This document shows positions 1-64,000 of a stretch of DNA of 64,000 bases, in pieces. The position numbers and the translations under genes were made by a program. The DNA lies in contig PUDQ02000034.1 of NCBI GenBank assembly GCA_002964805.2, forward strand, positions 1-64,000. Direction: 5' to 3'. The stretch's first letter is position 1. Each line of letters begins with the position of its first letter. Below the pieces are notes generated by a model. That model was not told where the DNA came from and ran no database searches. It worked only from the letters and a program-made list of their open reading frames with translations. The DNA is from Trametes villosa. Lineage: Eukaryota > Basidiomycota > Agaricomycetes > Polyporales > Polyporaceae.

Positions 1-1640
1 CGCCTCGAACTGCGCGAGGCCGAGCTCGACGGGCGGGATCGCGCTGATGTTGAAGTCCTCGTTCATCAGGCTCTCCATGTTCGCCCACATCGCGTCGCTC
101 GTCGGCCAGAAGCCGTACGGCATCGGCATCTCGCTCGCGTCGTCGCCGCCCTCGATGTTCTCGGGGACGTCCTTGGGCGCGTGGTTCGGTATCGACAAGG
201 ACATCATCCGGAGCGCATCGTCGGGCGTGAAGGGGGCGGCGAGCGTGCTTGGGGAGGAGATGCTGGAGGACGCGTAGGAGTCGGAGGGCGAGATGAGCGT
301 CGAGGCGATCGACTCCGCGGGCGACATCATGGACATGCCGCACGAGTCGCGCGGGATGTTGAGCGCGTGCAGCAGAGGGCCGCCCGGTACGCCGCCGTTC
401 GCGGACATCTGGTACAAGTTGTGGTACGGTCCATTCATTGGCTGACAGGCGCGCGGCTATCAGCAGGAAACTCAATGCGCGCACAAGTAGGGTGCATACC
501 TGGGCCGTGCTCGTCGTACATCGTCAGACTGTCGCAACCCGACATGGAGAGATGGTCGTAAGGTGCGTAATCGAAGGTCGTGAGAGGAGCGGACTCCGAG
601 GGTGGAGGGATGTTCGCGACGGGTGCCGGCGACCGCCCGCTGATCCTCGGAATGAGCGTCGGCGAGGTTGGGCACGACGGCATCCAGACGGTCGGGAGCT
701 GGATCGGCTGGAACGCGGGCGGGGTGGGCGCGGAGACGGCTCGTCGGTTGTGGCCGTGTCCGTGTCCACTCGAGGCGTAGTCGCGGCTGAGGCTGCGCGA
801 GGGCGACGACGACACGGGGAGCAGGAACGAAAAGCTCTCCGCGTCGGTGTCCTGTTCGTCGCCCTTGCGCGACTTGCCCTTCTTCTTCTTGTCCTTGTTG
901 CGCTGCGGGCGGTAGACGTAGTTGGGGTACATCGCCTCGTGCTCCTTCTTCTTCTCCTTTGCGAGGTCCTCCCAGTACTGCCGCTCCTCCGCGGAGAGGC
1001 TCTTCCATTGCTGGGAGATCGTCTTCGAGAGGTCGGCCTGGCGCTGCTTCTTGACCGGCCCGGACGTGCTCTCCTCCACCTCGCGCGCGGCCTGTCGGTC
1101 TTCACAGCACTTCCGGCGGAAGAGAATGAAGGCATTCTCTGGCCGCTTGACGTAGTCGTCGTCGCCCTTCTTCGGTCGGCGCTCCCCGATGTCGCTCGCG
1201 GTCGATCTACGCCTGCGATGCGACGAGGCCAGCGAGGAGGGTGCCGACGGAGAAGACAGATATGAATCGGGAACAGAGAGCACCGACTCGGGAACAGAGA
1301 AAGATGAGTCGGGCACCGAAATCGAAGAGTCCGATCCGATCGAGGATGTCGGCGAGAAAGGGCGAAGAGGTGGGGGCGTCGAAGGAATGGATTTCAATGT
1401 GGGCTCGAAGGGCGAACTGGACGGCGAGGACGGGAAGCGAGTGTCATTGATAGGGAAGGTGAATGCGCGCGGCGTGGGGGAAATGATGGACACGGTCGGG
1501 GGAGGTGGGGCGTCCGTCGACACTTCGAGGTCTGTGCGCACACGCAGGGACGTCGGGGCGTCGGTGAGCACTCGTCTTTGCATGCGCTGGACGGAGGACT
1601 TACTGCGCGAAGAGGCGTCGCGAGTGCGGTAGGCGGGCAT
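1..1640 (-). CDS. HMG-box transcription factor (Prf1/MATA-type), 3' end outside window
   Basis: Probable nuclear DNA-binding regulator. The HMG box covers about residues 163-245, opening with KRPENAFILFRR and closing with YPNYVYRP. It is preceded by a Ser/Pro-rich segment and followed by a Lys-rich nuclear-localisation-like stretch (NKDKKKKGKSRK). I start it at the ATG at 1640: the open frame reaches 1823 only by counting a TTG, which would lie just 13-18 nt from the TATA box at 1836-1841. The first exon ends near 500 at a GTATGC donor, with an acceptor at 442. The downstream exon (441-1) is open to the window edge in a frame with coding-like composition, rich in Ser, Met, Asp and Tyr with G/C third positions. 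That frame does not join in phase with this donor/acceptor pair, so the junction is unresolved. The family is often linked to mating or fruiting in basidiomycetes; the target is unknown. Confidence 0.8.
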
Positions 1641-1835
1641 GATTGTTCTCGTTAGTGTGGTCAGTGGGCAGGGAAGGGGCGGCGCGGTGTTGTTTGGCAA
1701 ACGCAGGCAAGTTTCCTCGAGGCAGATGAGAGGGCGCTCGTGAGCGGCGCGGGCGATGGCGGGGGGTGGCACAGAGGCCCCGAGGAGAACAATTGCGCAC
1801 AGGACGGACGGGGACGAAGACAATACGGCGCGATC

Positions 1836-1841
1836 TTTATA
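1836..1841 (-). promoter_or_regulatory. TATA box of the left HMG-box gene
   Basis: TATAAA on the minus strand. Transcription would start about 30 nt downstream (near 1805-1810), giving a 5' UTR of about 170 nt before the ATG at 1640. This supports that start over any upstream non-ATG extension. Confidence 0.5.
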
Positions 1842-4800
1842 GCCAAGGAAGGAGCGAGCGACCGCCGAGTGCTGGAGCCGCGCTCGGTGGACACGAGATC
1901 GGCCTCGAGATCCCCTTCATAGTGTTCCCTCATCCAGACACGCACACGGACCTAAACCCGAACGAGCGTGCGGGCCCATCAGCGCTGTTGTCGCCTGTTT
2001 GGGGATCCAATGCAGGCCGGGTTCTCAGCCATCTGGTTCGGCGCAAACGTCTTATTGTTGTCGCCCCTTCCGTGGTTCCTGTACCCGAGCGCACGGCACC
2101 TATCGTGCTTATTGTCTTCCGCCCGCCTTCGCATATGAGTCCGTATGCCGTTATCTGCACGCTCGATGGAATACTCGATAAAGTCCCGTGCAAACCCCGT
2201 TCGCGCGCGCGCGCGTGCTCGCCCAGAGCCCGCGCACACGCCGAGTCAACCGCCCCCGAAGCGGCGCGTGCGCCAGGCCCCCCCCCCGTGTCCCCGCGGC
2301 GGCGCCTTCGCAAGGGGCACTGTCAAAGGGGGACGGGGTGCCTGCCGCTGCAGCGCGGCGGGGGCAATGCACGGCTTCACCGCGAATGTGCGCCCGACTG
2401 CCCGTACCGAACACCTCGTGTCGGCCGCTTGCGTAAGGGCTGTAAGCGGACGGGCAGCGGGCAGCGGACATGGGTTCTGATTGACTCATCGCGTGGCGGG
2501 AGGAGACATCGGATTATCTCACTGCAGACCTCCCACAGAAAGCCGAAATCAAGGATTTTCGTGCCCACGCGCGCTCAGCTCAAGTCCAAGTTCTGCCCAC
2601 GGGCGCGCCGGAAGCAGGCCGCTTCCCGGATATGGCAGCGCCGGTCCGGGGGGGCGACACGGAGGGGGCGCCGGGGAGGGCCCGGATATGGCAGGAGGTG
2701 GCTGAGAGACCGGAGAGTGCGCTCGGTGGGGGGCTCTTGTCTCGATCGTGTTGCAGATCGACGCTGCAACGCCCCGGCCTCTTCGTTAACAAGACCGCCC
2801 GCCCCTTGCCTCATCTGGTTCCGCGGCGCGCCCCCACCCAGCCTGCGCCCGCCCCTGTCCCCCCGCCGGCACGCCCACGCCCCTCGACGCCGGGGCCCGT
2901 GCGCCCCCACCGCCCCGCCGCACACAAGACCGCGCGTGACCCCGCTCGGATCCCCGGGCCTGAGCGGAAATAGGCCCTGGCGTCCGCTGCTATCCCGGAC
3001 CATCTGCGCGCAGCGCCATGCGGGGCGGCGCGCTCTCCCACCTCGCCTGCGTCCTCGGATCAGCGTGCGGGTGGCAGGATGGCGCTACGATTGAGCAGGA
3101 TCATGGATGTCCGGGTGCGGGCCCAGCGCGGGCGCCCCCGGCGACGCGGCATTCTGTTTGTTCGCCCGATGCGGCGATGCGAAGGGATGGATAGACGATA
3201 CGCGCTTGCGCGCACGGGGGCGCGAAGGTTCAGATTCAAGCGGGATACTGCCACTCATCCATCCGCCAGACGATTCGGCACGGATATGGCAGCATTGAGC
3301 GTGCCGTTTGGAGACTCCCCAGTGCAGCCCCGCTGCCGGATCGTCCGCCCCGAGTATGGCTCGACGCGGCGCACTCGGGAACCCGGATCTCCTCCACGTC
3401 TATCTCTGGACGGCGGGACAGCACTCAAACGTCCAACCTTGCTTGCGCGCAGGCAGTACCATACATCGCACCCAAACGCCTCCGAGAAGGCCTGCGTCAT
3501 CCGCCATCGTGCTATCCCACGAACCCGCACCTGACGGCGCGCACCGACCCCGAGGTCGCCCCGGGCCGCAACAGACTGCCCGCGTACGGCTGGGCTGTGT
3601 CGCCGTGCGCAGGCGCGAAACATACGCCGACATGCGTGTTCGCCCGCCGCAGGGCGGAGGGCAGCGCGGGGACGGAGCTCGGAGCAGATGGGCTATCAGC
3701 CTCCGTTCCGAACATCCACGATTCCTCCTAGCAACGCTAGCGTGTTTCTGCGCGTACCGTCGGCGCGCCATGCGCCCTGCCGCCCACGTTGCAGCCCTCC
3801 GACTCCTGAGCGCAGCCAAGCGGGGACGCGGGGCACTCCATCTATCTCATATCCCATATCGCATCGCGCGGCGGGGATCAGATGATGTCGCGCCGCCAGT
3901 GCTGGCCGCTGCGGCGTCTGGCATGTGAGCGAGGTCCCCGCCGTCCGCGTCCTGCGTTAACTCGCTTTGGGAGAGGTGATGGGCCGATAGCATGTCCCTA
4001 TGCGTGCTCCTATGCCCGCAAACGCGTCGTCGGGGCTCGGAACGCGCGCGCATCCCTACACCACCCGCGGAATCGATCCGAGGCGTGACATGTCTCACCA
4101 TGCGCCGGCGCCGCCTCCTTAGTAGATGCGGGACGCGGGCGAAATGAGGAGCGTTCTGGGACATATCACAGGGGGCGTTTCGCAAGCCTGCCTGAGCCTG
4201 GGAGCGTCACGTCGTGCGCAGAGGCGGGGACGTCCGGAGGGACGCGCGAAATGAGTTCATAGTCGGCGACGGCGCATGGCTCGGGAGAGCGGCGCGACAC
4301 GAGGCACAAAGGCGGCGTTATTTGCTTCCGCGACCGGATACGGAACGACTGGTGGTGCACCGCCTTTGAGTGCGCCGTATGCGTTGGGCGGAGGGAACGC
4401 GAAATCATGTGCGAAAGCGACGAGGGTGGGGGGCGATCACCGATTATCGTGGCCAGCGCCGCCATCAGCGTCGCGCAAGAGCCCGCCGGAGGAGGCTTGG
4501 GAGGCGAGCCGGGGGAGCGGCAGGTCACGTAGACAGCAATCGATTACTTCGTCTCCGCCTCGTAGTGCGATCGTACTGTTACGCGGTGCCGAAAGAGTAA
4601 GATGAATGAACTTCTGCAGGCGTAGTGCTCCTTCCATCCCTGACGCTGCGCATGACGGAACATGGCAGGGATGCCCGGAGCGACCTGCCGTATGTCGCGA
4701 GGTAAGACATTAGCCTTCAAAGTGCACCCGCAGCCCTGGCAGGCCGTGCCTATCTGCGCGCGGCCATGCGTGCAATGTCAGCCGCAGACTCGCAGAACGG

Positions 4801-5716
4801 ATCACGCTCGTGTCGCCGCGAGCGCATCCGGACATCTGCGCGGCGGAGCGGACGTCGAACCTGCGCGGGGGCGTGCGGGTTAGCCGTGCCGCCCCCGCAG
4901 GAGGCTATCCAGCATGCGCATTAGCCACAGCTGCGTGCATGTGGGCGCAGACACGCACCAGGGCACGGGGTACGGGATCGCGCGTAGATACTACGGCGTG
5001 TCTGCCTCTGCATCCGCGTCCGAGCGTCCGAATATTCCGAGCGGGCTGAGGCGAGTACGTAAGGGAAGCAGAGGATGACGAGGGGACGTAGCGAGTTGAC
5101 ATATCTCCGGCGTAACAGACGTGGGCGGGCTTCCTCCATCGGCGTGGGGGAGAAGGCTTGGGGTTAGACGCGAAGAGAGCCGTCCGAAGGCCGTGCAGAT
5201 CGTCCTGTGCGGCCTCACGCTGTTTGGACCTGCGCACCGCGAGGCAGGCCATGTGGCTTGTCTTCTATAAACGTGCTATGATTAATTGCATAAAAATGCA
5301 GAGATTACAGCATCCTGTATACGCCGCAGAGCTCGCCGGCATGTGAGGCTGAATGAGAGAAGGTCAGTGCTGGGAGGGAATTCGGTGGCAGAGGGTGATG
5401 GAGGCGGTTGGAGGAGTTGTGCATTGATCAAGCGCGCATACAGTGACGTCGTGCGATCCTGGAATCGGAGATTTGCTCGGGCGGCTATTGTGGTTGGTGG
5501 CACGGCATGCCCAAAACAGGCAGACGGAAGCAAATGCCACGTGCGCCCCCAGGGGCACACTGCCCTAGCGCCCTGCTGAGGCGGCCGCCAGCTCTGTAAA
5601 CGTTCTGCGCACTCCCACCGGTCGGACCGTCTGCAAACCACGTCTATAGCTAGTACGACATCTCAGAACACCTCCTACTTCCCACAAAGCGTGTAGCACA
5701 CCGACACTCGGACGAA
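1842..5716. other. Gene-poor GC-rich interval (3.9 kb)
   Basis: No convincing gene. The long open frames here are Arg/Pro/Gly-rich and open on both strands at once, as expected of GC-rich noncoding DNA. The stretch probably includes the upstream region of the left HMG-box gene. It holds a recurrent 14-mer at 2625-2638 and 2681-2694, with a near copy at 3279-3292. Confidence 0.5.
2625..2694 (+). repeat. Two exact copies of a 14-mer, start to start 56 bp
   Basis: CCCGGATATGGCAG occurs at 2625-2638 and at 2681-2694. A 12/14 match (CACGGATATGGCAG) lies at 3279-3292. All three are on the same strand and about 1-1.5 kb upstream of the left HMG-box gene, so they could be binding sites for one factor. 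No function is shown by sequence alone. Confidence 0.4.
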
Positions 5717-6727
5717 ATGCCTCCGAAAATCAAGCGTCCACGCTCCCCGACGCCTTCGCTCGGCGACACTACAGCGCCATCAGCTTCGTCGCCGCACAGA
5801 GCCAAAAAGCTTAAGCTTCTGGCCTCGCACGCAGCCGCCTCGCCGTTCGCCGACTACCCGCACCCCACGCCCGCAGAGGCGGCGGAGGTTCATGCGCTGT
5901 TGTCGTCGACGCACCCCGACCTGGCGAAGCGGCCACGCGTCCCGTCCGATGCGAACGACTCCGCGCGGACGTGCGGGAGCGTGCCGAACGTGCTCGAGTC
6001 CCTCATTGGCACCATCTTGAGTCAAAATACGTCCTCGCGGAATTCGACGGCGGCGAAACGCGGGCTGGACGCTGCGTTCGGCCGGAACAACTTCGCCGCG
6101 ATCGCAGAGGCCAAGAAGGCGGACGTCGTGGAGGCGATCCGGACAGGGGGGCTGGCGAACAAGAAAGCGGGGGTCATCCAGAAGATCCTGGAGGAGGTGC
6201 ACCGACGTCACGGCGCGTACTCGCTGCAGCACCTCGCCGGCGTGCCAGCAAAGCCGGACGTGAAGGGCAAGGTCAAGGCGGAGGGTGGAGCCGCGCGGCT
6301 GCCGGCCTCGGACGAGGAGGCCATGCAGGAGCTGGTGTCGTACGACGGGGTGGGCCCGAAAACCGCGTCGTGCGTGCTCCTCTTCTGCCTCGGCCGTTCC
6401 TCGTTCCCCGTCGACACACACGTCTTCCGGCTATCACGCCTCCTGGGATGGGTCCCGCAGAAGGCGGACAGGGTCACGACGCAGGCGCACCTCGACCTCA
6501 CGATTCCCGACGAGCTGAAGTACGGCCTGCATGTGCTGATGGTCGGGCACGGCCGCCGGTGCAAGGGGTGCAAGGGCGCAAGCGGCGCGAAGGGCGCGTG
6601 CGTGCTGAAGACGTGGCTGCGGGAGAAGAAAGGCGCGAAGGAGGAGGAGCTGGAGGCGAAGATCGAGGACGCAGAGCGGTCGGATGCGTTGCAGGCGTCA
6701 CCGCTACCCGTGAAGACCGAGGGGTGA
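5717..6727 (+). CDS. HhH-GPD DNA glycosylase / AP lyase, endonuclease III family
   Basis: Single-exon 336-aa base-excision-repair enzyme, expected to remove oxidised bases and cleave at abasic sites in the nucleus. The N-terminal 40 residues are basic and Pro/Ser-rich (PPKIKRPRSP), like a nuclear targeting region. The helix-hairpin-helix reads SYDGVGPKTA, with catalytic Lys215. The catalytic Asp233 lies in FPVDTHVFRL. The 18-residue Lys-Asp spacing equals that of E. coli Nth (K120/D138). The C-terminal Fe-S loop is degenerate: after GHGRR there are only three Cys, spaced C-x2-C-x9-C, instead of C-x6-C-x2-C-x5-C, so a 4Fe-4S cluster is doubtful. The start ATG at 5717 follows a stretch without competing ATGs in frame. 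An acidic tail ends the protein. Exact substrate specificity cannot be read from sequence. Confidence 0.88.
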   Translation: MPPKIKRPRSPTPSLGDTTAPSASSPHRAKKLKLLASHAAASPFADYPHPTPAEAAEVHALLSSTHPDLAKRPRVPSDANDSARTCGSVPNVLESLIGTILSQNTSSRNSTAAKRGLDAAFGRNNFAAIAEAKKADVVEAIRTGGLANKKAGVIQKILEEVHRRHGAYSLQHLAGVPAKPDVKGKVKAEGGAARLPASDEEAMQELVSYDGVGPKTASCVLLFCLGRSSFPVDTHVFRLSRLLGWVPQKADRVTTQAHLDLTIPDELKYGLHVLMVGHGRRCKGCKGASGAKGACVLKTWLREKKGAKEEELEAKIEDAERSDALQASPLPVKTEG

Positions 6728-7450
6728 CGGGATGTGTCTGCTTGTCATGGCCGCACACGCCGGTCAGTGTACATACATTTCTTGGACCTCGTACGACTGT
6801 AGCATAGCCTCTCATATTTTTGCTTGACATGCGCACCTCTCCTTTGACGTACCTGAGCCCGGTGAGTGAGTTGTGATGGCGTTGACGTAGAAAGGAGTAA
6901 CTCACCAGCCATGCGCGTCTCTAGACTGGACACGCGCAACACGCGTGCCGCGTCCGTAAATTAAACGCGCCACGGTCACGTGCGCTTCGCTTCCCTCAGC
7001 TTTGGGCTTGTCCCGCCTGCGCTACCTGCACAAACCCAGGCCCTACCGCGACAAACAGGCCCTCACTTTGGTTCGGTGGCCGCCTGTGTTGTCTAGCAGA
7101 ATGTGGTTGTGTAGTTCGTACGCGACGGACAAGGCGGAGGGCGACGCCTGAAGCACGCGACCCAAATCGGGCACAAGAGCGCCTCCTCTGCGCAGGTCGG
7201 CAATTCCCACTACGTACACATGCAGTACGCGAGGTAGCAGGCCTACTGATAGAGCCGATATAACAGGAAACTAGTAACCCCCGGGGCCCAGCCACGCTCC
7301 TTCCCTCCTCGCGCCCGTCCATAGCGCTGCAATGCGTTGCAGCCCCCTCCCGCGCCGCCTGCCATCCATCCAGCCTTGACTCGCCGCTAGCTTGACCTTA
7401 CTATACCCCCGCACGCCACACGGATATCATCACATCACCCAAATCAAGCG
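6728..7450. other. Intergenic, 0.7 kb
   Basis: Contains the 3' region of the glycosylase gene and the upstream region of the DUF6699 gene. I see no further gene. Confidence 0.5.
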
Positions 7451-8809
7451 ATGACAGGTCGCGGGCTGCCGCCATGGGCGACAAACCAGGAGAGGCGGAC
7501 GCATACGGTCGATCTGAGGCGCCCCTGGGTGCCGTCCCCCATAATCCCAGCCACTCAGGCGGATGCAGAACAAGACCTGAACGAAGAAGCCCGATCGTCC
7601 TCCTCAAGCTCGTCCAGAAGCGCACGGAGCAGCGGGCGGAAGCAGAGAACGCGAAGAGAGCCCGGAGATGAGCTCGCCCTGGGAGGGGCTCTGGAGCTCG
7701 GGCTGCGCGAAGAGCGGGGGCGGAGACAGTCGTGGCTGTCGTGCTTCCGGCCGTTGAGCCTGTTCAGCAGTGGGTAGCCGTTTGCCTCTTCCCCCCGCCC
7801 CGCGAGCATTGCGGGATCGGCACGTTGACGTAAACCTGCCCCATATAGGGCGAAGTCGAGTGCTGGAGGATTTGCCGGATGATGATCCCCTCGAACATAT
7901 CGAGAAACGCTTGCACGAGCGCGAGGTTGCCCCCGCGGAGTGGCGGGCGTATGGCTACTGGGCCCGCCCGTACATCACCTATCCATGGGCGATCAGAGTG
8001 CATAACGCCAGTGTGTATCAGAACGCCCTCCATCGCGCGCCCATCGACGACTGACCGCGCGCCCGCGCCCACCCGCAGCGCCACCGGAGCACCCGCGTGA
8101 GCTTAGCCCGCCGGAGGTGGACGCGATGCTCGCCACCCTGCGCGAGCCCGGCGGGCAGACCTTCCCAGACAACTGGGTCGCGCGCGCCACGCACTTCGCG
8201 CTGCCGCCGCGCCCGTCGCTGTGGCCGACGCCCCCGCAGACGTTCAGCCCGCTGCCCGAGGAGCTCCAGCTGAACCCGTGGCTCGTGCACCGCGTCGTCG
8301 GCCCGCCGCCGCTGTACTTCGACCTCCGCCTGCGCGCGGCGGACGCGCAGATCCACGTGCGCGACGAGATCTTCCCGACGGGGCGGCGCGCGGAGCTGCG
8401 CGTCGACGGCCCGAACGGCGCGCAGCCGGCGACGTACCCGGGCGTGCCGCGGCTGCGCGTAAGCGCGCTCGCGGGGGACGCGCACACCGCGTTCTGGTGG
8501 CCGTTCACGGTGCTCCCGCACCACGAGGCGCTGCCCGTGCAGATCGCGGACGTGCTCGACGCGCTCGTCGCGAACTTCGAGGAGCGCATCTCGCTCGAGG
8601 AGTACCAGCAGCTCTCGGACGAGCGCGCGCACATGGTGCACCGCGCGTACGCGCGCCGGCTCGCGCTCGCCGTCGGCGGGCGCGAGCTGCCCCCGAGGGA
8701 CGACGGGCTGCGCAGGGTGGACTACCTCGGGGACAACATTTGTTTCCGCGGCCTCGAGCCTGCGCCGGACGGGGACGGGTTCATGATGTTCGTGGGCCCG
8801 CCGCCGTAG
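7451..8809 (+). CDS. DUF6699 domain protein (basidiomycete family)
   Basis: Function unknown. The last exon (8079-8809) carries the DUF6699-like core: a LNPWLVHR start, a YFDLRLR strand, YPGVPRLRV, then FWWPFTVLP and an ADVLDALVANFEERISLEEY helix. An intron at 8011-8078 (GTGTGT donor, CTGAC branch site 24 nt before CAG) joins it in phase to an upstream exon with VLEDLPDDDPLEHIEKR and WARPYITYPWAIRVH. The start is taken as the ATG at 7451, whose frame gives a Ser/Arg-rich N-terminus with PWVPSPIIP. That frame stops at 7777, so a short intron of about 38-44 nt (donor near 7766-7771, acceptor near 7808) is needed; this first junction is uncertain. Domain assignment is from remembered family pattern. 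Confidence 0.6.
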
Positions 8810-11800
8810 GCTCGGGCGTGTGCACATGCCCACGGCGGCTTGGGCGAGTCACGTCCGGCTTGGGCAGTTAGTTTGTGCGTCCGTTTTGGATCGTCGTTTG
8901 TCGTCTGTGTTTTCGGGTCATCGCGTTTGCTGTATCCTGTACCCTGTCATGCTCTCCTGTCTTGCAATTCGAACCCTGTTCATTCTCTGCTAGGTTCAGC
9001 GCCGGCATCTCGACAAGCAGGCAGAGCGCCGGGAGCGGAGTGGCGTCGAGCAGCGCCGAGCCAGAAGGCGGCTAGCAGGGTCCTCGGAGACGCAACGACG
9101 CGCGCGAGCATAGGACGGCCATAGAAGACGTCAGCGAAGCTCGAGCCCGGGAAGGGCAGTGTATAGCCCCAGAACGCCGGGCGTTGAGTATACCATTCGC
9201 CCTCGAGCGCCGCATGGCACACCCGCCGACGTCGAGGATTAGGTTGCGGCAGCAGTACCGAGAACAGGGAAGCCCGAGCTCATTTCCGGATCACCAGCAT
9301 TCCCCAGTAGAAGCGGGCGGACACGAAGGGAGCATAGCGGCTGCCACAGGGAGCCTGAGCCTGCGCGAGACCCCAGTTTCTTGTCTGGCCACAGCAGGCG
9401 TGTCATCTCCACTGTGTGCGGTGCGTGGCGCGCCGAGCTACCCGAGGCACCCCCGCCTCCCGTTGGGGAGAGGTGAAAGCGCAGGCGATCCCGGGAGCCT
9501 GTGGCGTCGTCGGCGGCCGAAGTCGAAGCCGGATGAGAACTCGAGAAAGCCTTCGTGACGCCGACAGGAACCCGCAGGACGAGCAGTTCCCGAGGTGGTG
9601 TGCCCGTGAGTCGACGTCTGCTCATAAGACTCGGCGCTCTCGCAAGTCTGCTGCCCGTGACATTCCAGGACACATGACGAGGTCGGTGTGCGGACCGGAT
9701 ATCCTTTGCTCCGTATGGACGTGCTATCTTCCAGGCGCTGCGTCAAAGCCCGACGTCGGTTGGTAGCCGACGCGGAGCGCGGACGCTGGGTGAACGTCGC
9801 CGACGCCGCACCTCCGCTGCTGCTCCGATGTCGCGGTCGGCGGATGGAAATTGGGCACTTCCACCGTGCTGTCGGGATGACGTCCTTACGTTGCCTCTGT
9901 CAGCGCGAACAGTCAGCGTAGCGCGCAGTCTGGCTTGGGGGAAAGGCGTACGTACGCACGGAGCGCACGGTGATTGTGGTTCGAGCGCGATATCTGGATG
10001 CCCGCTGAACCATCGCTGGTGTTGAAACTGGATCTCCTGGCGACGGCGGGGTGTTTCAGCTTTCGGTCTCTTTCACGGACTGAGTGGGATCCGCGTCCGC
10101 CTCCTGGTTCAGGCGAGGATACGAGCCTCCTGTCGTATACCGCTAGCCTTGCGTACCTGATGCTATGACAGGCATCCCTACCCACCGGATCTTGGCTGGT
10201 CATGTCCAGAGAGCAGGAATAGCATGCGGATATCATACCGCGCAACCCCGTCTGCTGACCGCAGCGTTCTGTCGCATGCCCGCAGACGGCGTCGAGCGGA
10301 TGGCGCGGTGAACTTACCGGCGAGCTCGCCTTGTTCAAGGCGGTGCGAGACCGAGCACATGCGTGCTCAAAATCAATCAGGCGGGCCCGAGGAGCTCCCA
10401 GTAAGTATGGTTGCCGCAGCGCGCCTCCGCCGTCCGGTCCGAGGTTTGGCAGGGGGTGACGGAATTAAGCCACAATGTGGCTTGAGATGGCCGCGCACGA
10501 TGGATGGACGCAGCAGCGGAGGCAGGAGGAGAGATCCCCGACGGAGCCCTGAGATAGATGGCGGCGCGGAGGTAAATCAGGCTGCAGACAGGTAGTAGCC
10601 GGAGCAATATGTCTGCATCCGTGCGCTGTTCACGCACGCGGAGCTACCTCGAGGCAAAGTCGCAAGCTGGAAGGAACCAAGCAGAGCCGTACTCCGCTCG
10701 TCCCTGGATACCGTCGCACACGACATCTGGAGAGCCGGTGCATAGGGTTTGAAAAAATTGCCGTGGATTGATGGACATACGCTTGGAGATATTCTGAGCG
10801 GAAGACTGCGGGGTCCGGTCAGGCCTACCCAAGTTCAGAGCACAAGCGAGCAAAGTCAGTGTCGAGCCTGGAGAGTCGCAAGAGTCATACTGCTGAAAGG
10901 AAGACTGGAGAAACTCATGGGAGCAGCCGAGCGTATGTTCGCCGTTCATACAACTTTGTCGGAGAGGTGGCGGAGGCGCGAAATCACAGACTGGGCATGG
11001 GCGCTTCATTTCCCTCATCCCCCGGATACCTATATGTGTTTGTTTCTCTCGCTGCGTTTTCTGCTCCCCTCTCACAAACATATAAAAATCAAGACGTTGG
11101 TACTACACAGAAGGTCTTCTCTTGTGCACAAATATGGGGGTGATGTCGGCGAAGGTGAGCGTAAAACGCCAGAGGTTGGTGAAGCGGCACGGAAATCGGA
11201 CCGTGGTCCGAGTCTGCTTCCGGGGTCCCGGTGTGCTGTACAGGAGTCGGTGGCATGCGGGCGGGCGTGCGGGCTGTGAACCGACACCATGCACACATTC
11301 CCGTCGAAGTCTCCACCACCTCGAGGCCTGCATGGCGACTTCTCTGACAGAAAGTGAAGGATAGAATAACCGCGATCTCTGTGATACCCCTAACGGCTCG
11401 GCGGCGGACGCGCGGAGCGGGGCTCTGTCAGACGACCGCGTCCCGCAAACCGTATCGATACTCCGGCTTTGGCTGTGCGCATCGCAAGCCGCGCAGGTGA
11501 GTGTGTCCTTTTTCCGCTCCGGAAGGGTGGATGTCCGGGTGATGGGAGCAGATAGGGTTGGCGTCCGCCGTGGGCCACTCGGTCATGAGGGAAAACAGCC
11601 AGGTGGCCGTTCATTTGCGCGGGCGGGCGGGCTTGCGCGATCGATGCGGGGGCATATGGACGACGTTCATGAAGCTTGGCTGTAAGATGTCCCATCGAGC
11701 GTGTGCTTCGCCTTCGCAGCGTCCTCAAATTCGTCATGGCCACTGACTCGGCTGGAAGCGTTCGGTAGCCTTACGCGGACGGCTGTTCCTATAAGGCGGT

Positions 11801-12067
11801 GTCTGCCCACCGTCCCCATCTGACCCGAGGAAGCGTCCTCCACGCACCGCTGCGGACGGGAACTCGAGATACTGCTGCCGGCACGAAATCGGGAATTCGC
11901 ACCTGCCCAGACGGGAATAAAGGCGTGCAATATCTGGGTTTCGACGCTCTAGGTCCGACTGATCCCTTGCTCAGATCCTGCTTAGCGTTTCGCCTCTTTG
12001 TCTCGGACCTCATCCTGCTCTCTGCTCTGCCTCCGCTCGTGTATATCCGCCTCTGGTGCTGCACAGT
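8810..12067. other. Gene-poor interval upstream of the second HMG-box gene (3.3 kb)
   Basis: No supportable gene. Open frames are short and overlap on both strands. A possible TATA element (TATAAGG, 11790-11796) lies about 275 nt upstream of the HMG-box ATG. Confidence 0.45.
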
Positions 12068-13977
12068 ATGTCTTTCATCATGTACGACCCCGATGTGGTC
12101 GTCAACGACGCCGACGACGACGGTGAGCACGTGCTTCCTTTTCGGGCGAATACACGCGCCGTAGTAACGACTCGCTCACCGTCCGCGCAGATGGCATGCC
12201 GCCGCTCGTTGACAATCCCCTCCCCCCGATCAACTTCACGTTCACGACCCCGACCAACTACTTCATCTGCAACAACGAAGCTACGGCGTACGAACCCGAT
12301 GCTGAGCCAAACGCCCCGCAAACGTATATCCTTTCTCCTCCGGGCTCTCCCATGCTCGGCCCGGCACGTCCCTCGCACGCCAAGAAGCGCGACGCGTCCT
12401 ACATCCCCCGCCCCCCGAACGCCTTCATCCTCTTCCGCTCGTCGTTCATACGCGCCCAGCACATCCCGGGCGCGATCGAGGGGAATCATAGTGCGCTCTC
12501 CAAGATAATAGGTGCGTTAAACGCCCCCACCTCGCGAAAACCGCGTGTCTTACGCGTTTTTCTACCGCAGGCAAGTGTTGGAAGGCCCTTCCGCGCGAGG
12601 AACGCAAGGTGTGGGAAGACAAGGCTGTGGCGGCTCTCGCTGAGCACCGCAAGAAGTACCCGGACTGGCGGTTCAAGCCCGCGGCGAACGCGCTCGCGAA
12701 GGTGAAGGATGGACCGCGCAAGAGAGGGAATCGGAAGGGGAGGGGGCAGTCGGAGAAGGAAGAGCGGAGCCGCGAGAAGAGGTGCGCCAAGATCGCCGAT
12801 TTGCTCGTCGCGGGGAAGACCGGCACGGATCTAGCGGCCGCCATCGAGCAGTACGACTGCGACGAAGACCGCGGTCGCAAGCCCAAGGAGGAGGCCGAGG
12901 GCATGCCCATCGTGCAGGCGCATGTGCCGAAGGTCAGACGCGTCGGCGCGAGCGCAGACGTCAAGATACACGTCGCGGACACGATGCGCGATACCGACGC
13001 GCCCGCGGATGTGTTCGTTGGGGAGGGCCCTGCCACGAAGGGCGCGGTGGCTCGTACCTCCGCCGACGGCCGTTTCAAAGTCCCGCTCACCTCGATGTTC
13101 AAGCGATCTTCCTCCGCCCCAGCCCCGCGTGCGCGCGCGCCTACGCCGGACATGCAGCAAATCGCCGCGCAGCGCCGGGAGTCGGTCTGTGGCGGGACCC
13201 CAGCCTTTGCTCGCGCGAGCAGTTTTGGCAGCTTCGCAGACCCGCGCGGCGACACGCTCTGCGCGAGCCCTGCCACCAGCGCGCCACGTGAGCGCCCAAG
13301 CCAGGCTGCCGGGGACAGCGTGTCTTCCCGCTGCCTGCCGTTCAGCCCGGCTGCCGCAGCCCCGCTCGCGCTTCCGCGGAGTGCTGACGGACACATCGGA
13401 GGCCATGACGTGAGTGCATCACCATCACACGTTTTCGCGTTCGCTTATTCCTGTGGCGTTTACCCCTTTGCCTGGTTTTGCACAGGTGTACGCGCTCAAT
13501 GTCGCGGCCAGCGCGTGCTCGAGCCCTCCCCTCCCCGCCATGGAGCACGACTGGGACGGCGTCGACACGCCTGCGCTTTCTCCCGTCGCGACGCCCATGG
13601 CGTACGGATGGCCCTACGAGTCCGACGTCGGCAGCCCGGCAAGCATCGCGGACATGATGGGGGAGGCGTACGCAGCGCCTTCCCCCTCCTCCTACTCTTC
13701 TCTCGAGAACTGGGCTGGGAGTCCCCTGCCGTATCAAGCGTCCCCCATCGTATCCGCCTTCCCCAAGGTTTTCGATTACGTTGACGGCCCCGGTTCTCCC
13801 AGCGTCATGGAAAAGGCGTTTGACGCCGCATCCTGCGCCGCGTTCGGAATCGGCAACTGGGACGCGCCCTTCGGAGTGGGCGTGGTCGGTGCCGCACAGT
13901 CGCCCTACCCCTGGCCCTCCGATGCGGCTTTGGGCTACGACTACGGCGCGGGGTATTGTCGCCAGGGCGAGTTCTGA
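12068..13977 (+). CDS. HMG-box transcription factor, four exons
   Basis: Predicted 568-aa nuclear regulator. Exons are 12068-12122, 12191-12511, 12571-13409 and 13486-13977; all three introns (68, 59 and 76 nt) join in phase. The HMG box (about residues 88-162) starts RPPNAFILFR and ends YPDWRFKP. It is interrupted by intron 2 after LSKIIG, the same position as in the HMG-box genes at 40290 and 51731, which marks common descent. A Lys/Arg-rich segment follows the box (KRGNRKGRGQSEKEERSREK). The C-terminal half is Ser/Pro/Ala-rich and acidic with Tyr and Trp, resembling an activation domain. I chose the ATG at 12068; an in-frame ATG at 12077 is also possible. Targets are unknown. Confidence 0.87.
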
Positions 13978-16900
13978 TTGTCTTGCCCCGGGCCTGTCGC
14001 ATTGCAGCCGTCCGACAGCACGCGCGCGCATGGTCAGTCACTCGTCCAATCTCGTCCTATAGAATGTGCACGGCGCTTCGCCGGCACACGTCTCTCTTCT
14101 CTCCAGTCTCGGTCCAGCGTCCAATCGTCTCCGGTTCTCGCTCTATGCCGCCTGTCTATGTCATCTCTCTCCCGCTCTCGCTCTCGACTCCGACCCCCGA
14201 TTCCCGGTGATTCAACTCACCACCCCGCCTCCTGGATCTTTCTTGTGGCGCTATACACGACGATTGTCCGCGCCTGTGTCTGTACGATGTGCGGTGGGAG
14301 CGCAGGACGGAGATAGGACCCTTCGCCGTCCATGTCCCCTGCCTCGCGCTCCCCGTTTTGCGTTTCATTTAGTGGTGTCCAGCTTGTACGATATGCCCTC
14401 TCCGCTGTAAGACTATGTTACGTATGTACATATGCCCCCGACCCCGAGCGGCGGGATCCTGCGAGGGCCCCGCCGCGCGCTCCCTCGTAGGTACGTTATT
14501 TTCTGTACACCATGCCCTCCCCCCTTTCCCAGTCCCTTACTTTCCTGGAGCTAAATAAGCAGCGAAGCCAATATGTATGTACCGTTTACGTACCGAGCAC
14601 GGGGAGAATGTCATACTTCTCGTGCCCGAGGCGCGCTTGACGTCAAGACTTCTAGCCCAGTGCGCGCAGATGCCCTCGCGCTCCGGACGCGCCCGCGGTG
14701 TATTCTTCGCGCTCCCATGCCCCCCTTCCGGTGTTCTAACGTCCTCAGCGGTGGGCCGCATTGACCCCAGCGGGAGCTGCGAGCCCATCTTATCGCCTCA
14801 CGTGGCGGCATCAGATGACGGCGCGCGCCGTCCCGCTGCAAATCCCAGGCACCTCCTCTCGTCTTCCCCCCTCAATGACACCGGCCGAGGTCCGTCAATG
14901 GACTCGACGCGACACGCATTTCGCGCGAGGCATGCATTGCCGAGCATTTCGAGCCCGTAGCGGAAGCCAGACTGCCTCGCGTGGGCGCAACGTGGTGTGC
15001 ACGTCTCTGATTCCTCGTTTTCGTTCAGGACCTCGTCCATCGCTCACCTCATACCGCCTGCTGCGCCGCCGCCATCTGCACCCGCTCCTCGAAGCCCCAC
15101 GCCGCTGCGCCAGTCTGTCAGCACCCCCCTTCCGGCGTCGGAGAAGAGGAGGCTCGAGCGGTGGGACGCCCGCGGGCTGAGCGCCCCCGCGAAGCAGCCG
15201 CGCGCGGGCGATGGGAGGCGGCCACCTCCGCCGTGGGCTCGTAGCACATGTTTCGTTCCTGATGGCATCGGCCGCGCCAGCCTTCTCGCCCTTCCAGAGC
15301 CAGGCGCCCGCATCCCCCGCGTCCCTCCGCGCTTGGGGGTGCGCAAGGTTCGCCCGAATCGCGCAGGAGCGCACCCGGGCCTCCATTTCGCCCCGTCAGC
15401 CGCGAGCTACCGCCCGCCCGGCGCGGGACCGCGGGTACTTGTCGGCGGCGCGGCGCAGGCCCGCTCCCATGGCCGCCCGCGCTCGCAGAAGGCGCGGCGC
15501 CTTTCCGTCATCGCAGAGCCCTCAGCCCAATCGAACGCCACTCAATCTCGCTGCGCGCGCTGTCGGGAATTGGGGCGAGGCCGCAGAAGAGTCGGGGACG
15601 CCGGCGCCTTCCATTCTCGCGAAGGGTGCGCGGCGGGGCACATGCCAGCTGCGTCGGCGACGAGGAGAAGGCAGGTACGGCTTCCACGATCTTGTGAGTG
15701 AGCCTGATCTTGATCGTCCTCTTGTTGCCACGCCTAGGCCTGGGCTGCACCGTGTGCACGGGTGGGGAGGGGGATGACGACTCGGATGGTGTCGCCCGCG
15801 AAGGGCGATGGCTCGATTTCGGTGCTCAAATCAGGGCAAGCACCCCCGTATTTTCCACTCCGCCTGGTGCATATGCTCGGGCGTCGTAGAAGCCCGTCTT
15901 CAACCGGGTGGCGCGGGCCAGAAGATGCTGCTGCCCGGTCTGGATGTTCGCAGACGACGTGCGGCGTCTCCGACATGTCCCACCTTTCTGATGCCAGTCG
16001 TTCGTCCAGGTCTGGCACTGGCAGGCTGGGTTTATCTGGGAAATAACCGGCACGCAGATAGGATCTCCGCGGCGGCACTAAGGGGCGTCTCGCCGCTCTG
16101 TAACCGTAAGGTTTACTCTGACTAAAGCGTCCATCGGGAGCGGAACTCCTCTGCATCACGCTGACCGTTGAACCTAGCTCGAGTAACCCCAGACCAGAAT
16201 TGAATGCTTCCGCGGCGCCCTTCGACAGTGTTTCATTGGATGGCAGGCTCGTCTTCAGGTTCCGTCTCCTGGAGATGTCGGCGCCCCTTCTTCTGCCGGT
16301 GTGCACTCCCCATAATCATGTGTATCTCCTCGGCCCTCGTAGCGGAGAAGTAAGTGTTATTCCCCGATACAACCCGAAATGAACCCCCTCGCATGCTGAT
16401 TCCGAACTCAAAACCCAGTCCTCAATCACAGGACCGCAACTGGACGCCCCAGCCCGCGCGGCTCCCGCCCTGGATTCCCTCGGCTGCCTCGCAAGACGGG
16501 CCGTATGTGAACCTCCGCGAACCGCCATGAGAGCATCCTGCTATACGCGCGCAAATAACGCCACTGTGCCTACTTGATGCACAGTCCAGCATGATCGTGT
16601 CCGCCCAGAAGATGGCGGCGGCGGCTCTCGAGCCTCGCCTCGCAGACGGTGATAGATGCACCACTGCGCGCCGCCGCCCTCGAATTCGAGGCGCGTCTGT
16701 CGGTGCGTCCACGTCAATCCGGCCGAGGCCGTATGCCTGCGGCTCGGGGGAGCCTCGACGCGAGGACCCCGCCGGCAGTGCGCGATCGGGAGCGGGTGCG
16801 TGCGCGTGTTCTTATTGTCTTCGCCCAAAGCGGCAGCAGGAGCTGAGGTCGATCGGCGCCACGATCCCGAACGCCTGAGTGCCCGCTCGCCCCTGCGGAT

Positions 16901-19516
16901 CCAGTTAGCACTGGAAGGGGCGTGTTTCAGCTATTGTGAGCTGTTACCATGGTAGTCGCGCTACGCTGCTAGGAGCCTTGGGCGCGATCGTTGGGAGGGC
17001 CGACGGTTCTACAGGAGTAGCAGCTCCTGTGCTCCAACGCATGTGTGTGCGATGTTATCGTGCCGATCGGTGTCATGAGCTACGCACAGCGAGCTGAGCT
17101 CCGTTGGAGTCATGGCAGCTGCCACAGGACCTCGGCAGAGGTGCCTCCAGGCAATACGGGTTTCCGTCGGACGGCCAGCGAGCTTGGAAAAGACACAAGG
17201 TTCGGACTCGGTGCGCTTCGGATGCCGCAAGAACCGTTCATAACGAACCATATGTGGATTGCAAGGTTTGCCTCGTGTTTAGCTCTATTCGCTGTTTGAA
17301 GCTGTAAGATTGCGTGCGCGCAATGTCGCCGGACTTCGACGTCTGGCCGCATCCCCTTCCCGCGGCATCCGCTTTCAGAACTTTGACTCGGTGTGAGCGA
17401 CCGTTATGGTAGTCGGGATGCCGGATTGGGATGTGAGTTATCTTGAGCAACCCCAGTGCCGCCGCAACCTCCCGACGCTCAGCCACAACTACGCTTCTCC
17501 ATGCGATTGCGCCTCGTGTGTGGCAGGGCGAAGAGCTGAATGAATAGCCTGGAGTGTACTTGCGGTGAGTACCGGTCATTTGAAACGTCCCCCGACCTGC
17601 GCATCGCTGATGAGGGCACTCTTCTAGCTTCGACATCTGGAGCGGCACGCCTCGCGCTCTCCGACGTTCCCTCGTCCTCCCAAAACGTACGAATCCTCGG
17701 CTCCGCACGCCCAGTCGAGCGAACAATGCTGGGCATGCGCGCGTCCGCCCGCCCAGATTGGTACGTCCAAAGGGCGGCGGGAAGCTGTCACCCGCGCCGG
17801 AGGCAGTAGTGCGCTAGGTCTCGCCCCTTGCGGTGCGCTTCGACTCAAATTGCGAAGCGGCGCGGGCGGGGTTCGCGACGTCCCGTGGGGTTCGGGGAGC
17901 GTGTGTTCGCGCGCCTGGCTGCGTCCGCCGTCCAGGGGCGAACTCTGCTGCGCGAGACGGAACCTTGTGTGTTCGGCGACATTTGGCGGCGGGTTCTGCG
18001 GGCGCCGCGGTGCTTCGCCGCTCGTAAAGTGGGCTCGGGCGGGGTGCTGCGACGCGCCTCGACCGTCGGCCAATGCTGCTGGTGTCAGCCTGTGTCGCTT
18101 GAAGATATCTCCGAAGACGAGATGCCTTCGGAGGGGGGGTGCATGGGAGAACTCTGCAACGCGTTAGGCGTCCATATGGACTTCCCTGCAGGATGACTAC
18201 GGAGTGATTCAGTTGCGCTTCACTTTGACACGGCCACCGTCATCCGAGATCATCGAAATTCGTGTGCTCATTGTCCGCCTCAAAAAGCTACATGGGCTGC
18301 GTATGAGTTGGCTATGCTCCGACCAATCGAGCCAACGTCACAACACGAGGCCGCGGCTTAAAAATGTGAAGAGCGGGGCGCGGGATAGGTAAGATGACTA
18401 TGCTCGCTGCTGATTGTTTCGTCATGATAACAACTTCGCAGGGCTGTTCAGACGGTGCAGTCTTTCCGAAGAGGTGCGTGAATAGGCCCAGGGTTCTACT
18501 ACTCGGCTGAAATATCAACAGATATATGACGGGATACTGCGGTTTACTGTTCTTCTGAACTCAAGGCCACCGTCGTCAAGGCGAGACCTAACGTCAAGCC
18601 ACGCGATTGCTACAACGTACGCCTGGAGTAGTTCCTATGCTAGAAAAACTCTGGCAGTTCAGGTGTCGAGCTGCGGATTACAGCTTTATTGCGTCCGCTG
18701 GCGCTTTTGCTACTGGTATGATCGAGACTCTGGCCTTGAAGACGATTTCCCTTCCCTCTGAAGAGCTTAATATTGACTACCTCTGCTAGCCGATGCATGG
18801 CTCATAAGGAGGATTGCAACACCTTGGAACCTACCGAGTACACTATTGTTGCTTTGCGGAAGACGTGCTGGCAGCGCGAACTTGGTGAGCCATCTTCTTT
18901 TGCCTCCAGATTCCTGTAACTCCTCGTAAACGTACATTCAGATATATTAATATTGCGGTCCGTGGCAACTTCAGCCTCACCTCGCCGTACGACCTGCCAG
19001 GACAAAATGGTGGTCAGCGTTGTCAGTGTAGTGCGCCATGGTCTTCATATGCCGAGGGGGATAATGCGAAGAGGTAGACGCCTCTTCAGGGCCCTGTCAA
19101 ACCTCTACCTTATGGCGGTCTATCTCGCTTACCGACCCCGATGGCCGATGCTTCGAGTGAATATCAGTCCTGTGCTCGAGTGCAGAACTGCATAGGTGCA
19201 GTGGGAGTAGGACTCGTCCGTGTGAGTGAGTTTCTTAAGCTCTTGCCACACCCAATTGAGTAGATTTATTGACACATAGGCATGCCCAAGGAGTGTGAGA
19301 ATATCGTCGGGCGAGGGTCGCGCCCGGTGGCGAGGGTGAGAACCGTCGGGGCAACGTGAACGACGAGAGTTGCCATATGGGGGCATACACCGCCGTGCGG
19401 AGGCGCTGACGTAAGCGACCCAGGACCCTCCACGTCGCGCGTTCTCAGACGCGCTCTGACAAAGGCACGGAGCTGCCGACGTCCCTCCCCACTTCCCTCT
19501 TCCCCCTACCACCACC
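13978..19516. other. Gene-poor interval (5.5 kb)
   Basis: Begins with the 3' flank of the HMG-box gene. Several frames of 100-230 codons exist near 14990-15700 and 15730-16310, but they overlap each other on opposite strands and match no family I recognise. From about 18200 the sequence is more AT-rich and frames are short. I see no gene I can support. Confidence 0.4.
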
Positions 19517-21481
19517 ATGCGCTTCACATTCGCGCTGTTTGCGACGGTCTTGTCGGTCGGTAGCGCGTTCGCGTCGAACGTGCTCGAGCTGACCCCGGAC
19601 AACTTTGATGAGCACGTTGGGAAGGGCAAGCCTGCTTTGGTCGAGTTGTAAGTCGCGATACCACTTGTATTTTGGTGTGTGTACTGAAGGGATCAATAGC
19701 TTCGCGCCGTGGTGTGGACACTGCAAGGTACTGTCTTGACATCAACCCAACCGAACCCGCGATGTCCTGGAGCATGACGTTCCCACACTCTGAAGTACTC
19801 GTGGATGCGTTAGCAATCCCTCGCGATGGCGCATGGAACGGGAGAGCGAGTGTTTGTTATGCTTCAGGACAGCGCTGGCAGGGCGCAAGTGGGTTAGCAA
19901 GCGCGTCATACTGATAGGCATTTCGCAGAACCTTGCACCCGTCTACGAGCAACTCGCGGACGCATTCGCGCATGCGAAGGACAAGGTCGTCATTGCGAAG
20001 GTCGACGCGGACGGTGCTGGCCGGCCATTAGGCCAGAAGTACGGTGTTACCGGCTTCCCCAGTACGTCCCTTGCGTTTCTCCCAGACAGTGTAAGTCATT
20101 AAACGCGACGTGGTATAGCACTCAAGTGGTTCGGTGCCGATGGCGGCGAGCCCGAAAAATACGAAGGCGGCCGTGACCTCGATGCTCTCGCTAACTTGTA
20201 AGTCATCCCCCAGTTCGCTTCCAGACTCTGCCGCCCTTCCCCGCCCTCCATCCATGCCCCGAGATTCGAGTTCGACCCTCGTCCCAACCATTACCTCGCC
20301 CCGTTCCTCGGGTATGATGTTTAATCAGGTTTAAGGTCTCTGAGAATCAGAGATGAGACCATATACATATGTCCTGACCGACCTACCATGGCCGGAAACT
20401 TGCTTGTCGAACACGTTACTGATGACGAACTCCCAGCGTTACGGCTCAATCAGGCGTGAAGTCCAGCATCAAGCCCCCACCTCCGCCGGCATACCAGATC
20501 CTCGACGCGCACACCTTCGACGAAGTTGCCCTCGTATGTTTTCAATCTACGTCTTCTGGGCTACCGTCTCATTTCTCCTCCAGAACCCGGACAAGGATGC
20601 CATCGTTGCCTTCACTGCCCCCTGGTGCGGTCACTGCAAGCGTCTGAAGCCGATCTACGAGGAGGTCGCCAAGGACTTCGCCAGCGAGCCCAACGTACGT
20701 TCAGGTTTTTCGTTTCCTCATCCGCCCATACTGAACATTAGAGCAGTGCATTGTCGCCAACGTGGATGCGGATGCCAAGCTCAACAGGGCTCTCGCGGAG
20801 AAGTACCAGATTGGCAGCTTCCCTACCATTATCTTCTTCCCGAAGGGCAACAAGGGTGCGCGTAGCATCGTCGCCATGCGATCCCGCTGTGTATACTCAC
20901 TCCTACGCAGAGGACCCTGTTGACTACGACGGTCCCCGTACCGAGGAGGCGTTCGTCGAGTACCTCAACGAGAAGTGCGGTACTCACCGCACCCTCGGTG
21001 GTCTCCTTGATGACAAGGTGCGTTTCGCGCTTCCACAAGACTCTTCGCAGAGTGCTTACGCGGTGTGTATAGGTTGGCCGTCTTGAGCAACTCGACCAGT
21101 TGGCTGCGAAGTTCTTCGAGGAGTCCGCTGCCGCGCGCCAGACCCTCCTCAAGGAGGCGAGCACCCTGGCTGCCACCCTCGGCGACGGCGCTAAGCACTA
21201 CATCCGCGTGATGGAGAAGGTTGTTAACGGCAGCGAGGAGTACCTCGAGAAGGAGTCTACCCGGTTCGTCGTCCGATACACTCCCCATACTTCCCCTCAC
21301 TAACGGGCCTTCTTCTAGCCTCGCGAACATCCTCCAGAAGCGCACGCTCTCCCCGGGCAAGCTCGACGAGATCAAGATCAAGGCGAACATCCTCGGCGCC
21401 TTCCGCCCCATCGTCGAGAAGGTCGAGGAGGTCGCGGAGGAGGCCAAGGAGGAGATCAAGCGTGCCACCGCTGAGCTCTAG
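19517..21481 (+). CDS. Protein disulfide isomerase, ERp38/PDI-D type, ten exons
   Basis: ER-lumen oxidoreductase forming and shuffling disulfides in secreted proteins; 382 aa. A signal peptide (MRFTFALFATVLSVGSAFA) precedes two thioredoxin domains, each with active site APWCGHCK, the first encoded by the 28-nt exon 19700-19727 and the second near 20625. A helical ERp29-like C-terminal domain follows (GGLLDDKVGRLEQLDQLAAKF onward). Exons: 19517-19647, 19700-19727, 19929-20061, 20119-20197, 20437-20533, 20584-20694, 20747-20855, 20911-21017, 21073-21263, 21319-21481; the summed length keeps frame. Introns 2 (201 nt) and 4 (239 nt) are three to four times longer than the rest. The C-terminus is ATAEL, not HDEL/KDEL, so ER retention by the classic signal is not evident. 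Confidence 0.92.
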
Positions 21482-21965
21482 AGCGTCCCGCTTGCCTTGT
21501 CGCTACGTCGTCGCCTTCATGTTTGGATCTAAGTTATGACCGATGCTCTCCTGCAATGATACGGATGATACGCTCTTAAGCCCCGAATGCTCTCAGGGTT
21601 GTCCTCGACGGGCCCAAGGACGACCGGCGTGGTGCTCATACATGGACCCATAAATGACATCAGGAATGATCCGCGCTTCAAGAGGGACAAGGGTCTAACG
21701 CTTTCCTCTCTTGCCCGCTCCGCGGCTTAGAAGGCTGCCGTCATTGTGTGCCAATAGTGGTCAAGCCCACATGTACGCCGCGGCGCGCGAGGGTATAAGG
21801 CGGCCACCGTCCGGAATACGTCCGTTACTGTATTTTCGCTCACTACTCGCAAACAGATCCAACTACTTCTCATACGAGGACCTCTACCTCCACCTGTATC
21901 AGCGAAAGAACTACTTTTCTTGCACAAGGAAACCGATCATGCCGGAACACGAAGGATCGACGCTC

Positions 21966-22868
21966 TAGCAGAACATCCCGCCGCAAAAGCAACATCTCCC
22001 CTGGCCTGCAGGAGGATACGGGATCCAGACCTTGAGACACAAACCTTGAGACAGCGTCCGGACGAAGGCCATATGCCGGCGTCGGCAAGCTTGAGGGGAA
22101 GAAAGCACAGGCGGAGTGTGAGTCTTGCTGTCGCGCCGACGGCGTTACCGATCAGTTTACTCATACTTGATCACAGCTAAGGGATTGGACGCGTCGTCGC
22201 AATCCTCTTCGCCCGTGAAGGCACGGACGTGACTATCGCCCACCTCCCTGAAGAACAGCTAGACGCGGACGACACGGTGCGCGCAATTGAGCGCGAGGGC
22301 CGCAAGGGCCTCTCAATCGCTTCCAGCCTCGCAAGCTTCAAGCGCGCTAACACCGTCGCTGAGCAACACATCGCCGCGTTCGGGCGCGTCGACTTCCTCG
22401 TGAACAACGCGAGCAAGCAGGCGATGACAGACCGTAGGTCGAGGCCACGTTCAGGGGCAACACCCTGCAGATATTCGCGCTCACGAAGTTCGCGCTGCCA
22501 CACATGCCCGGGCGCGACTAGCGTGACGACGTTCCGCGGGAGCGTGTCCATGCCGGACTACGTATTTACCAAGGGCGCGATTGTCGGCTTCACCCGTGCA
22601 CTTGCGAAGGGTATTGTGAGTACGGTGAACGTAGGCCCTGCTGCTGTGCGAAGTGCTGACCGTATCCCCTAGCGAGTCAATGCCGTCGCGCCGTGCCCCG
22701 TCCACACGCCGCTGCAGCCTGCATCGCGTTCGCCAGAGCAGATGGAGGAGCAAGTCCCAGATTGGACGCCCTGGACAGCCGCCGGAAATTGCGCCAGTAT
22801 TGCGCCCAGCTACATACGCCTTGCCGGCGCGCAATAGCTGTCCTATAGCCAGGTCCTCCGTCCTTATC
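21966..22868 (+). pseudogene. Decayed short-chain dehydrogenase/reductase
   Basis: Remnant of an SDR of the glucose/ribitol-dehydrogenase type. Recognisable pieces lie in different frames: GIGRVVAILFAREGTDVTIA and FGRVDFLVNNASKQ (22180-22425), then TFRGNTLQIFALTKFALPHM in another frame (22445-22510), then SVSMPDYVFTKGAIVGFTRA in the first frame again (22540-22610), and GRPGQPPEIAP in a further frame (22765-22800). The YxxxK active site survives as YVFTK. An intron at 22616-22672 (GTGAGT, GCTGAC, CTAG) still joins LAKGI to RVNAVAP exactly as a functional gene would, so loss looks recent. The glycine-rich nucleotide-binding start is mostly gone and in-frame stops follow. No combination of introns restores one frame. 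Confidence 0.75.
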
Positions 22869-23632
22869 CTCTCAGCGACTGAGTCGCCGTTTCAAGTCAA
22901 AAGGGCGGCGCCTGCCATTGGCCGCTATACTTGGTCCGTGCGCGCGCTTTGGTTGCCTGGCCTACTGGTATGGTTCGCTGGCACGCATGCCTCGCGCTCT
23001 TCATAGCAACTTACCTCCCTGCTCTACGTCTAGCTTTTGCTTGACATAAATAGTTTCCCAGCACTCCGCACCAGCCACGCGCACTTCCTATAGTTGTCTC
23101 CGGATAACTGTACTCGCATCTTTCTTCCTCGTAGAATATCAAGGCGGCGCAGGCGATTGTCTTTAACGGTGCGTGCTTTTGCTAGGATGCGCCATACTTC
23201 TGCCAAAAATTTGATGAGCTCTTCTCTTTACTAGTCGAGTCAGCGAAGCGATCGCGCACCAGCACCTCATCAGGATTGGCGTCGCATAGTCCGCCCCTCG
23301 CCCTGCGTGCCGTCGCTCGCCCATCTCGCCCTCACAGCTTCCTCGGCACAATGTACTTCACTGGTCTTTAATTTGGTTGTATCGCGCGTGACTCTTCGCT
23401 GATAACGTGTGACCGGCGGCGATACAGGGACGCTTAGCTTGGAGGAACTGCCTGCCTGATTATGGTGGAGGTAAACGGGTGCGCCGTCCAGCTATCTGCA
23501 ATGCGGATAGCATGAGGCAGCGTCAGAGCTAGACGCGTGGCCCCACCTTTATAAGGTTCTATACTCGGGTATATAATCCTATAGGATCCCTCTCCCATTG
23601 CTAGTCCACGATCGCATCCACCCTTCGAACAA
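22869..23632. other. Intergenic with promoter of the ZZ-finger gene
   Basis: No gene seen. The right end holds two TATA-like elements: TTTATAA at 23548-23554 and TATATAA at 23570-23576. Confidence 0.45.
23570..23576 (+). promoter_or_regulatory. TATA box of the ZZ-finger gene
   Basis: TATATAA, 57-63 nt upstream of the ATG at 23633, a normal spacing for a short 5' UTR. A second element (TTTATAA) lies about 20 nt further upstream. Confidence 0.5.
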
Positions 23633-26600
23633 ATGCCTGCTGAGTCGTCAAAAGAGTTGCTTGATGATGAATTGCGCGCGGCGAAGTCTGCGATGGAGGC
23701 TAGCCAAGGCTACACCCCAACTGGTGGGGAACAGCTTTTGAATCGCATCGGTGCGCACTCGGTTTGGGGACTTCTCCGGGCTACTACCGTACGCTGAACC
23801 ACGAGTAGGGGACAAGATCTCCGCCATTACCGGGAGCCCGTACGGATCAGCGGTTCAAAGTGATGCGGCGAAGTCGGCATTTTCTGCAGTGAAGGAGAAG
23901 GTGGACGATTTTGCGCATAACAGCCGGATGCTCCTTTCTGCTCTCGACGTAGTGGCGGAGATCCATCCGTATATCCAAGGTGAGCCTACCGCAACTCCCC
24001 CACTGCGTTCCCTACAGTGAACTTAATTCATGGGTGTCGATACACAGTCGCCGTGTTGCCCTTCAAGGTTGCGCTAGAGTTCGAGTTGACGCGGCGGGAG
24101 AACGACGACAGGATCCTTGCGCTGCTCACGACGATGTCCGATATGATGTCGGAGCTTGTGATGTACGTCTGCGCGGGACTCCCCGTTTCTCCTTCGTCTC
24201 ACACTGAGTTCTGTAGCCTGCGGGACATCGCTGGTCCTGGACACGACGGCAAGAATGATCCGACTCCCATTGAGAGTCATCTCCAAGACTGCTTGGTGGC
24301 CGCAGCCAAGTCAATAGGGAACTGTGCCAAAGTTTGCGATACTTATCGCAAGCGGCATGTACTCAGTAAGCCACTATCGGATGAAACAATATGTCGTCCT
24401 CTGATATGCTAGTCATAATAGTCAAGATATTCACTAGCGCCAAGTGGAAGATCCTGTTCACGGAAGTCGCGCAGGAGTTCGTCGCTCACAGATCCAACAT
24501 CCAATCGATCCTTCAGATGCACACGAGCATCAATGTCTCGGCTATGAAAAACGCGCTCGCGAGTTTTGTTCACGACGTCAAGGATGGGCTCGCGGGGATC
24601 GTTCACGACGCCAAGGGCGAGCTGGCGGGCGCTGCTCACGACGTCGGAGGCGAGCTCGCAGGGATTGCTCACGACGTGAAGGACCTTAGAACGCTCATGG
24701 AAAACATCTTCGAGCGTATGGAGCCGCTTCAAGAGCGCGGCATATCCGCGTTCATATCTAGCCGCCCCGTCAGCGCGGAGCAGGTGCTGAACAGCGACAG
24801 TCTTCTCGAAAACGTCATCGCACAAGAGAAGGCCTCAGCGATGGACGACGACTCGGACACGACATCAAGTCATCTTGACGCACCCCTCACCCCTCACGCG
24901 CTGCGACAAGAAGTGGACAAGGACTTAAATATCGTATTGAGCGAGAACAGGTTCTTCGAGCAGAAGTTTGACGCAATGCGCGCACGCCTACTGGAGGAAA
25001 AACGAACTCATGAATCCCATCATGACCGAATGGTAGTGTTACCAGTAGGACCATCTCATCTGGTGGAGGACGAGGTGAGCTCAGTCTACAAATATTGAGT
25101 GATAAATGTAACTTACGTGACATGTCAAAGATTATGCATCAGATATGGCGCGAGAACGCGAGTTCCCTCAACCCGAATGTTATTGTCGTTTCTTGTACGC
25201 TAACTTCAGCCTTCGTATTCCAGCATTTCAGGCGCAGCGTTGAGGCCAGACGTCTTGCGATGGCCATAATGGAATCTTACGACGAAAGAAACCCCATGCA
25301 CAGTGACTCCGCCCGGTCCAGGAGCATGACCGGCGCCGAGAGAGCAGAAACCGACGACGACGCGTGGGCATTCCGTTACATCACCGTTGACCGCGACATC
25401 CAGCCGCTCGCCGAAGCGCTCAGCCGCAACGCATCCGCCTATGTGTCCGTGGATGATATCAACGCTTTTACCTCTGCGCGTCCACTGAGTTGGACGTGAG
25501 TATCTTCGCTATCTTCAGTTCAGGGTCGTTGCATACTGAAGAGCGGAACTTCCAGGGGGCCGCATTGGATAGCGTATTGGACATGTGGTACGCTGGCGCC
25601 CAGCATTCAACACTGATGAGTACTATGAGGTGCAACCAATTGACAAACAGTCACTCCACAGGTATCGACATGACTTTACAATGGTACTCCCGCCGGATCT
25701 GCGCCCTGACCGCCAGGATCCAAGCCGATTTGATCTTCGTTCTGCGCGCCAATGCGGGCCCCGCCGGAGCGTTCTGGATGTCACCACAAGTAACCTTTGT
25801 TCAAAGAGTTCTGTCGGGTCTGCGGCTGGGCTACGGCTGGAGGCCTTCGGATCTGACCTGGGATGCTCTTTTTTCCAAGTTTAAGGATTATGTCGTGGAC
25901 CGCGAGCGCCAGCTCCAGAAGAAGCTCGGCAGATTGAACTACCTGATAGACGAGGTCGATACACTGAATAGTGCGATCCTCGAGGGAGAGCGGCTAGATT
26001 TAGTAAGTCCACACTTGTGGTCCTTGTAGTCCTTGACATCGGCTCATTGAGCCTGCCTTAGCAACTTCTTCCCATAGTGTTCCTCCTCCTGCGCAGAGTC
26101 CTAGGCGTCATCCAACAAGCGTCTAAGGTGGCCCTACATCCCGAAGAACTGACGATCGTACGGAGATCTCTTCATACTCTGCTTCAAGCTGCACGAGAGC
26201 GCGCCGGAGCGCTACATGGTGAGTATTAAACTTCCGCACCAGATTTACTCAACTTGTATTTACTCATGCACCTGCAGTGATGTTCAGAACCCAGAACACG
26301 AACAGCACGGAGCAGTTGGAAATTTTCTTTTTTGGTTTGGTAGGTGTTGAGGCTCCATGTGGATGTTCGCTTGGTTGATTCACCTGACTTCATCCCTGGA
26401 GTATGCGCACGTATCTCCGGGTCCCACACGCATGCACCCCTTCTGGATGAGGGACCCCAAGCGAGACTCCTACGGAATGACACTCCCGGGGCCACTGGCG
26501 CAGCGTACGCCTGTTGAAGCCGAGTTGGGCATCCAGCCGGGCGCCGACGAGGAAGTACCCTCTTTGTGCTATGGGCCCCAAACGGAGGAGATCGATGCTC

Positions 26601-28375
26601 TCCTGGCCGACAACACCCAGGCGAGTTTCGGCGACACTCTCGGCTCGGCTGCCGATAGCCAAAGTCTAAGTACACTCACTGGCCAGTGGGGCGGCTTCGA
26701 CACGGACTTTCCACCTGTGGTCCCGGGCACTGAGGCTGGGCTAGTACGGCTCATCATCTTGACTCACACAACCGACGGCGCTTTCGCCGGTAGCGGCGTA
26801 GACCTGCGGGGACATTTCAACATTCGCGGAACATTGTATGGCGACGGCGAGGTCGAGTTTGTGAAGACTTACGCGCCGAACTCGGCCGTCACTGAGGAAC
26901 CCAACGAACGTCACTACTCGGGAAGGGCGCGAAACAACATGTCCGCAGGCGTGATGGAGCTCGAAGGGGTGTACGCCAACTCCGAAAACTCGAAGTCTGG
27001 CCTGGGAGCGCACGGCAGAGATGATCCCGTCCCACAACCATCTCTGGAAACGGTGCTTTGTTCCGCCAACAAGCGCACCTCCAATGTTGCCGGCTCCTTC
27101 AATCTCTCTCGTCGCTCTATCGAGTATGCTATCGCTTGCCCTCCCGCCGAAAAGTTCCGGGACAATCGTATGCAAGCGCTCTGGAAGCTCGCGATCGAAG
27201 CCGTGGCATATACAGTTCGCCTACGGAAATCCGGGCTCGATTGGCCTACTCTCCAGGATCGTGGTCGGAAGCGCGAGCGGTATATCAGCCTGTATAACGA
27301 ACAATCACACGAAGGGTCCCAGCTGAAAGCTCACGAGGCTCGCGAGCTCGAGATGCTGGTCTTGACCACCCACCCGGAGGACATTCGCATGTGGAACGCG
27401 ATATGCGCATATAGGCGGAGACGGGAGATCGTACAGTAGTGAGTTCCTGATAAACATCATCCTGTCTTCCACCAACCATTTGCCCCTGCTAGCGACTTCC
27501 GCTGTGCCGGATGCGGAGCCAGATCGTTTACAGGCAGTCGACTCGTCTGCGTCGACTGTCTTCCGACTCAGATGTTGGACGACACATACAACCTGTGCTT
27601 CCAATGCTTCTCAAGAGACGCGCACGCGCAGGCCCCGGCGCACGCCTTTATCCAGTTCAGAACACCCAGAATGCGTATGTACCTGCTCTTCAGCCTCCAC
27701 AGCGCGAAGGACCTGGTCTCGCAGGTGACATCTCCCCAGCCGAAGAAACTCCGCTGTTCCGACCAATGCCGACGCATCATGACCTCCTCCGAGACATACT
27801 GGCTCTGTGTCACCTGTCAAGGTAAGCACTTCATTTCAAGGTGATGATGATGCTTGCAAGCTCACTGGTCTGTAGGTCTTACCGTTGTCTGTACAGAATG
27901 CAACACCCGGACTGAGCGGGAGAAACCGTGGCTCCTGCAGCGACCTCCCTGCGAAAGGGAAATCCATAACTGGTCTCACACGCTCGTCCTCGTGTTGGGG
28001 GCACCTAGCACGGCCCCTATGTCCGTCACACCGCTCTCAATTGAAGATCGACTATCGCTTCAGGAGGCCAAATTCGAACGGCTAACGGAGACTATCGATA
28101 ACTGGTTGGCGAAGCTGGAAACGAGGGGAGGTGGGATGATGTCTGCAAAACTTGCGTCTGCGGAGGGAGAAGATAGCTCCAAGACAGTTGTGGCGATCGG
28201 CGGTGAACCAGCTGCGGAGGTTACCGGGCTTATGGACTTCATAGCGAATGCGCACCCGGAAGAAGAGAGAGGGAGCGCTAGGGAAGTGACCGGCGGCGAG
28301 GTGGATACCGGGACGACGCCGGAGGGGGCTGCTGAGGACGATTCTGACATGCACATCCGTTGCTGTATAGCTTGA
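23633..28375 (+). CDS. Large ZZ-type zinc-finger protein with STAND-like helical N-terminus, about 13 exons
   Basis: About 1,320 aa; cellular role unknown. The N-terminal ~250 residues are helical (LSALDVVAEIHPYIQ, VAVLPFKVALEFELTRREND) and resemble the N-terminal domains of fungal STAND/NLR-like proteins. Tandem 11-residue repeats follow (GELAGAAHDV type, 24568-24685). A middle part has PHWIAYWTCG and ALTARIQADLIFVLRANAG. A beta-rich part (26600-27150) comes next, then two Cys-rich ZZ-like fingers: CAGC with CVDC (27503-27560) and CSDQC, WLCVTCQ, VVCTEC (27760-27905). A coiled coil ends it. Exons: 23633-23750, 23809-23979, 24048-24162, 24217-24365, 24422-25074, 25131-about 25179, about 25225-25495, 25557-25587 (31 nt), 25662-26002, 26062-26218, 26352-27438, 27493-27821, 27876-28375. 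The 26219-26351 junction is the weakest: an alternative frame over 26344-26520 also looks coding. Confidence 0.68.
24568..24685 (+). repeat. 33-nt tandem repeat inside the ZZ-finger gene (3.6 copies)
   Basis: Units at 24568-24600, 24601-24633 and 24634-24666, plus a partial unit at 24667-24685. Each encodes 11 residues with the core V/A-HDV/A-K-x-G/E-L-A-G. The period of 11 suits a long amphipathic helix or coiled coil. Units differ at silent and replacement positions, so the array is not brand new. Confidence 0.8.
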
Positions 28376-28854
28376 TCTGTATCTCCGGGATGTAAGTACG
28401 TAGCAGAGTTCTTGGAACCATCGAACACTCGGCGTCAACACGTGTACATCCGCACCCATGTTCGTCGATGAGTAACGTGTGTCCGTGGTGCTCGTCCCTG
28501 CCTGCCCTCATAGAGCACCTCGGTACGTCTGCCTGGGGGAGACTAGTAACGTGTCAGTCGGAGCCTCGAGTGAGTGAGGCCGCCCTGAAGTGCAATAAGT
28601 ATGTGCCTATTGCGCGGACGCACTGACTCTTCCTGTGAAACATGTTCTGGCCAGTAACTGGCGCCCTAAATTACTGAGATAGGACCCTTCGGCTTGCTTG
28701 TGCGAGATATGAACCGCCAGGTCAATGAGCTAATTAGAACTATATCAATAGTGTACTGTAGTAGCCCAAACGCAATTTCGCCACAAAGCACCACCATGTG
28801 AGCAAGAGATGCATTAAGAGTACATCTATGAGTTTGCTTCCACCGACTGCCAGT
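28376..28854. other. Intergenic between convergent genes
   Basis: 3' flanks of the ZZ-finger gene (+) and the arginyl-tRNA synthetase gene (-). Nothing else seen. Confidence 0.5.
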
Positions 28855-30979
28855 CTACATACGCTCGAGGGGCTGGATGCTGAGCAGCCGCAGCGCCGCA
28901 CCGAGCACGTCGCGCGCGGCGAGGTACAGCGCCATGCGCGCCTTCGCCTTCTCCTTGTCCTGCTCGCCCTTGACGATCACCGTCTCCCACGCGCTCGAGA
29001 TGCCGTGGCTGAGGCGGAACGCGAACGTGACGATCCCGCTCGGCTCGTGCGTCTTCAGCGCCGTCTTCACCACGTCGGGGTACGTCCCGAGCAGGAACAC
29101 GATCTCGCGCGTCTGCGGCTCCGTGAGCAGGTCCGTGTTCAGCTGCGAGGGCGCGGGGAGCGGGAGCAGCTCCGGGTTCTTGCGCTCGATCGAGGAGAGG
29201 CGGACGTGCGCGTACTGCAGGTACGGGCCGGTGTCGCCCTCGAACGAGAGCATGCGCTCCCAGTTGAAAGTGTAGTTGTTGATCCTGGCATCGCACATAA
29301 GTACGGGGCACAATCACACCACGGCGTAAAATACTTACCGCTTCGCAGCCATGTCCTGGATCTTAATGCCAGTGATGCCAATCTCGCGCGAGACCTCCTC
29401 GGGATTCTCGACGGACTTGTACTTCTCCTCGTTCTTGCGCATCTGCTCGTGCATGACCGACGCCGCCTCGCGGATGATCTGGTCGAGGAAGACGACGGTG
29501 CCCTTGCGAGTGCTCATGCCGAGCACGAGCCCGTAGTTGACGTGCTCGAGGTTCTTCGCCCACTCGTAGCCCATCAGCTCGAGCACCTTGAAGAACTGCG
29601 CGACATGCATGTCCTGTTGCGCGGAGATCACGTAGATCATCTTGTCGAACTTGTATTGGTTGTAGCGGTTCACCGCGCCGCCGATGTCGCGCGTCAGGTA
29701 GATCGACGTGCCGTCTGGAGTATGGTGTGGTCAGTAACATGCAGAGAGCACTGGGCGTGGTACTTACCCCGTTTCCGGACGACGGCCTTGCCGAGCTTGT
29801 GCTTCTCCAGGTTCACCCGGAGCGCACCCTGGTCCTCCTCGATCAGGTTCAGCTCCTGCAGCTGCTTGAGCGCCTTGTCCATCGACTCCTGCGGCACCTC
29901 GCTCTCGCCCGTGTACACGTCAAAGTGCACGTTCAGGCGCGCGTACTCCTCGGCGTACTTGCCCACGGAGAGCTTGCGCCAGACGCGCCAGTTCTTCAGC
30001 GCCTCCTCGTCGCCGTCCTCCATGCGCTTGAACCACGCCGCGGCCTCGTCGCGGATGGACGGGTCCTTCTCCGCCTCGGCGTTGATCCTGACGTAGATCT
30101 CGAACAGGTGCTGGATCGCGTCCTTCTCGAGCGCCTCCTGCGAGCCGTACTTTTCGAACCCGACCGCGATCAGACCGAACTGGGAGGCAGCGCACAGTCA
30201 GATTAGGGTTTTGGCGCGATTGACTGTGAGTCAGGCGGGCGTACGCACCTGAGTTCCCCAGTCACCGAGGTAGTTCATGGAGATGACCTCCCAGCCGCAC
30301 GCCTTGTAGAGGTTCGCGAGGAACGCGCCGATAATCGTGCTCCGCAAGTGGCCGACGTGGAAGGACTTTGCGATGTTGGGGGAGGAGTACTCGATGATCA
30401 CGCGCTTGCCCTCGCCGAGGAAATTCGAGCCGTACTCAGGCTTTTTCGATGCGGTGTCATAGGTGAGGGCGTGGATTTGGTCGAGCGTGAGGCGGGTGAG
30501 GGTGGAGGTGCGGCAGCGGAAGTGGAGGAAGGCGCGGTCGTGCGTTACGGACTCGACCCACTCATCTGGTTGGAACTATGGCACGTCAGCGTGCCGTTAC
30601 GGATGAGATGTGAGAGTACAGCTTCCCACGCACTATGGCGTAGAACGCAGGGAATACTGCAGGTAGAACGCACCTTGTCGATCACTTGCTTCGCGAGCTC
30701 ATCCACCTTGGCCTTCAGCTTAAACCGCGGCAGCGCGACGGTGAAGTCCTCCCCCTTCTTCCCGTAGTCCACGCCCTGGTAGACCTGCTCGACCGTCAGC
30801 GGCTCGAGCGCGTCCGCGATGACCTTCGCGATCGCGATCCGGAACGAGTCGAGGATGCAGCGCGTGGGGTCCGTCCCCGCCACCTCGGGGAGCTTGGGCA
30901 GATCGGCGGGCACCGCGAACGGTGACGGCGCGAGCGTGGGCTTGTTCGAGCTAGATGCTTCCGCAGATGTTGAAGCCAT
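28855..30979 (-). CDS. Arginyl-tRNA synthetase, five exons
   Basis: Class I synthetase charging tRNA-Arg; 616 aa. Exons 30979-30674, 30575-30249, 30179-29768, 29714-29339 and 29284-28855 join in phase. The N-terminal tRNA-recognition part comes first. The HIGH-type signature reads [35 protein letters not shown] follows. The tRNA-binding DALR-like C-terminus contains [17 protein letters not shown] and ends [10 protein letters not shown]. The KMSKS-equivalent loop is [15 protein letters not shown], with KMS degenerate as is usual for this enzyme family. I start at the ATG at 30979 (CACAATGGC). The frame stays open to 31201 but only with a TTG, so a mitochondrial presequence by normal initiation is not supported. 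Confidence 0.93.
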
Positions 30980-31498
30980 TGTGAGATAGTTGCGGCTCAG
31001 GTTTTTGTGAAGTGGATAGAGAGCGCGAGCGCGGGGTAGAAGTACAGGGGACCGAGAGATATTTACACGGAGGAGGGGGAGTCGGAAAGATAGCAACGCC
31101 GCCACAGTGCCGCCCAGTATATTAGGAGATTTTTCCGAGTCAGATGGCCAGTGTTTTTTTCGATACGAACAAGGTCCGGAGCGCGAGAGTGCAGAGTTCA
31201 ATCGATTGGAATTTTTGTAGAGTCACGAAGTACAAATGGGCGCCTACCAAAGTGTCGGCCCAAATACGGCAGCTAAGAAGGTTCACGGAGAGACCGTTGC
31301 AGTCGTAAAAATTCCAACGAACTCAGTCAAGGACAGCTATATGCATTAAGGATTATCTAAAGGTATCAGAGATGCGAAGGCGCGATATCGACAGGAGCTG
31401 CAGGGAGAGCGCTATAGTACAAGGATTCCAACTTCGGCGGCAGAGACCGGGTATACTACAGAGGGTGAGCACAGCTCCAGACCCTCGAGCCGTTTCGT
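30980..31498. other. Intergenic between head-to-tail minus-strand genes
   Basis: 5' flank of the arginyl-tRNA synthetase gene and 3' flank of the inositol oxygenase gene. No gene seen. Confidence 0.5.
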
Positions 31499-32759
31499 TC
31501 ACCACTCGATGACGTCCGGAAAGTACTTCGCGATGAGGCTCTGATAGTACGGCTTCACCTTCTCCACGTTGACTGGCTCATCGCTCTTGCTGTAGAGGTC
31601 GTACGGGTTGAATGCGCGCACGGCCTCGAGCGCGCGCTGGTCCTCCGTGTTCGTGAGGTGCGAGTACGCGCCCTCGCGGTGCCACGGGTAGAAGCTGTGG
31701 TAGCGAATCATGTAGAGCGCGTCCATCGGCAGCGAGCTTTGCTTCTTGAGGACGTGGTACAGGTACTGCGAGGGCTCAAGATGAGAATGAGGACAAGAAG
31801 AACAAGTGAAAGGGCGTACCTCATCGTGACCCCAGGAGAGCATCACGTTCTCCAGGCCACAGTGTGGGGAGTAGACACCGAACTCAGTGGAGTAGACGGG
31901 GTCCTGCGAGTCCGGGTTGTTCACGAAGGTATCCGGGTAGATGATCTTCTCGGAGAACTTGCAGCCGACGACGAAGGTGTCTCCAACGACGTCCCATTGG
32001 CCCCTGGACAGACCGCGATAGTCAGCGCCCGCCTAGCCACCATAGCGAGGGGACTCACTCTGAGCCGAAGAAGTAGAGGAGCTTCCCGAGATCATGGACG
32101 AGGCCGGCGACCTGCATCCACTCGGGCTTCCCGTCCCTCCGAATCGCCTCCGCGGTCTGCAGCAGATGCTCTATCTGCGAGAGGCTCGTCTAGAAACGCC
32201 GCGCAGGGTCCATATAAGCACCCGCCCGGTTCTAGCACAGGATCTGCGGGGCCACTCACATCGGGATCGGAGTCGTCCACGAGCGTGTTCAGCTTCTCCA
32301 TCGCCTCCCAGATGCCTGCAGGCGCGGTGAGCCCAATGCGGCGACGACGATCGCGGGCACCTACCCATTCTGGCGTGCACCGTGCGCTTGAACTCCGCGC
32401 GGACCCGGACGTTGAACGCGACCGTCTGCTTCTCTGGAAGAAGGGCCGAGATACGGATCTGAGTGAGCGGAACGGCGGGTAGGAGGCGGGGCGCGCGCGC
32501 GCTACGCACCGTGCTGCTCGCGGTAGAAGTTCTTGACGCGGTCGCACGCCTCCTCGTACTGGCGGAACTGGTTCTTGTCCTTCTCGGCGTCGAACTTAGA
32601 CGCCTCGGCCCATGTCGCGGCGACCTGGCCCTTGAGCTTGTTCACTACAGCGAGCGACGAGTCAGGACTTCTGCATACGAAAGGAGAGGTGTGGCGCGAA
32701 CCTTCGTCGACGGCGTCAGAGACCTCGTCGAGCGCGCGGCCGTCGTTCTCAAGACGCAT
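31499..32759 (-). CDS. myo-Inositol oxygenase, seven exons
   Basis: Cytosolic di-iron enzyme cleaving myo-inositol to D-glucuronate; 299 aa, close to the family length. Exons 32759-32702, 32644-32510, 32433-32365, 32315-32260, 32189-32059, 32003-31820 and 31765-31499 sum to 900 nt and join in phase. Iron-site and substrate motifs are all present: [14 protein letters not shown] (the His-Asp pair), [15 protein letters not shown], and [16 protein letters not shown]. The start is the ATG at 32759; the longer frame to 32831 begins with TTG and its extra hydrophobic residues would be unusual for this soluble enzyme. A TATA box at 32978-32984 gives a 5' UTR of roughly 190 nt. Confidence 0.93.
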
Positions 32760-32977
32760 GGTGAAGAATATAGTGAAAGGTGGGAGGAGAAATGTGAGGG
32801 GAACGAGGGCGAGAGAGGTGGTCGAAAGCAAGAGGTTTAGGCGCGAGGTGTTGGAGAGAGTGCGGTTGCCACAGAAAATTGTGAAACAGTCGCCAAGGGA
32901 GCTCAGCTTATGTCAGGATGCGATGAGGAGTGTGGGGCAGCGGTGGCTGGTTGACAGTTCGCAAAGCCAGCCTGTCT

Positions 32978-32984
32978 TTTATAC
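32978..32984 (-). promoter_or_regulatory. TATA box of the inositol oxygenase gene
   Basis: TATAAAA on the minus strand, about 220 nt upstream of the ATG at 32759. It is the only strong TATA element in this flank. Confidence 0.55.
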
Positions 32985-35394
32985 CTGTCCGGATGCACTG
33001 GTACATGGCGGCAATAGTCACGAGAAGCAGAGTACATGGTGGCGCTCCGCAAAGGCGGCAGTTTCTGGCGCGCCAAATGTCCCGGTATGGATGCCGGTCC
33101 GATCGCCGGACACACGCGAGGGTCTGCCGCATCCTCTTCCGGTGCATCGACCTCAACCACGACCATGGCCAAGACTCGCGCGCGCCGAAATCATGAGAAA
33201 ACCTGACAGAATGGTCATGCAAACCCTGTGCATCAACGTCGTGACGCCGAGCAGCGTGCGCAGGGAAGGACAGCTGATCTCCTGCCGTCTGCGAACGAAC
33301 AGACCCCAAACGTACCGTATGTTTTCATCATCATCGTTTCTACTGGCTGTCGGGCAAGCCGGGGCCCATGCAGAACTTCTACGAGCGTTGAGAGTTGGCT
33401 GATTCGTCTCCGACAGGACCCCACACATGGTACGCTCAGGGTCCAGGTAGGACGGCAAGTGGATTCGGGAACGCGAGTGCACTCTAACTGCCCACGCTTC
33501 GCGATCACTAACTAATACGGCCGACGCGCATCTCCGCAGGACGCTTCGCAAGGGCATGGGCGTGTAGGCGCACCGATCGACAAGCAGCGGAATCAGTGCA
33601 GCGCTCCGCGTCTTCGCAGGTCCTAGCCTCGGGGCCGCGCCACGACTTTCCCCGACATTGCGCGGCTTGTGCGTTCTATCACGCAGCGCGGTCGATAGCA
33701 TGGGAAGAGCCGCGCGTCCTGTTGCTGGACATGGCGTCGAAGCAGCTCTCTGTGGCCATCGCGAATCTAATCGCACGCGGGGTGGCTGGGCTGGGGTGGC
33801 CGCACGCAGAGGAACCCTGCCCAGGTACACCGATCGACCGGCGGCAGAGCCCAGCGCCGTGAGTGCTTCCGTACCTTCGAAGAACTCGAAGTCAGGACTC
33901 AGGGCAGCCCTCAAAGTGCTGCCTTCTCCAGGCATCTTACAGACTTCACGGAAGACTGCGCGCGCAGGCGACTGCAGCGGGTTGCATGTCTGCCCCATTC
34001 TGTTGCTGCGGTTCATTTGTGCACCGTGACTGCGTGAAGCTTCCGTGCGGTGCACGGGCGGGCAAGTGCTCGCGCACTTTGCGCGGTGAAGACACAAGGT
34101 CAGGTCTAGACTCTTCACGCAGGTAGCGGTAGGGGACCTCTACGGACACCTTCTAGCGCATGGAAGACTGATCCGCGGACACCTCAGTATCACATAGGCG
34201 ACTGTTACTGGCAGCGACACGGAGAGGTAGGACACGACGCTGACCGTAGAAATTCCAGGAATACTGCCTCGCAGCGCGTTATCGCGACACGACTACGGCC
34301 ATTGCCCCAGGACCCTAGGACCCTGCCTTCGTACTGGACCTTCGCCCGCCCGGTTTACAGCATCTCCGAGACCCGTGGCGGCCTCGATTCCGTTCCGTCA
34401 CTTCCTCCGGGGTCCGTCCTCTCCCGCGTCGGAGATCTCATTTAGTCGGACACGGAACAGGGATCTGCGCTGCCTGCAAACGGCTTAGCTTGCTCATCGT
34501 CGGAGGGCACGATGTCGGACTCGTCATTCATCCCACGACATGTCATCCGCCCGACTGTCCTGGCCTCTAGACCTCGACGAATTCTCGGCGACGCGCTCGA
34601 TGCGCCCAATGGGCGCGGGCGGAGCAGCACGACCCCGTAACGTGCCTGAGATCGCGTCGTTATCCGTACGATGGATACACTGGACTGGGACATTCGTTAC
34701 TGATCCTGACATCTCTCTCGAAACTTGAGTGCCAGATGGCTCGCCAAAACACGATCTGATAGTTCTTGGACAAGCTGAGGCCTCCTGAAGCTTGCAAGGA
34801 CGCGCGACGACGAGCCAAGCTTGCTCGTTCGAGCAATCTCAGTGCTAAACCTCGACACACGCGCTCCTTTTGTACGATGACGACACTCATTTGTCACGCA
34901 CGCCCGAGCGTCCTGCGCGGTCGTGTTCATTGGCGTCAGACCGGGAGGTGCGTGAGGGAAGCAACAGAATTAACGCATACGTGACGTCGGCCTGCCATGA
35001 TGAACTCTCCTTACAGACAGTGATTGTCGTAACTATGGATGTGTCTTTCTGTATCTTCCCTCCATGCCTGCGCACAAGTAACAAAGCTTCAGAGGAAACT
35101 AGTTTATGATGTGGAGGGGGATAAGTATGGTCGCTACGATTCCGAATACCGTTTCGCCGAGTACTTACTCGGTGCACGTTCCCACGCTTACTATTCCAGG
35201 AGTGCGCTTACCGTTACTTTGTACCATCCCACACGTAAGTCCCATGTTAGTCAGCTACTACCAGCATGATCGATACACAACTTGAACCTGCAGCCCAACG
35301 AACGTTCTGAACCCCCTGCCGGCTGACACTCCGGAAGTGACTAGTAGAACCAGCCAGCGACTGTTCGACATTGTACACGTCACGTCTGGTACGC
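32985..35394. other. Gene-poor interval between divergent genes (2.4 kb)
   Basis: Upstream of the inositol oxygenase gene on one side and of the metallophosphoesterase array on the other. A 321-codon minus-strand frame (33153-34118) has no recognisable domain and is overlapped by plus-strand frames; I do not call it. Confidence 0.45.
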
Positions 35395-36519
35395 ATGGCT
35401 CCTCGTCGGCGGTTGGTACAACCTCCCCTTCTTCAGCGAATCGCTGCACTGGTAAGTACGTCGACTATCGTTCGCGCGCGAAACATACTCACCCGTGCGA
35501 TACAGTCATTGAGGCCCAAGGTCTCTACGGTTCCTCCAGGCTTGTTGGCCTCCTCGGTGCAAAGATTCCGCACTCAGTGGGCGCACTTCCGCCGTTCTCC
35601 TGTACGATATATCGCTCAGCGAGCTTACGAAGCGTACGCGACGCTCCCCCCGGAGGCACTTCTCAAGGCTCGAAAGAGCGCCTTCCGCGTTGTATGCATC
35701 TCTGACACGCACGATGATCACCACCGGCTCCCGCCTTTGCCACGCGGAGACATCCTTATCCATGCCGGGGATCTCACAAGAACGGGGGCGGAACAGAGGA
35801 TTCGCAAGGCCTTGCAGTGGCTCAGCTCCGCGCCACATCAATACAAGGTGTTTATCGCCGGGAACCACGACGTTGCCCTCGCCGATCCCGCAACGCGCGA
35901 CGCCATCCTTGCGGACTTTCCGAATTTAATCTACCTCGAAGATTCCGAGACAACGCTCACGGTTCGTGGTCGCGACATCTCCGTGTATGGCTCCCCGCAC
36001 ACGCCGCTCGCTACACGCACGGCACAAGCCGTCCCAAGGGGCGTCTTTTGCGCGGGGGAAGAGATCAGACAGCAGCGGGCGGAGGCCATACCAATCCACA
36101 CGGACATCCTCGTAACCCACGCCCCGGCACAGTGCCATCGCGACGCGGCCGGCCTTGGCTGTGAACACCTCCTCACCCAGTTGTGGCGCGTGCGCCCGCT
36201 CCTACACGTCTTCGGGCACATACACCCTGGGCATGGCGTCCAGCACCTGAACTGGTCGGGGGTGCAGGTGGTATATGAGTCAGTGTGTCAGGGGAAGCGT
36301 GGCTGGGGAGGCGCTCTGAGGGTCGTTTGGGCGGCGTTGGGAAAGGCACTCGGGAAGCAGGCTCTGCGATATCGACCTCGCAAACATACACTGCTGGTCA
36401 ACGCCTCGTCGGTGGGGGGAGGAGGGCTCCGGGATCCGATAGTCCTCGATCTCGCGCCTCACCCTCGAGGGAGACGAGTACTACGCCCGAGCAGATCTGA
36501 CCGGACTGCAGTGGAATGA
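35395..36519 (+). CDS. Metallophosphoesterase, MPPED-like (array copy 1)
   Basis: Predicted metal-dependent phosphoesterase; substrate unknown. All calcineurin-type motifs are intact in order: CISDTHDDHH, ILIHAGDLT, VFIAGNHD, ILVTHAP and HVFGHIHPGHG. The N-terminal ~80 residues are basic and precede the fold (RRSPVRYIAQRAYEAYA). The ATG at 35395 is chosen; codons further upstream in frame lack an ATG. A stretch at 35452-35505 has perfect intron signals (GTAAGT to TACAG) but is 54 nt and stop-free, so spliced and unspliced forms would both be in frame (356 or 374 aa). First of three direct tandem copies with the same orientation. Intact and probably active. Confidence 0.85.
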   Translation: MAPRRRLVQPPLLQRIAALVSTSTIVRARNILTRAIQSLRPKVSTVPPGLLASSVQRFRTQWAHFRRSPVRYIAQRAYEAYATLPPEALLKARKSAFRVVCISDTHDDHHRLPPLPRGDILIHAGDLTRTGAEQRIRKALQWLSSAPHQYKVFIAGNHDVALADPATRDAILADFPNLIYLEDSETTLTVRGRDISVYGSPHTPLATRTAQAVPRGVFCAGEEIRQQRAEAIPIHTDILVTHAPAQCHRDAAGLGCEHLLTQLWRVRPLLHVFGHIHPGHGVQHLNWSGVQVVYESVCQGKRGWGGALRVVWAALGKALGKQALRYRPRKHTLLVNASSVGGGGLRDPIVLDLAPHPRGRRVLRPSRSDRTAVE

Positions 36520-37128
36520 GGTACGTACTTGCGGGGTCTGGCGTATGATGCACTTACTCACATACACCGCTATAGGCTGTGGACGATGCCTGAAAGGTCA
36601 TGCGCGGGCGTTGATTGATTCGACCTTGGTGCTCTGCGATACCAGGCTTGTTGTACCACTACAGTGTCCGGCCTCACCGGCTGCTCCTGATTGTTGCCTT
36701 CCGACTTGACCGAGTATATTAATCGATTGTCAGGTCGATTCACTTGTACCGAGGAAATGCATAGCTCGCCGACACCTGGTGCACACCGAAGCCGGGTCAC
36801 TTCGAAGCTCGGAGAATTCGAAGTCAGGAAGCGTCGGCACACCACGCGCACGCGGATATGACTGAGCGTTCGCCATGCAGTACCCTTCACCACGCCGTCA
36901 TACATATTGTGCACCTCGCTGCGGCAGCATGGCCTGCGCTCGCCTGCCAGACTTCCCAGTGCATCAACTCGTCAAGATAGGCGCGGACACGCAAGTGCAG
37001 ACGGTATCTTCCCCCTCCAAGGTTTCCTCCGTCGTCAGTCGTATTTCCCCAACGAGTTACTCGTATGCCAGAACACTTACTCGCCACCCATTGGCAACCC
37101 ATTCTAACTTTTATGAAGGGGTAGTGAC
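36520..37128. other. Intergenic within the metallophosphoesterase array
   Basis: No gene seen. The spacing of about 600 nt is similar to that before copy 3. Confidence 0.45.
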
Positions 37129-38070
37129 ATGCCTAATGCTGGCGTTCCGCCCCGCCTGCGCAAAGCCCCCAAGATCCTCGCTCCATGGCAGCAATTCCGC
37201 CGCTTCCCCATCCTGTTCTGTGCCAGGCGCGCCCACGCCGAGTGGGCAAAACAGCAAGTCAAGGATCTGAGAAGCACGCGCGCCGAATCGACCATCCGCA
37301 TCGTGTGCATCGCGGACACCCACGGCCACCACGACAGCGTCCCACCGTTGCCCCCTGGAGATCTTCTCATCCACGCCAGAGATCCCTCTGAAACTGGCAT
37401 TGAGGGAGAGACACATGCCGCCCTGGAATGGTTGAACCGTGCCCCGCACCTGCACAAGGTCTTCATTGCCGGCAACCACGACAATCTTTTCGCCGACCCC
37501 ACGAGACGCGATGCGATTCTGGCGACATATCCCGACCTCATCTACCTCGAGAACTCCTCCGCCACACTCACGATACACGGCTCTCAACTCACGCTGTATG
37601 GAAGTCCGTGCACCCCCCAGCGAGGGATTGGTGCGTTTCGGTACGCACGAGGCGAAGCGGCGTGGACGATACCTCCCGACACCGATATTTTAATCACCCA
37701 CGGCCCACCGAAGTCGCATCTAGACGTTGCCGGGTCTGGGTGCGCGCAGCTGCGACAAGCGCTCTGGCACGTCCGGCCGTCTTTGCACGTCTTCGGACAC
37801 GCCCACGGCGGGCGGGGGGTGGGTTACGCGGACTGGTCTCGGTTCCAGAAGGCGTACGAAGACGTTTGCGATGCGGGGACCGGCTTGGGATCGATGTTGC
37901 AGGTTGTATCAAGGACGGTACGAGCGGCGCTCGTGGGGGAACCGCACGCGGCTGCTGGAACAGGAAGAGGGACTGTTTTCGTGAATGCTGCGTCCGTAGA
38001 CGATGTGTCTGGCCACCTTCGGGAGGCAATACCTGTGGAATTTGCGCGGTACGGTGGTGCAAAGTTGTAA
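37129..38070 (+). CDS. Metallophosphoesterase, MPPED-like (array copy 2), altered motif II
   Basis: 313 aa, start at the ATG at 37129. Motifs I (CIADTHGHHD), III (VFIAGNHDN), IV (ILITHGPP) and V (HVFGHAHGGRG) are kept. Motif II is changed: where copies 1 and 3 read IHAGDLT, this copy reads IHARDPSET. The metal-binding Asp remains but the Gly before it is Arg and Leu after it is Pro. No intron is needed. The C-terminus (TVFVNAASVDD) matches the family. Either activity is modified or the site tolerates the change; sequence cannot say. Confidence 0.82.
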   Translation: MPNAGVPPRLRKAPKILAPWQQFRRFPILFCARRAHAEWAKQQVKDLRSTRAESTIRIVCIADTHGHHDSVPPLPPGDLLIHARDPSETGIEGETHAALEWLNRAPHLHKVFIAGNHDNLFADPTRRDAILATYPDLIYLENSSATLTIHGSQLTLYGSPCTPQRGIGAFRYARGEAAWTIPPDTDILITHGPPKSHLDVAGSGCAQLRQALWHVRPSLHVFGHAHGGRGVGYADWSRFQKAYEDVCDAGTGLGSMLQVVSRTVRAALVGEPHAAAGTGRGTVFVNAASVDDVSGHLREAIPVEFARYGGAKL

Positions 38071-38763
38071 TGTACAGTGGGCCCGGGCTAAAGGACTTTC
38101 TCAGTAGGCTTACCCTACTCTGTAGATTGCTTGGTTCAGTCGTACCAGTATCCACCATATGTTTATCGTGCTTGCAGCCTTTTCTCTATCCTGACTTTCT
38201 TTCTCGGGCGATGCGACTATAGTAGATCAGTGGTTGCGGTCAGGTTGCGGTAGGGACTTGAAGCTTGAAGCTTGAAGCCTAGAGAGCAAGCTCTGCAAGG
38301 ACTAATACTCCAATTACTAATGTGTCGACGACAGACGTTAGCGGAGTTGAAATGCCAGAACAAACTCAGTAAGCCGGCCTCCTCGGCACACTAGTCGGAC
38401 CGACAAGTACGGAATACTTACGTTCCAAAGTTCTTGTCTCCTCCCACCCCGTAGCCGCCTAGTACTGAGTACGGAGTACTGAGATCAAGCCTGGGTTCCA
38501 AGGGACTAGAGCCTGGGTGTCAGTGAAGTCCTTCTCTGAGTTGAGATTGACAGCCGCTTCCTCTCTTATAACGCGTAGCCCCGGGGCCTAGGCGTGGGCT
38601 TCTTGTACATACTATGGGACGCGACACTCGAAGTCCGGTCCGATTCGTACGACGCTTCCTTGAAGTGAGTCTCACATACCAGTCTCAGATCAGAAGTGCG
38701 TAAACAAACTCAATGAAGCTTCACGTACTCTCTTAGATCAGACGAGCGAATTTGAACCCGCTC
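38071..38763. other. Intergenic within the array, with a short tandem repeat
   Basis: Holds three perfect copies of the 7-mer CTTGAAG at 38257-38277 and an AGTACTGAGTACGGAGTACTGAG motif-rich patch near 38460. No gene seen. Confidence 0.5.
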
Positions 38764-39758
38764 ATGGCCTTCAGGAGAGGAATTCCTACGCTCTGGGAGC
38801 ATTTCAGCCATTCCCCCACACGATGGCTTGTCCAGAAAGCATATAAGTCGTACGCCTCTCTGAAGGGGCCGATAACCTTGGAGAGGGGCGATCCACAAGT
38901 CCCCGTCGTCCGTGTGGTCTGCATCTCTGACACGCACAACCGCCACAACGACCTTCCGCCCTTGCCTGAGGGCGACATTCTCATTCACGCAGGCGATCTC
39001 ACAGACACCGGATCACAATCTGAGATTCTCAGCGCGCTCAGCTGGCTTGCAGCCCAGCCCCACCCCCACAAAGTGTTTATTGCCGGCAACCACGATACCT
39101 TGCTCGCGGAACCCTTGTTGCCGCGGCTCATCCGCGTGCTCCACCCGGAGCTCATTTACCTGCAAGACAGCTCGGTCACGCTCGAGGTTCGCGGCCACCC
39201 GATATCGGTGTACGGGTCGCCCCGCACACCTCTGCGCAGCGGCCGGGGCGTTTTCCAGTACGCGCGATGGGACGGCACCACCTGGACCCGCCGCATACCT
39301 ACCGGCACCGACATCCTCATCACACACGGTCCGCCGCAGTACCACGGCGACGTCGCCGGGCTTGGCTGTAATGAACTCCGCTACGAGCTCTGGCGCGTGC
39401 GCCCCGTCTGCACGTCTTCGGGCACATCCACTCCGGCCGCGGCATCGAGCGCGCGGCATACTCGCCGGTGCAGCTGTGGTACGAGGGGCTCTGTAAACGC
39501 AGGCAGCGGGAGAGGTTTGGCTGGACGGCCGCACTGAAGGTCGTGCGCGCGGCGCTGCAGCGGGCGGCGGGCATCGAGGACGAGCGGACTATGAGGTCTC
39601 CTGCGGGGAGCGAGAGCATCCTGGTCAACGCGTCGTCCGTGAGCGCGACCAGGGGCGGCGACCTGCTAGAGCCGATCGTCGTCGATGTTGCGCTTACCGA
39701 GCCCTCCAAGAAGGAAAGGAAGAGACGGAGGAGGGCATCGCACGATCTGAAGGCCTGA
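38764..39758 (+). pseudogene. Metallophosphoesterase (array copy 3), 1-nt frameshift before the last catalytic motif
   Basis: Starts at the ATG at 38764 and stays in frame through motifs I (CISDTHNRHN), II (ILIHAGDLTDTG), III (VFIAGNHDT) and IV (ILITHGPPQYHG). At 39402-39405 the sequence reads GCCCCGTCTG where the duplicated copy (50850 region) reads GCCCGCGTCTG, so one base is missing. The frame then shifts and stops at 39537. The intended C-terminus, with GHIHSGRG and ILVNASSV, continues in another frame to 39758. Loss of the GHxH motif should abolish metal binding. A sequencing error is possible. The 3' part lies inside the 3.1-kb duplication. Downstream it converges on the HMG-box gene at 40290. 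Confidence 0.78.
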
Positions 39759-40289
39759 AGTGGATGGCAGCGTACTATCGTGTTGTACTCCCACCGTTGT
39801 AGCACTACTTGAACTTGAAGGAATGTAGGACGTATTGATCAAGCACCCGTTTCACCGTATTGGCAACGAGGCCGAAGACGCGATGACGACAATCCAATAA
39901 GCAGGTAGATAGATACATCAGATGGAAGCGAGGACAGTAACGCAGAGCGTCGGGCGCCGTGTGTTGCAATTGGGGGGTATGCGGTGGACGAGCCACCAGG
40001 TATCTATAGAAGATCATTGACAAGGCTATGTACGAGTAGAGGAGAGTAATGCTACAGTGGTGTCGGGCCAGCAGATAGAACAGAGCGGAGCGGGAACGGG
40101 AACAGCGCGTATAATGGCTACAGTGGAGGAGGTATTAGCACCCGCGACGCGGCGCGGGGCGAGAGGTATACAATGCTACAGAGAGACCGAGAGGAGAGAG
40201 ATGAGAGAGATGAGGGGTGAAAGTCAATGTGTGGTTTTGCGATGAGGATGATAACAGAAAGATGCAGGTAGCGAGCGTCGCGGACGAGC
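39759..40289. other. Intergenic between convergent genes, copy A
   Basis: Part of the duplication; matches 51208-51730 closely. It contains purine-rich tracts near 40170-40220 (GA repeats). No gene seen. Confidence 0.5.
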
Positions 40290-42176
40290 TCAGAACTCCT
40301 GCGGGGCGCAGAAGCCGTAGTCGGCCGCGCCCGCCTCCATGGCCATGTCGAACTCCGTCGTGTCGACCTCGCCATACACGTCGTAGCCGCCCTGGTAGCT
40401 CTTCTCGAGCTCCATCACGAGCGCAGAGAACTGTTGCTCCGCTTCCGCAGGCACGGGCGTGCCCTCGATCGGCTGCTGCTGAGCGGCGTCGTGCTCGGCC
40501 ACCCACGCATCGAACTGAAGCTGCGGGTGCTGAGGTTGAGGCGCGCAGATGCCCGCGCCCTGGGAGGGGACGGCGCTGTGCGGGAGGGACGCGTCCGAGC
40601 GGGCGGGAGAACCGGAGAACGCGCTGGAGGGTCCACTCTCAACCACAGGCCACGGTGCGTGGGGGTCGAGCGACTCGTATGCGCTCGCCGAGTACCCGTC
40701 GGTCGCGGTCGAGGGTCCAGACGCGGACGCGAAGTCGAAGCTGTCGAGCGGGCCGATGTTGAGCGAGAGCGCGTGCGCGCCCTCGTGCGGGCTGTACGAC
40801 GCCGCGTGCGGGTCGACCGAGCCGTAGTCGATGGCCGGCGCATCCTTGAACGCACTCGTCCAGCCCGGCTGGAAGATGCTCGCGTCCGTGACCTCCGGGA
40901 GCGGCTCGTTGTCCGGTTGAAGAGCCCAGCTCGCCACAGGCGCGCCGTACTGCTGCTGTGACGAGAACGCGTCGTAGCTGTCCCACATGCGCTCGGACGG
41001 GATCGGCTGAACACTCGAGGCGCGGCGCAGGCCGAGGAACGTGCGGTTGCGCGCGATGTTCCCTACGGGCGAAGGTGCGCGCGATCCGTGCGCGCTGTTT
41101 GCGCCGAAACCGAACCCTGCCGGGTTAAACATAGGGTTCGATCCGGGGAACGCCATCTGCGGGGCGGGAGCGGCGAAGAAGGGCACCGAGGGCAGTGCGA
41201 TGGGGTGTCCGGGGTGGAAGAGCGTCGATGGCGGGGGAACTGATGACGGCCGGCGTTGCAGATACGCGGGCGCGGTGGTCTGCTGCGGCCAGGGGTTCAT
41301 CGAGAAGCCGCCGGACGCGGCGCTTTCCGGGCGCGACATTGCACGCGCCATATCCAGCTGGCGCACTGCCTCTGCAAGCTCCTCGCCCTTCTTGCCCTCG
41401 AGCAGGAACTGGGCGACGGCCTCGCAGCGCTCTTCCTCCGCGGGGAGGGTGGGGAGCTTGTCCTTGCGTCTCGCGCTGCCATCTCCGAGACCGGCGGCAT
41501 CGTCAGCGGCTGCGGCTGCGGCCTCCGCCTTCTTCTTCTTGTTATGCACGGGCCGGAAGCGATAGTGGGGGTAGCGCTCCTTGTGGGCCGCCTTGGCCTT
41601 CTTCGCCTCGACTTCCCAGTACTTCTTCTCGTCGAGAGGGAGAGCACGCCAGCAGTTCCCTGATCGCACGACGATCTTAGCAACCGGGCTCGAGCTATCA
41701 ATATATCACAGTGGACCCTTACCGATGATCTTCGACAACGATCCGTGGTTGGTCTCGATGGAGCCGGGGACGTGCTTCTGGCGGACGAAGTTCGCGCGGA
41801 AGAGCATGAAGGCGTTCGGGGGACGAGGGATGTAGCCTTGCGAAAGGCGCTTGCCAGGTGGCAGGCGGCGACGTGTCGGGGCGCTTGACTGCGGGGCAGT
41901 GGGCGGGAACAGCGCACCGGTGGGCGATGGGGGCGATAGGTCGCCGTTCATGTCCTCGTCGCCTTCGAAGTACGTTCCAGGGGTGACATTCGGGGCGAAT
42001 GTGAGTGCGCGGGGCGAGGGCGAGTGGCTGATCCCGTAGTTCCCAGGCTTGACGTGGGTCAGGCCTGAAGTTTTCGTCAGCTCCTACTTCCCCTGCGCTG
42101 CGATTACAACCGACGACATACCCATGGCAAGAGATGACCGTCTGCGACGCATGAGCGCGCTACGTGCTGGAGGCAT
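40290..42176 (-). CDS. HMG-box transcription factor (duplicate A), three exons
   Basis: 588-aa predicted nuclear regulator. Exons 42176-42122, 42064-41723 and 41659-40290. The first intron (42065-42121) has GTATGT, CTGAC and CTTCAG; the second (41660-41722) splits the HMG box after LSKIIG. The box (about residues 98-171) runs from RPPNAFMLFR to YPHYRFRP. A Lys tract and an Ala-rich run follow the box, then a long Ser/Pro/Gln-rich tail ending YDVYGEVDTTEFDMAMEA. The ATG at 42176 sits in GCCGCCATGC and is the most upstream in-frame ATG I find; ATGs at codons 9 and 18 are alternatives. Protein differs from duplicate B at about four residues. Confidence 0.87.
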
Positions 42177-42415
42177 GGCGGCTGGATCGAGACCGGCTGC
42201 CCAAACGGAGGGGAGCCAAAGGAGGGAAAGCACGGGGGCCTCCCTAGTGTTCTCCTCTGCTGCAAACGATTTCCTCGCAGTCCGGGATCAGAACGCTGCT
42301 CGACGGCTCTCCCAGGACCCGGAAACGGTGCCGGGTCCTCAGCGAATCGCTCAATCTCCCGCGCAAGCGCTCACCGTAGCGACGGCCTGAAGACGACCGC
42401 CTCCGTACACCGGCT

Positions 42416-45400
42416 GAGCTGCTGGGGCATGCGCGGGTGGGAGATCGGCGTGGTGGCGGACGAAGACTCGGAGGCGACGACGGAGGGCAGGGGCGCCTAC
42501 GCGTGACGTCACGCGATCGGTATGACGACGCTTCGACAGGCTCTCGCTCGACGCCTGCCACGGCCGCTCACTGCGTTCTCTCACTCTCCCCTGCGCCCTC
42601 GAGACTTGCCTCTCTCGGCCACGCCTCTGCTCGCGTTTCTCTGCCGACTCACTCGATCGTCGACTCTCGAGTGCTCTCTGGGCTGCCGCCACCGACTCGT
42701 CTCGCTGCTCTGTCCCGCCCATCGCATCCCCTACGCGAGGGCACTTGTGGGGTCCGGCATGGGCATACCATCGTATGTCCAACGCTTCTCTCTGTCTGCT
42801 CAATCTCTCACCAGACTGCAGTGTGAATCGCTCACGCGCACGCAGCCACCGCTATCCGAGCCAGCCGCGCCTGCACTGCAGCGGCAACCGCAAGCGACTG
42901 CAGGCAGCGCCGTCCGTGCGCCCGACATCTGCGCTGCAGATCGCGTTGGGAATGGCCAGCCGCGATTGCGCTGTCTCGGGGCGTGCTCAAACTACGTGCC
43001 CAACACAGGTGTGCGGGCTGCCCGCGGCCGCCCTCCTCTGTCGTCGGTCCTGCTCACGGCCAGGGCTATGTCCCGGAGGCACATCCTGTCGTGAGGTGCG
43101 CACTCGGCTCGCTTCGACGCGATCAGCCTAGACGCTTACCCCGCCTCTCTCAGCCACCCCCGCCAAACTCGACGCCCATCCCTGTCCGTTCGCATTACCC
43201 GCCTCCCAGCCGCCGGGGATGCGTTCCCGACACTCGGAGGACGTGGCCGTTGCACGCATACAGCCACGCCTCCCGCCCATCGCCCGCAATACCGCGCACC
43301 GGGCAACACTGCGCCGGCCCCGCTTCCGCGTTCTTCCGCCGCCGTCTCCCCGCCGACGCGCTCCGCCGTTGGCCATACGGGAGAGATACCCAGGGCCGTG
43401 CTTGTGGTGCGTTTGCGTGCCGTTCGGACACGAACTCCGCCCGGCATATCGCTTTTTCAGGTCTTTGCAGCACCAAATCGCCCGTATCATCCTCAAAACC
43501 CACCAGAAAGCCTCGAAAACGCGACCGGAGGCACGGCCGAACCACGGCGCGTACACCCGGCGCGTTTCCCGCGCGGTACGAGACGAAAAATTTTCCGTCA
43601 TCTCGTGCAGTTTCATGGGCAGCAACGGAGAAGGGCGCATTCCCGCCCGCCCTCCCCGCCGACCGCCACGCGCTTCGGCCCCGAGGCTCTCCTGCATCCC
43701 CGCGACCGCCCGCAGTCGCGTCCGAGCGCGCGGGGACGGTTTGAATTTCGACCGTTTTGCAGGGAAAGCGGAGATCGCGCCCGATCGAGCCGCGGGCGCG
43801 TCGCGAACGCGTCCGTCCAGGGCTGCACGGTGGGCGGGGGAGGAGAGTCCTCTCCGACGTCGTTCACAAGTGACAGGGGTGCTCGGCACCCGTTGGCGGG
43901 CGAGGTACGTCCCCGCGCCTCGCGTCCCCTCGTAGTCGTGCGGCGCCCGCCCACTCTGGCGCGCCCTCTCAAGCATACCGGCTGGCGCGCGGACGGGCGT
44001 GCATGGCGGCCGAACGCCAACCTCCTGCGCGCCCTCGGCGTCCTCGGCAGACGGCCCGCCATGCTCTTGTCACCGAGCACCTCGCGGAGCAACAGTGCGC
44101 ATCGAGCCCCGCGCCACCCGGCCGTAGCGCGCATCGGGTGCGTGCAAGCTATGCTACTAGTACTCTACGCTAACCTGCCCCACCTATTAGCATCCGGCCT
44201 CAACGCCCGGCCACGCCGCTCGCGCTTCGTACGCGCCGGCACCCCCACGGAGACGTCGCGCACGGGACCTAGATGCACTGTCAGCCAGACGTGCTGCGGA
44301 GAGTGGCAAGCGAACGGTACGCCCTTTCGGAGGTCCGCGCAGGCCGAGTGGACGCAGGGCGTCGCCGTCGAAGCCGAGTGTATGTCGTCGCTGTGGCCAA
44401 CGATGCCCTTGAGCGTGGCGAACACCGTCGAAGCGCAAACTCACCGGGTTGCGTGCGGCGGTGCGCTGCCGTCTTCGAGTCTATGGGGCAGAGCAGAGCG
44501 GGGAGCGGGATGTGGGCCTCGGGGAGGCTGGCACGCTGCTCGACGCCGACACGGGCGGGATATATACGCGTCCGCGGCGCCGCGCACGGACCTCCGGCAC
44601 GCAGACATCATCCGCTGTCCGCCGTTCCCCCGCGTCCGTGTGTACGCGCGGATGGCAGTGGTCCGCCCGCGTCGCTTCGCGCTGCGCCGCGGCTGTGTCG
44701 CTACGCACGAGTCCGGACCGCAGGAACGTCGAGGGGCGGGCGGGTGTTCGCCTGGTCGTCTGAAACGCGCCCTCTGCGGCGGCGTGTGCCCGATGTCGTC
44801 TTTGTGCTCGGGGCACCGAGGGCGCAGAAGGGGATTTCGGTGGCGTTCGCGAGCTTCGCGCTCGCGGTGAACTGACCGAGTTCGTGCGCACGCTAGGTCG
44901 CTGGGACGCGTGCGCTCGCCTCTCTGCTCAGTCGAGCTCCCTCGCCACGGGCTTCGCAAGGCGGGGGGACGCATCCCAGAGAATGCACGGCACGGAACGC
45001 GACGCCAACGCCCCGCCCGGCGCCCTCGATGGCACGGCAGGCACGCTCCCCGCATGCGGTGTCGGATCCACGCCCGCTCAGCCCCCGACTCCGGGTCTTC
45101 CCCTCGCATCATGGGGCGGCGCTCGGCGGAGCGCCGCGATGTGTCTCTTGCTGTGCGACGCGAGCCCGTCCGCCAGGAGGGCTGAATGCGAACCGGAACG
45201 CGTGAGGCTGCCGTCGTCGAGCCTTGTTGCCCCGGCGTGCGAGCGCGGTTTTCGACTTCGAGACGGGCAGACGGATGCAGGCCGCGCCGTCTGGCGGCGG
45301 CGAGCGTTCTCTGCCAGTGCACGTAGGTACTAGCCTAGCAAATATATTCTGTTTCGTGCCGTGAACCTCGCGGCTTGCATGTTTTTGGATTGGACGGTGC

Positions 45401-48400
45401 TGGGAGAGGCATTCCGCTGTGTCGCCCGCTCCCGGTCCTCCGCCCGCGACGCGGCGTGTCTTGTGGCACGAAGATTGCTAGCTACGCGTCGCATAGCGGC
45501 GGCCGAGCGAATGCGGCGGAGCGACATCGCTTCACGCGCGAAACGGAGAGGAGGGTGCGAGTAGATCGACCGGCGCCCGTAGGCGTGTTTCAGCGGAAAT
45601 GACGGCGAGCAAGAGGACACACCCGTTCGTTGTCTGCCGACCGTGCGCCCTTGTCCCGGGCACGGCGGGCGCAACGATCGCGCGGACGGGCGATGGTAAT
45701 GGCACACAGAAGTGGCTTCGAGATTCTGTCCTCTGAATTGGCGTATACGGCACGAACACGCTGAATATACAAATGACGAGTTGTCTACAGCTCGAGCGCA
45801 CTCGCCCGCGCGATCGGTCCGCCGTACACTCGTGATACTCGCACATATGACGGCTGCCGAACCGTGGCGCGAATCCTGGCGCTGTCCCGCCGACTTGGAG
45901 GCGACTCTCATGCCTTGCAAACTGCACTGCCGGCGGCGAGGCGCGGTTGATAACGTTTACAGCCTTGGCGATTGGGCACGGGCTGAACGCAAACCGTCTG
46001 TGCCTCAATGCCCGGTGGCACGGTTAGAGCCAGAGCCACAAGCTCGGGGGTCTGCTTTGGCGATGTGTACCATTACAGCGGGACGGACTCGGGTCAGCAG
46101 CCAAAGGGCGGCGAGAGATTCCCTTGTGAGCTCTCAGATCTCAGCAGCGAGGGCGTACGATTGGTTGAGGAGCGTACCTTTTGCCACGGTTCACGGGCGT
46201 GTCGATACAGCCCACTGGCGAGCGGGGTCGTTCCCCAGATTGGCCAGCCATCACAGACGAGGGTGCGGGGTTCCATACGTGACCCTGCAACGGATACACT
46301 CGTTTAGCAGGTGTGAGCGCGTGCTATCCACGCAGCTACGTACCGCTTTGCGATGGCGGGCAGCCAGTGTTTCTAGCGCAATCGCATGTTAGTGATTCTG
46401 CCCAAATCACCGCGTACGGGTGCGCGTCGGCCGCCTGTGGACATACCGAGGCCTGCGGTTCGAGGCGGAACGACTGAATCTCAGGCCACAGACTGCTCGA
46501 GATGTACGGGGCAACTTCGCGACTCACCCGCCATGCGGACACATTTTATGCAATCTGTGTTACAATCGGGCCGTCCCGCAGTCTATCCTCGTCTTTACAA
46601 TGAGCTTGAATATGCGGTTCATGGGCAGGCATGTCGGCGTCGCTCCAAGACCAAGGATGCTGGTGTTATTCTTCGTAGTGATCCTGCAGGGCAGACGGGA
46701 CGAACAGAGTAGTATTGTAGCAACATCTCCGAGGGACACGGAGGCCGCTGTCCAACCGATCGCGGCGCCCGCACGTTCGCATAGGTGGCGACTATACGTG
46801 CTTCATGCCGAGTACGTGAGCGGGTGCAGCAAGACGGGTGTGATACAGTCTTTACTTACACAGCACCCGAGCGTGCACAGATGAATTCATACGGACGAGA
46901 TCCTAGGACGCTCTCGCTATTCAGCATATGGTCATGTCGTGAATGTACCGTACTCACTCTATCCGCGAGTCCTGCGAAATTTGGGGAATTCCTGACGCCG
47001 CACGGCTTACAACGCAAGGTACGGGACAACGGCGGCTGCTTTGCCCCTCGCGGTTGCGTAATAAATGCCGACTGCTGTTATTCTACCCGGTGAAGCTGTA
47101 CGAGAATACTTCGACGCGTACGTGCTAGGCTCGGATCTATCAGTATGCTGGCAGGGCGTCGCTAGAAAACGTAACTTCTGCAAAACGGCGGGGTCGCCAA
47201 AACGCATACCTCGCGGTGCGGTGAGCAAGATCCGCGGCGACATACGGCCGCAGGTCTGGTTGCGGAAGCTCGGCGATGGGGCCTGCCGGACGACGTCGAC
47301 GGTGCAACACCCAGGGACATCCAGATCCGGGTGAGGCGTGCGACCGGCTCGGCTCGAGAGGAAAAGGACCGGCGCTGCGTCAAGGGCGGTAGCGAGTGTC
47401 GACCCATCGTAGACTTGGCATTCCCGTGGCCTGCACTATTCCGGCGCGGAGACGACTATTGCAGAGCCCGGCGCATGCTGGAAGTGGGGAAGTCGTTGCA
47501 AGAGAGCGTCGGACAACTTCACTTGGGTTGCAGGCGCGAGTAAGGCCATCGAGCTCCTAGAATGGGACAGAAATACAGCAAAGGCAGGCAGGCGGCCAAA
47601 AGAGCCGGCTGGACAGTCGGGCGATGGACGACCCTATCGTGAGTGAGCCGGAGCTGTCGATCGCGTCCATCCAGTTCGGCGGCTCGATCTACAGCCCAAA
47701 TCCATGGCGTAGAGAGTAAATTGAGGTTTTCGGCAGCTTAAACGCCATGCATCGCATTCTTCAAGAGTGGATATTCAAGCCGGACGTGCAGAGAGTGTTG
47801 TGGGCGTCGGAGAGTGAGCTGCGAGTGCCGGCAGCGCGCAAACGTTGCAGCGGGCGCCTCAAATCACACCGGCTGCCTAATCTGGCACAAATGGTTAGAT
47901 CAACTCGCGCGACTCGGGGTCTGTCGATCCGGGTCCCTTCGCGCGACATGGGTTTCCCGGACCGCACCAGTTCAAAGGCCACGTCGCGGCGCTGCTCAGC
48001 GATCTCTGGCATATACCGCACCGGTGGTGTCTACTTATCGCGAGGAGAGAGGATGGAACACAGTCGGCCAAAGTAGGCGGGCAGTCACCGCCGGGATGGC
48101 GGAGGTGATGGGATGCAATTTCCGGCTGGAGAGCCGGCAGAACTGGCTAGAATTCAGAGCCATCATGAGGCCGTGTAAAGTGCCAAGCAGTGGCAAATTT
48201 AGTGTAGACTTAGATGGAGCCCAAGTGATCCATTAGACAGGGCCAGCCGGGGAAAAGAGCGGGACAAGCAGGCAGCCTGCTCTTCCCAGCCATTTTCCAG
48301 GCGGGTCCTGCCTACCTGTGATCAGGGGAGGGCTGAGCGTGAGGCTGGGAGAAGGGTGAATCGGCCAACAGGCGAGAAACATCAAGCGGGAATGAGTATA

Positions 48401-50749
48401 GTCGAGGCGGGCATCAATTGCGTGAGGGACGCCGGGCTGCACTCCGGGAACCACAGCGGCTTGCGGCCGCACCGGTAAATGAATAATATCATTACGTTGT
48501 GGGTACAGGAATAGGCAAACGGGCGGCGCAAAATTGCTTGCCCAGCGCCCTGGACAGCCATGTCTACTCCCCGCGGGGGATGGTTCCTGCTCTCCCACCC
48601 TTCCCCCTGTCCTCCCCGCTCCCCGTCTCCTTCTATCACCCACACACGAGCGGCGCCCACTCAGTGTAGGCCACACAACGAGTGCTGCGATAGGTGAGTG
48701 TCTCAGTGTGGAAGGATAAGCCTGTGATCGAGTGCTCACATGAATTGGAGGCTACTATCCGGTTGTCGCAATTGCAAAGCAGCTTCTAACGGGCAGCGCA
48801 CGAGATGGTTCATACAGGTATGCACACTCCCAGGATCCCCGAGACGAGACAGGCGGCTCATCAGTCAAGACCCGAGCGGCAGGCGGACGAGCAGAAGACA
48901 GGATATGCACCAAGCGATGCGGCCTCGGACGACCAGTCTGCTCAAGACGTCCCCGACTCGGACTGATGGCGGCCACGTTGCACGAAGCCACGGAGAACCG
49001 CTGGCGAGATGGGAGGAGGGAGGAGGGAGGGGGCCGCGGGCCGGGTGGCAGCCTCGGTCCGTGCTGTGTGAGCCGGGCGCGATAGGGGTGAGTCTATTTC
49101 CTTCTTCCCCAGCCAGCGCTGGCGCCTGAAGAGACAGACGGCGTCGATTGCGACATCGCAAGGCCCTACGAGAAGCAGCCACACACATGTGTGCGTCGGC
49201 AGTGCTCAGCCCCCAGGCGACATGCATCAGTGAACTGTGTGGAATACCGGTAAGTGGGTCAGGCTCTATTCGATCGCGAGACGTGCGTATACTTACTGGA
49301 GATGCAAGGATGCCCGGAGTACGGGTCATACGCCGCGAAGGCACGGCCGCTGCGCGCGCTGCATGCGCTGGGCGGACTCGTGCAACTCGCCTGTCTCCTA
49401 TCGCTCTCCGGCGGCGTGCGCACCCTGTCCCAGCCACCGGCAGCGCGGGCGGCGTCTTCCTTGGCCTCGCCCGCCGCCGCCGCCGCCTACGACTGATTCG
49501 GAGCTCGAGCAGACGGCATGAGCCCACACCGCCGCCTCCGACACGCTGCTTGTGGATGCACGCGCTGTACGTCGGACGGGCGGCGTGAGGAGACGGGCCC
49601 TCTCCTAGCGTCGCGTGCACTGTACTCCTCAGACTTGGCAGCGACCAGCGAGCGGTGCACGCCTTGCTCGCGGCTTGCACCCGCTCGCCGGCGACGATTG
49701 ATCATCCTGGCGCCGCGCTTTCCCTACCATGGTCAACACCAGCTCGCGGCGGATATCGGCGGCCGCACTCGAACGAGCCCCAGAGCACGACGGCCGTTGG
49801 AACAGGGAAGCGCGCCCGCACCCGGAGCGAGCTCGGAGGCGCACAGGATCGCGAGCCGGCCGACGAAATGCCCGTCTCTCGCGCGGCCGGACATCAGAGT
49901 ACGCACCGGAGTCTACGCGGCGACGGCGCCGACAGCAAAGGCAGACGGTCCATCGTCCTCGTACGCAGACGCACCGGCGGCCACTGAACTTGGCGAAAGA
50001 GCACATACCTGTGCGGACAAGAAGACGGTCGACGTGTGCGGGCGGCGGGCGGCAGCAGGTCAGGGGAGCGCGCGGGTGGCGCATCGAGCACGGCCCCTCG
50101 GACACCAGGAGCGAGTCCCTACCAGTAAGCCCTAGCCAGTTCCCCGTGTCCGCAGTGCACACAGACTGATCCAAGTAGTCTAGACACGAAGACGGCGCGA
50201 GCTCGCGCACGAGTAGAAAGTGCGCGCGTCCGTACAGAGGGACCCCGAAGACGCGAGACAGCCCACTAGAAGAGCGCTTTCCCCGGCTCAGGAGGACGTG
50301 CGGTTCGGCCGGAAGGGCTGCCAGCGAGACGGACGCGGAGAGCGAGGACGAGCAGGCGAGATGGTGGCGGTGTGGAGGCAAGCGAGGCGAGGATGTGTGC
50401 GCGGGAAGACGGACGGCGCCTAAGTGCACGGACGAGTCGGAGGGCGGCGCGTCGGGGCTGTTTCTGCTCGATGTAGTACTTACATGCATGTCGTTAACGT
50501 CTCCGCGGATGCACTGGGACGCTTTCCCTGCGGCACGGACGCACTCGGTTGAATTGCGAGTTCTCGCCGTGTTCCCAGCTACCGTCCTCTGCATTTAAAT
50601 TCCCGGGTGTCCCACTCCAGTACTACCGCCCCCCTACTGTCCCCAATCCTCCTCCCCCCACAGTTGCCAATTACCGTCCTCCTGCAGTGGCGGAGTCCGT
50701 AGTTCTTTCTCTGGCCATCCGCCCGACGCGTGCCGTGCCCCGCCGCACC
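42416..50749. other. Gene-poor spacer between the duplicated blocks (8.3 kb)
   Basis: No supportable gene on either strand. The longest frames (43398-44870 on plus, 43128-43976 and 44441-45322 on minus) are Arg/Pro/Ala-rich, overlap one another and lack any domain I recognise. The left part is upstream of the copy A HMG-box gene. I see no transposon terminal repeats or reverse-transcriptase motifs by eye. Confidence 0.45.
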
Positions 50750-51207
50750 CCGGCACCGACATCCTCGTCACACACGGTCCGCCGCAGTACCACGGCGACG
50801 TCGCCGGGCTTGGCTGCAATGACCTCCGCTACGAGCTCTGGCGCGTGCGCCCGCGTCTGCACGTTTTCGGGCACATCCACTCCGGTCGTGGCGTCGAGCG
50901 CGCGGCATACTCGCCGGTGCAGCTGTGGTACGAGGGGCTCTGTAAACGCAGGCAGCGGAAGAGGTTTGGCTGGACGGCCGCACTGAAGGTCGTGCGCGCG
51001 GCGCTGCAGCGGGCGGCGGGCATCGAGGACGAGCGGACTATGAGGTCTCCTGCGGGGAGCGAGAGCATCCTGGTCAACGCGTCGTCCGTGAGCGCGACCA
51101 GGGGCGGCGACCTGCTAGAGCCGATCGTCGTCGATGTTGCGCTTACCGAGCCCTCCAAGAAGGAAAGGAAGAGACGGAGGAGGGCATCGCGCGAGCTGGA
51201 GGCTTGA
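50750..51207 (+). pseudogene. Truncated metallophosphoesterase, 3' part only (array copy 4)
   Basis: C-terminal fragment matching copy 3 from motif IV onward: GTDILVTHGPPQYHG, then VRPRLHVFGHIHSGRG in one continuous frame, then ILVNASSVSATRGG and a Lys/Arg-rich end (KKERKRRRRAS). The region encoding motifs I-III is absent; homology to copy 3 begins abruptly at 50750. Unlike copy 3, no base is missing here, so it preserves the ancestral reading of the region broken in copy 3. No start codon with a sensible N-terminus lies upstream. Confidence 0.8.
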
Positions 51208-51730
51208 AGTGTATGACCGCGTACTATCGTGTTGTACTCCCACCGTTGTAGCACTACTGGAATCTGGATCGATGTAGGACGTATTGATCAAGCACCCGTT
51301 TCAGCGTATGGGCAACGAGGCCGAAGTCGAAACGACGACAATCCAATAAACAGGTAGATAGATACATCAGACGGAAGCGAGGACAGTAACGCAGAGCGTC
51401 GGGCGCCGTGTGTTGCAATTGGGGGTATGCGGTGGACGAGCCACCAGGTATCTATAGAAGATCATTGACAAGGCTATGTACGAGTAGAGGAGAGTAATGC
51501 TACAGTGGTGTCGGGCCAGCAGATATAACAGAGCGGAACGGGAACGGGAACAGCGCGTATAATGGCTACAGTGGAGGAGGTATTAGCACCCGCGACGCGG
51601 CGCGGGGCGAGAGGTATACAATGCTACAGGGAGACCGAGAGGAGAGAGAGATGAGGGGCGAAAGTCAATGTGTGGTTTTGCGATGACGATGATAACAGAA
51701 AGATGCAGGCAGCGAGCGTCGCGGACGAGC
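51208..51730. other. Intergenic between convergent genes, copy B
   Basis: Counterpart of 39759-40289, with scattered single-base and short indel differences, for example one GAGAGA unit fewer near 51645. No gene seen. Confidence 0.5.
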
Positions 51731-53609
51731 TCAGAACTCCTGCGGGGGGCAGAAGCCGTAGTCGGCCGCGCCCGCCTCCATGGCCATGTCGAACTCCGTC
51801 GTGTCGACCTCGCCGTACACGTCGTAGCCGCCCTGGTAGCTCTTCTCGAGCTCCATCACGAGCGCGGAGAACTGTTGCTCCGCTTCCGCAGGCACGGGCG
51901 TGCCCTCGATCGGCTGCTGCTGAGCGGCGTCGTGCTCGGCCACCCACGCGTCGAACTGCAGCTGCGGGTGCTGAGGCTGCGGCGCGCAAATGCCGGCGCC
52001 CTGGGAGGGGACGGCGCTGTGCGGGAGGGACGCGTCGGAGCGGGCGGGAGAGCCGGAGAACGCGCTCGAGGGTCCACTCTCAACCACGGGCCACGGCGCG
52101 TGGGGGTCGAGCGACTCGTATGCGCTCGCTGAGTACCCGTCGGTCGCGGTCGAGGGACCAGACGCAGACGCGAAGTCGAAGCTATCGAGCGGGCCGATGT
52201 TAAGCGAGAGCGCGTGCGCGCCCTCGTGCGGGCTGTACGACGCCGCGTGCGGGTCGACCGAGCCGTAGTCGATGGCCGGCGCGTCCTTGAACGCGCTCGT
52301 CCAGCCCGGCTGGAAGATGCTCGCGTCCGTGACCTCCGGGAGCGGCTCGTTGTCCGGTTGAAGAGCCCAGCTCGCCACAGGCGCGCCGTACTGCTGCTGC
52401 GACGAGAACGCGTCGTAGCTGTCCCACATGCGCTCGGACGGGATCGGCTGGACACTCGAGGCGCGGCGCAGGCCGAGGAACGTGCGGTTGCGCGCGATGT
52501 TCCCGACGGGCGAAGGCGCGCGCGATCCATGCGCGCTGTTCGAGCCAAAACCGAACCCTGCCGGGTTGAACATAGGGTTCGATCCGGGGAACGCCATCTG
52601 CGGGGCGGGAGCGGCGAAGAAGGGCACCGAGGGCAGTGCGATGGGGTGTCCGGGGTGGAAGAGCGTCGATGGCGGGGGAACAGATGACGGCCGGCGTTGC
52701 AGATACGCGGGCGCGGTGGTCTGCTGCGGCCAGGGGTTCATCGAGAAGCCGCCGGACGCGGCGCTTTCCGGGCGCGACATTGCTCGCGCCATGTCCAGCT
52801 GGCGCACTGCCTCCGCGAGCTCCTCGCCCTTCTTGCCCTCGAGCAGGAACTGGGCGACGGCCTCGCAGCGTTCCTCCTCGGCGGGGAGGGTGGGGAGCTT
52901 GTCCTTGCGCCTCGCGCTGCCGTCTCCAAGACCAGCGGCATCGTCAGCGGCTGCGGCTGCGGCCTCCGCCTTCTTCTTCTTGTTGTGCACGGGCCGGAAG
53001 CGATAGTGGGGGTAGCGCTCCTTGTGGGCCGCCTTGGCCTTCTTCGCCTCGACTTCCCAGTACTTCTTCTCGTCGAGAGGGAGAGCACGCCAGCAGTTCC
53101 CTGATCGCACGACGATCTTAGCAACTGGGCTCAAGCTATCACAGTGGACCCTTACCGATGATCTTCGACAACGATCCGTGGTTGGTCTCGATGGAGCCGG
53201 GGACGTGCTTTTGGCGGACGAAGTTCGCGCGGAAGAGCATGAAGGCATTCGGGGGACGAGGGATGTAGCCTTGCGAGAGGCGCTTGCCAGGTGGCAGGCG
53301 GCGACGTGTCGGGGCGCTTGACTGCGGGGCAGTGGGCGGGAAGAGCGCACCGGTGGGCGATGGGGGCGACAGGTCGCCGTTCATGTCCTCGTCGCCTTCG
53401 AAGTACGTTCCGGGGGTGACATTCGGGGCGAAGGTGAGTGCGCGTGGCGAGGGCGAGTGGTTGATCCCGTAGTTTCCAGGCTTGACGTGGGTCAAGCCTG
53501 AAGTTTTCGTCAGTCCCTACTTCCCCCGCGCTGCGATTACAGCCGACGACATACCCATGGCAAGAGATGATCGTCTGCGACGCATGAGCGAGCTACGTGC
53601 TGGAGGCAT
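51731..53609 (-). CDS. HMG-box transcription factor (duplicate B), three exons
   Basis: 588 aa; exons 53609-53555, 53497-53156 and 53100-51731 have exactly the lengths of duplicate A (55, 342 and 1370 nt). Same HMG box and same splice signals. Differences from A that I can see are Ser for Ala at residue 7, Asn for Ser in the GIxHSPSP segment, Ser for Ala in GFGFGxNS, and Pro for Ala in the final FCxPQEF. Intron 2 is 8 nt shorter than in A (AATATATC absent). Upstream, B has TTTAAA at 53694-53699 where A has TTGCAG-type sequence, so expression may differ. The frame is intact throughout, so I call it functional. Confidence 0.87.
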
Positions 53610-53847
53610 GGCGGCTGGATCGAGACCGGTTACCCAAACGGAGGGGAACAAAAGGAGGGGAAGCACGGGGGGCTCCTTATTGTTCTCCTCTGCTTTAAAT
53701 GATCTCCTCGCAGTCCGGGATCAGAACGCTGCTCGACCGCTCTCCCAGGACCCGGAAACGGTGCCGGGTCTCAGCGAATCGCTCAATCTCCCGCGCAAGC
53801 GCTCACCGTAGCGCCGGCCTGTGCACCACCGCCTCCGTACACCGGCT

Positions 53848-56800
53848 TGATGTCGTCCTTGCACTCAAACCACCATCTATCTGTTCCCCAACTGACATCG
53901 AGAACACGCTCAGCTACCACCCTAGGACGCTCAGAACATCGCGCTCACCTCTGGCTCTCTCTGGACGCGGCGACTTCGACCTCTCGGGGTCCTGCTTTCC
54001 CATCAAGAATCGCCTGACCTATCGGTACTTTTGCTTGTTGACCAAAATGGCAGTCCCTTTGTTCAGTCCCGCTTTCGGCGAGCAGGCACACCTTCTCCCA
54101 ACGTGCACGCGCACGGCGAAGAGCTTCTCTGACATGCTCGCCTGGGAATCCCCGCTTGAACTGGGGCGTCGGCAGGCGTCGGCCAGCCCCGCCGCGAGTT
54201 GGTCTGTTTCGTAACTTGAGACCGCTGTCCTCGGGTGAGTCCGTCCACTTACCGTATTCGTACCGTTTGGGAGAGGACAGCACGAGGGCAGCGGCATGTT
54301 CGCGGGCATGCGCCGTTCGGAAAGGCACGTCGTGGTTGCGGAGAAAGAGTCGGCGAAGGTTCGAAGCTCGACCAAAGTGCGTCGGCTGCTGCTCGGCTCC
54401 CCGACGAGCTTCGACGGCGCATGCGCACGGACCATGTGGGGCTTCGGAATGGGCGTGCTGCTGCCGACGTGTTATGTGCTCAGTATTCAACCGTACACGA
54501 CATGTATTTTCAGCCCGCCAAACTGCCCGTAGAGGTGCGGGAATACACTCCGTTCTGTGCTTCCATTCACGCCCCCTACGCGGTGGAAGCCTGAGAGCGC
54601 CGGCAGGGATTGCCGACGGTCCTGGTGCCATGATGTCCGAAGCAACAGATTCTGACTCCTCGGTATGCACATGGCCAGAGCATCCAGCCCCGAGCTGCCT
54701 GGTTATGGTGCAGGATATCCGACGATTCAACTCGGTCGAGATCGTTGCTCTTCGCTGAAGTTGGGATTTGCCTCCGAGCCCGCCAAGTCCTTGTCCGGAA
54801 AAGGCAGGCATTGTCGTTCGCCTCGCGGACTCCAACGCAGCCACCCACCCAGCGTTCGCACGCTAGAAGAGGCCCTCTTACGTCAAGCACGCGCATTCCG
54901 GAGGCAACCGACCCGTTGACGACCTTGTATATCGCTGCTTCTGCCGCGAGAGTGCTCCTGAGAGCTGCGGTCGGGAGGGGCCGACGGCGGGGCGGGTTTC
55001 ATGGCCATTCTACGTCTGATTCGCCGCTGTCCTCGACACCACTGGCACCTACTGCTCTCTTTCGCGCTAGCCTGATATGCCAGGGATGGCCCCAGGTAGC
55101 ACTTGCCGGCGCTGGCACGGGCAGTGGAACAACATCGTCCAATCGTCCAGCTCGCTCGAGGCCCCTCGGCGACGTTATACTGGTGATACCCCCACCTGTC
55201 TCTGTGGCACCCGGTGGGTGACGCCATACACGCCACCACATACACTGCGCCGTCTCCGCAGAGATGCCTAGAGGAACCTTGTACTCGCGCCGCTATCTCG
55301 TCGGACGTGCGACAAACCTTGCGGAGCGGTAAGTCGCCGTGACAGCGCGCATCTTGTCCCTGACATATCTCCTGACAGCATCAACGCTCTATGCTCCTCA
55401 AGCCTCAAGGTGCTCAACTTCGACAGCACCCGACGGGTACCATCGGAGCGCTGGTCTACTCGCCAACATACATGAGCCTGAACCAACACCCGTCCTTCCG
55501 CAGCGCTTGGCGTCGTCGGCGGGTACGGCACTCGAGCAGGTGTTGTAGTTCCACGCTGCCGAACATTCGGCGGGCGGTCGTGCTGTGCTACTTGACATAT
55601 GGGGACTGGCTGGCTAGCCGAGCGGTCTCCGCGAGGGCCTTAGGAGTTCCGCTCCGTACGTTCGACACTACAAATGCCACTACTGCATTCCTGCGCGTTA
55701 CGACACCTATGCGAAGAACACCGGTATCGCCTCCCGCTCGTACTCACCGCACAGTGGATGGTGCGCCGACTACCATTCCCAGGCCTTGCTGAGCCGCATA
55801 CTGCAGGACCGCCGCCCGACTCCTCTGGACGGTCTCGCGCGGAGGCTGCCTGTACCTCCGCCTATACCGGAGTTGTGATCCCTCTCCCTCTTCGCAGTTA
55901 GGGTTTGGGCTGCGCGCCGACGCCGTCTCGTCCTTGAGGTAAGGTGGCAGATCACGCTTATGCCTTTTGTGATCTCAAAGACATCCCAGGCTTGATCAGC
56001 GGTACGCTAGCCCTCACTCGCAGGTATCGTCCCCTGAGAATTTCGAAGAGACGCTCGGATGGCTGGGAGTTGGATGTGGGCTTTGCATCATACATGTGTA
56101 CGTTGAGAATGATTGCCTCATACTTGTGCGAGAGGGCCGCCGCTCAGTGCCTACACCACAAGTTGAAGCAGGGCGAAATCTGCGCAGCATCATCGAAATT
56201 GCCAGATGCATCACAAGTCGTGTGCAACCAAATCGCGCCCGCCAACCTGCAGCCGTTCGCTATTGCGAGTCTGTGCGGCCCTGTACAGTAAGTCCTGAAC
56301 GGTGGATACCTTCGAGGCTGTATGCGCCTAGCACTCCCATTTATTCGCCGGCACTACAACTCACAAGGAATGGCAGACGAGTCCGTTCACCGCATCCGCA
56401 GTGGTATCTCGAGAACTGTTCTTCCCCGCATTCGTTTCGATGTGCCCTGAGCCATCTTGTTGGTGGTCCAGATCAGTCATGTAGCAATGATTGATGTATT
56501 TGATTGTACCGCGCCGCCATACTTACCAGAGTGTCCAAACCTCCTCCCCGCGGTTCTGTCGATCATCGTCGTAAGTACGCAATGGGTGTTGCGGGAAGAT
56601 GCCGCGGGGCAGCGATCACATTGATGGAGTTGATCGAGGAGGGAAAGATCTTCGATGGGTACTTCAGCCACCGACTGAGACGACGCTCGCTCAGCCACCA
56701 CGCTCATCCACCTCCTCATCTATATATACCTCCATGGCGTGCTCATTCCTCCCCACTCTCGCGACATCCTGTGGCGGAGCGCGTATGGGACGCTGAGCCA

Positions 56801-57140
56801 GCAAATGCACGGCCTTCCAGCCACCAACACCCACGAGTCACCCGACCGACCGCGCTCGACAGCTCGCATGCCGTTCCTAGCCTCCATTTGAAAGGGCGGA
56901 CGCCGGACGGGTTTGATGATAGACTTACTGCTTTGATAGGCGCATAATGCACGCAATGATCCCGAGGGATGGCGAAAGCAATGGCGGGCTCCCCACATGC
57001 TCCGCGTCCAGCGCGGTAACGTCAACTCGGTCTTCGCGTGCTTCTTATAGGCTGCCTATCGCGCTCCATGTTATCGCCCCGGTCCCATATATCCCCTCTT
57101 CCTCCGCCGGAGCCCGGGTTGTCGCTGCTTGCTCGCCGCC
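53848..57140. other. Interval with possible gene remnants (3.3 kb)
   Basis: No gene I can name. Between 55860 and 56560 there are several intron-like signals (for example GTAAGG at 55939 and CCCAG near 55990) and coding-like snippets such as RISKRRSDGWELDVGFASYM and HVYVENDCLILVREGRRSV, but in different frames without a start or a domain. It may be a decayed or poorly conserved gene. A TATA-like CATATATCC near 57087 precedes the permease gene. Confidence 0.35.
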
Positions 57141-60076
57141 ATGTCCTCGCTGCTGCAGTCCCTGTCTTCCTGGAGAGCCCGCCGACGCGGCGAAGAGGCC
57201 TCGGATAACGAGGTCGTTCCGGTGGAGGCGCCCCTGGACGCGAAACGGTCCAAGGAAGATAGCGATGGAGAGTCGCTCGCGTCTAAGGAGGTCACGACCG
57301 CCGCGGATCCGACACTCAACCCTGGCGAGCTCTCTTTCGAGGAAGGTGCGTGAAAGCGATTCCTGAAGGTGTGGGCCGCAGGGTGGCTGATAAGGACGCC
57401 CTAGATGCCGCCGGTGGAATGGGCCGTCATCTTGGCGTGTTCAGCTGCACGCTGCTCATGTGAGTACAGTTAACCCCTTTCAAATGACAAGAGACACAAA
57501 CCAGGAGTTCACAGCGTCGGACGTATCATCGGTACTGGCATTTTCTCAACGCCCTCCTCGATCCTCGGCTCCGTAGGGTCAGTGGGCGCGTCCCTCATGC
57601 TCTGGGTCCTCGGCTTTGTGCTCTCCTTCTGCGGGCTCTTCATCTGGCTCGAGTTCGGCACAATGTTCCCCCGTTCCGGCGGCGAGAAGGTGTACCTGGA
57701 GGCGGTTTACAAGAAACCGAAGCATCTCGCGACCGTCATCTTCGCTGTGAACGCGATCGTCCTTGGTTTCACGGCCTCGGGCTGCATCGTACGTATCGCG
57801 CGTTCCTTCATTGTATGCGCATGTGCTGACCGAGATGCATTTATGCAGGTGTTTGCCCAAAAGTATGTGTACAGCTGAGCTATTGCCGTTTGGTATGTCC
57901 TGACGTCATTGCCAAGCATCCTCATCGTTGCAGGCCACAGCGCGGAGCGATGGGTTACTCGCGGTATCGCCCTCGGAGGTGCGTCATGCGCTCTCCCCTT
58001 GTCGACAGAATTGGATTTTGACTGGCTGCGTAGTGATTGGCTTCGTAACCCTCCTGCACGGCCTGACGCCCCGCCTCGGCGTGTGGGTCATGAACGTAAG
58101 CGTACAAGCCAGTCTGGGAGAGCTCCTACTCACACGATCGTCCTTTTCAGGGTCTGAGCCTGTTCAAGATCATCATCCTCATCTTCATCGTGATCACCGG
58201 TACGTGCCTCCGCGCCCCCAACACAGATCTCGTGCTCACCTCGCGGCGCAGGGTGGGTCGTGCTCTCTGGGAAGACCCACATCGAGGACCCGCACGCGAA
58301 CTTCCGCGACGCGTTCGCCGGGAGCTCGCACAGCAGCAACGACGTCCGTCTCCCCACCGCCCCTCCTCTTCCTGCTCTTGCTAACGGCGGTACCTATAGT
58401 ACGCGACCGCGACGTTCAAGGTCCTGAACGCGTACGCCGGGTGGTCGAACGTGAACTACGTGCTCAACAACGTCAAGAACCCCGTGCGCACGCTCAAGAT
58501 CGCGGGCCCGCTCGGCCTCAGCATCTGCGCCATCCTCTACCTCCTCGCCAACATCAGCTACTTCGCGTGCGTCTCCCCAACTGCCATCGGGCTCTTGCGG
58601 CTTTGAGCTTGGCTGACACGGTTTGGGCGGGCAGGGCGGCGACGAAGGACCAGATCATCCACAGCGGGACGACCGTCGCGAGTCTGTTCTTCAAGAACGT
58701 GTTTGGCGTGCAGGCGCAGAAGGCGCTCACTGTGTTCGTCGCTTTGAGGTGAGATTCCAGACCTAGTGTGAGGGGTTATATGCTAACAATTGCGCAGTGC
58801 TCTAGGGTAAGTGCTCAATCTTGAAAAGTGAGAAGCAGAAGTTTATCGAATCGCTTTTCGCGCACTTTTTGCTATACAGAGTGAGTGACATGCGTAAAAC
58901 ATGATAGAGCATTTACTTACCCTCCTTTATCCGTATAGAACGTCATCACGATCGTATGTGTTGCTAACTCACCCCACAACGTGTGCATTGATCTGAAATA
59001 TCGCACACCAGACCTTCGCTGCAGCACGCATTAACCAAGGTAAGTCAGCACGGACTAAACTTGGAGGTAAAAACTCACCTTACACCCTTCGCCAGAGCTC
59101 GCAAAAGAGGGCGTTCCCCTGCCGTTCGGTAACAAATTCTGGGCTTCGAACTGGCCCACGGGCAAGTCGCCGCTCCCGGGACTAATCATCCACTTGATAC
59201 CCTCGGTGCGTGTGGCCGGCTTGGACGCATATATGCGCCCACTAAGCATTCAACAGATCATCGTCATCATCGGGCCGCCGCCAGCGGTCGCATACCCCTT
59301 TATCCTCGACGTCGAAGGCTACCCCAGTCAGGTCATCAACCTCTTCATCGTAGTCGTACGTCCCGTCTCGTCTTCGAGCGCGTGAAAACGGCGGCGTGCG
59401 GGGAGCTCACGCGCCGAATTTTGCAAATACCTAGGGACTGTTCTGGCTGAGGTATCGCAAGCCGAACGCGCCCCGGCCGTTCAAAGGTGCGTCTAGCCTT
59501 ACCCCGCCCTCCTGCTGCCCGGACGGACGATGCTGAGCTCCGCTTGCAGTGTGGTGGCCCGCGGCCGTGTTCTTCCTCGCCGCAGCAGTATTCCGTGCGT
59601 ACCCCTCTGAATCCCATCAGCTGATTGCCCGCCGCTCGACGGCCCTGCCGAGCGCACTCGCTGACGCGCGCCGTCCCCAGTGCTCGTCGCGCCTTTCCTG
59701 CACCCTGCGAACGGCAAGGGCGACACGCCGCCGCTCCCGTACTACCTGTGCGTGCGCCCCGCCACCATCGTTCGCGTCTCCTGTTCGGCTGACGTGCTTG
59801 ATGCTCTGCCTCTCTCGTTCCTGGCAGGTACTGTCTCGTCGGCATCGCCGTCTTGGTCACCGGCGTGCTGTACTGGGCCGCGTGGCGCATCGTCCCGCGG
59901 TGGTTCGGCGTCGAGTATGTCCCGCGCAAGGAGGTGCTCCCCGACGGGACCGTCGTCACCTTGGTGAGTTTGGTTCTGGGTCGTGTTACGGATCGGCGGG
60001 GGTGGGGGGCTCCCCGGATCTTGATCAGTGCTGACCGGCTTCTTCTGTGCAGTTCTCGCGGCAAAAGATCGAGTGA
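57141..60076 (+). CDS. Methionine-type amino acid permease (MUP1-like), copy 1, with micro-exons
   Basis: Plasma-membrane APC/LAT-type transporter of roughly 580 aa, about 12 hydrophobic segments. Recognisable stretches: VGRIIGTGIFSTPSSILGSV, FIWLEFGTMFPRSGGEKVYL, VNYVLNNVKNPVRTLKIAGP, PFGNKFWASNWPTGKSP and PANGKGDTPPLPYYL. Start ATG 57141; early exons are 57141-57345, 57405-57459, 57515-57788 and 57850-57863 (14 nt). The last exon reads FSRQKIE and stops at 60076. The region encoding SALGNVITITFAAARINQ is split into exons 58798-58806, 58880, 58939-58953 and 59012-59039 (9, 1, 15 and 28 nt), whose sum equals the single 53-nt exon of copy 2. Best match in memory is high-affinity methionine permease; the substrate is inferred. 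Confidence 0.85.
58880..58880 (+). other. Predicted single-nucleotide exon in permease copy 1
   Basis: The lone A sits between TATACAG (acceptor, ending 58879) and GTGAGT (donor, from 58881). Together with the preceding exon ending in GG it makes GGA (Gly), after which the next exon (58939-58953) reads AAC GTC ATC ACG ATC. Without it the frame is lost; with it the protein aligns residue for residue with copy 2 (ALGNVVTVTF). Flanking introns are 73 and 58 nt. Confidence 0.7.
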
Positions 60077-60699
60077 GGCCTGGGGGAGTCTATGGAGCTT
60101 CCCGGCGGGGTCCTATGACCATTTCTGTGTCTGTATTACGGTATTTATGTCGTTCTTGTAATGGATGCTCATCGGATTGTATTGGAACGTTCATGTGTCT
60201 TCTGCACCGGGGATAGACCCCAAGCGAAGTGCATGAGATGCCGGAGCCAGAGGATGGCGCGATTCGCTTGGAGGGAACCTGCACCGCTCTCGAGGCACGG
60301 CCGCGTGGAATCGTTCTTGCTCAAGTGCTCCGCCTGGCGTCGCGCCTCGACTCGGCGGTCGCAGCGCTCGCCCAGCCCGCGCGCAGCCAATGCGCGCCAC
60401 GACGGCCCCGCGGGACGAGAATTTCGCGGTGATTGGGTTGGCGGGGCTCGCCGGGTGAACGCCTTTCCCGCCGTTCACCCGCAGGCGCCCGTGGTGGGCG
60501 CGCACTCCCTCCATCTTTTAGCCCTCTTCGCGATGTTGCGCTGCGATGGCGCAAGCCCTCGGATCGCGGATGCGTCGCGCGCGGCGTGCATATGTATACG
60601 GCCCCCGGCGCAGGGGCGGAGGCGTCTTCCTGTTCCGTCGACCCTGCCCTTCTAGCTGCAGTGTAGGTCCACCCGACGCTCGCGATCATCTTCGGGAAC
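60077..60699. other. Intergenic between tandem permease genes
   Basis: Compact spacer holding the 3' flank of copy 1 and the promoter of copy 2. No gene seen. Confidence 0.5.
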
Positions 60700-63287
60700 A
60701 TGTCCGGACGCTTCAACCTCGCGTCATTGAAGGCGCTCTACCCGCGCAGGGCCAGAGCAGAACCCGTGGTAGAGACGGAGCCCGCGCCGTATGCGAAGTC
60801 GTTGGACGATACGAAGACGAAGAACCCGCACCTCGACACCGACGACGAGGCCTCTCTTCAAAATGTGGCTGACGCTGCCGAGGTCGACCCGGAGCTCAAC
60901 CCTGGAGGCCTGTCCTTCGAGGAGGGTAAGTCGTACTGGAATCGACCTGACGTATAGCGTATACTGACGTGAATTTTTTAGACACCGCCGGAGGAGCTGG
61001 TCGCCATCTCGGCGTCTTCAGCTGCACGATGCTCATGTAAGTTGACCTCTTCTTTCTTCTCGGAAGAACGCATGCTGACGCATCTACAGCGTCGGCCGTA
61101 TCATCGGAACCGGTATCTTCTCGACACCATCATCCATCCTCGGCTCCGTAGGATCGGTCGGCGCGTCGCTCATGCTATGGGTTCTCGGCTTTGTCCTCTC
61201 TTCCTGCGGTCTCTTCATCTGGTTAGAGTTTGGAACGATGTTCCCTCGATCCGGTGGCGAGAAGGTGTACCTCGAGGCCGTGTACAAACGGCCCAAGTTC
61301 CTGGCTACATACGTTTTCGCTGCGAACTCCATCCTCGTCGGTCTCACGGCTTCGGGCTGCATCGTGAGTAGCTCATTCCTTATGCGCATATAGCAGGACT
61401 AATGAGCCATGCAGGTCTTTGCGAGCAAGTACGGCGCTTTCCTATTTCACTGCTGATCTACCTACTAAACTGCACGTAGCATTCTCGAGGCTGCTGGCCA
61501 CGAAGCCACCCGATGGACAACGCGTGGAATTGCGGTTGGAAGTGAGTGAAACCGTAGCATGATGAGAGAACAATACTCAATATCATGTCGTAGCCATCGT
61601 CTTCGCGGTCCTGCTGCATGGACTGACGCCGCGCATTGGAGTCCTCATCATGAACGTACGTCTCTCGCATGCCGCAACGTACAGGGCATCGTACTGAATT
61701 CCTGCCGTAGGGTCTCAGCGTGTTCAAGGTCGTGATCCTGCTCTTCGTCGTCATCACCGGTTGGGTCGTGCTCTCGGGAAAGACGTCCATCCAAGACCCG
61801 CACGTCAACTTCCGGAATGCGTTCGCCGGAAGCTCGAACAGTAGCAACGACGTCAGTATCGCATATACTCATCCAGCCTAACCGGTAGCTAACAGATATG
61901 TGCTCAGTACGCTACGGCCATGTTCAAGGTCCTCTACTCGTACATCGGCTGGTCGAACGTCAACTACGTCTTGAACAACGTGAAGGATCCCGTCCGCACG
62001 CTCAAGATTGCAGGCCCGCTCGGTCTTTGCATCTGCGCCGCTCTGTACCTCCTTGCTAACGTTGCGTACTTTGCGTGAGTGACTTTTCCCTCCATCTAGT
62101 GGAAGTGCAATACTGACAGGAGCTTTTAGGGTCGCGACGAAGGAGGAGATCATCGACTCTGGCGTGACAGTCGCCTCCCTCTTCTTCGGCAAGGTGTTCG
62201 GATCTCAGGCGCAGAAGGCGCTCACCGTATTCGTGGCCCTGAGGTACGTACCCCACCCGGACAATGTGGGATGTGTCGTTGACGCCTGGATAGTGCGCTT
62301 GGAAACGTCGTCACCGTCACCTTCGCCCTCTCCCGTATCAACCAAGGCGAGTCTGGCAAACGCCTGATAGCATTGCAAACCGCAGTGCACTGACTCGAGA
62401 GCTTGCTAGAGCTGGCCAAGGAGGGTCTTGCGCTCCCCTTCGGTAACAAGTTTTGGGCTTCGAACTGGCCTACGGGGAAGTCGCCCTTCCCCGGTCTCGT
62501 TCTCCACATGATTCCCTCCGTACGTCCACTACGCTTCAAGCTCTTCCCCTCGTGTACAGACTCACACCGCTACAGATCATCATCATGATCGCACCCCCGC
62601 CAAATGTTGCGTACCCGTTCATTCTGAACGTGCAGGGGTACCCCATACAGGCGATTAACCTCTTCGTCGTCATCGTGCGTTTACCAAGGTGTTTCCCATC
62701 GACCCGTAATACTGACAGACGACACAGGGTCTGTTCTGGCTAAGATACCACAAGCCGAACGTGCCGCGTCCGTTCAAAGGTGCGCCTATCCCAATCGCCA
62801 AGCGCATACATTCACATTTCCTGACGCTGCTGTGCAGTATGGCTTCCGGTCGCCTTCTTCTTCCTTGCTGCGACTGTGTTCCGTAAGTCCCCAGTCGCAC
62901 TTGTCGCGTATCCGGTGCGCTCAACTGAGAACTCTCCACAGTGCTCGTCGCACCCTTCATCCGCCCGGCGAACGGCGTCGGCGACACGCCCCCGCTGCCC
63001 TACTACCTGTATGTCATATCTCCGCACGCGCCGCGATCTTCCCCTTACTTTCAATCTATCCAGGTACTGTCTCGTCGGCATTGGCGTGCTCGCCTTCGGC
63101 GCCCTTTACTGGGTCGCATGGAGACAGCTGCCGCGCTGGTTTGGGTACGAGGTCGTGCAGCGGAAAGAGGCGCTCTCCGACGGCACCTTCGTCACTGTCG
63201 TACGTTCTCCCGTCCCCCCTAGCGCCGTCTCGCAGCGTGCTGACGTCCGACCGTGTCATGCAGAACGACTACAAAAAATTCGAGTAG
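60700..63287 (+). CDS. Methionine-type amino acid permease (MUP1-like), copy 2
   Basis: Tandem paralogue of the preceding gene, same strand and nearly the same length. Start ATG at 60700 (MSGRFNLASLKALYP), stop at 63287 after NDYKKFE. The cytosolic N-terminus has DPELNPGGLSFEEG, like copy 1 (DPTLNPGELSFEEG). Core motifs repeat: VGRIIGTGIFSTPSSILGSV, AGHEATRWTTRGI, WVVLSGKTSIQDPHVNFR, SNVNYVLNNVKDPVRTLKI. A 14-nt exon (61415-61428, encoding VFAS and part of Asn) is shared with copy 1. The exon 62294-62346 (53 nt) is undivided here. The intron after it (62347-62409) starts GCGAGT, a GC-AG intron, where copy 1 has GTAAGT. Frame is intact through all junctions I checked. Confidence 0.86.
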
Positions 63288-63786
63288 GCTCGTCGCCTCC
63301 GCACGGACCCGTAGACAGACGATGGACCGTGCATGTACTCCGCTAATGCTGCCCCACACATTGATACCTCGTAGCAATCGCAATCGGAACCTGTAACACC
63401 ACAAACATCTTTCTGGGGGACGCCTGGCTTACTCTCAGCAAACGCAAGAGCGTACGAGACGTGCATATCAACATGCTGCCATTGCATTTGGGTTGGTGTG
63501 AAGCCTAACCACCTTCGTTGAGCGGAGGCTTTGCGCAGCTGATGATCGGCAAGGCTACACCCGCTGGTGAACCACAAGCTGTGTGCATCCTATTTGCAAC
63601 GAGACCCATGACCTCCACACGCTGCGACACGTACTTATGTAGCAGCAGCGGAATGATCGACGTCTGAGGTATCCCGCTCTTCTACTCTGAACCTCAGGCC
63701 TCAGGTAGGGCCGCGCAGATCCCTCCGTAGTCAGCAGCCGCTAACCGCTGCACGACAACAGGCTACCCCACACAGGCTACCCCACG
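63288..63786. other. Intergenic with a tandem 14-mer at its right end
   Basis: No gene seen. ACAGGCTACCCCAC is present twice back to back (63758-63771, 63772-63785), ending one base before the ATG at 63787. Confidence 0.6.
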
Positions 63787-64000
63787 ATGGCTCCGAAGTT
63801 CAAGTTGACCGCGATATACGAGAAGTCTCTGGCTACGCTGAACGGCGAGACCGTGGACCTCTCGCGCTGTGGCACTCCAGGGGAGATCCGCTTCATCGAC
63901 TGTGCCGCCGCCGCTGAGAATATCCTCTGCATCTACGAAACGAACCTCAACTTCCCGCCCAAGGACGTCCCATACGCCACCGTCTCCTACGTCTGGCAAG
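63787..64000 (+). CDS. HET-domain-like protein, N-terminus only
   Basis: Open from the ATG at 63787 to the window edge (71 codons). The segment IRFIDCAAAAENILCIYE followed by VPYATVSYVWQ resembles the opening of fungal heterokaryon-incompatibility (HET) domains, in which a short lead is followed by Y-x-x-[LV]-S-Y-V-W. HET proteins act in non-self recognition and regulated cell death. Only the first conserved block is in the window, so the assignment rests on that motif; the rest of the gene lies beyond the edge. Confidence 0.6.
   Translation, partial: MAPKFKLTAIYEKSLATLNGETVDLSRCGTPGEIRFIDCAAAAENILCIYETNLNFPPKDVPYATVSYVWQ

Follow-up and report, generated by a model that had tools for sequence, protein, structure and literature searches.

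Can a single nucleotide serve as a coding exon in a fungal permease gene? The question arises from two tandem genes on the + strand of a 64,000-nucleotide stretch of Trametes villosa DNA (the whole stretch analysed, hereafter the window), in which 53 coding nucleotides that lie uninterrupted in one gene appear in four pieces in the other, one of the pieces being a lone A at position 58880. Permease copy 1 (57141..60076) has 21 coding exons and 20 introns and encodes 559 amino acids in a full open reading frame, and its tandem sister, copy 2 (60700..63287), has 17 coding exons and encodes 566 amino acids, both gene models having been built by hand from the sequence. Copy 1 belongs to the AA_permease_2 family (PF13520); it scores 304.6 bits (E 1.6e-90) against the Pfam profile, above the curated cut-off of 27, over profile positions 1-425 of 427, and the solved structures closest to it in a comparison with the PDB are those of b(0,+)-type, Xc- and LAT-type transporters. 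The proteins of the two copies are identical at 420 of 560 aligned residues. The full 559-residue protein of copy 1 requires the A at 58880 as an exon of its own.

The initial annotation had divided the stretch into the pieces 58798-58806, 58880, 58939-58953 and 59012-59039, and all of these exist; together they make 53 nt and align gap-free with the uninterrupted exon of copy 2 at 62294-62346. Upstream of the block lies an intron (58749-58797) that copy 2 shares (62244-62293) and that carries GCTAAC close to its 3' end. The 9-nt exon TGCTCTAGG (58798-58806) supplies the last base of a Ser codon, the codons for Ala and Leu and the first two bases of a Gly codon, and is followed by intron A (58807-58879, 73 nt, GTAAGT...TACAG), by the putative one-nucleotide exon at 58880, which would provide the third base of that Gly codon in VALSALGN, and by intron B (58881-58938, 58 nt, GTGAGT...GTATAG). 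The 15-nt exon 58939-58953 (NVITI), intron C (58954-59011, 58 nt) and the 28-nt exon 59012-59039, which encodes TFAAARINQ and opens the codon after it with its last base, complete the block. The boundaries of the pieces are also as described, with CAG or TAG in front and GTAAGT, GTGAGT, GTATGT and GTAAGT behind. That three introns missing from the sister lie within 53 nt holds as well, but they are not the only ones, as a fourth intron specific to copy 1 is found at 58200-58251.

A second permease pair of the same genome lies near C13:131-137 kb. In its copy 1 (C13:137134-134166) all 20 introns recur at matching places, including the one corresponding to 58200-58251, and each of its 21 exons aligns gap-free with that of the window, whereas introns A and B have diverged to 53% and 51% identity, with lengths of 75 and 55 nt at C13; intron C is 54 nt long there. 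The similarity of the intron cores between the window and C13 was matched by 1 of 200 shuffles for intron A and by 30 of 200 for intron B, so that intron B is indistinguishable from shuffled sequence and intron A barely distinguishable. Amid these diverged introns eleven bases, ACAGAGTGAGT, are identical in the two copies; the donors of A and B, the CAG and the A itself are unchanged, and the base thus has a standard acceptor before it and a standard donor after it in both (ACAG/A/GTGAGT). Of the neighbouring exons, the 15-nt exon is identical at C13 and the 9-nt exon has a single, synonymous difference. We regard the diverged C13 copy as the strongest evidence for the predicted one-base exon. 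Elsewhere in the genes, the copy 1 intron 57863-57916 has an AAG acceptor, which is kept in C13, and copy 2 uses a GC-AG intron at 62347-62409 (GCGAGT), whose C13 counterpart has GTGTGT.

The reading frame leaves little room for other arrangements of standard introns. When at most two GT-AG introns are removed between 58798 and 58953, a single solution stays in frame without a stop, in both copies, and it contains the one-base exon; the solution stays unique whether introns are required to have at least 45, 40 or 30 nt, because the 9-nt exon, when extended, reads GGG TAA, and the next exon, when extended leftwards, ends in an in-frame TAG. If GC donors are permitted, the in-frame solutions number 2, 6 and 11 in the window at minima of 45, 40 and 30 nt, and 2 at each minimum in C13. 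The sole GC-donor alternative common to both copies begins its intron at GCTCTA or GCACTA, whose donor scores (-14.7 and -8.7) are lower than those of all 66 comparison introns (the 72 introns of the four gene copies less the six instances of A, B and C).

A wider parse covered 58635-59130, allowed as many as six introns and was run under strict and loose thresholds, with a protein score that measures similarity to copy 2 and a splice score that drew on 62 of the 72 introns. It yielded 73 (strict) and 1518 (loose) in-frame parses for the window; for C13 the numbers were 310 and 6169. In all four parse sets the structure reported here has the top protein score (246), and its splice score is the best among the parses listed. 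The best parses that lack any exon of three bases or fewer reach protein scores of 168 and 204 (window) and of 194 and 207 (C13), against 246, and those listed without such a tiny exon differ in structure between the copies and place foreign residues in the conserved stretch. Two further parses (214) omit S-A-L-G; each of them has a one-base exon, in one case at 58880. We also compared six splice forms. Skipping 58880, so that 58807-58938 is removed as one piece, causes a frameshift with a computed stop at 59183, at codon 412 in both copies; retention of intron A leads to a stop at codon 369 in both copies and retention of intron B to a stop at codon 376 or 413. The reported form is full length in both copies, and the sole other full-length form omits the 9-nt exon and keeps 58880.

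As the form that drops the 9-nt exon and keeps the one-base exon is likewise in frame, the exact product is not fixed by the frame alone. Under that reading the intron would extend from 58749 to 58879 and VALRNV would replace VALSALGNV; it yields a full-length, in-frame protein in both copies, and in the strict wider parse it shares second place in the window by protein score and stands among the best four listed in C13. Nevertheless, its protein score is 214 as compared to 246 and its splice score in the window 48.7 as compared to 65.6, and it discards S-A-L-G, which is retained in copy 2 and appears as S-T-L-G (VALSTLGN) in a further paralogue at C82. Ser and Gly are also present there in the PDB alignments viewed (three from 20 matches), the Gly after FVA-S being kept at the matching place in all three, and the sole difference between the window and C13 within the skipped exon is synonymous. 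We consider skipping of the 9-nt exon very improbable, and it would need the one-base exon in any case.

The splice signals of the three introns were ranked among the 66 comparison introns, which are 49-100 nt long with a median of 56. Intron A has a donor at the 45th percentile in both copies; its window acceptor ranks 70th and its C13 acceptor below all 66. The donor of intron B, preceded by AGA, lies at the 18th percentile in both copies and its acceptor at the 38th (window) and 15th (C13), and for intron C the donor ranks 21st (window) and 80th (C13) and the acceptor below all 66 in the window and 8th in C13. Intron B has a candidate branch site, CTTAC, in both copies, 19 and 16 nt from the intron end, and the candidates in intron A are weak (6.5 and 7.0, where 54 of the 66 comparison introns reach 7.5 or 8). 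Two introns had been credited with GCTAAC branch sites, and the motif does occur twice, but in 58749-58797 and 58954-59011, neither of which flanks 58880; in the latter it is a poor branch-site candidate because it starts at intron base 10 and is missing in C13. In dinucleotide shuffles of the interval core, a one-base exon with a donor score of at least 5, an acceptor score of at least 0 and both introns of at least 45 nt arose in 43 of 20,000 (window) and 36 of 20,000 (C13), and a frame-fitting internal exon of any length from 1 to 40 nt, stops ignored, in 301 and 421 per 20,000, respectively. These counts, and the retention of the one-base exon at the homologous place in the diverged C13 copy, indicate that the arrangement is more than chance.

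These signals bear on two readings in which no exon would lie at 58880. One 131-nt intron with non-canonical ends (58808-58938, TA...AG, or its equivalent with a one-base slide on the acceptor side) would join GGG to AAC and thereby give Gly-Asn and the same protein, just the third base of the Gly codon being G and not A. Such an intron would have to start from donors scoring -20.9 or -20.5, below all 66 comparison donors, and an undivided interval of 131 or 132 nt would be longer than every comparison intron; moreover, the retention of ACAG/A/GTGAGT as an island amid diverged introns would have no explanation. We therefore hold this reading to be very improbable. Even less credible is a [D1,2] spliceosomal twin intron (stwintron) occupying the 132-nt interval, with an internal intron 58807-58881 (GTAAGT...CAGAG) inserted between G1 (58806) and T2 of the external donor GTGAGT. 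The letters formally permit this arrangement in both copies, and nested introns of the type are described in ascomycete fungi (PMC12403724), but two bases would be lost, the flanking exons would not be joined in frame and early stops would follow at codons 380 and 394 of the two copies, and the second AG that it needs scores below all 66 comparison acceptors in both.

A frame that depends on a one-base exon resembles, at first, a one-base deletion, and copy 1 might accordingly be a pseudogene or its frame problem a sequencing error. Against this stand the same arrangement in a second, diverged copy, models that are open to the end in both the window and C13, and the pattern of substitutions. 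Over the whole gene the window and C13 differ at 81 synonymous and 4 nonsynonymous sites, and 3' of the one-base exon all 22 coding differences are synonymous (1, 0 and 21 at the three codon positions), indicating selection on the downstream exons in the frame restored by the one-base exon. Drawn from two copies in one genome, this is a strong argument against error and decay alike, and we give a pseudogene or a sequencing error hardly any credence. The conclusion is the same whether the C13 copy belongs to the other nuclear haplotype or to a segmental duplicate. Ribosomal frameshifting that repairs the frame after a skip of 58880 was set aside.

The one-base exon and the split of the 53-nt exon, as the initial annotation had them, are thus backed by the frame, by the diverged second copy and by the substitution pattern, the base being needed for the reading frame by virtue of the sole GT-AG solution, the stops upon skipping and the synonymous differences downstream. 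Judging from sequence, we propose, with a probability of roughly 0.9, that 58880 is a constitutive one-nucleotide coding exon, that introns A, B and C were gained within the 53-nt stretch and that A and B are removed successively.

Both short, A and B are probably recognized by intron definition. We suggest that A and B came to lie one base apart in copy 1 and that the ordinary spliceosome would remove them one after another; they would have to leave in turn because the machinery assembled at the end of A and at the start of B would overlap. Whichever of the two left first, the remaining one would be a normal short intron. If B were removed first, a normal acceptor, CAG/AAACGTC, would be left for A, and if A were removed first, the second AG (CAGAG) might be used, a site that scores below all comparison acceptors. 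Of the two orders, B before A is the one expected, since B has the better branch-site candidate and its excision would eliminate the second AG at 58880-58881. The predicted join CTA GG+A AAC would regain the Gly of VALSALGN, its frame and conservation being computed and its splicing putative, and the predicted mRNA across the block would read ...GCTCTAGG-A-AACGTCATCACGATC-ACCTTC.... Removal of the flanking introns in turn is likewise the view taken for Arabidopsis APC11 (PMC4674806).

The initial annotation left it undecided whether copy 1 had gained introns or copy 2 had lost them. Copy 2 carries the stretch as a single 53-nt exon both in the window and at C13, and the C82 paralogue, which is more distant (tblastn pieces 26-48% identical to copy 1), has it unbroken as AVSVIVALSTLGNILAVLFTHGR, so that in two relatives the base lies inside a longer exon. 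As the tandem sister and the C82 paralogue both lack the three introns, gain in copy 1 is favoured, and the simplest account would be gain in the copy-1 line before the window and C13 copies diverged; independent losses of introns A, B and C in the other copies are possible. When the 205 nt that span introns A to C were searched against the same genome, the query alone was returned and even the C13 copy was missed, which marks both the extent of the divergence and the limits of that search, and a search of viral contigs gave no relatives. Six copy 1 introns of the window were also compared with each other in 15 pairs and both orientations, with 200 shuffles for each of the 30 comparisons. Among these 30, intron B paired with the reverse-complemented 59040-59095 gave the lowest shuffle count (1 of 200), followed by 58749-58797 paired with the reverse-complemented 58200-58251 (3 of 200), and nothing was rested on either; neither the genome search with the 205-nt stretch nor the pairwise comparison of the six introns revealed a source of the introns. 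It is conceivable, though unlikely, that A and B were born in one event, either as a single gained intron later divided around a cryptic A or as a stwintron-like unit whose nested geometry was lost, that the locus captures an early stage in the life of a one-base exon, and that an obligatory order of removal acts as a frame gate on a nutrient permease.

One-nucleotide exons have been reported in the plant genes APC11 and VPS55 (PMC4674806, PMC8831610). The statement of the initial annotation that no fungal case was known has been overtaken by the RNA-supported exon of Fusarium CYP621A, which a 2026 paper with 18 RNA reads calls the first in a fungal gene (PMC12940212), and by exons 'as small as 1 bp' in a 2014 account of Cryptococcus (PMC3990503). 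One-base exons are therefore already known in plants and in a few fungi, and copy 1 constitutes a well-supported new example and not a new kind. A literature search by titles and the beginnings of abstracts found no one-base exon described for a permease or for any polypore; it left subscription journals mostly uncovered and is weak evidence of absence. That the present genome is a polypore's is also suggested by its intron density together with a laccase fragment whose best PDB match is chain 1kya_A, from Trametes versicolor. What distinguishes the present case is that the gain seems to have taken place next to a tandem sister left uninterrupted, and that three introns lie in 53 coding bases.

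The closest parallel is Fusarium CYP621A (PMC12940212), another fungal gene in which one base contributes to a conserved Gly codon, a long interval (139 nt in F. graminearum) is resolved into two short introns, the frame fails without the base and an uninterrupted relative serves as a length marker. Unlike copy 1, in which the base is an A in the third position, the Fusarium exon is a G in the middle of the codon, in an ascomycete P450, and it was documented by 20 orthologues and the RNA reads, as compared to two genomic copies here. In plants, the one-base exon of Arabidopsis APC11 is an A, as at 58880 (PMC4674806), the donor behind that of VPS55 is GTRAGT (PMC8831610), where copy 1 has GTGAGT, and gene copies without the flanking introns exist in some species (PMC4674806, PMC8831610). 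The plant exons are, however, old and conserved across land plants, whereas that of copy 1 was seemingly gained in one of two tandem sisters, and the APC11 interval is longer, at 422 nt, and was tested with mutated constructs (PMC4674806). Cryptococcus neoformans var. grubii is a basidiomycete like the present species, and one-base exons are stated there for RNA-based gene models, but in a single sentence, with no gene named there (PMC3990503). Phlebia radiata, an intron-rich wood-decay basidiomycete, is likewise said to have exons below one codon, which differ in being of two nucleotides and in being described for predicted genes (PMC6540522). The [D1,2] stwintrons share with copy 1 the presence of two introns within one interruption and a necessarily successive removal, yet there the inner intron splits the outer donor with no coding base in between (PMC12403724), in contrast to the one coding base here.

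One-base exons are readily missed by gene prediction, as was said of their own cases by two of these studies (PMC12940212, PMC8831610), and wrong models for conserved proteins are the consequence. The locus provides a natural comparison, in which neighbouring paralogues carry the same stretch as a single exon and as 9 + 1 + 15 + 28 nt and a second diverged copy reveals which bases were retained by selection, and it would allow a fungal test of the order of intron removal and of the origin of such exons.

The introns of copy 1 (57346-60052) compare with C13 as a mosaic, the five from 59356 on being 87-97% identical and five of the eight within 58344-59256 51-59%, and the exons are 89-100% identical; the synonymous divergence of 0.22 between the two copies seems low next to near-random introns. 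The genes form part of a larger block shared between window 28732-63413 and G000:C13:120635-149625. By matches of at least 300 bp and E of at most 1e-20, window 28732-39817 and C34:63783-70110, which extends past the window, are collinear with C13 at 93-94%, and window 51421-63413 is inverted in C13 at 88% identity, an inversion of about 12 kb between the block copies. As for copy number along C34, the piece at 29.0-30.5 kb was found twice and the pieces at 72.0-73.5 and 99.0-100.5 kb once each. The window also contains a direct repeat, 39106-42415 and about 50750-53900, both of which match one set of C13 segments with like orientation. Just past the shared block, G000:C13:152000-153500 is a dispersed repeat with at least 40 matches of 97-100% identity on many contigs, 40 of 64 candidates having been scored.
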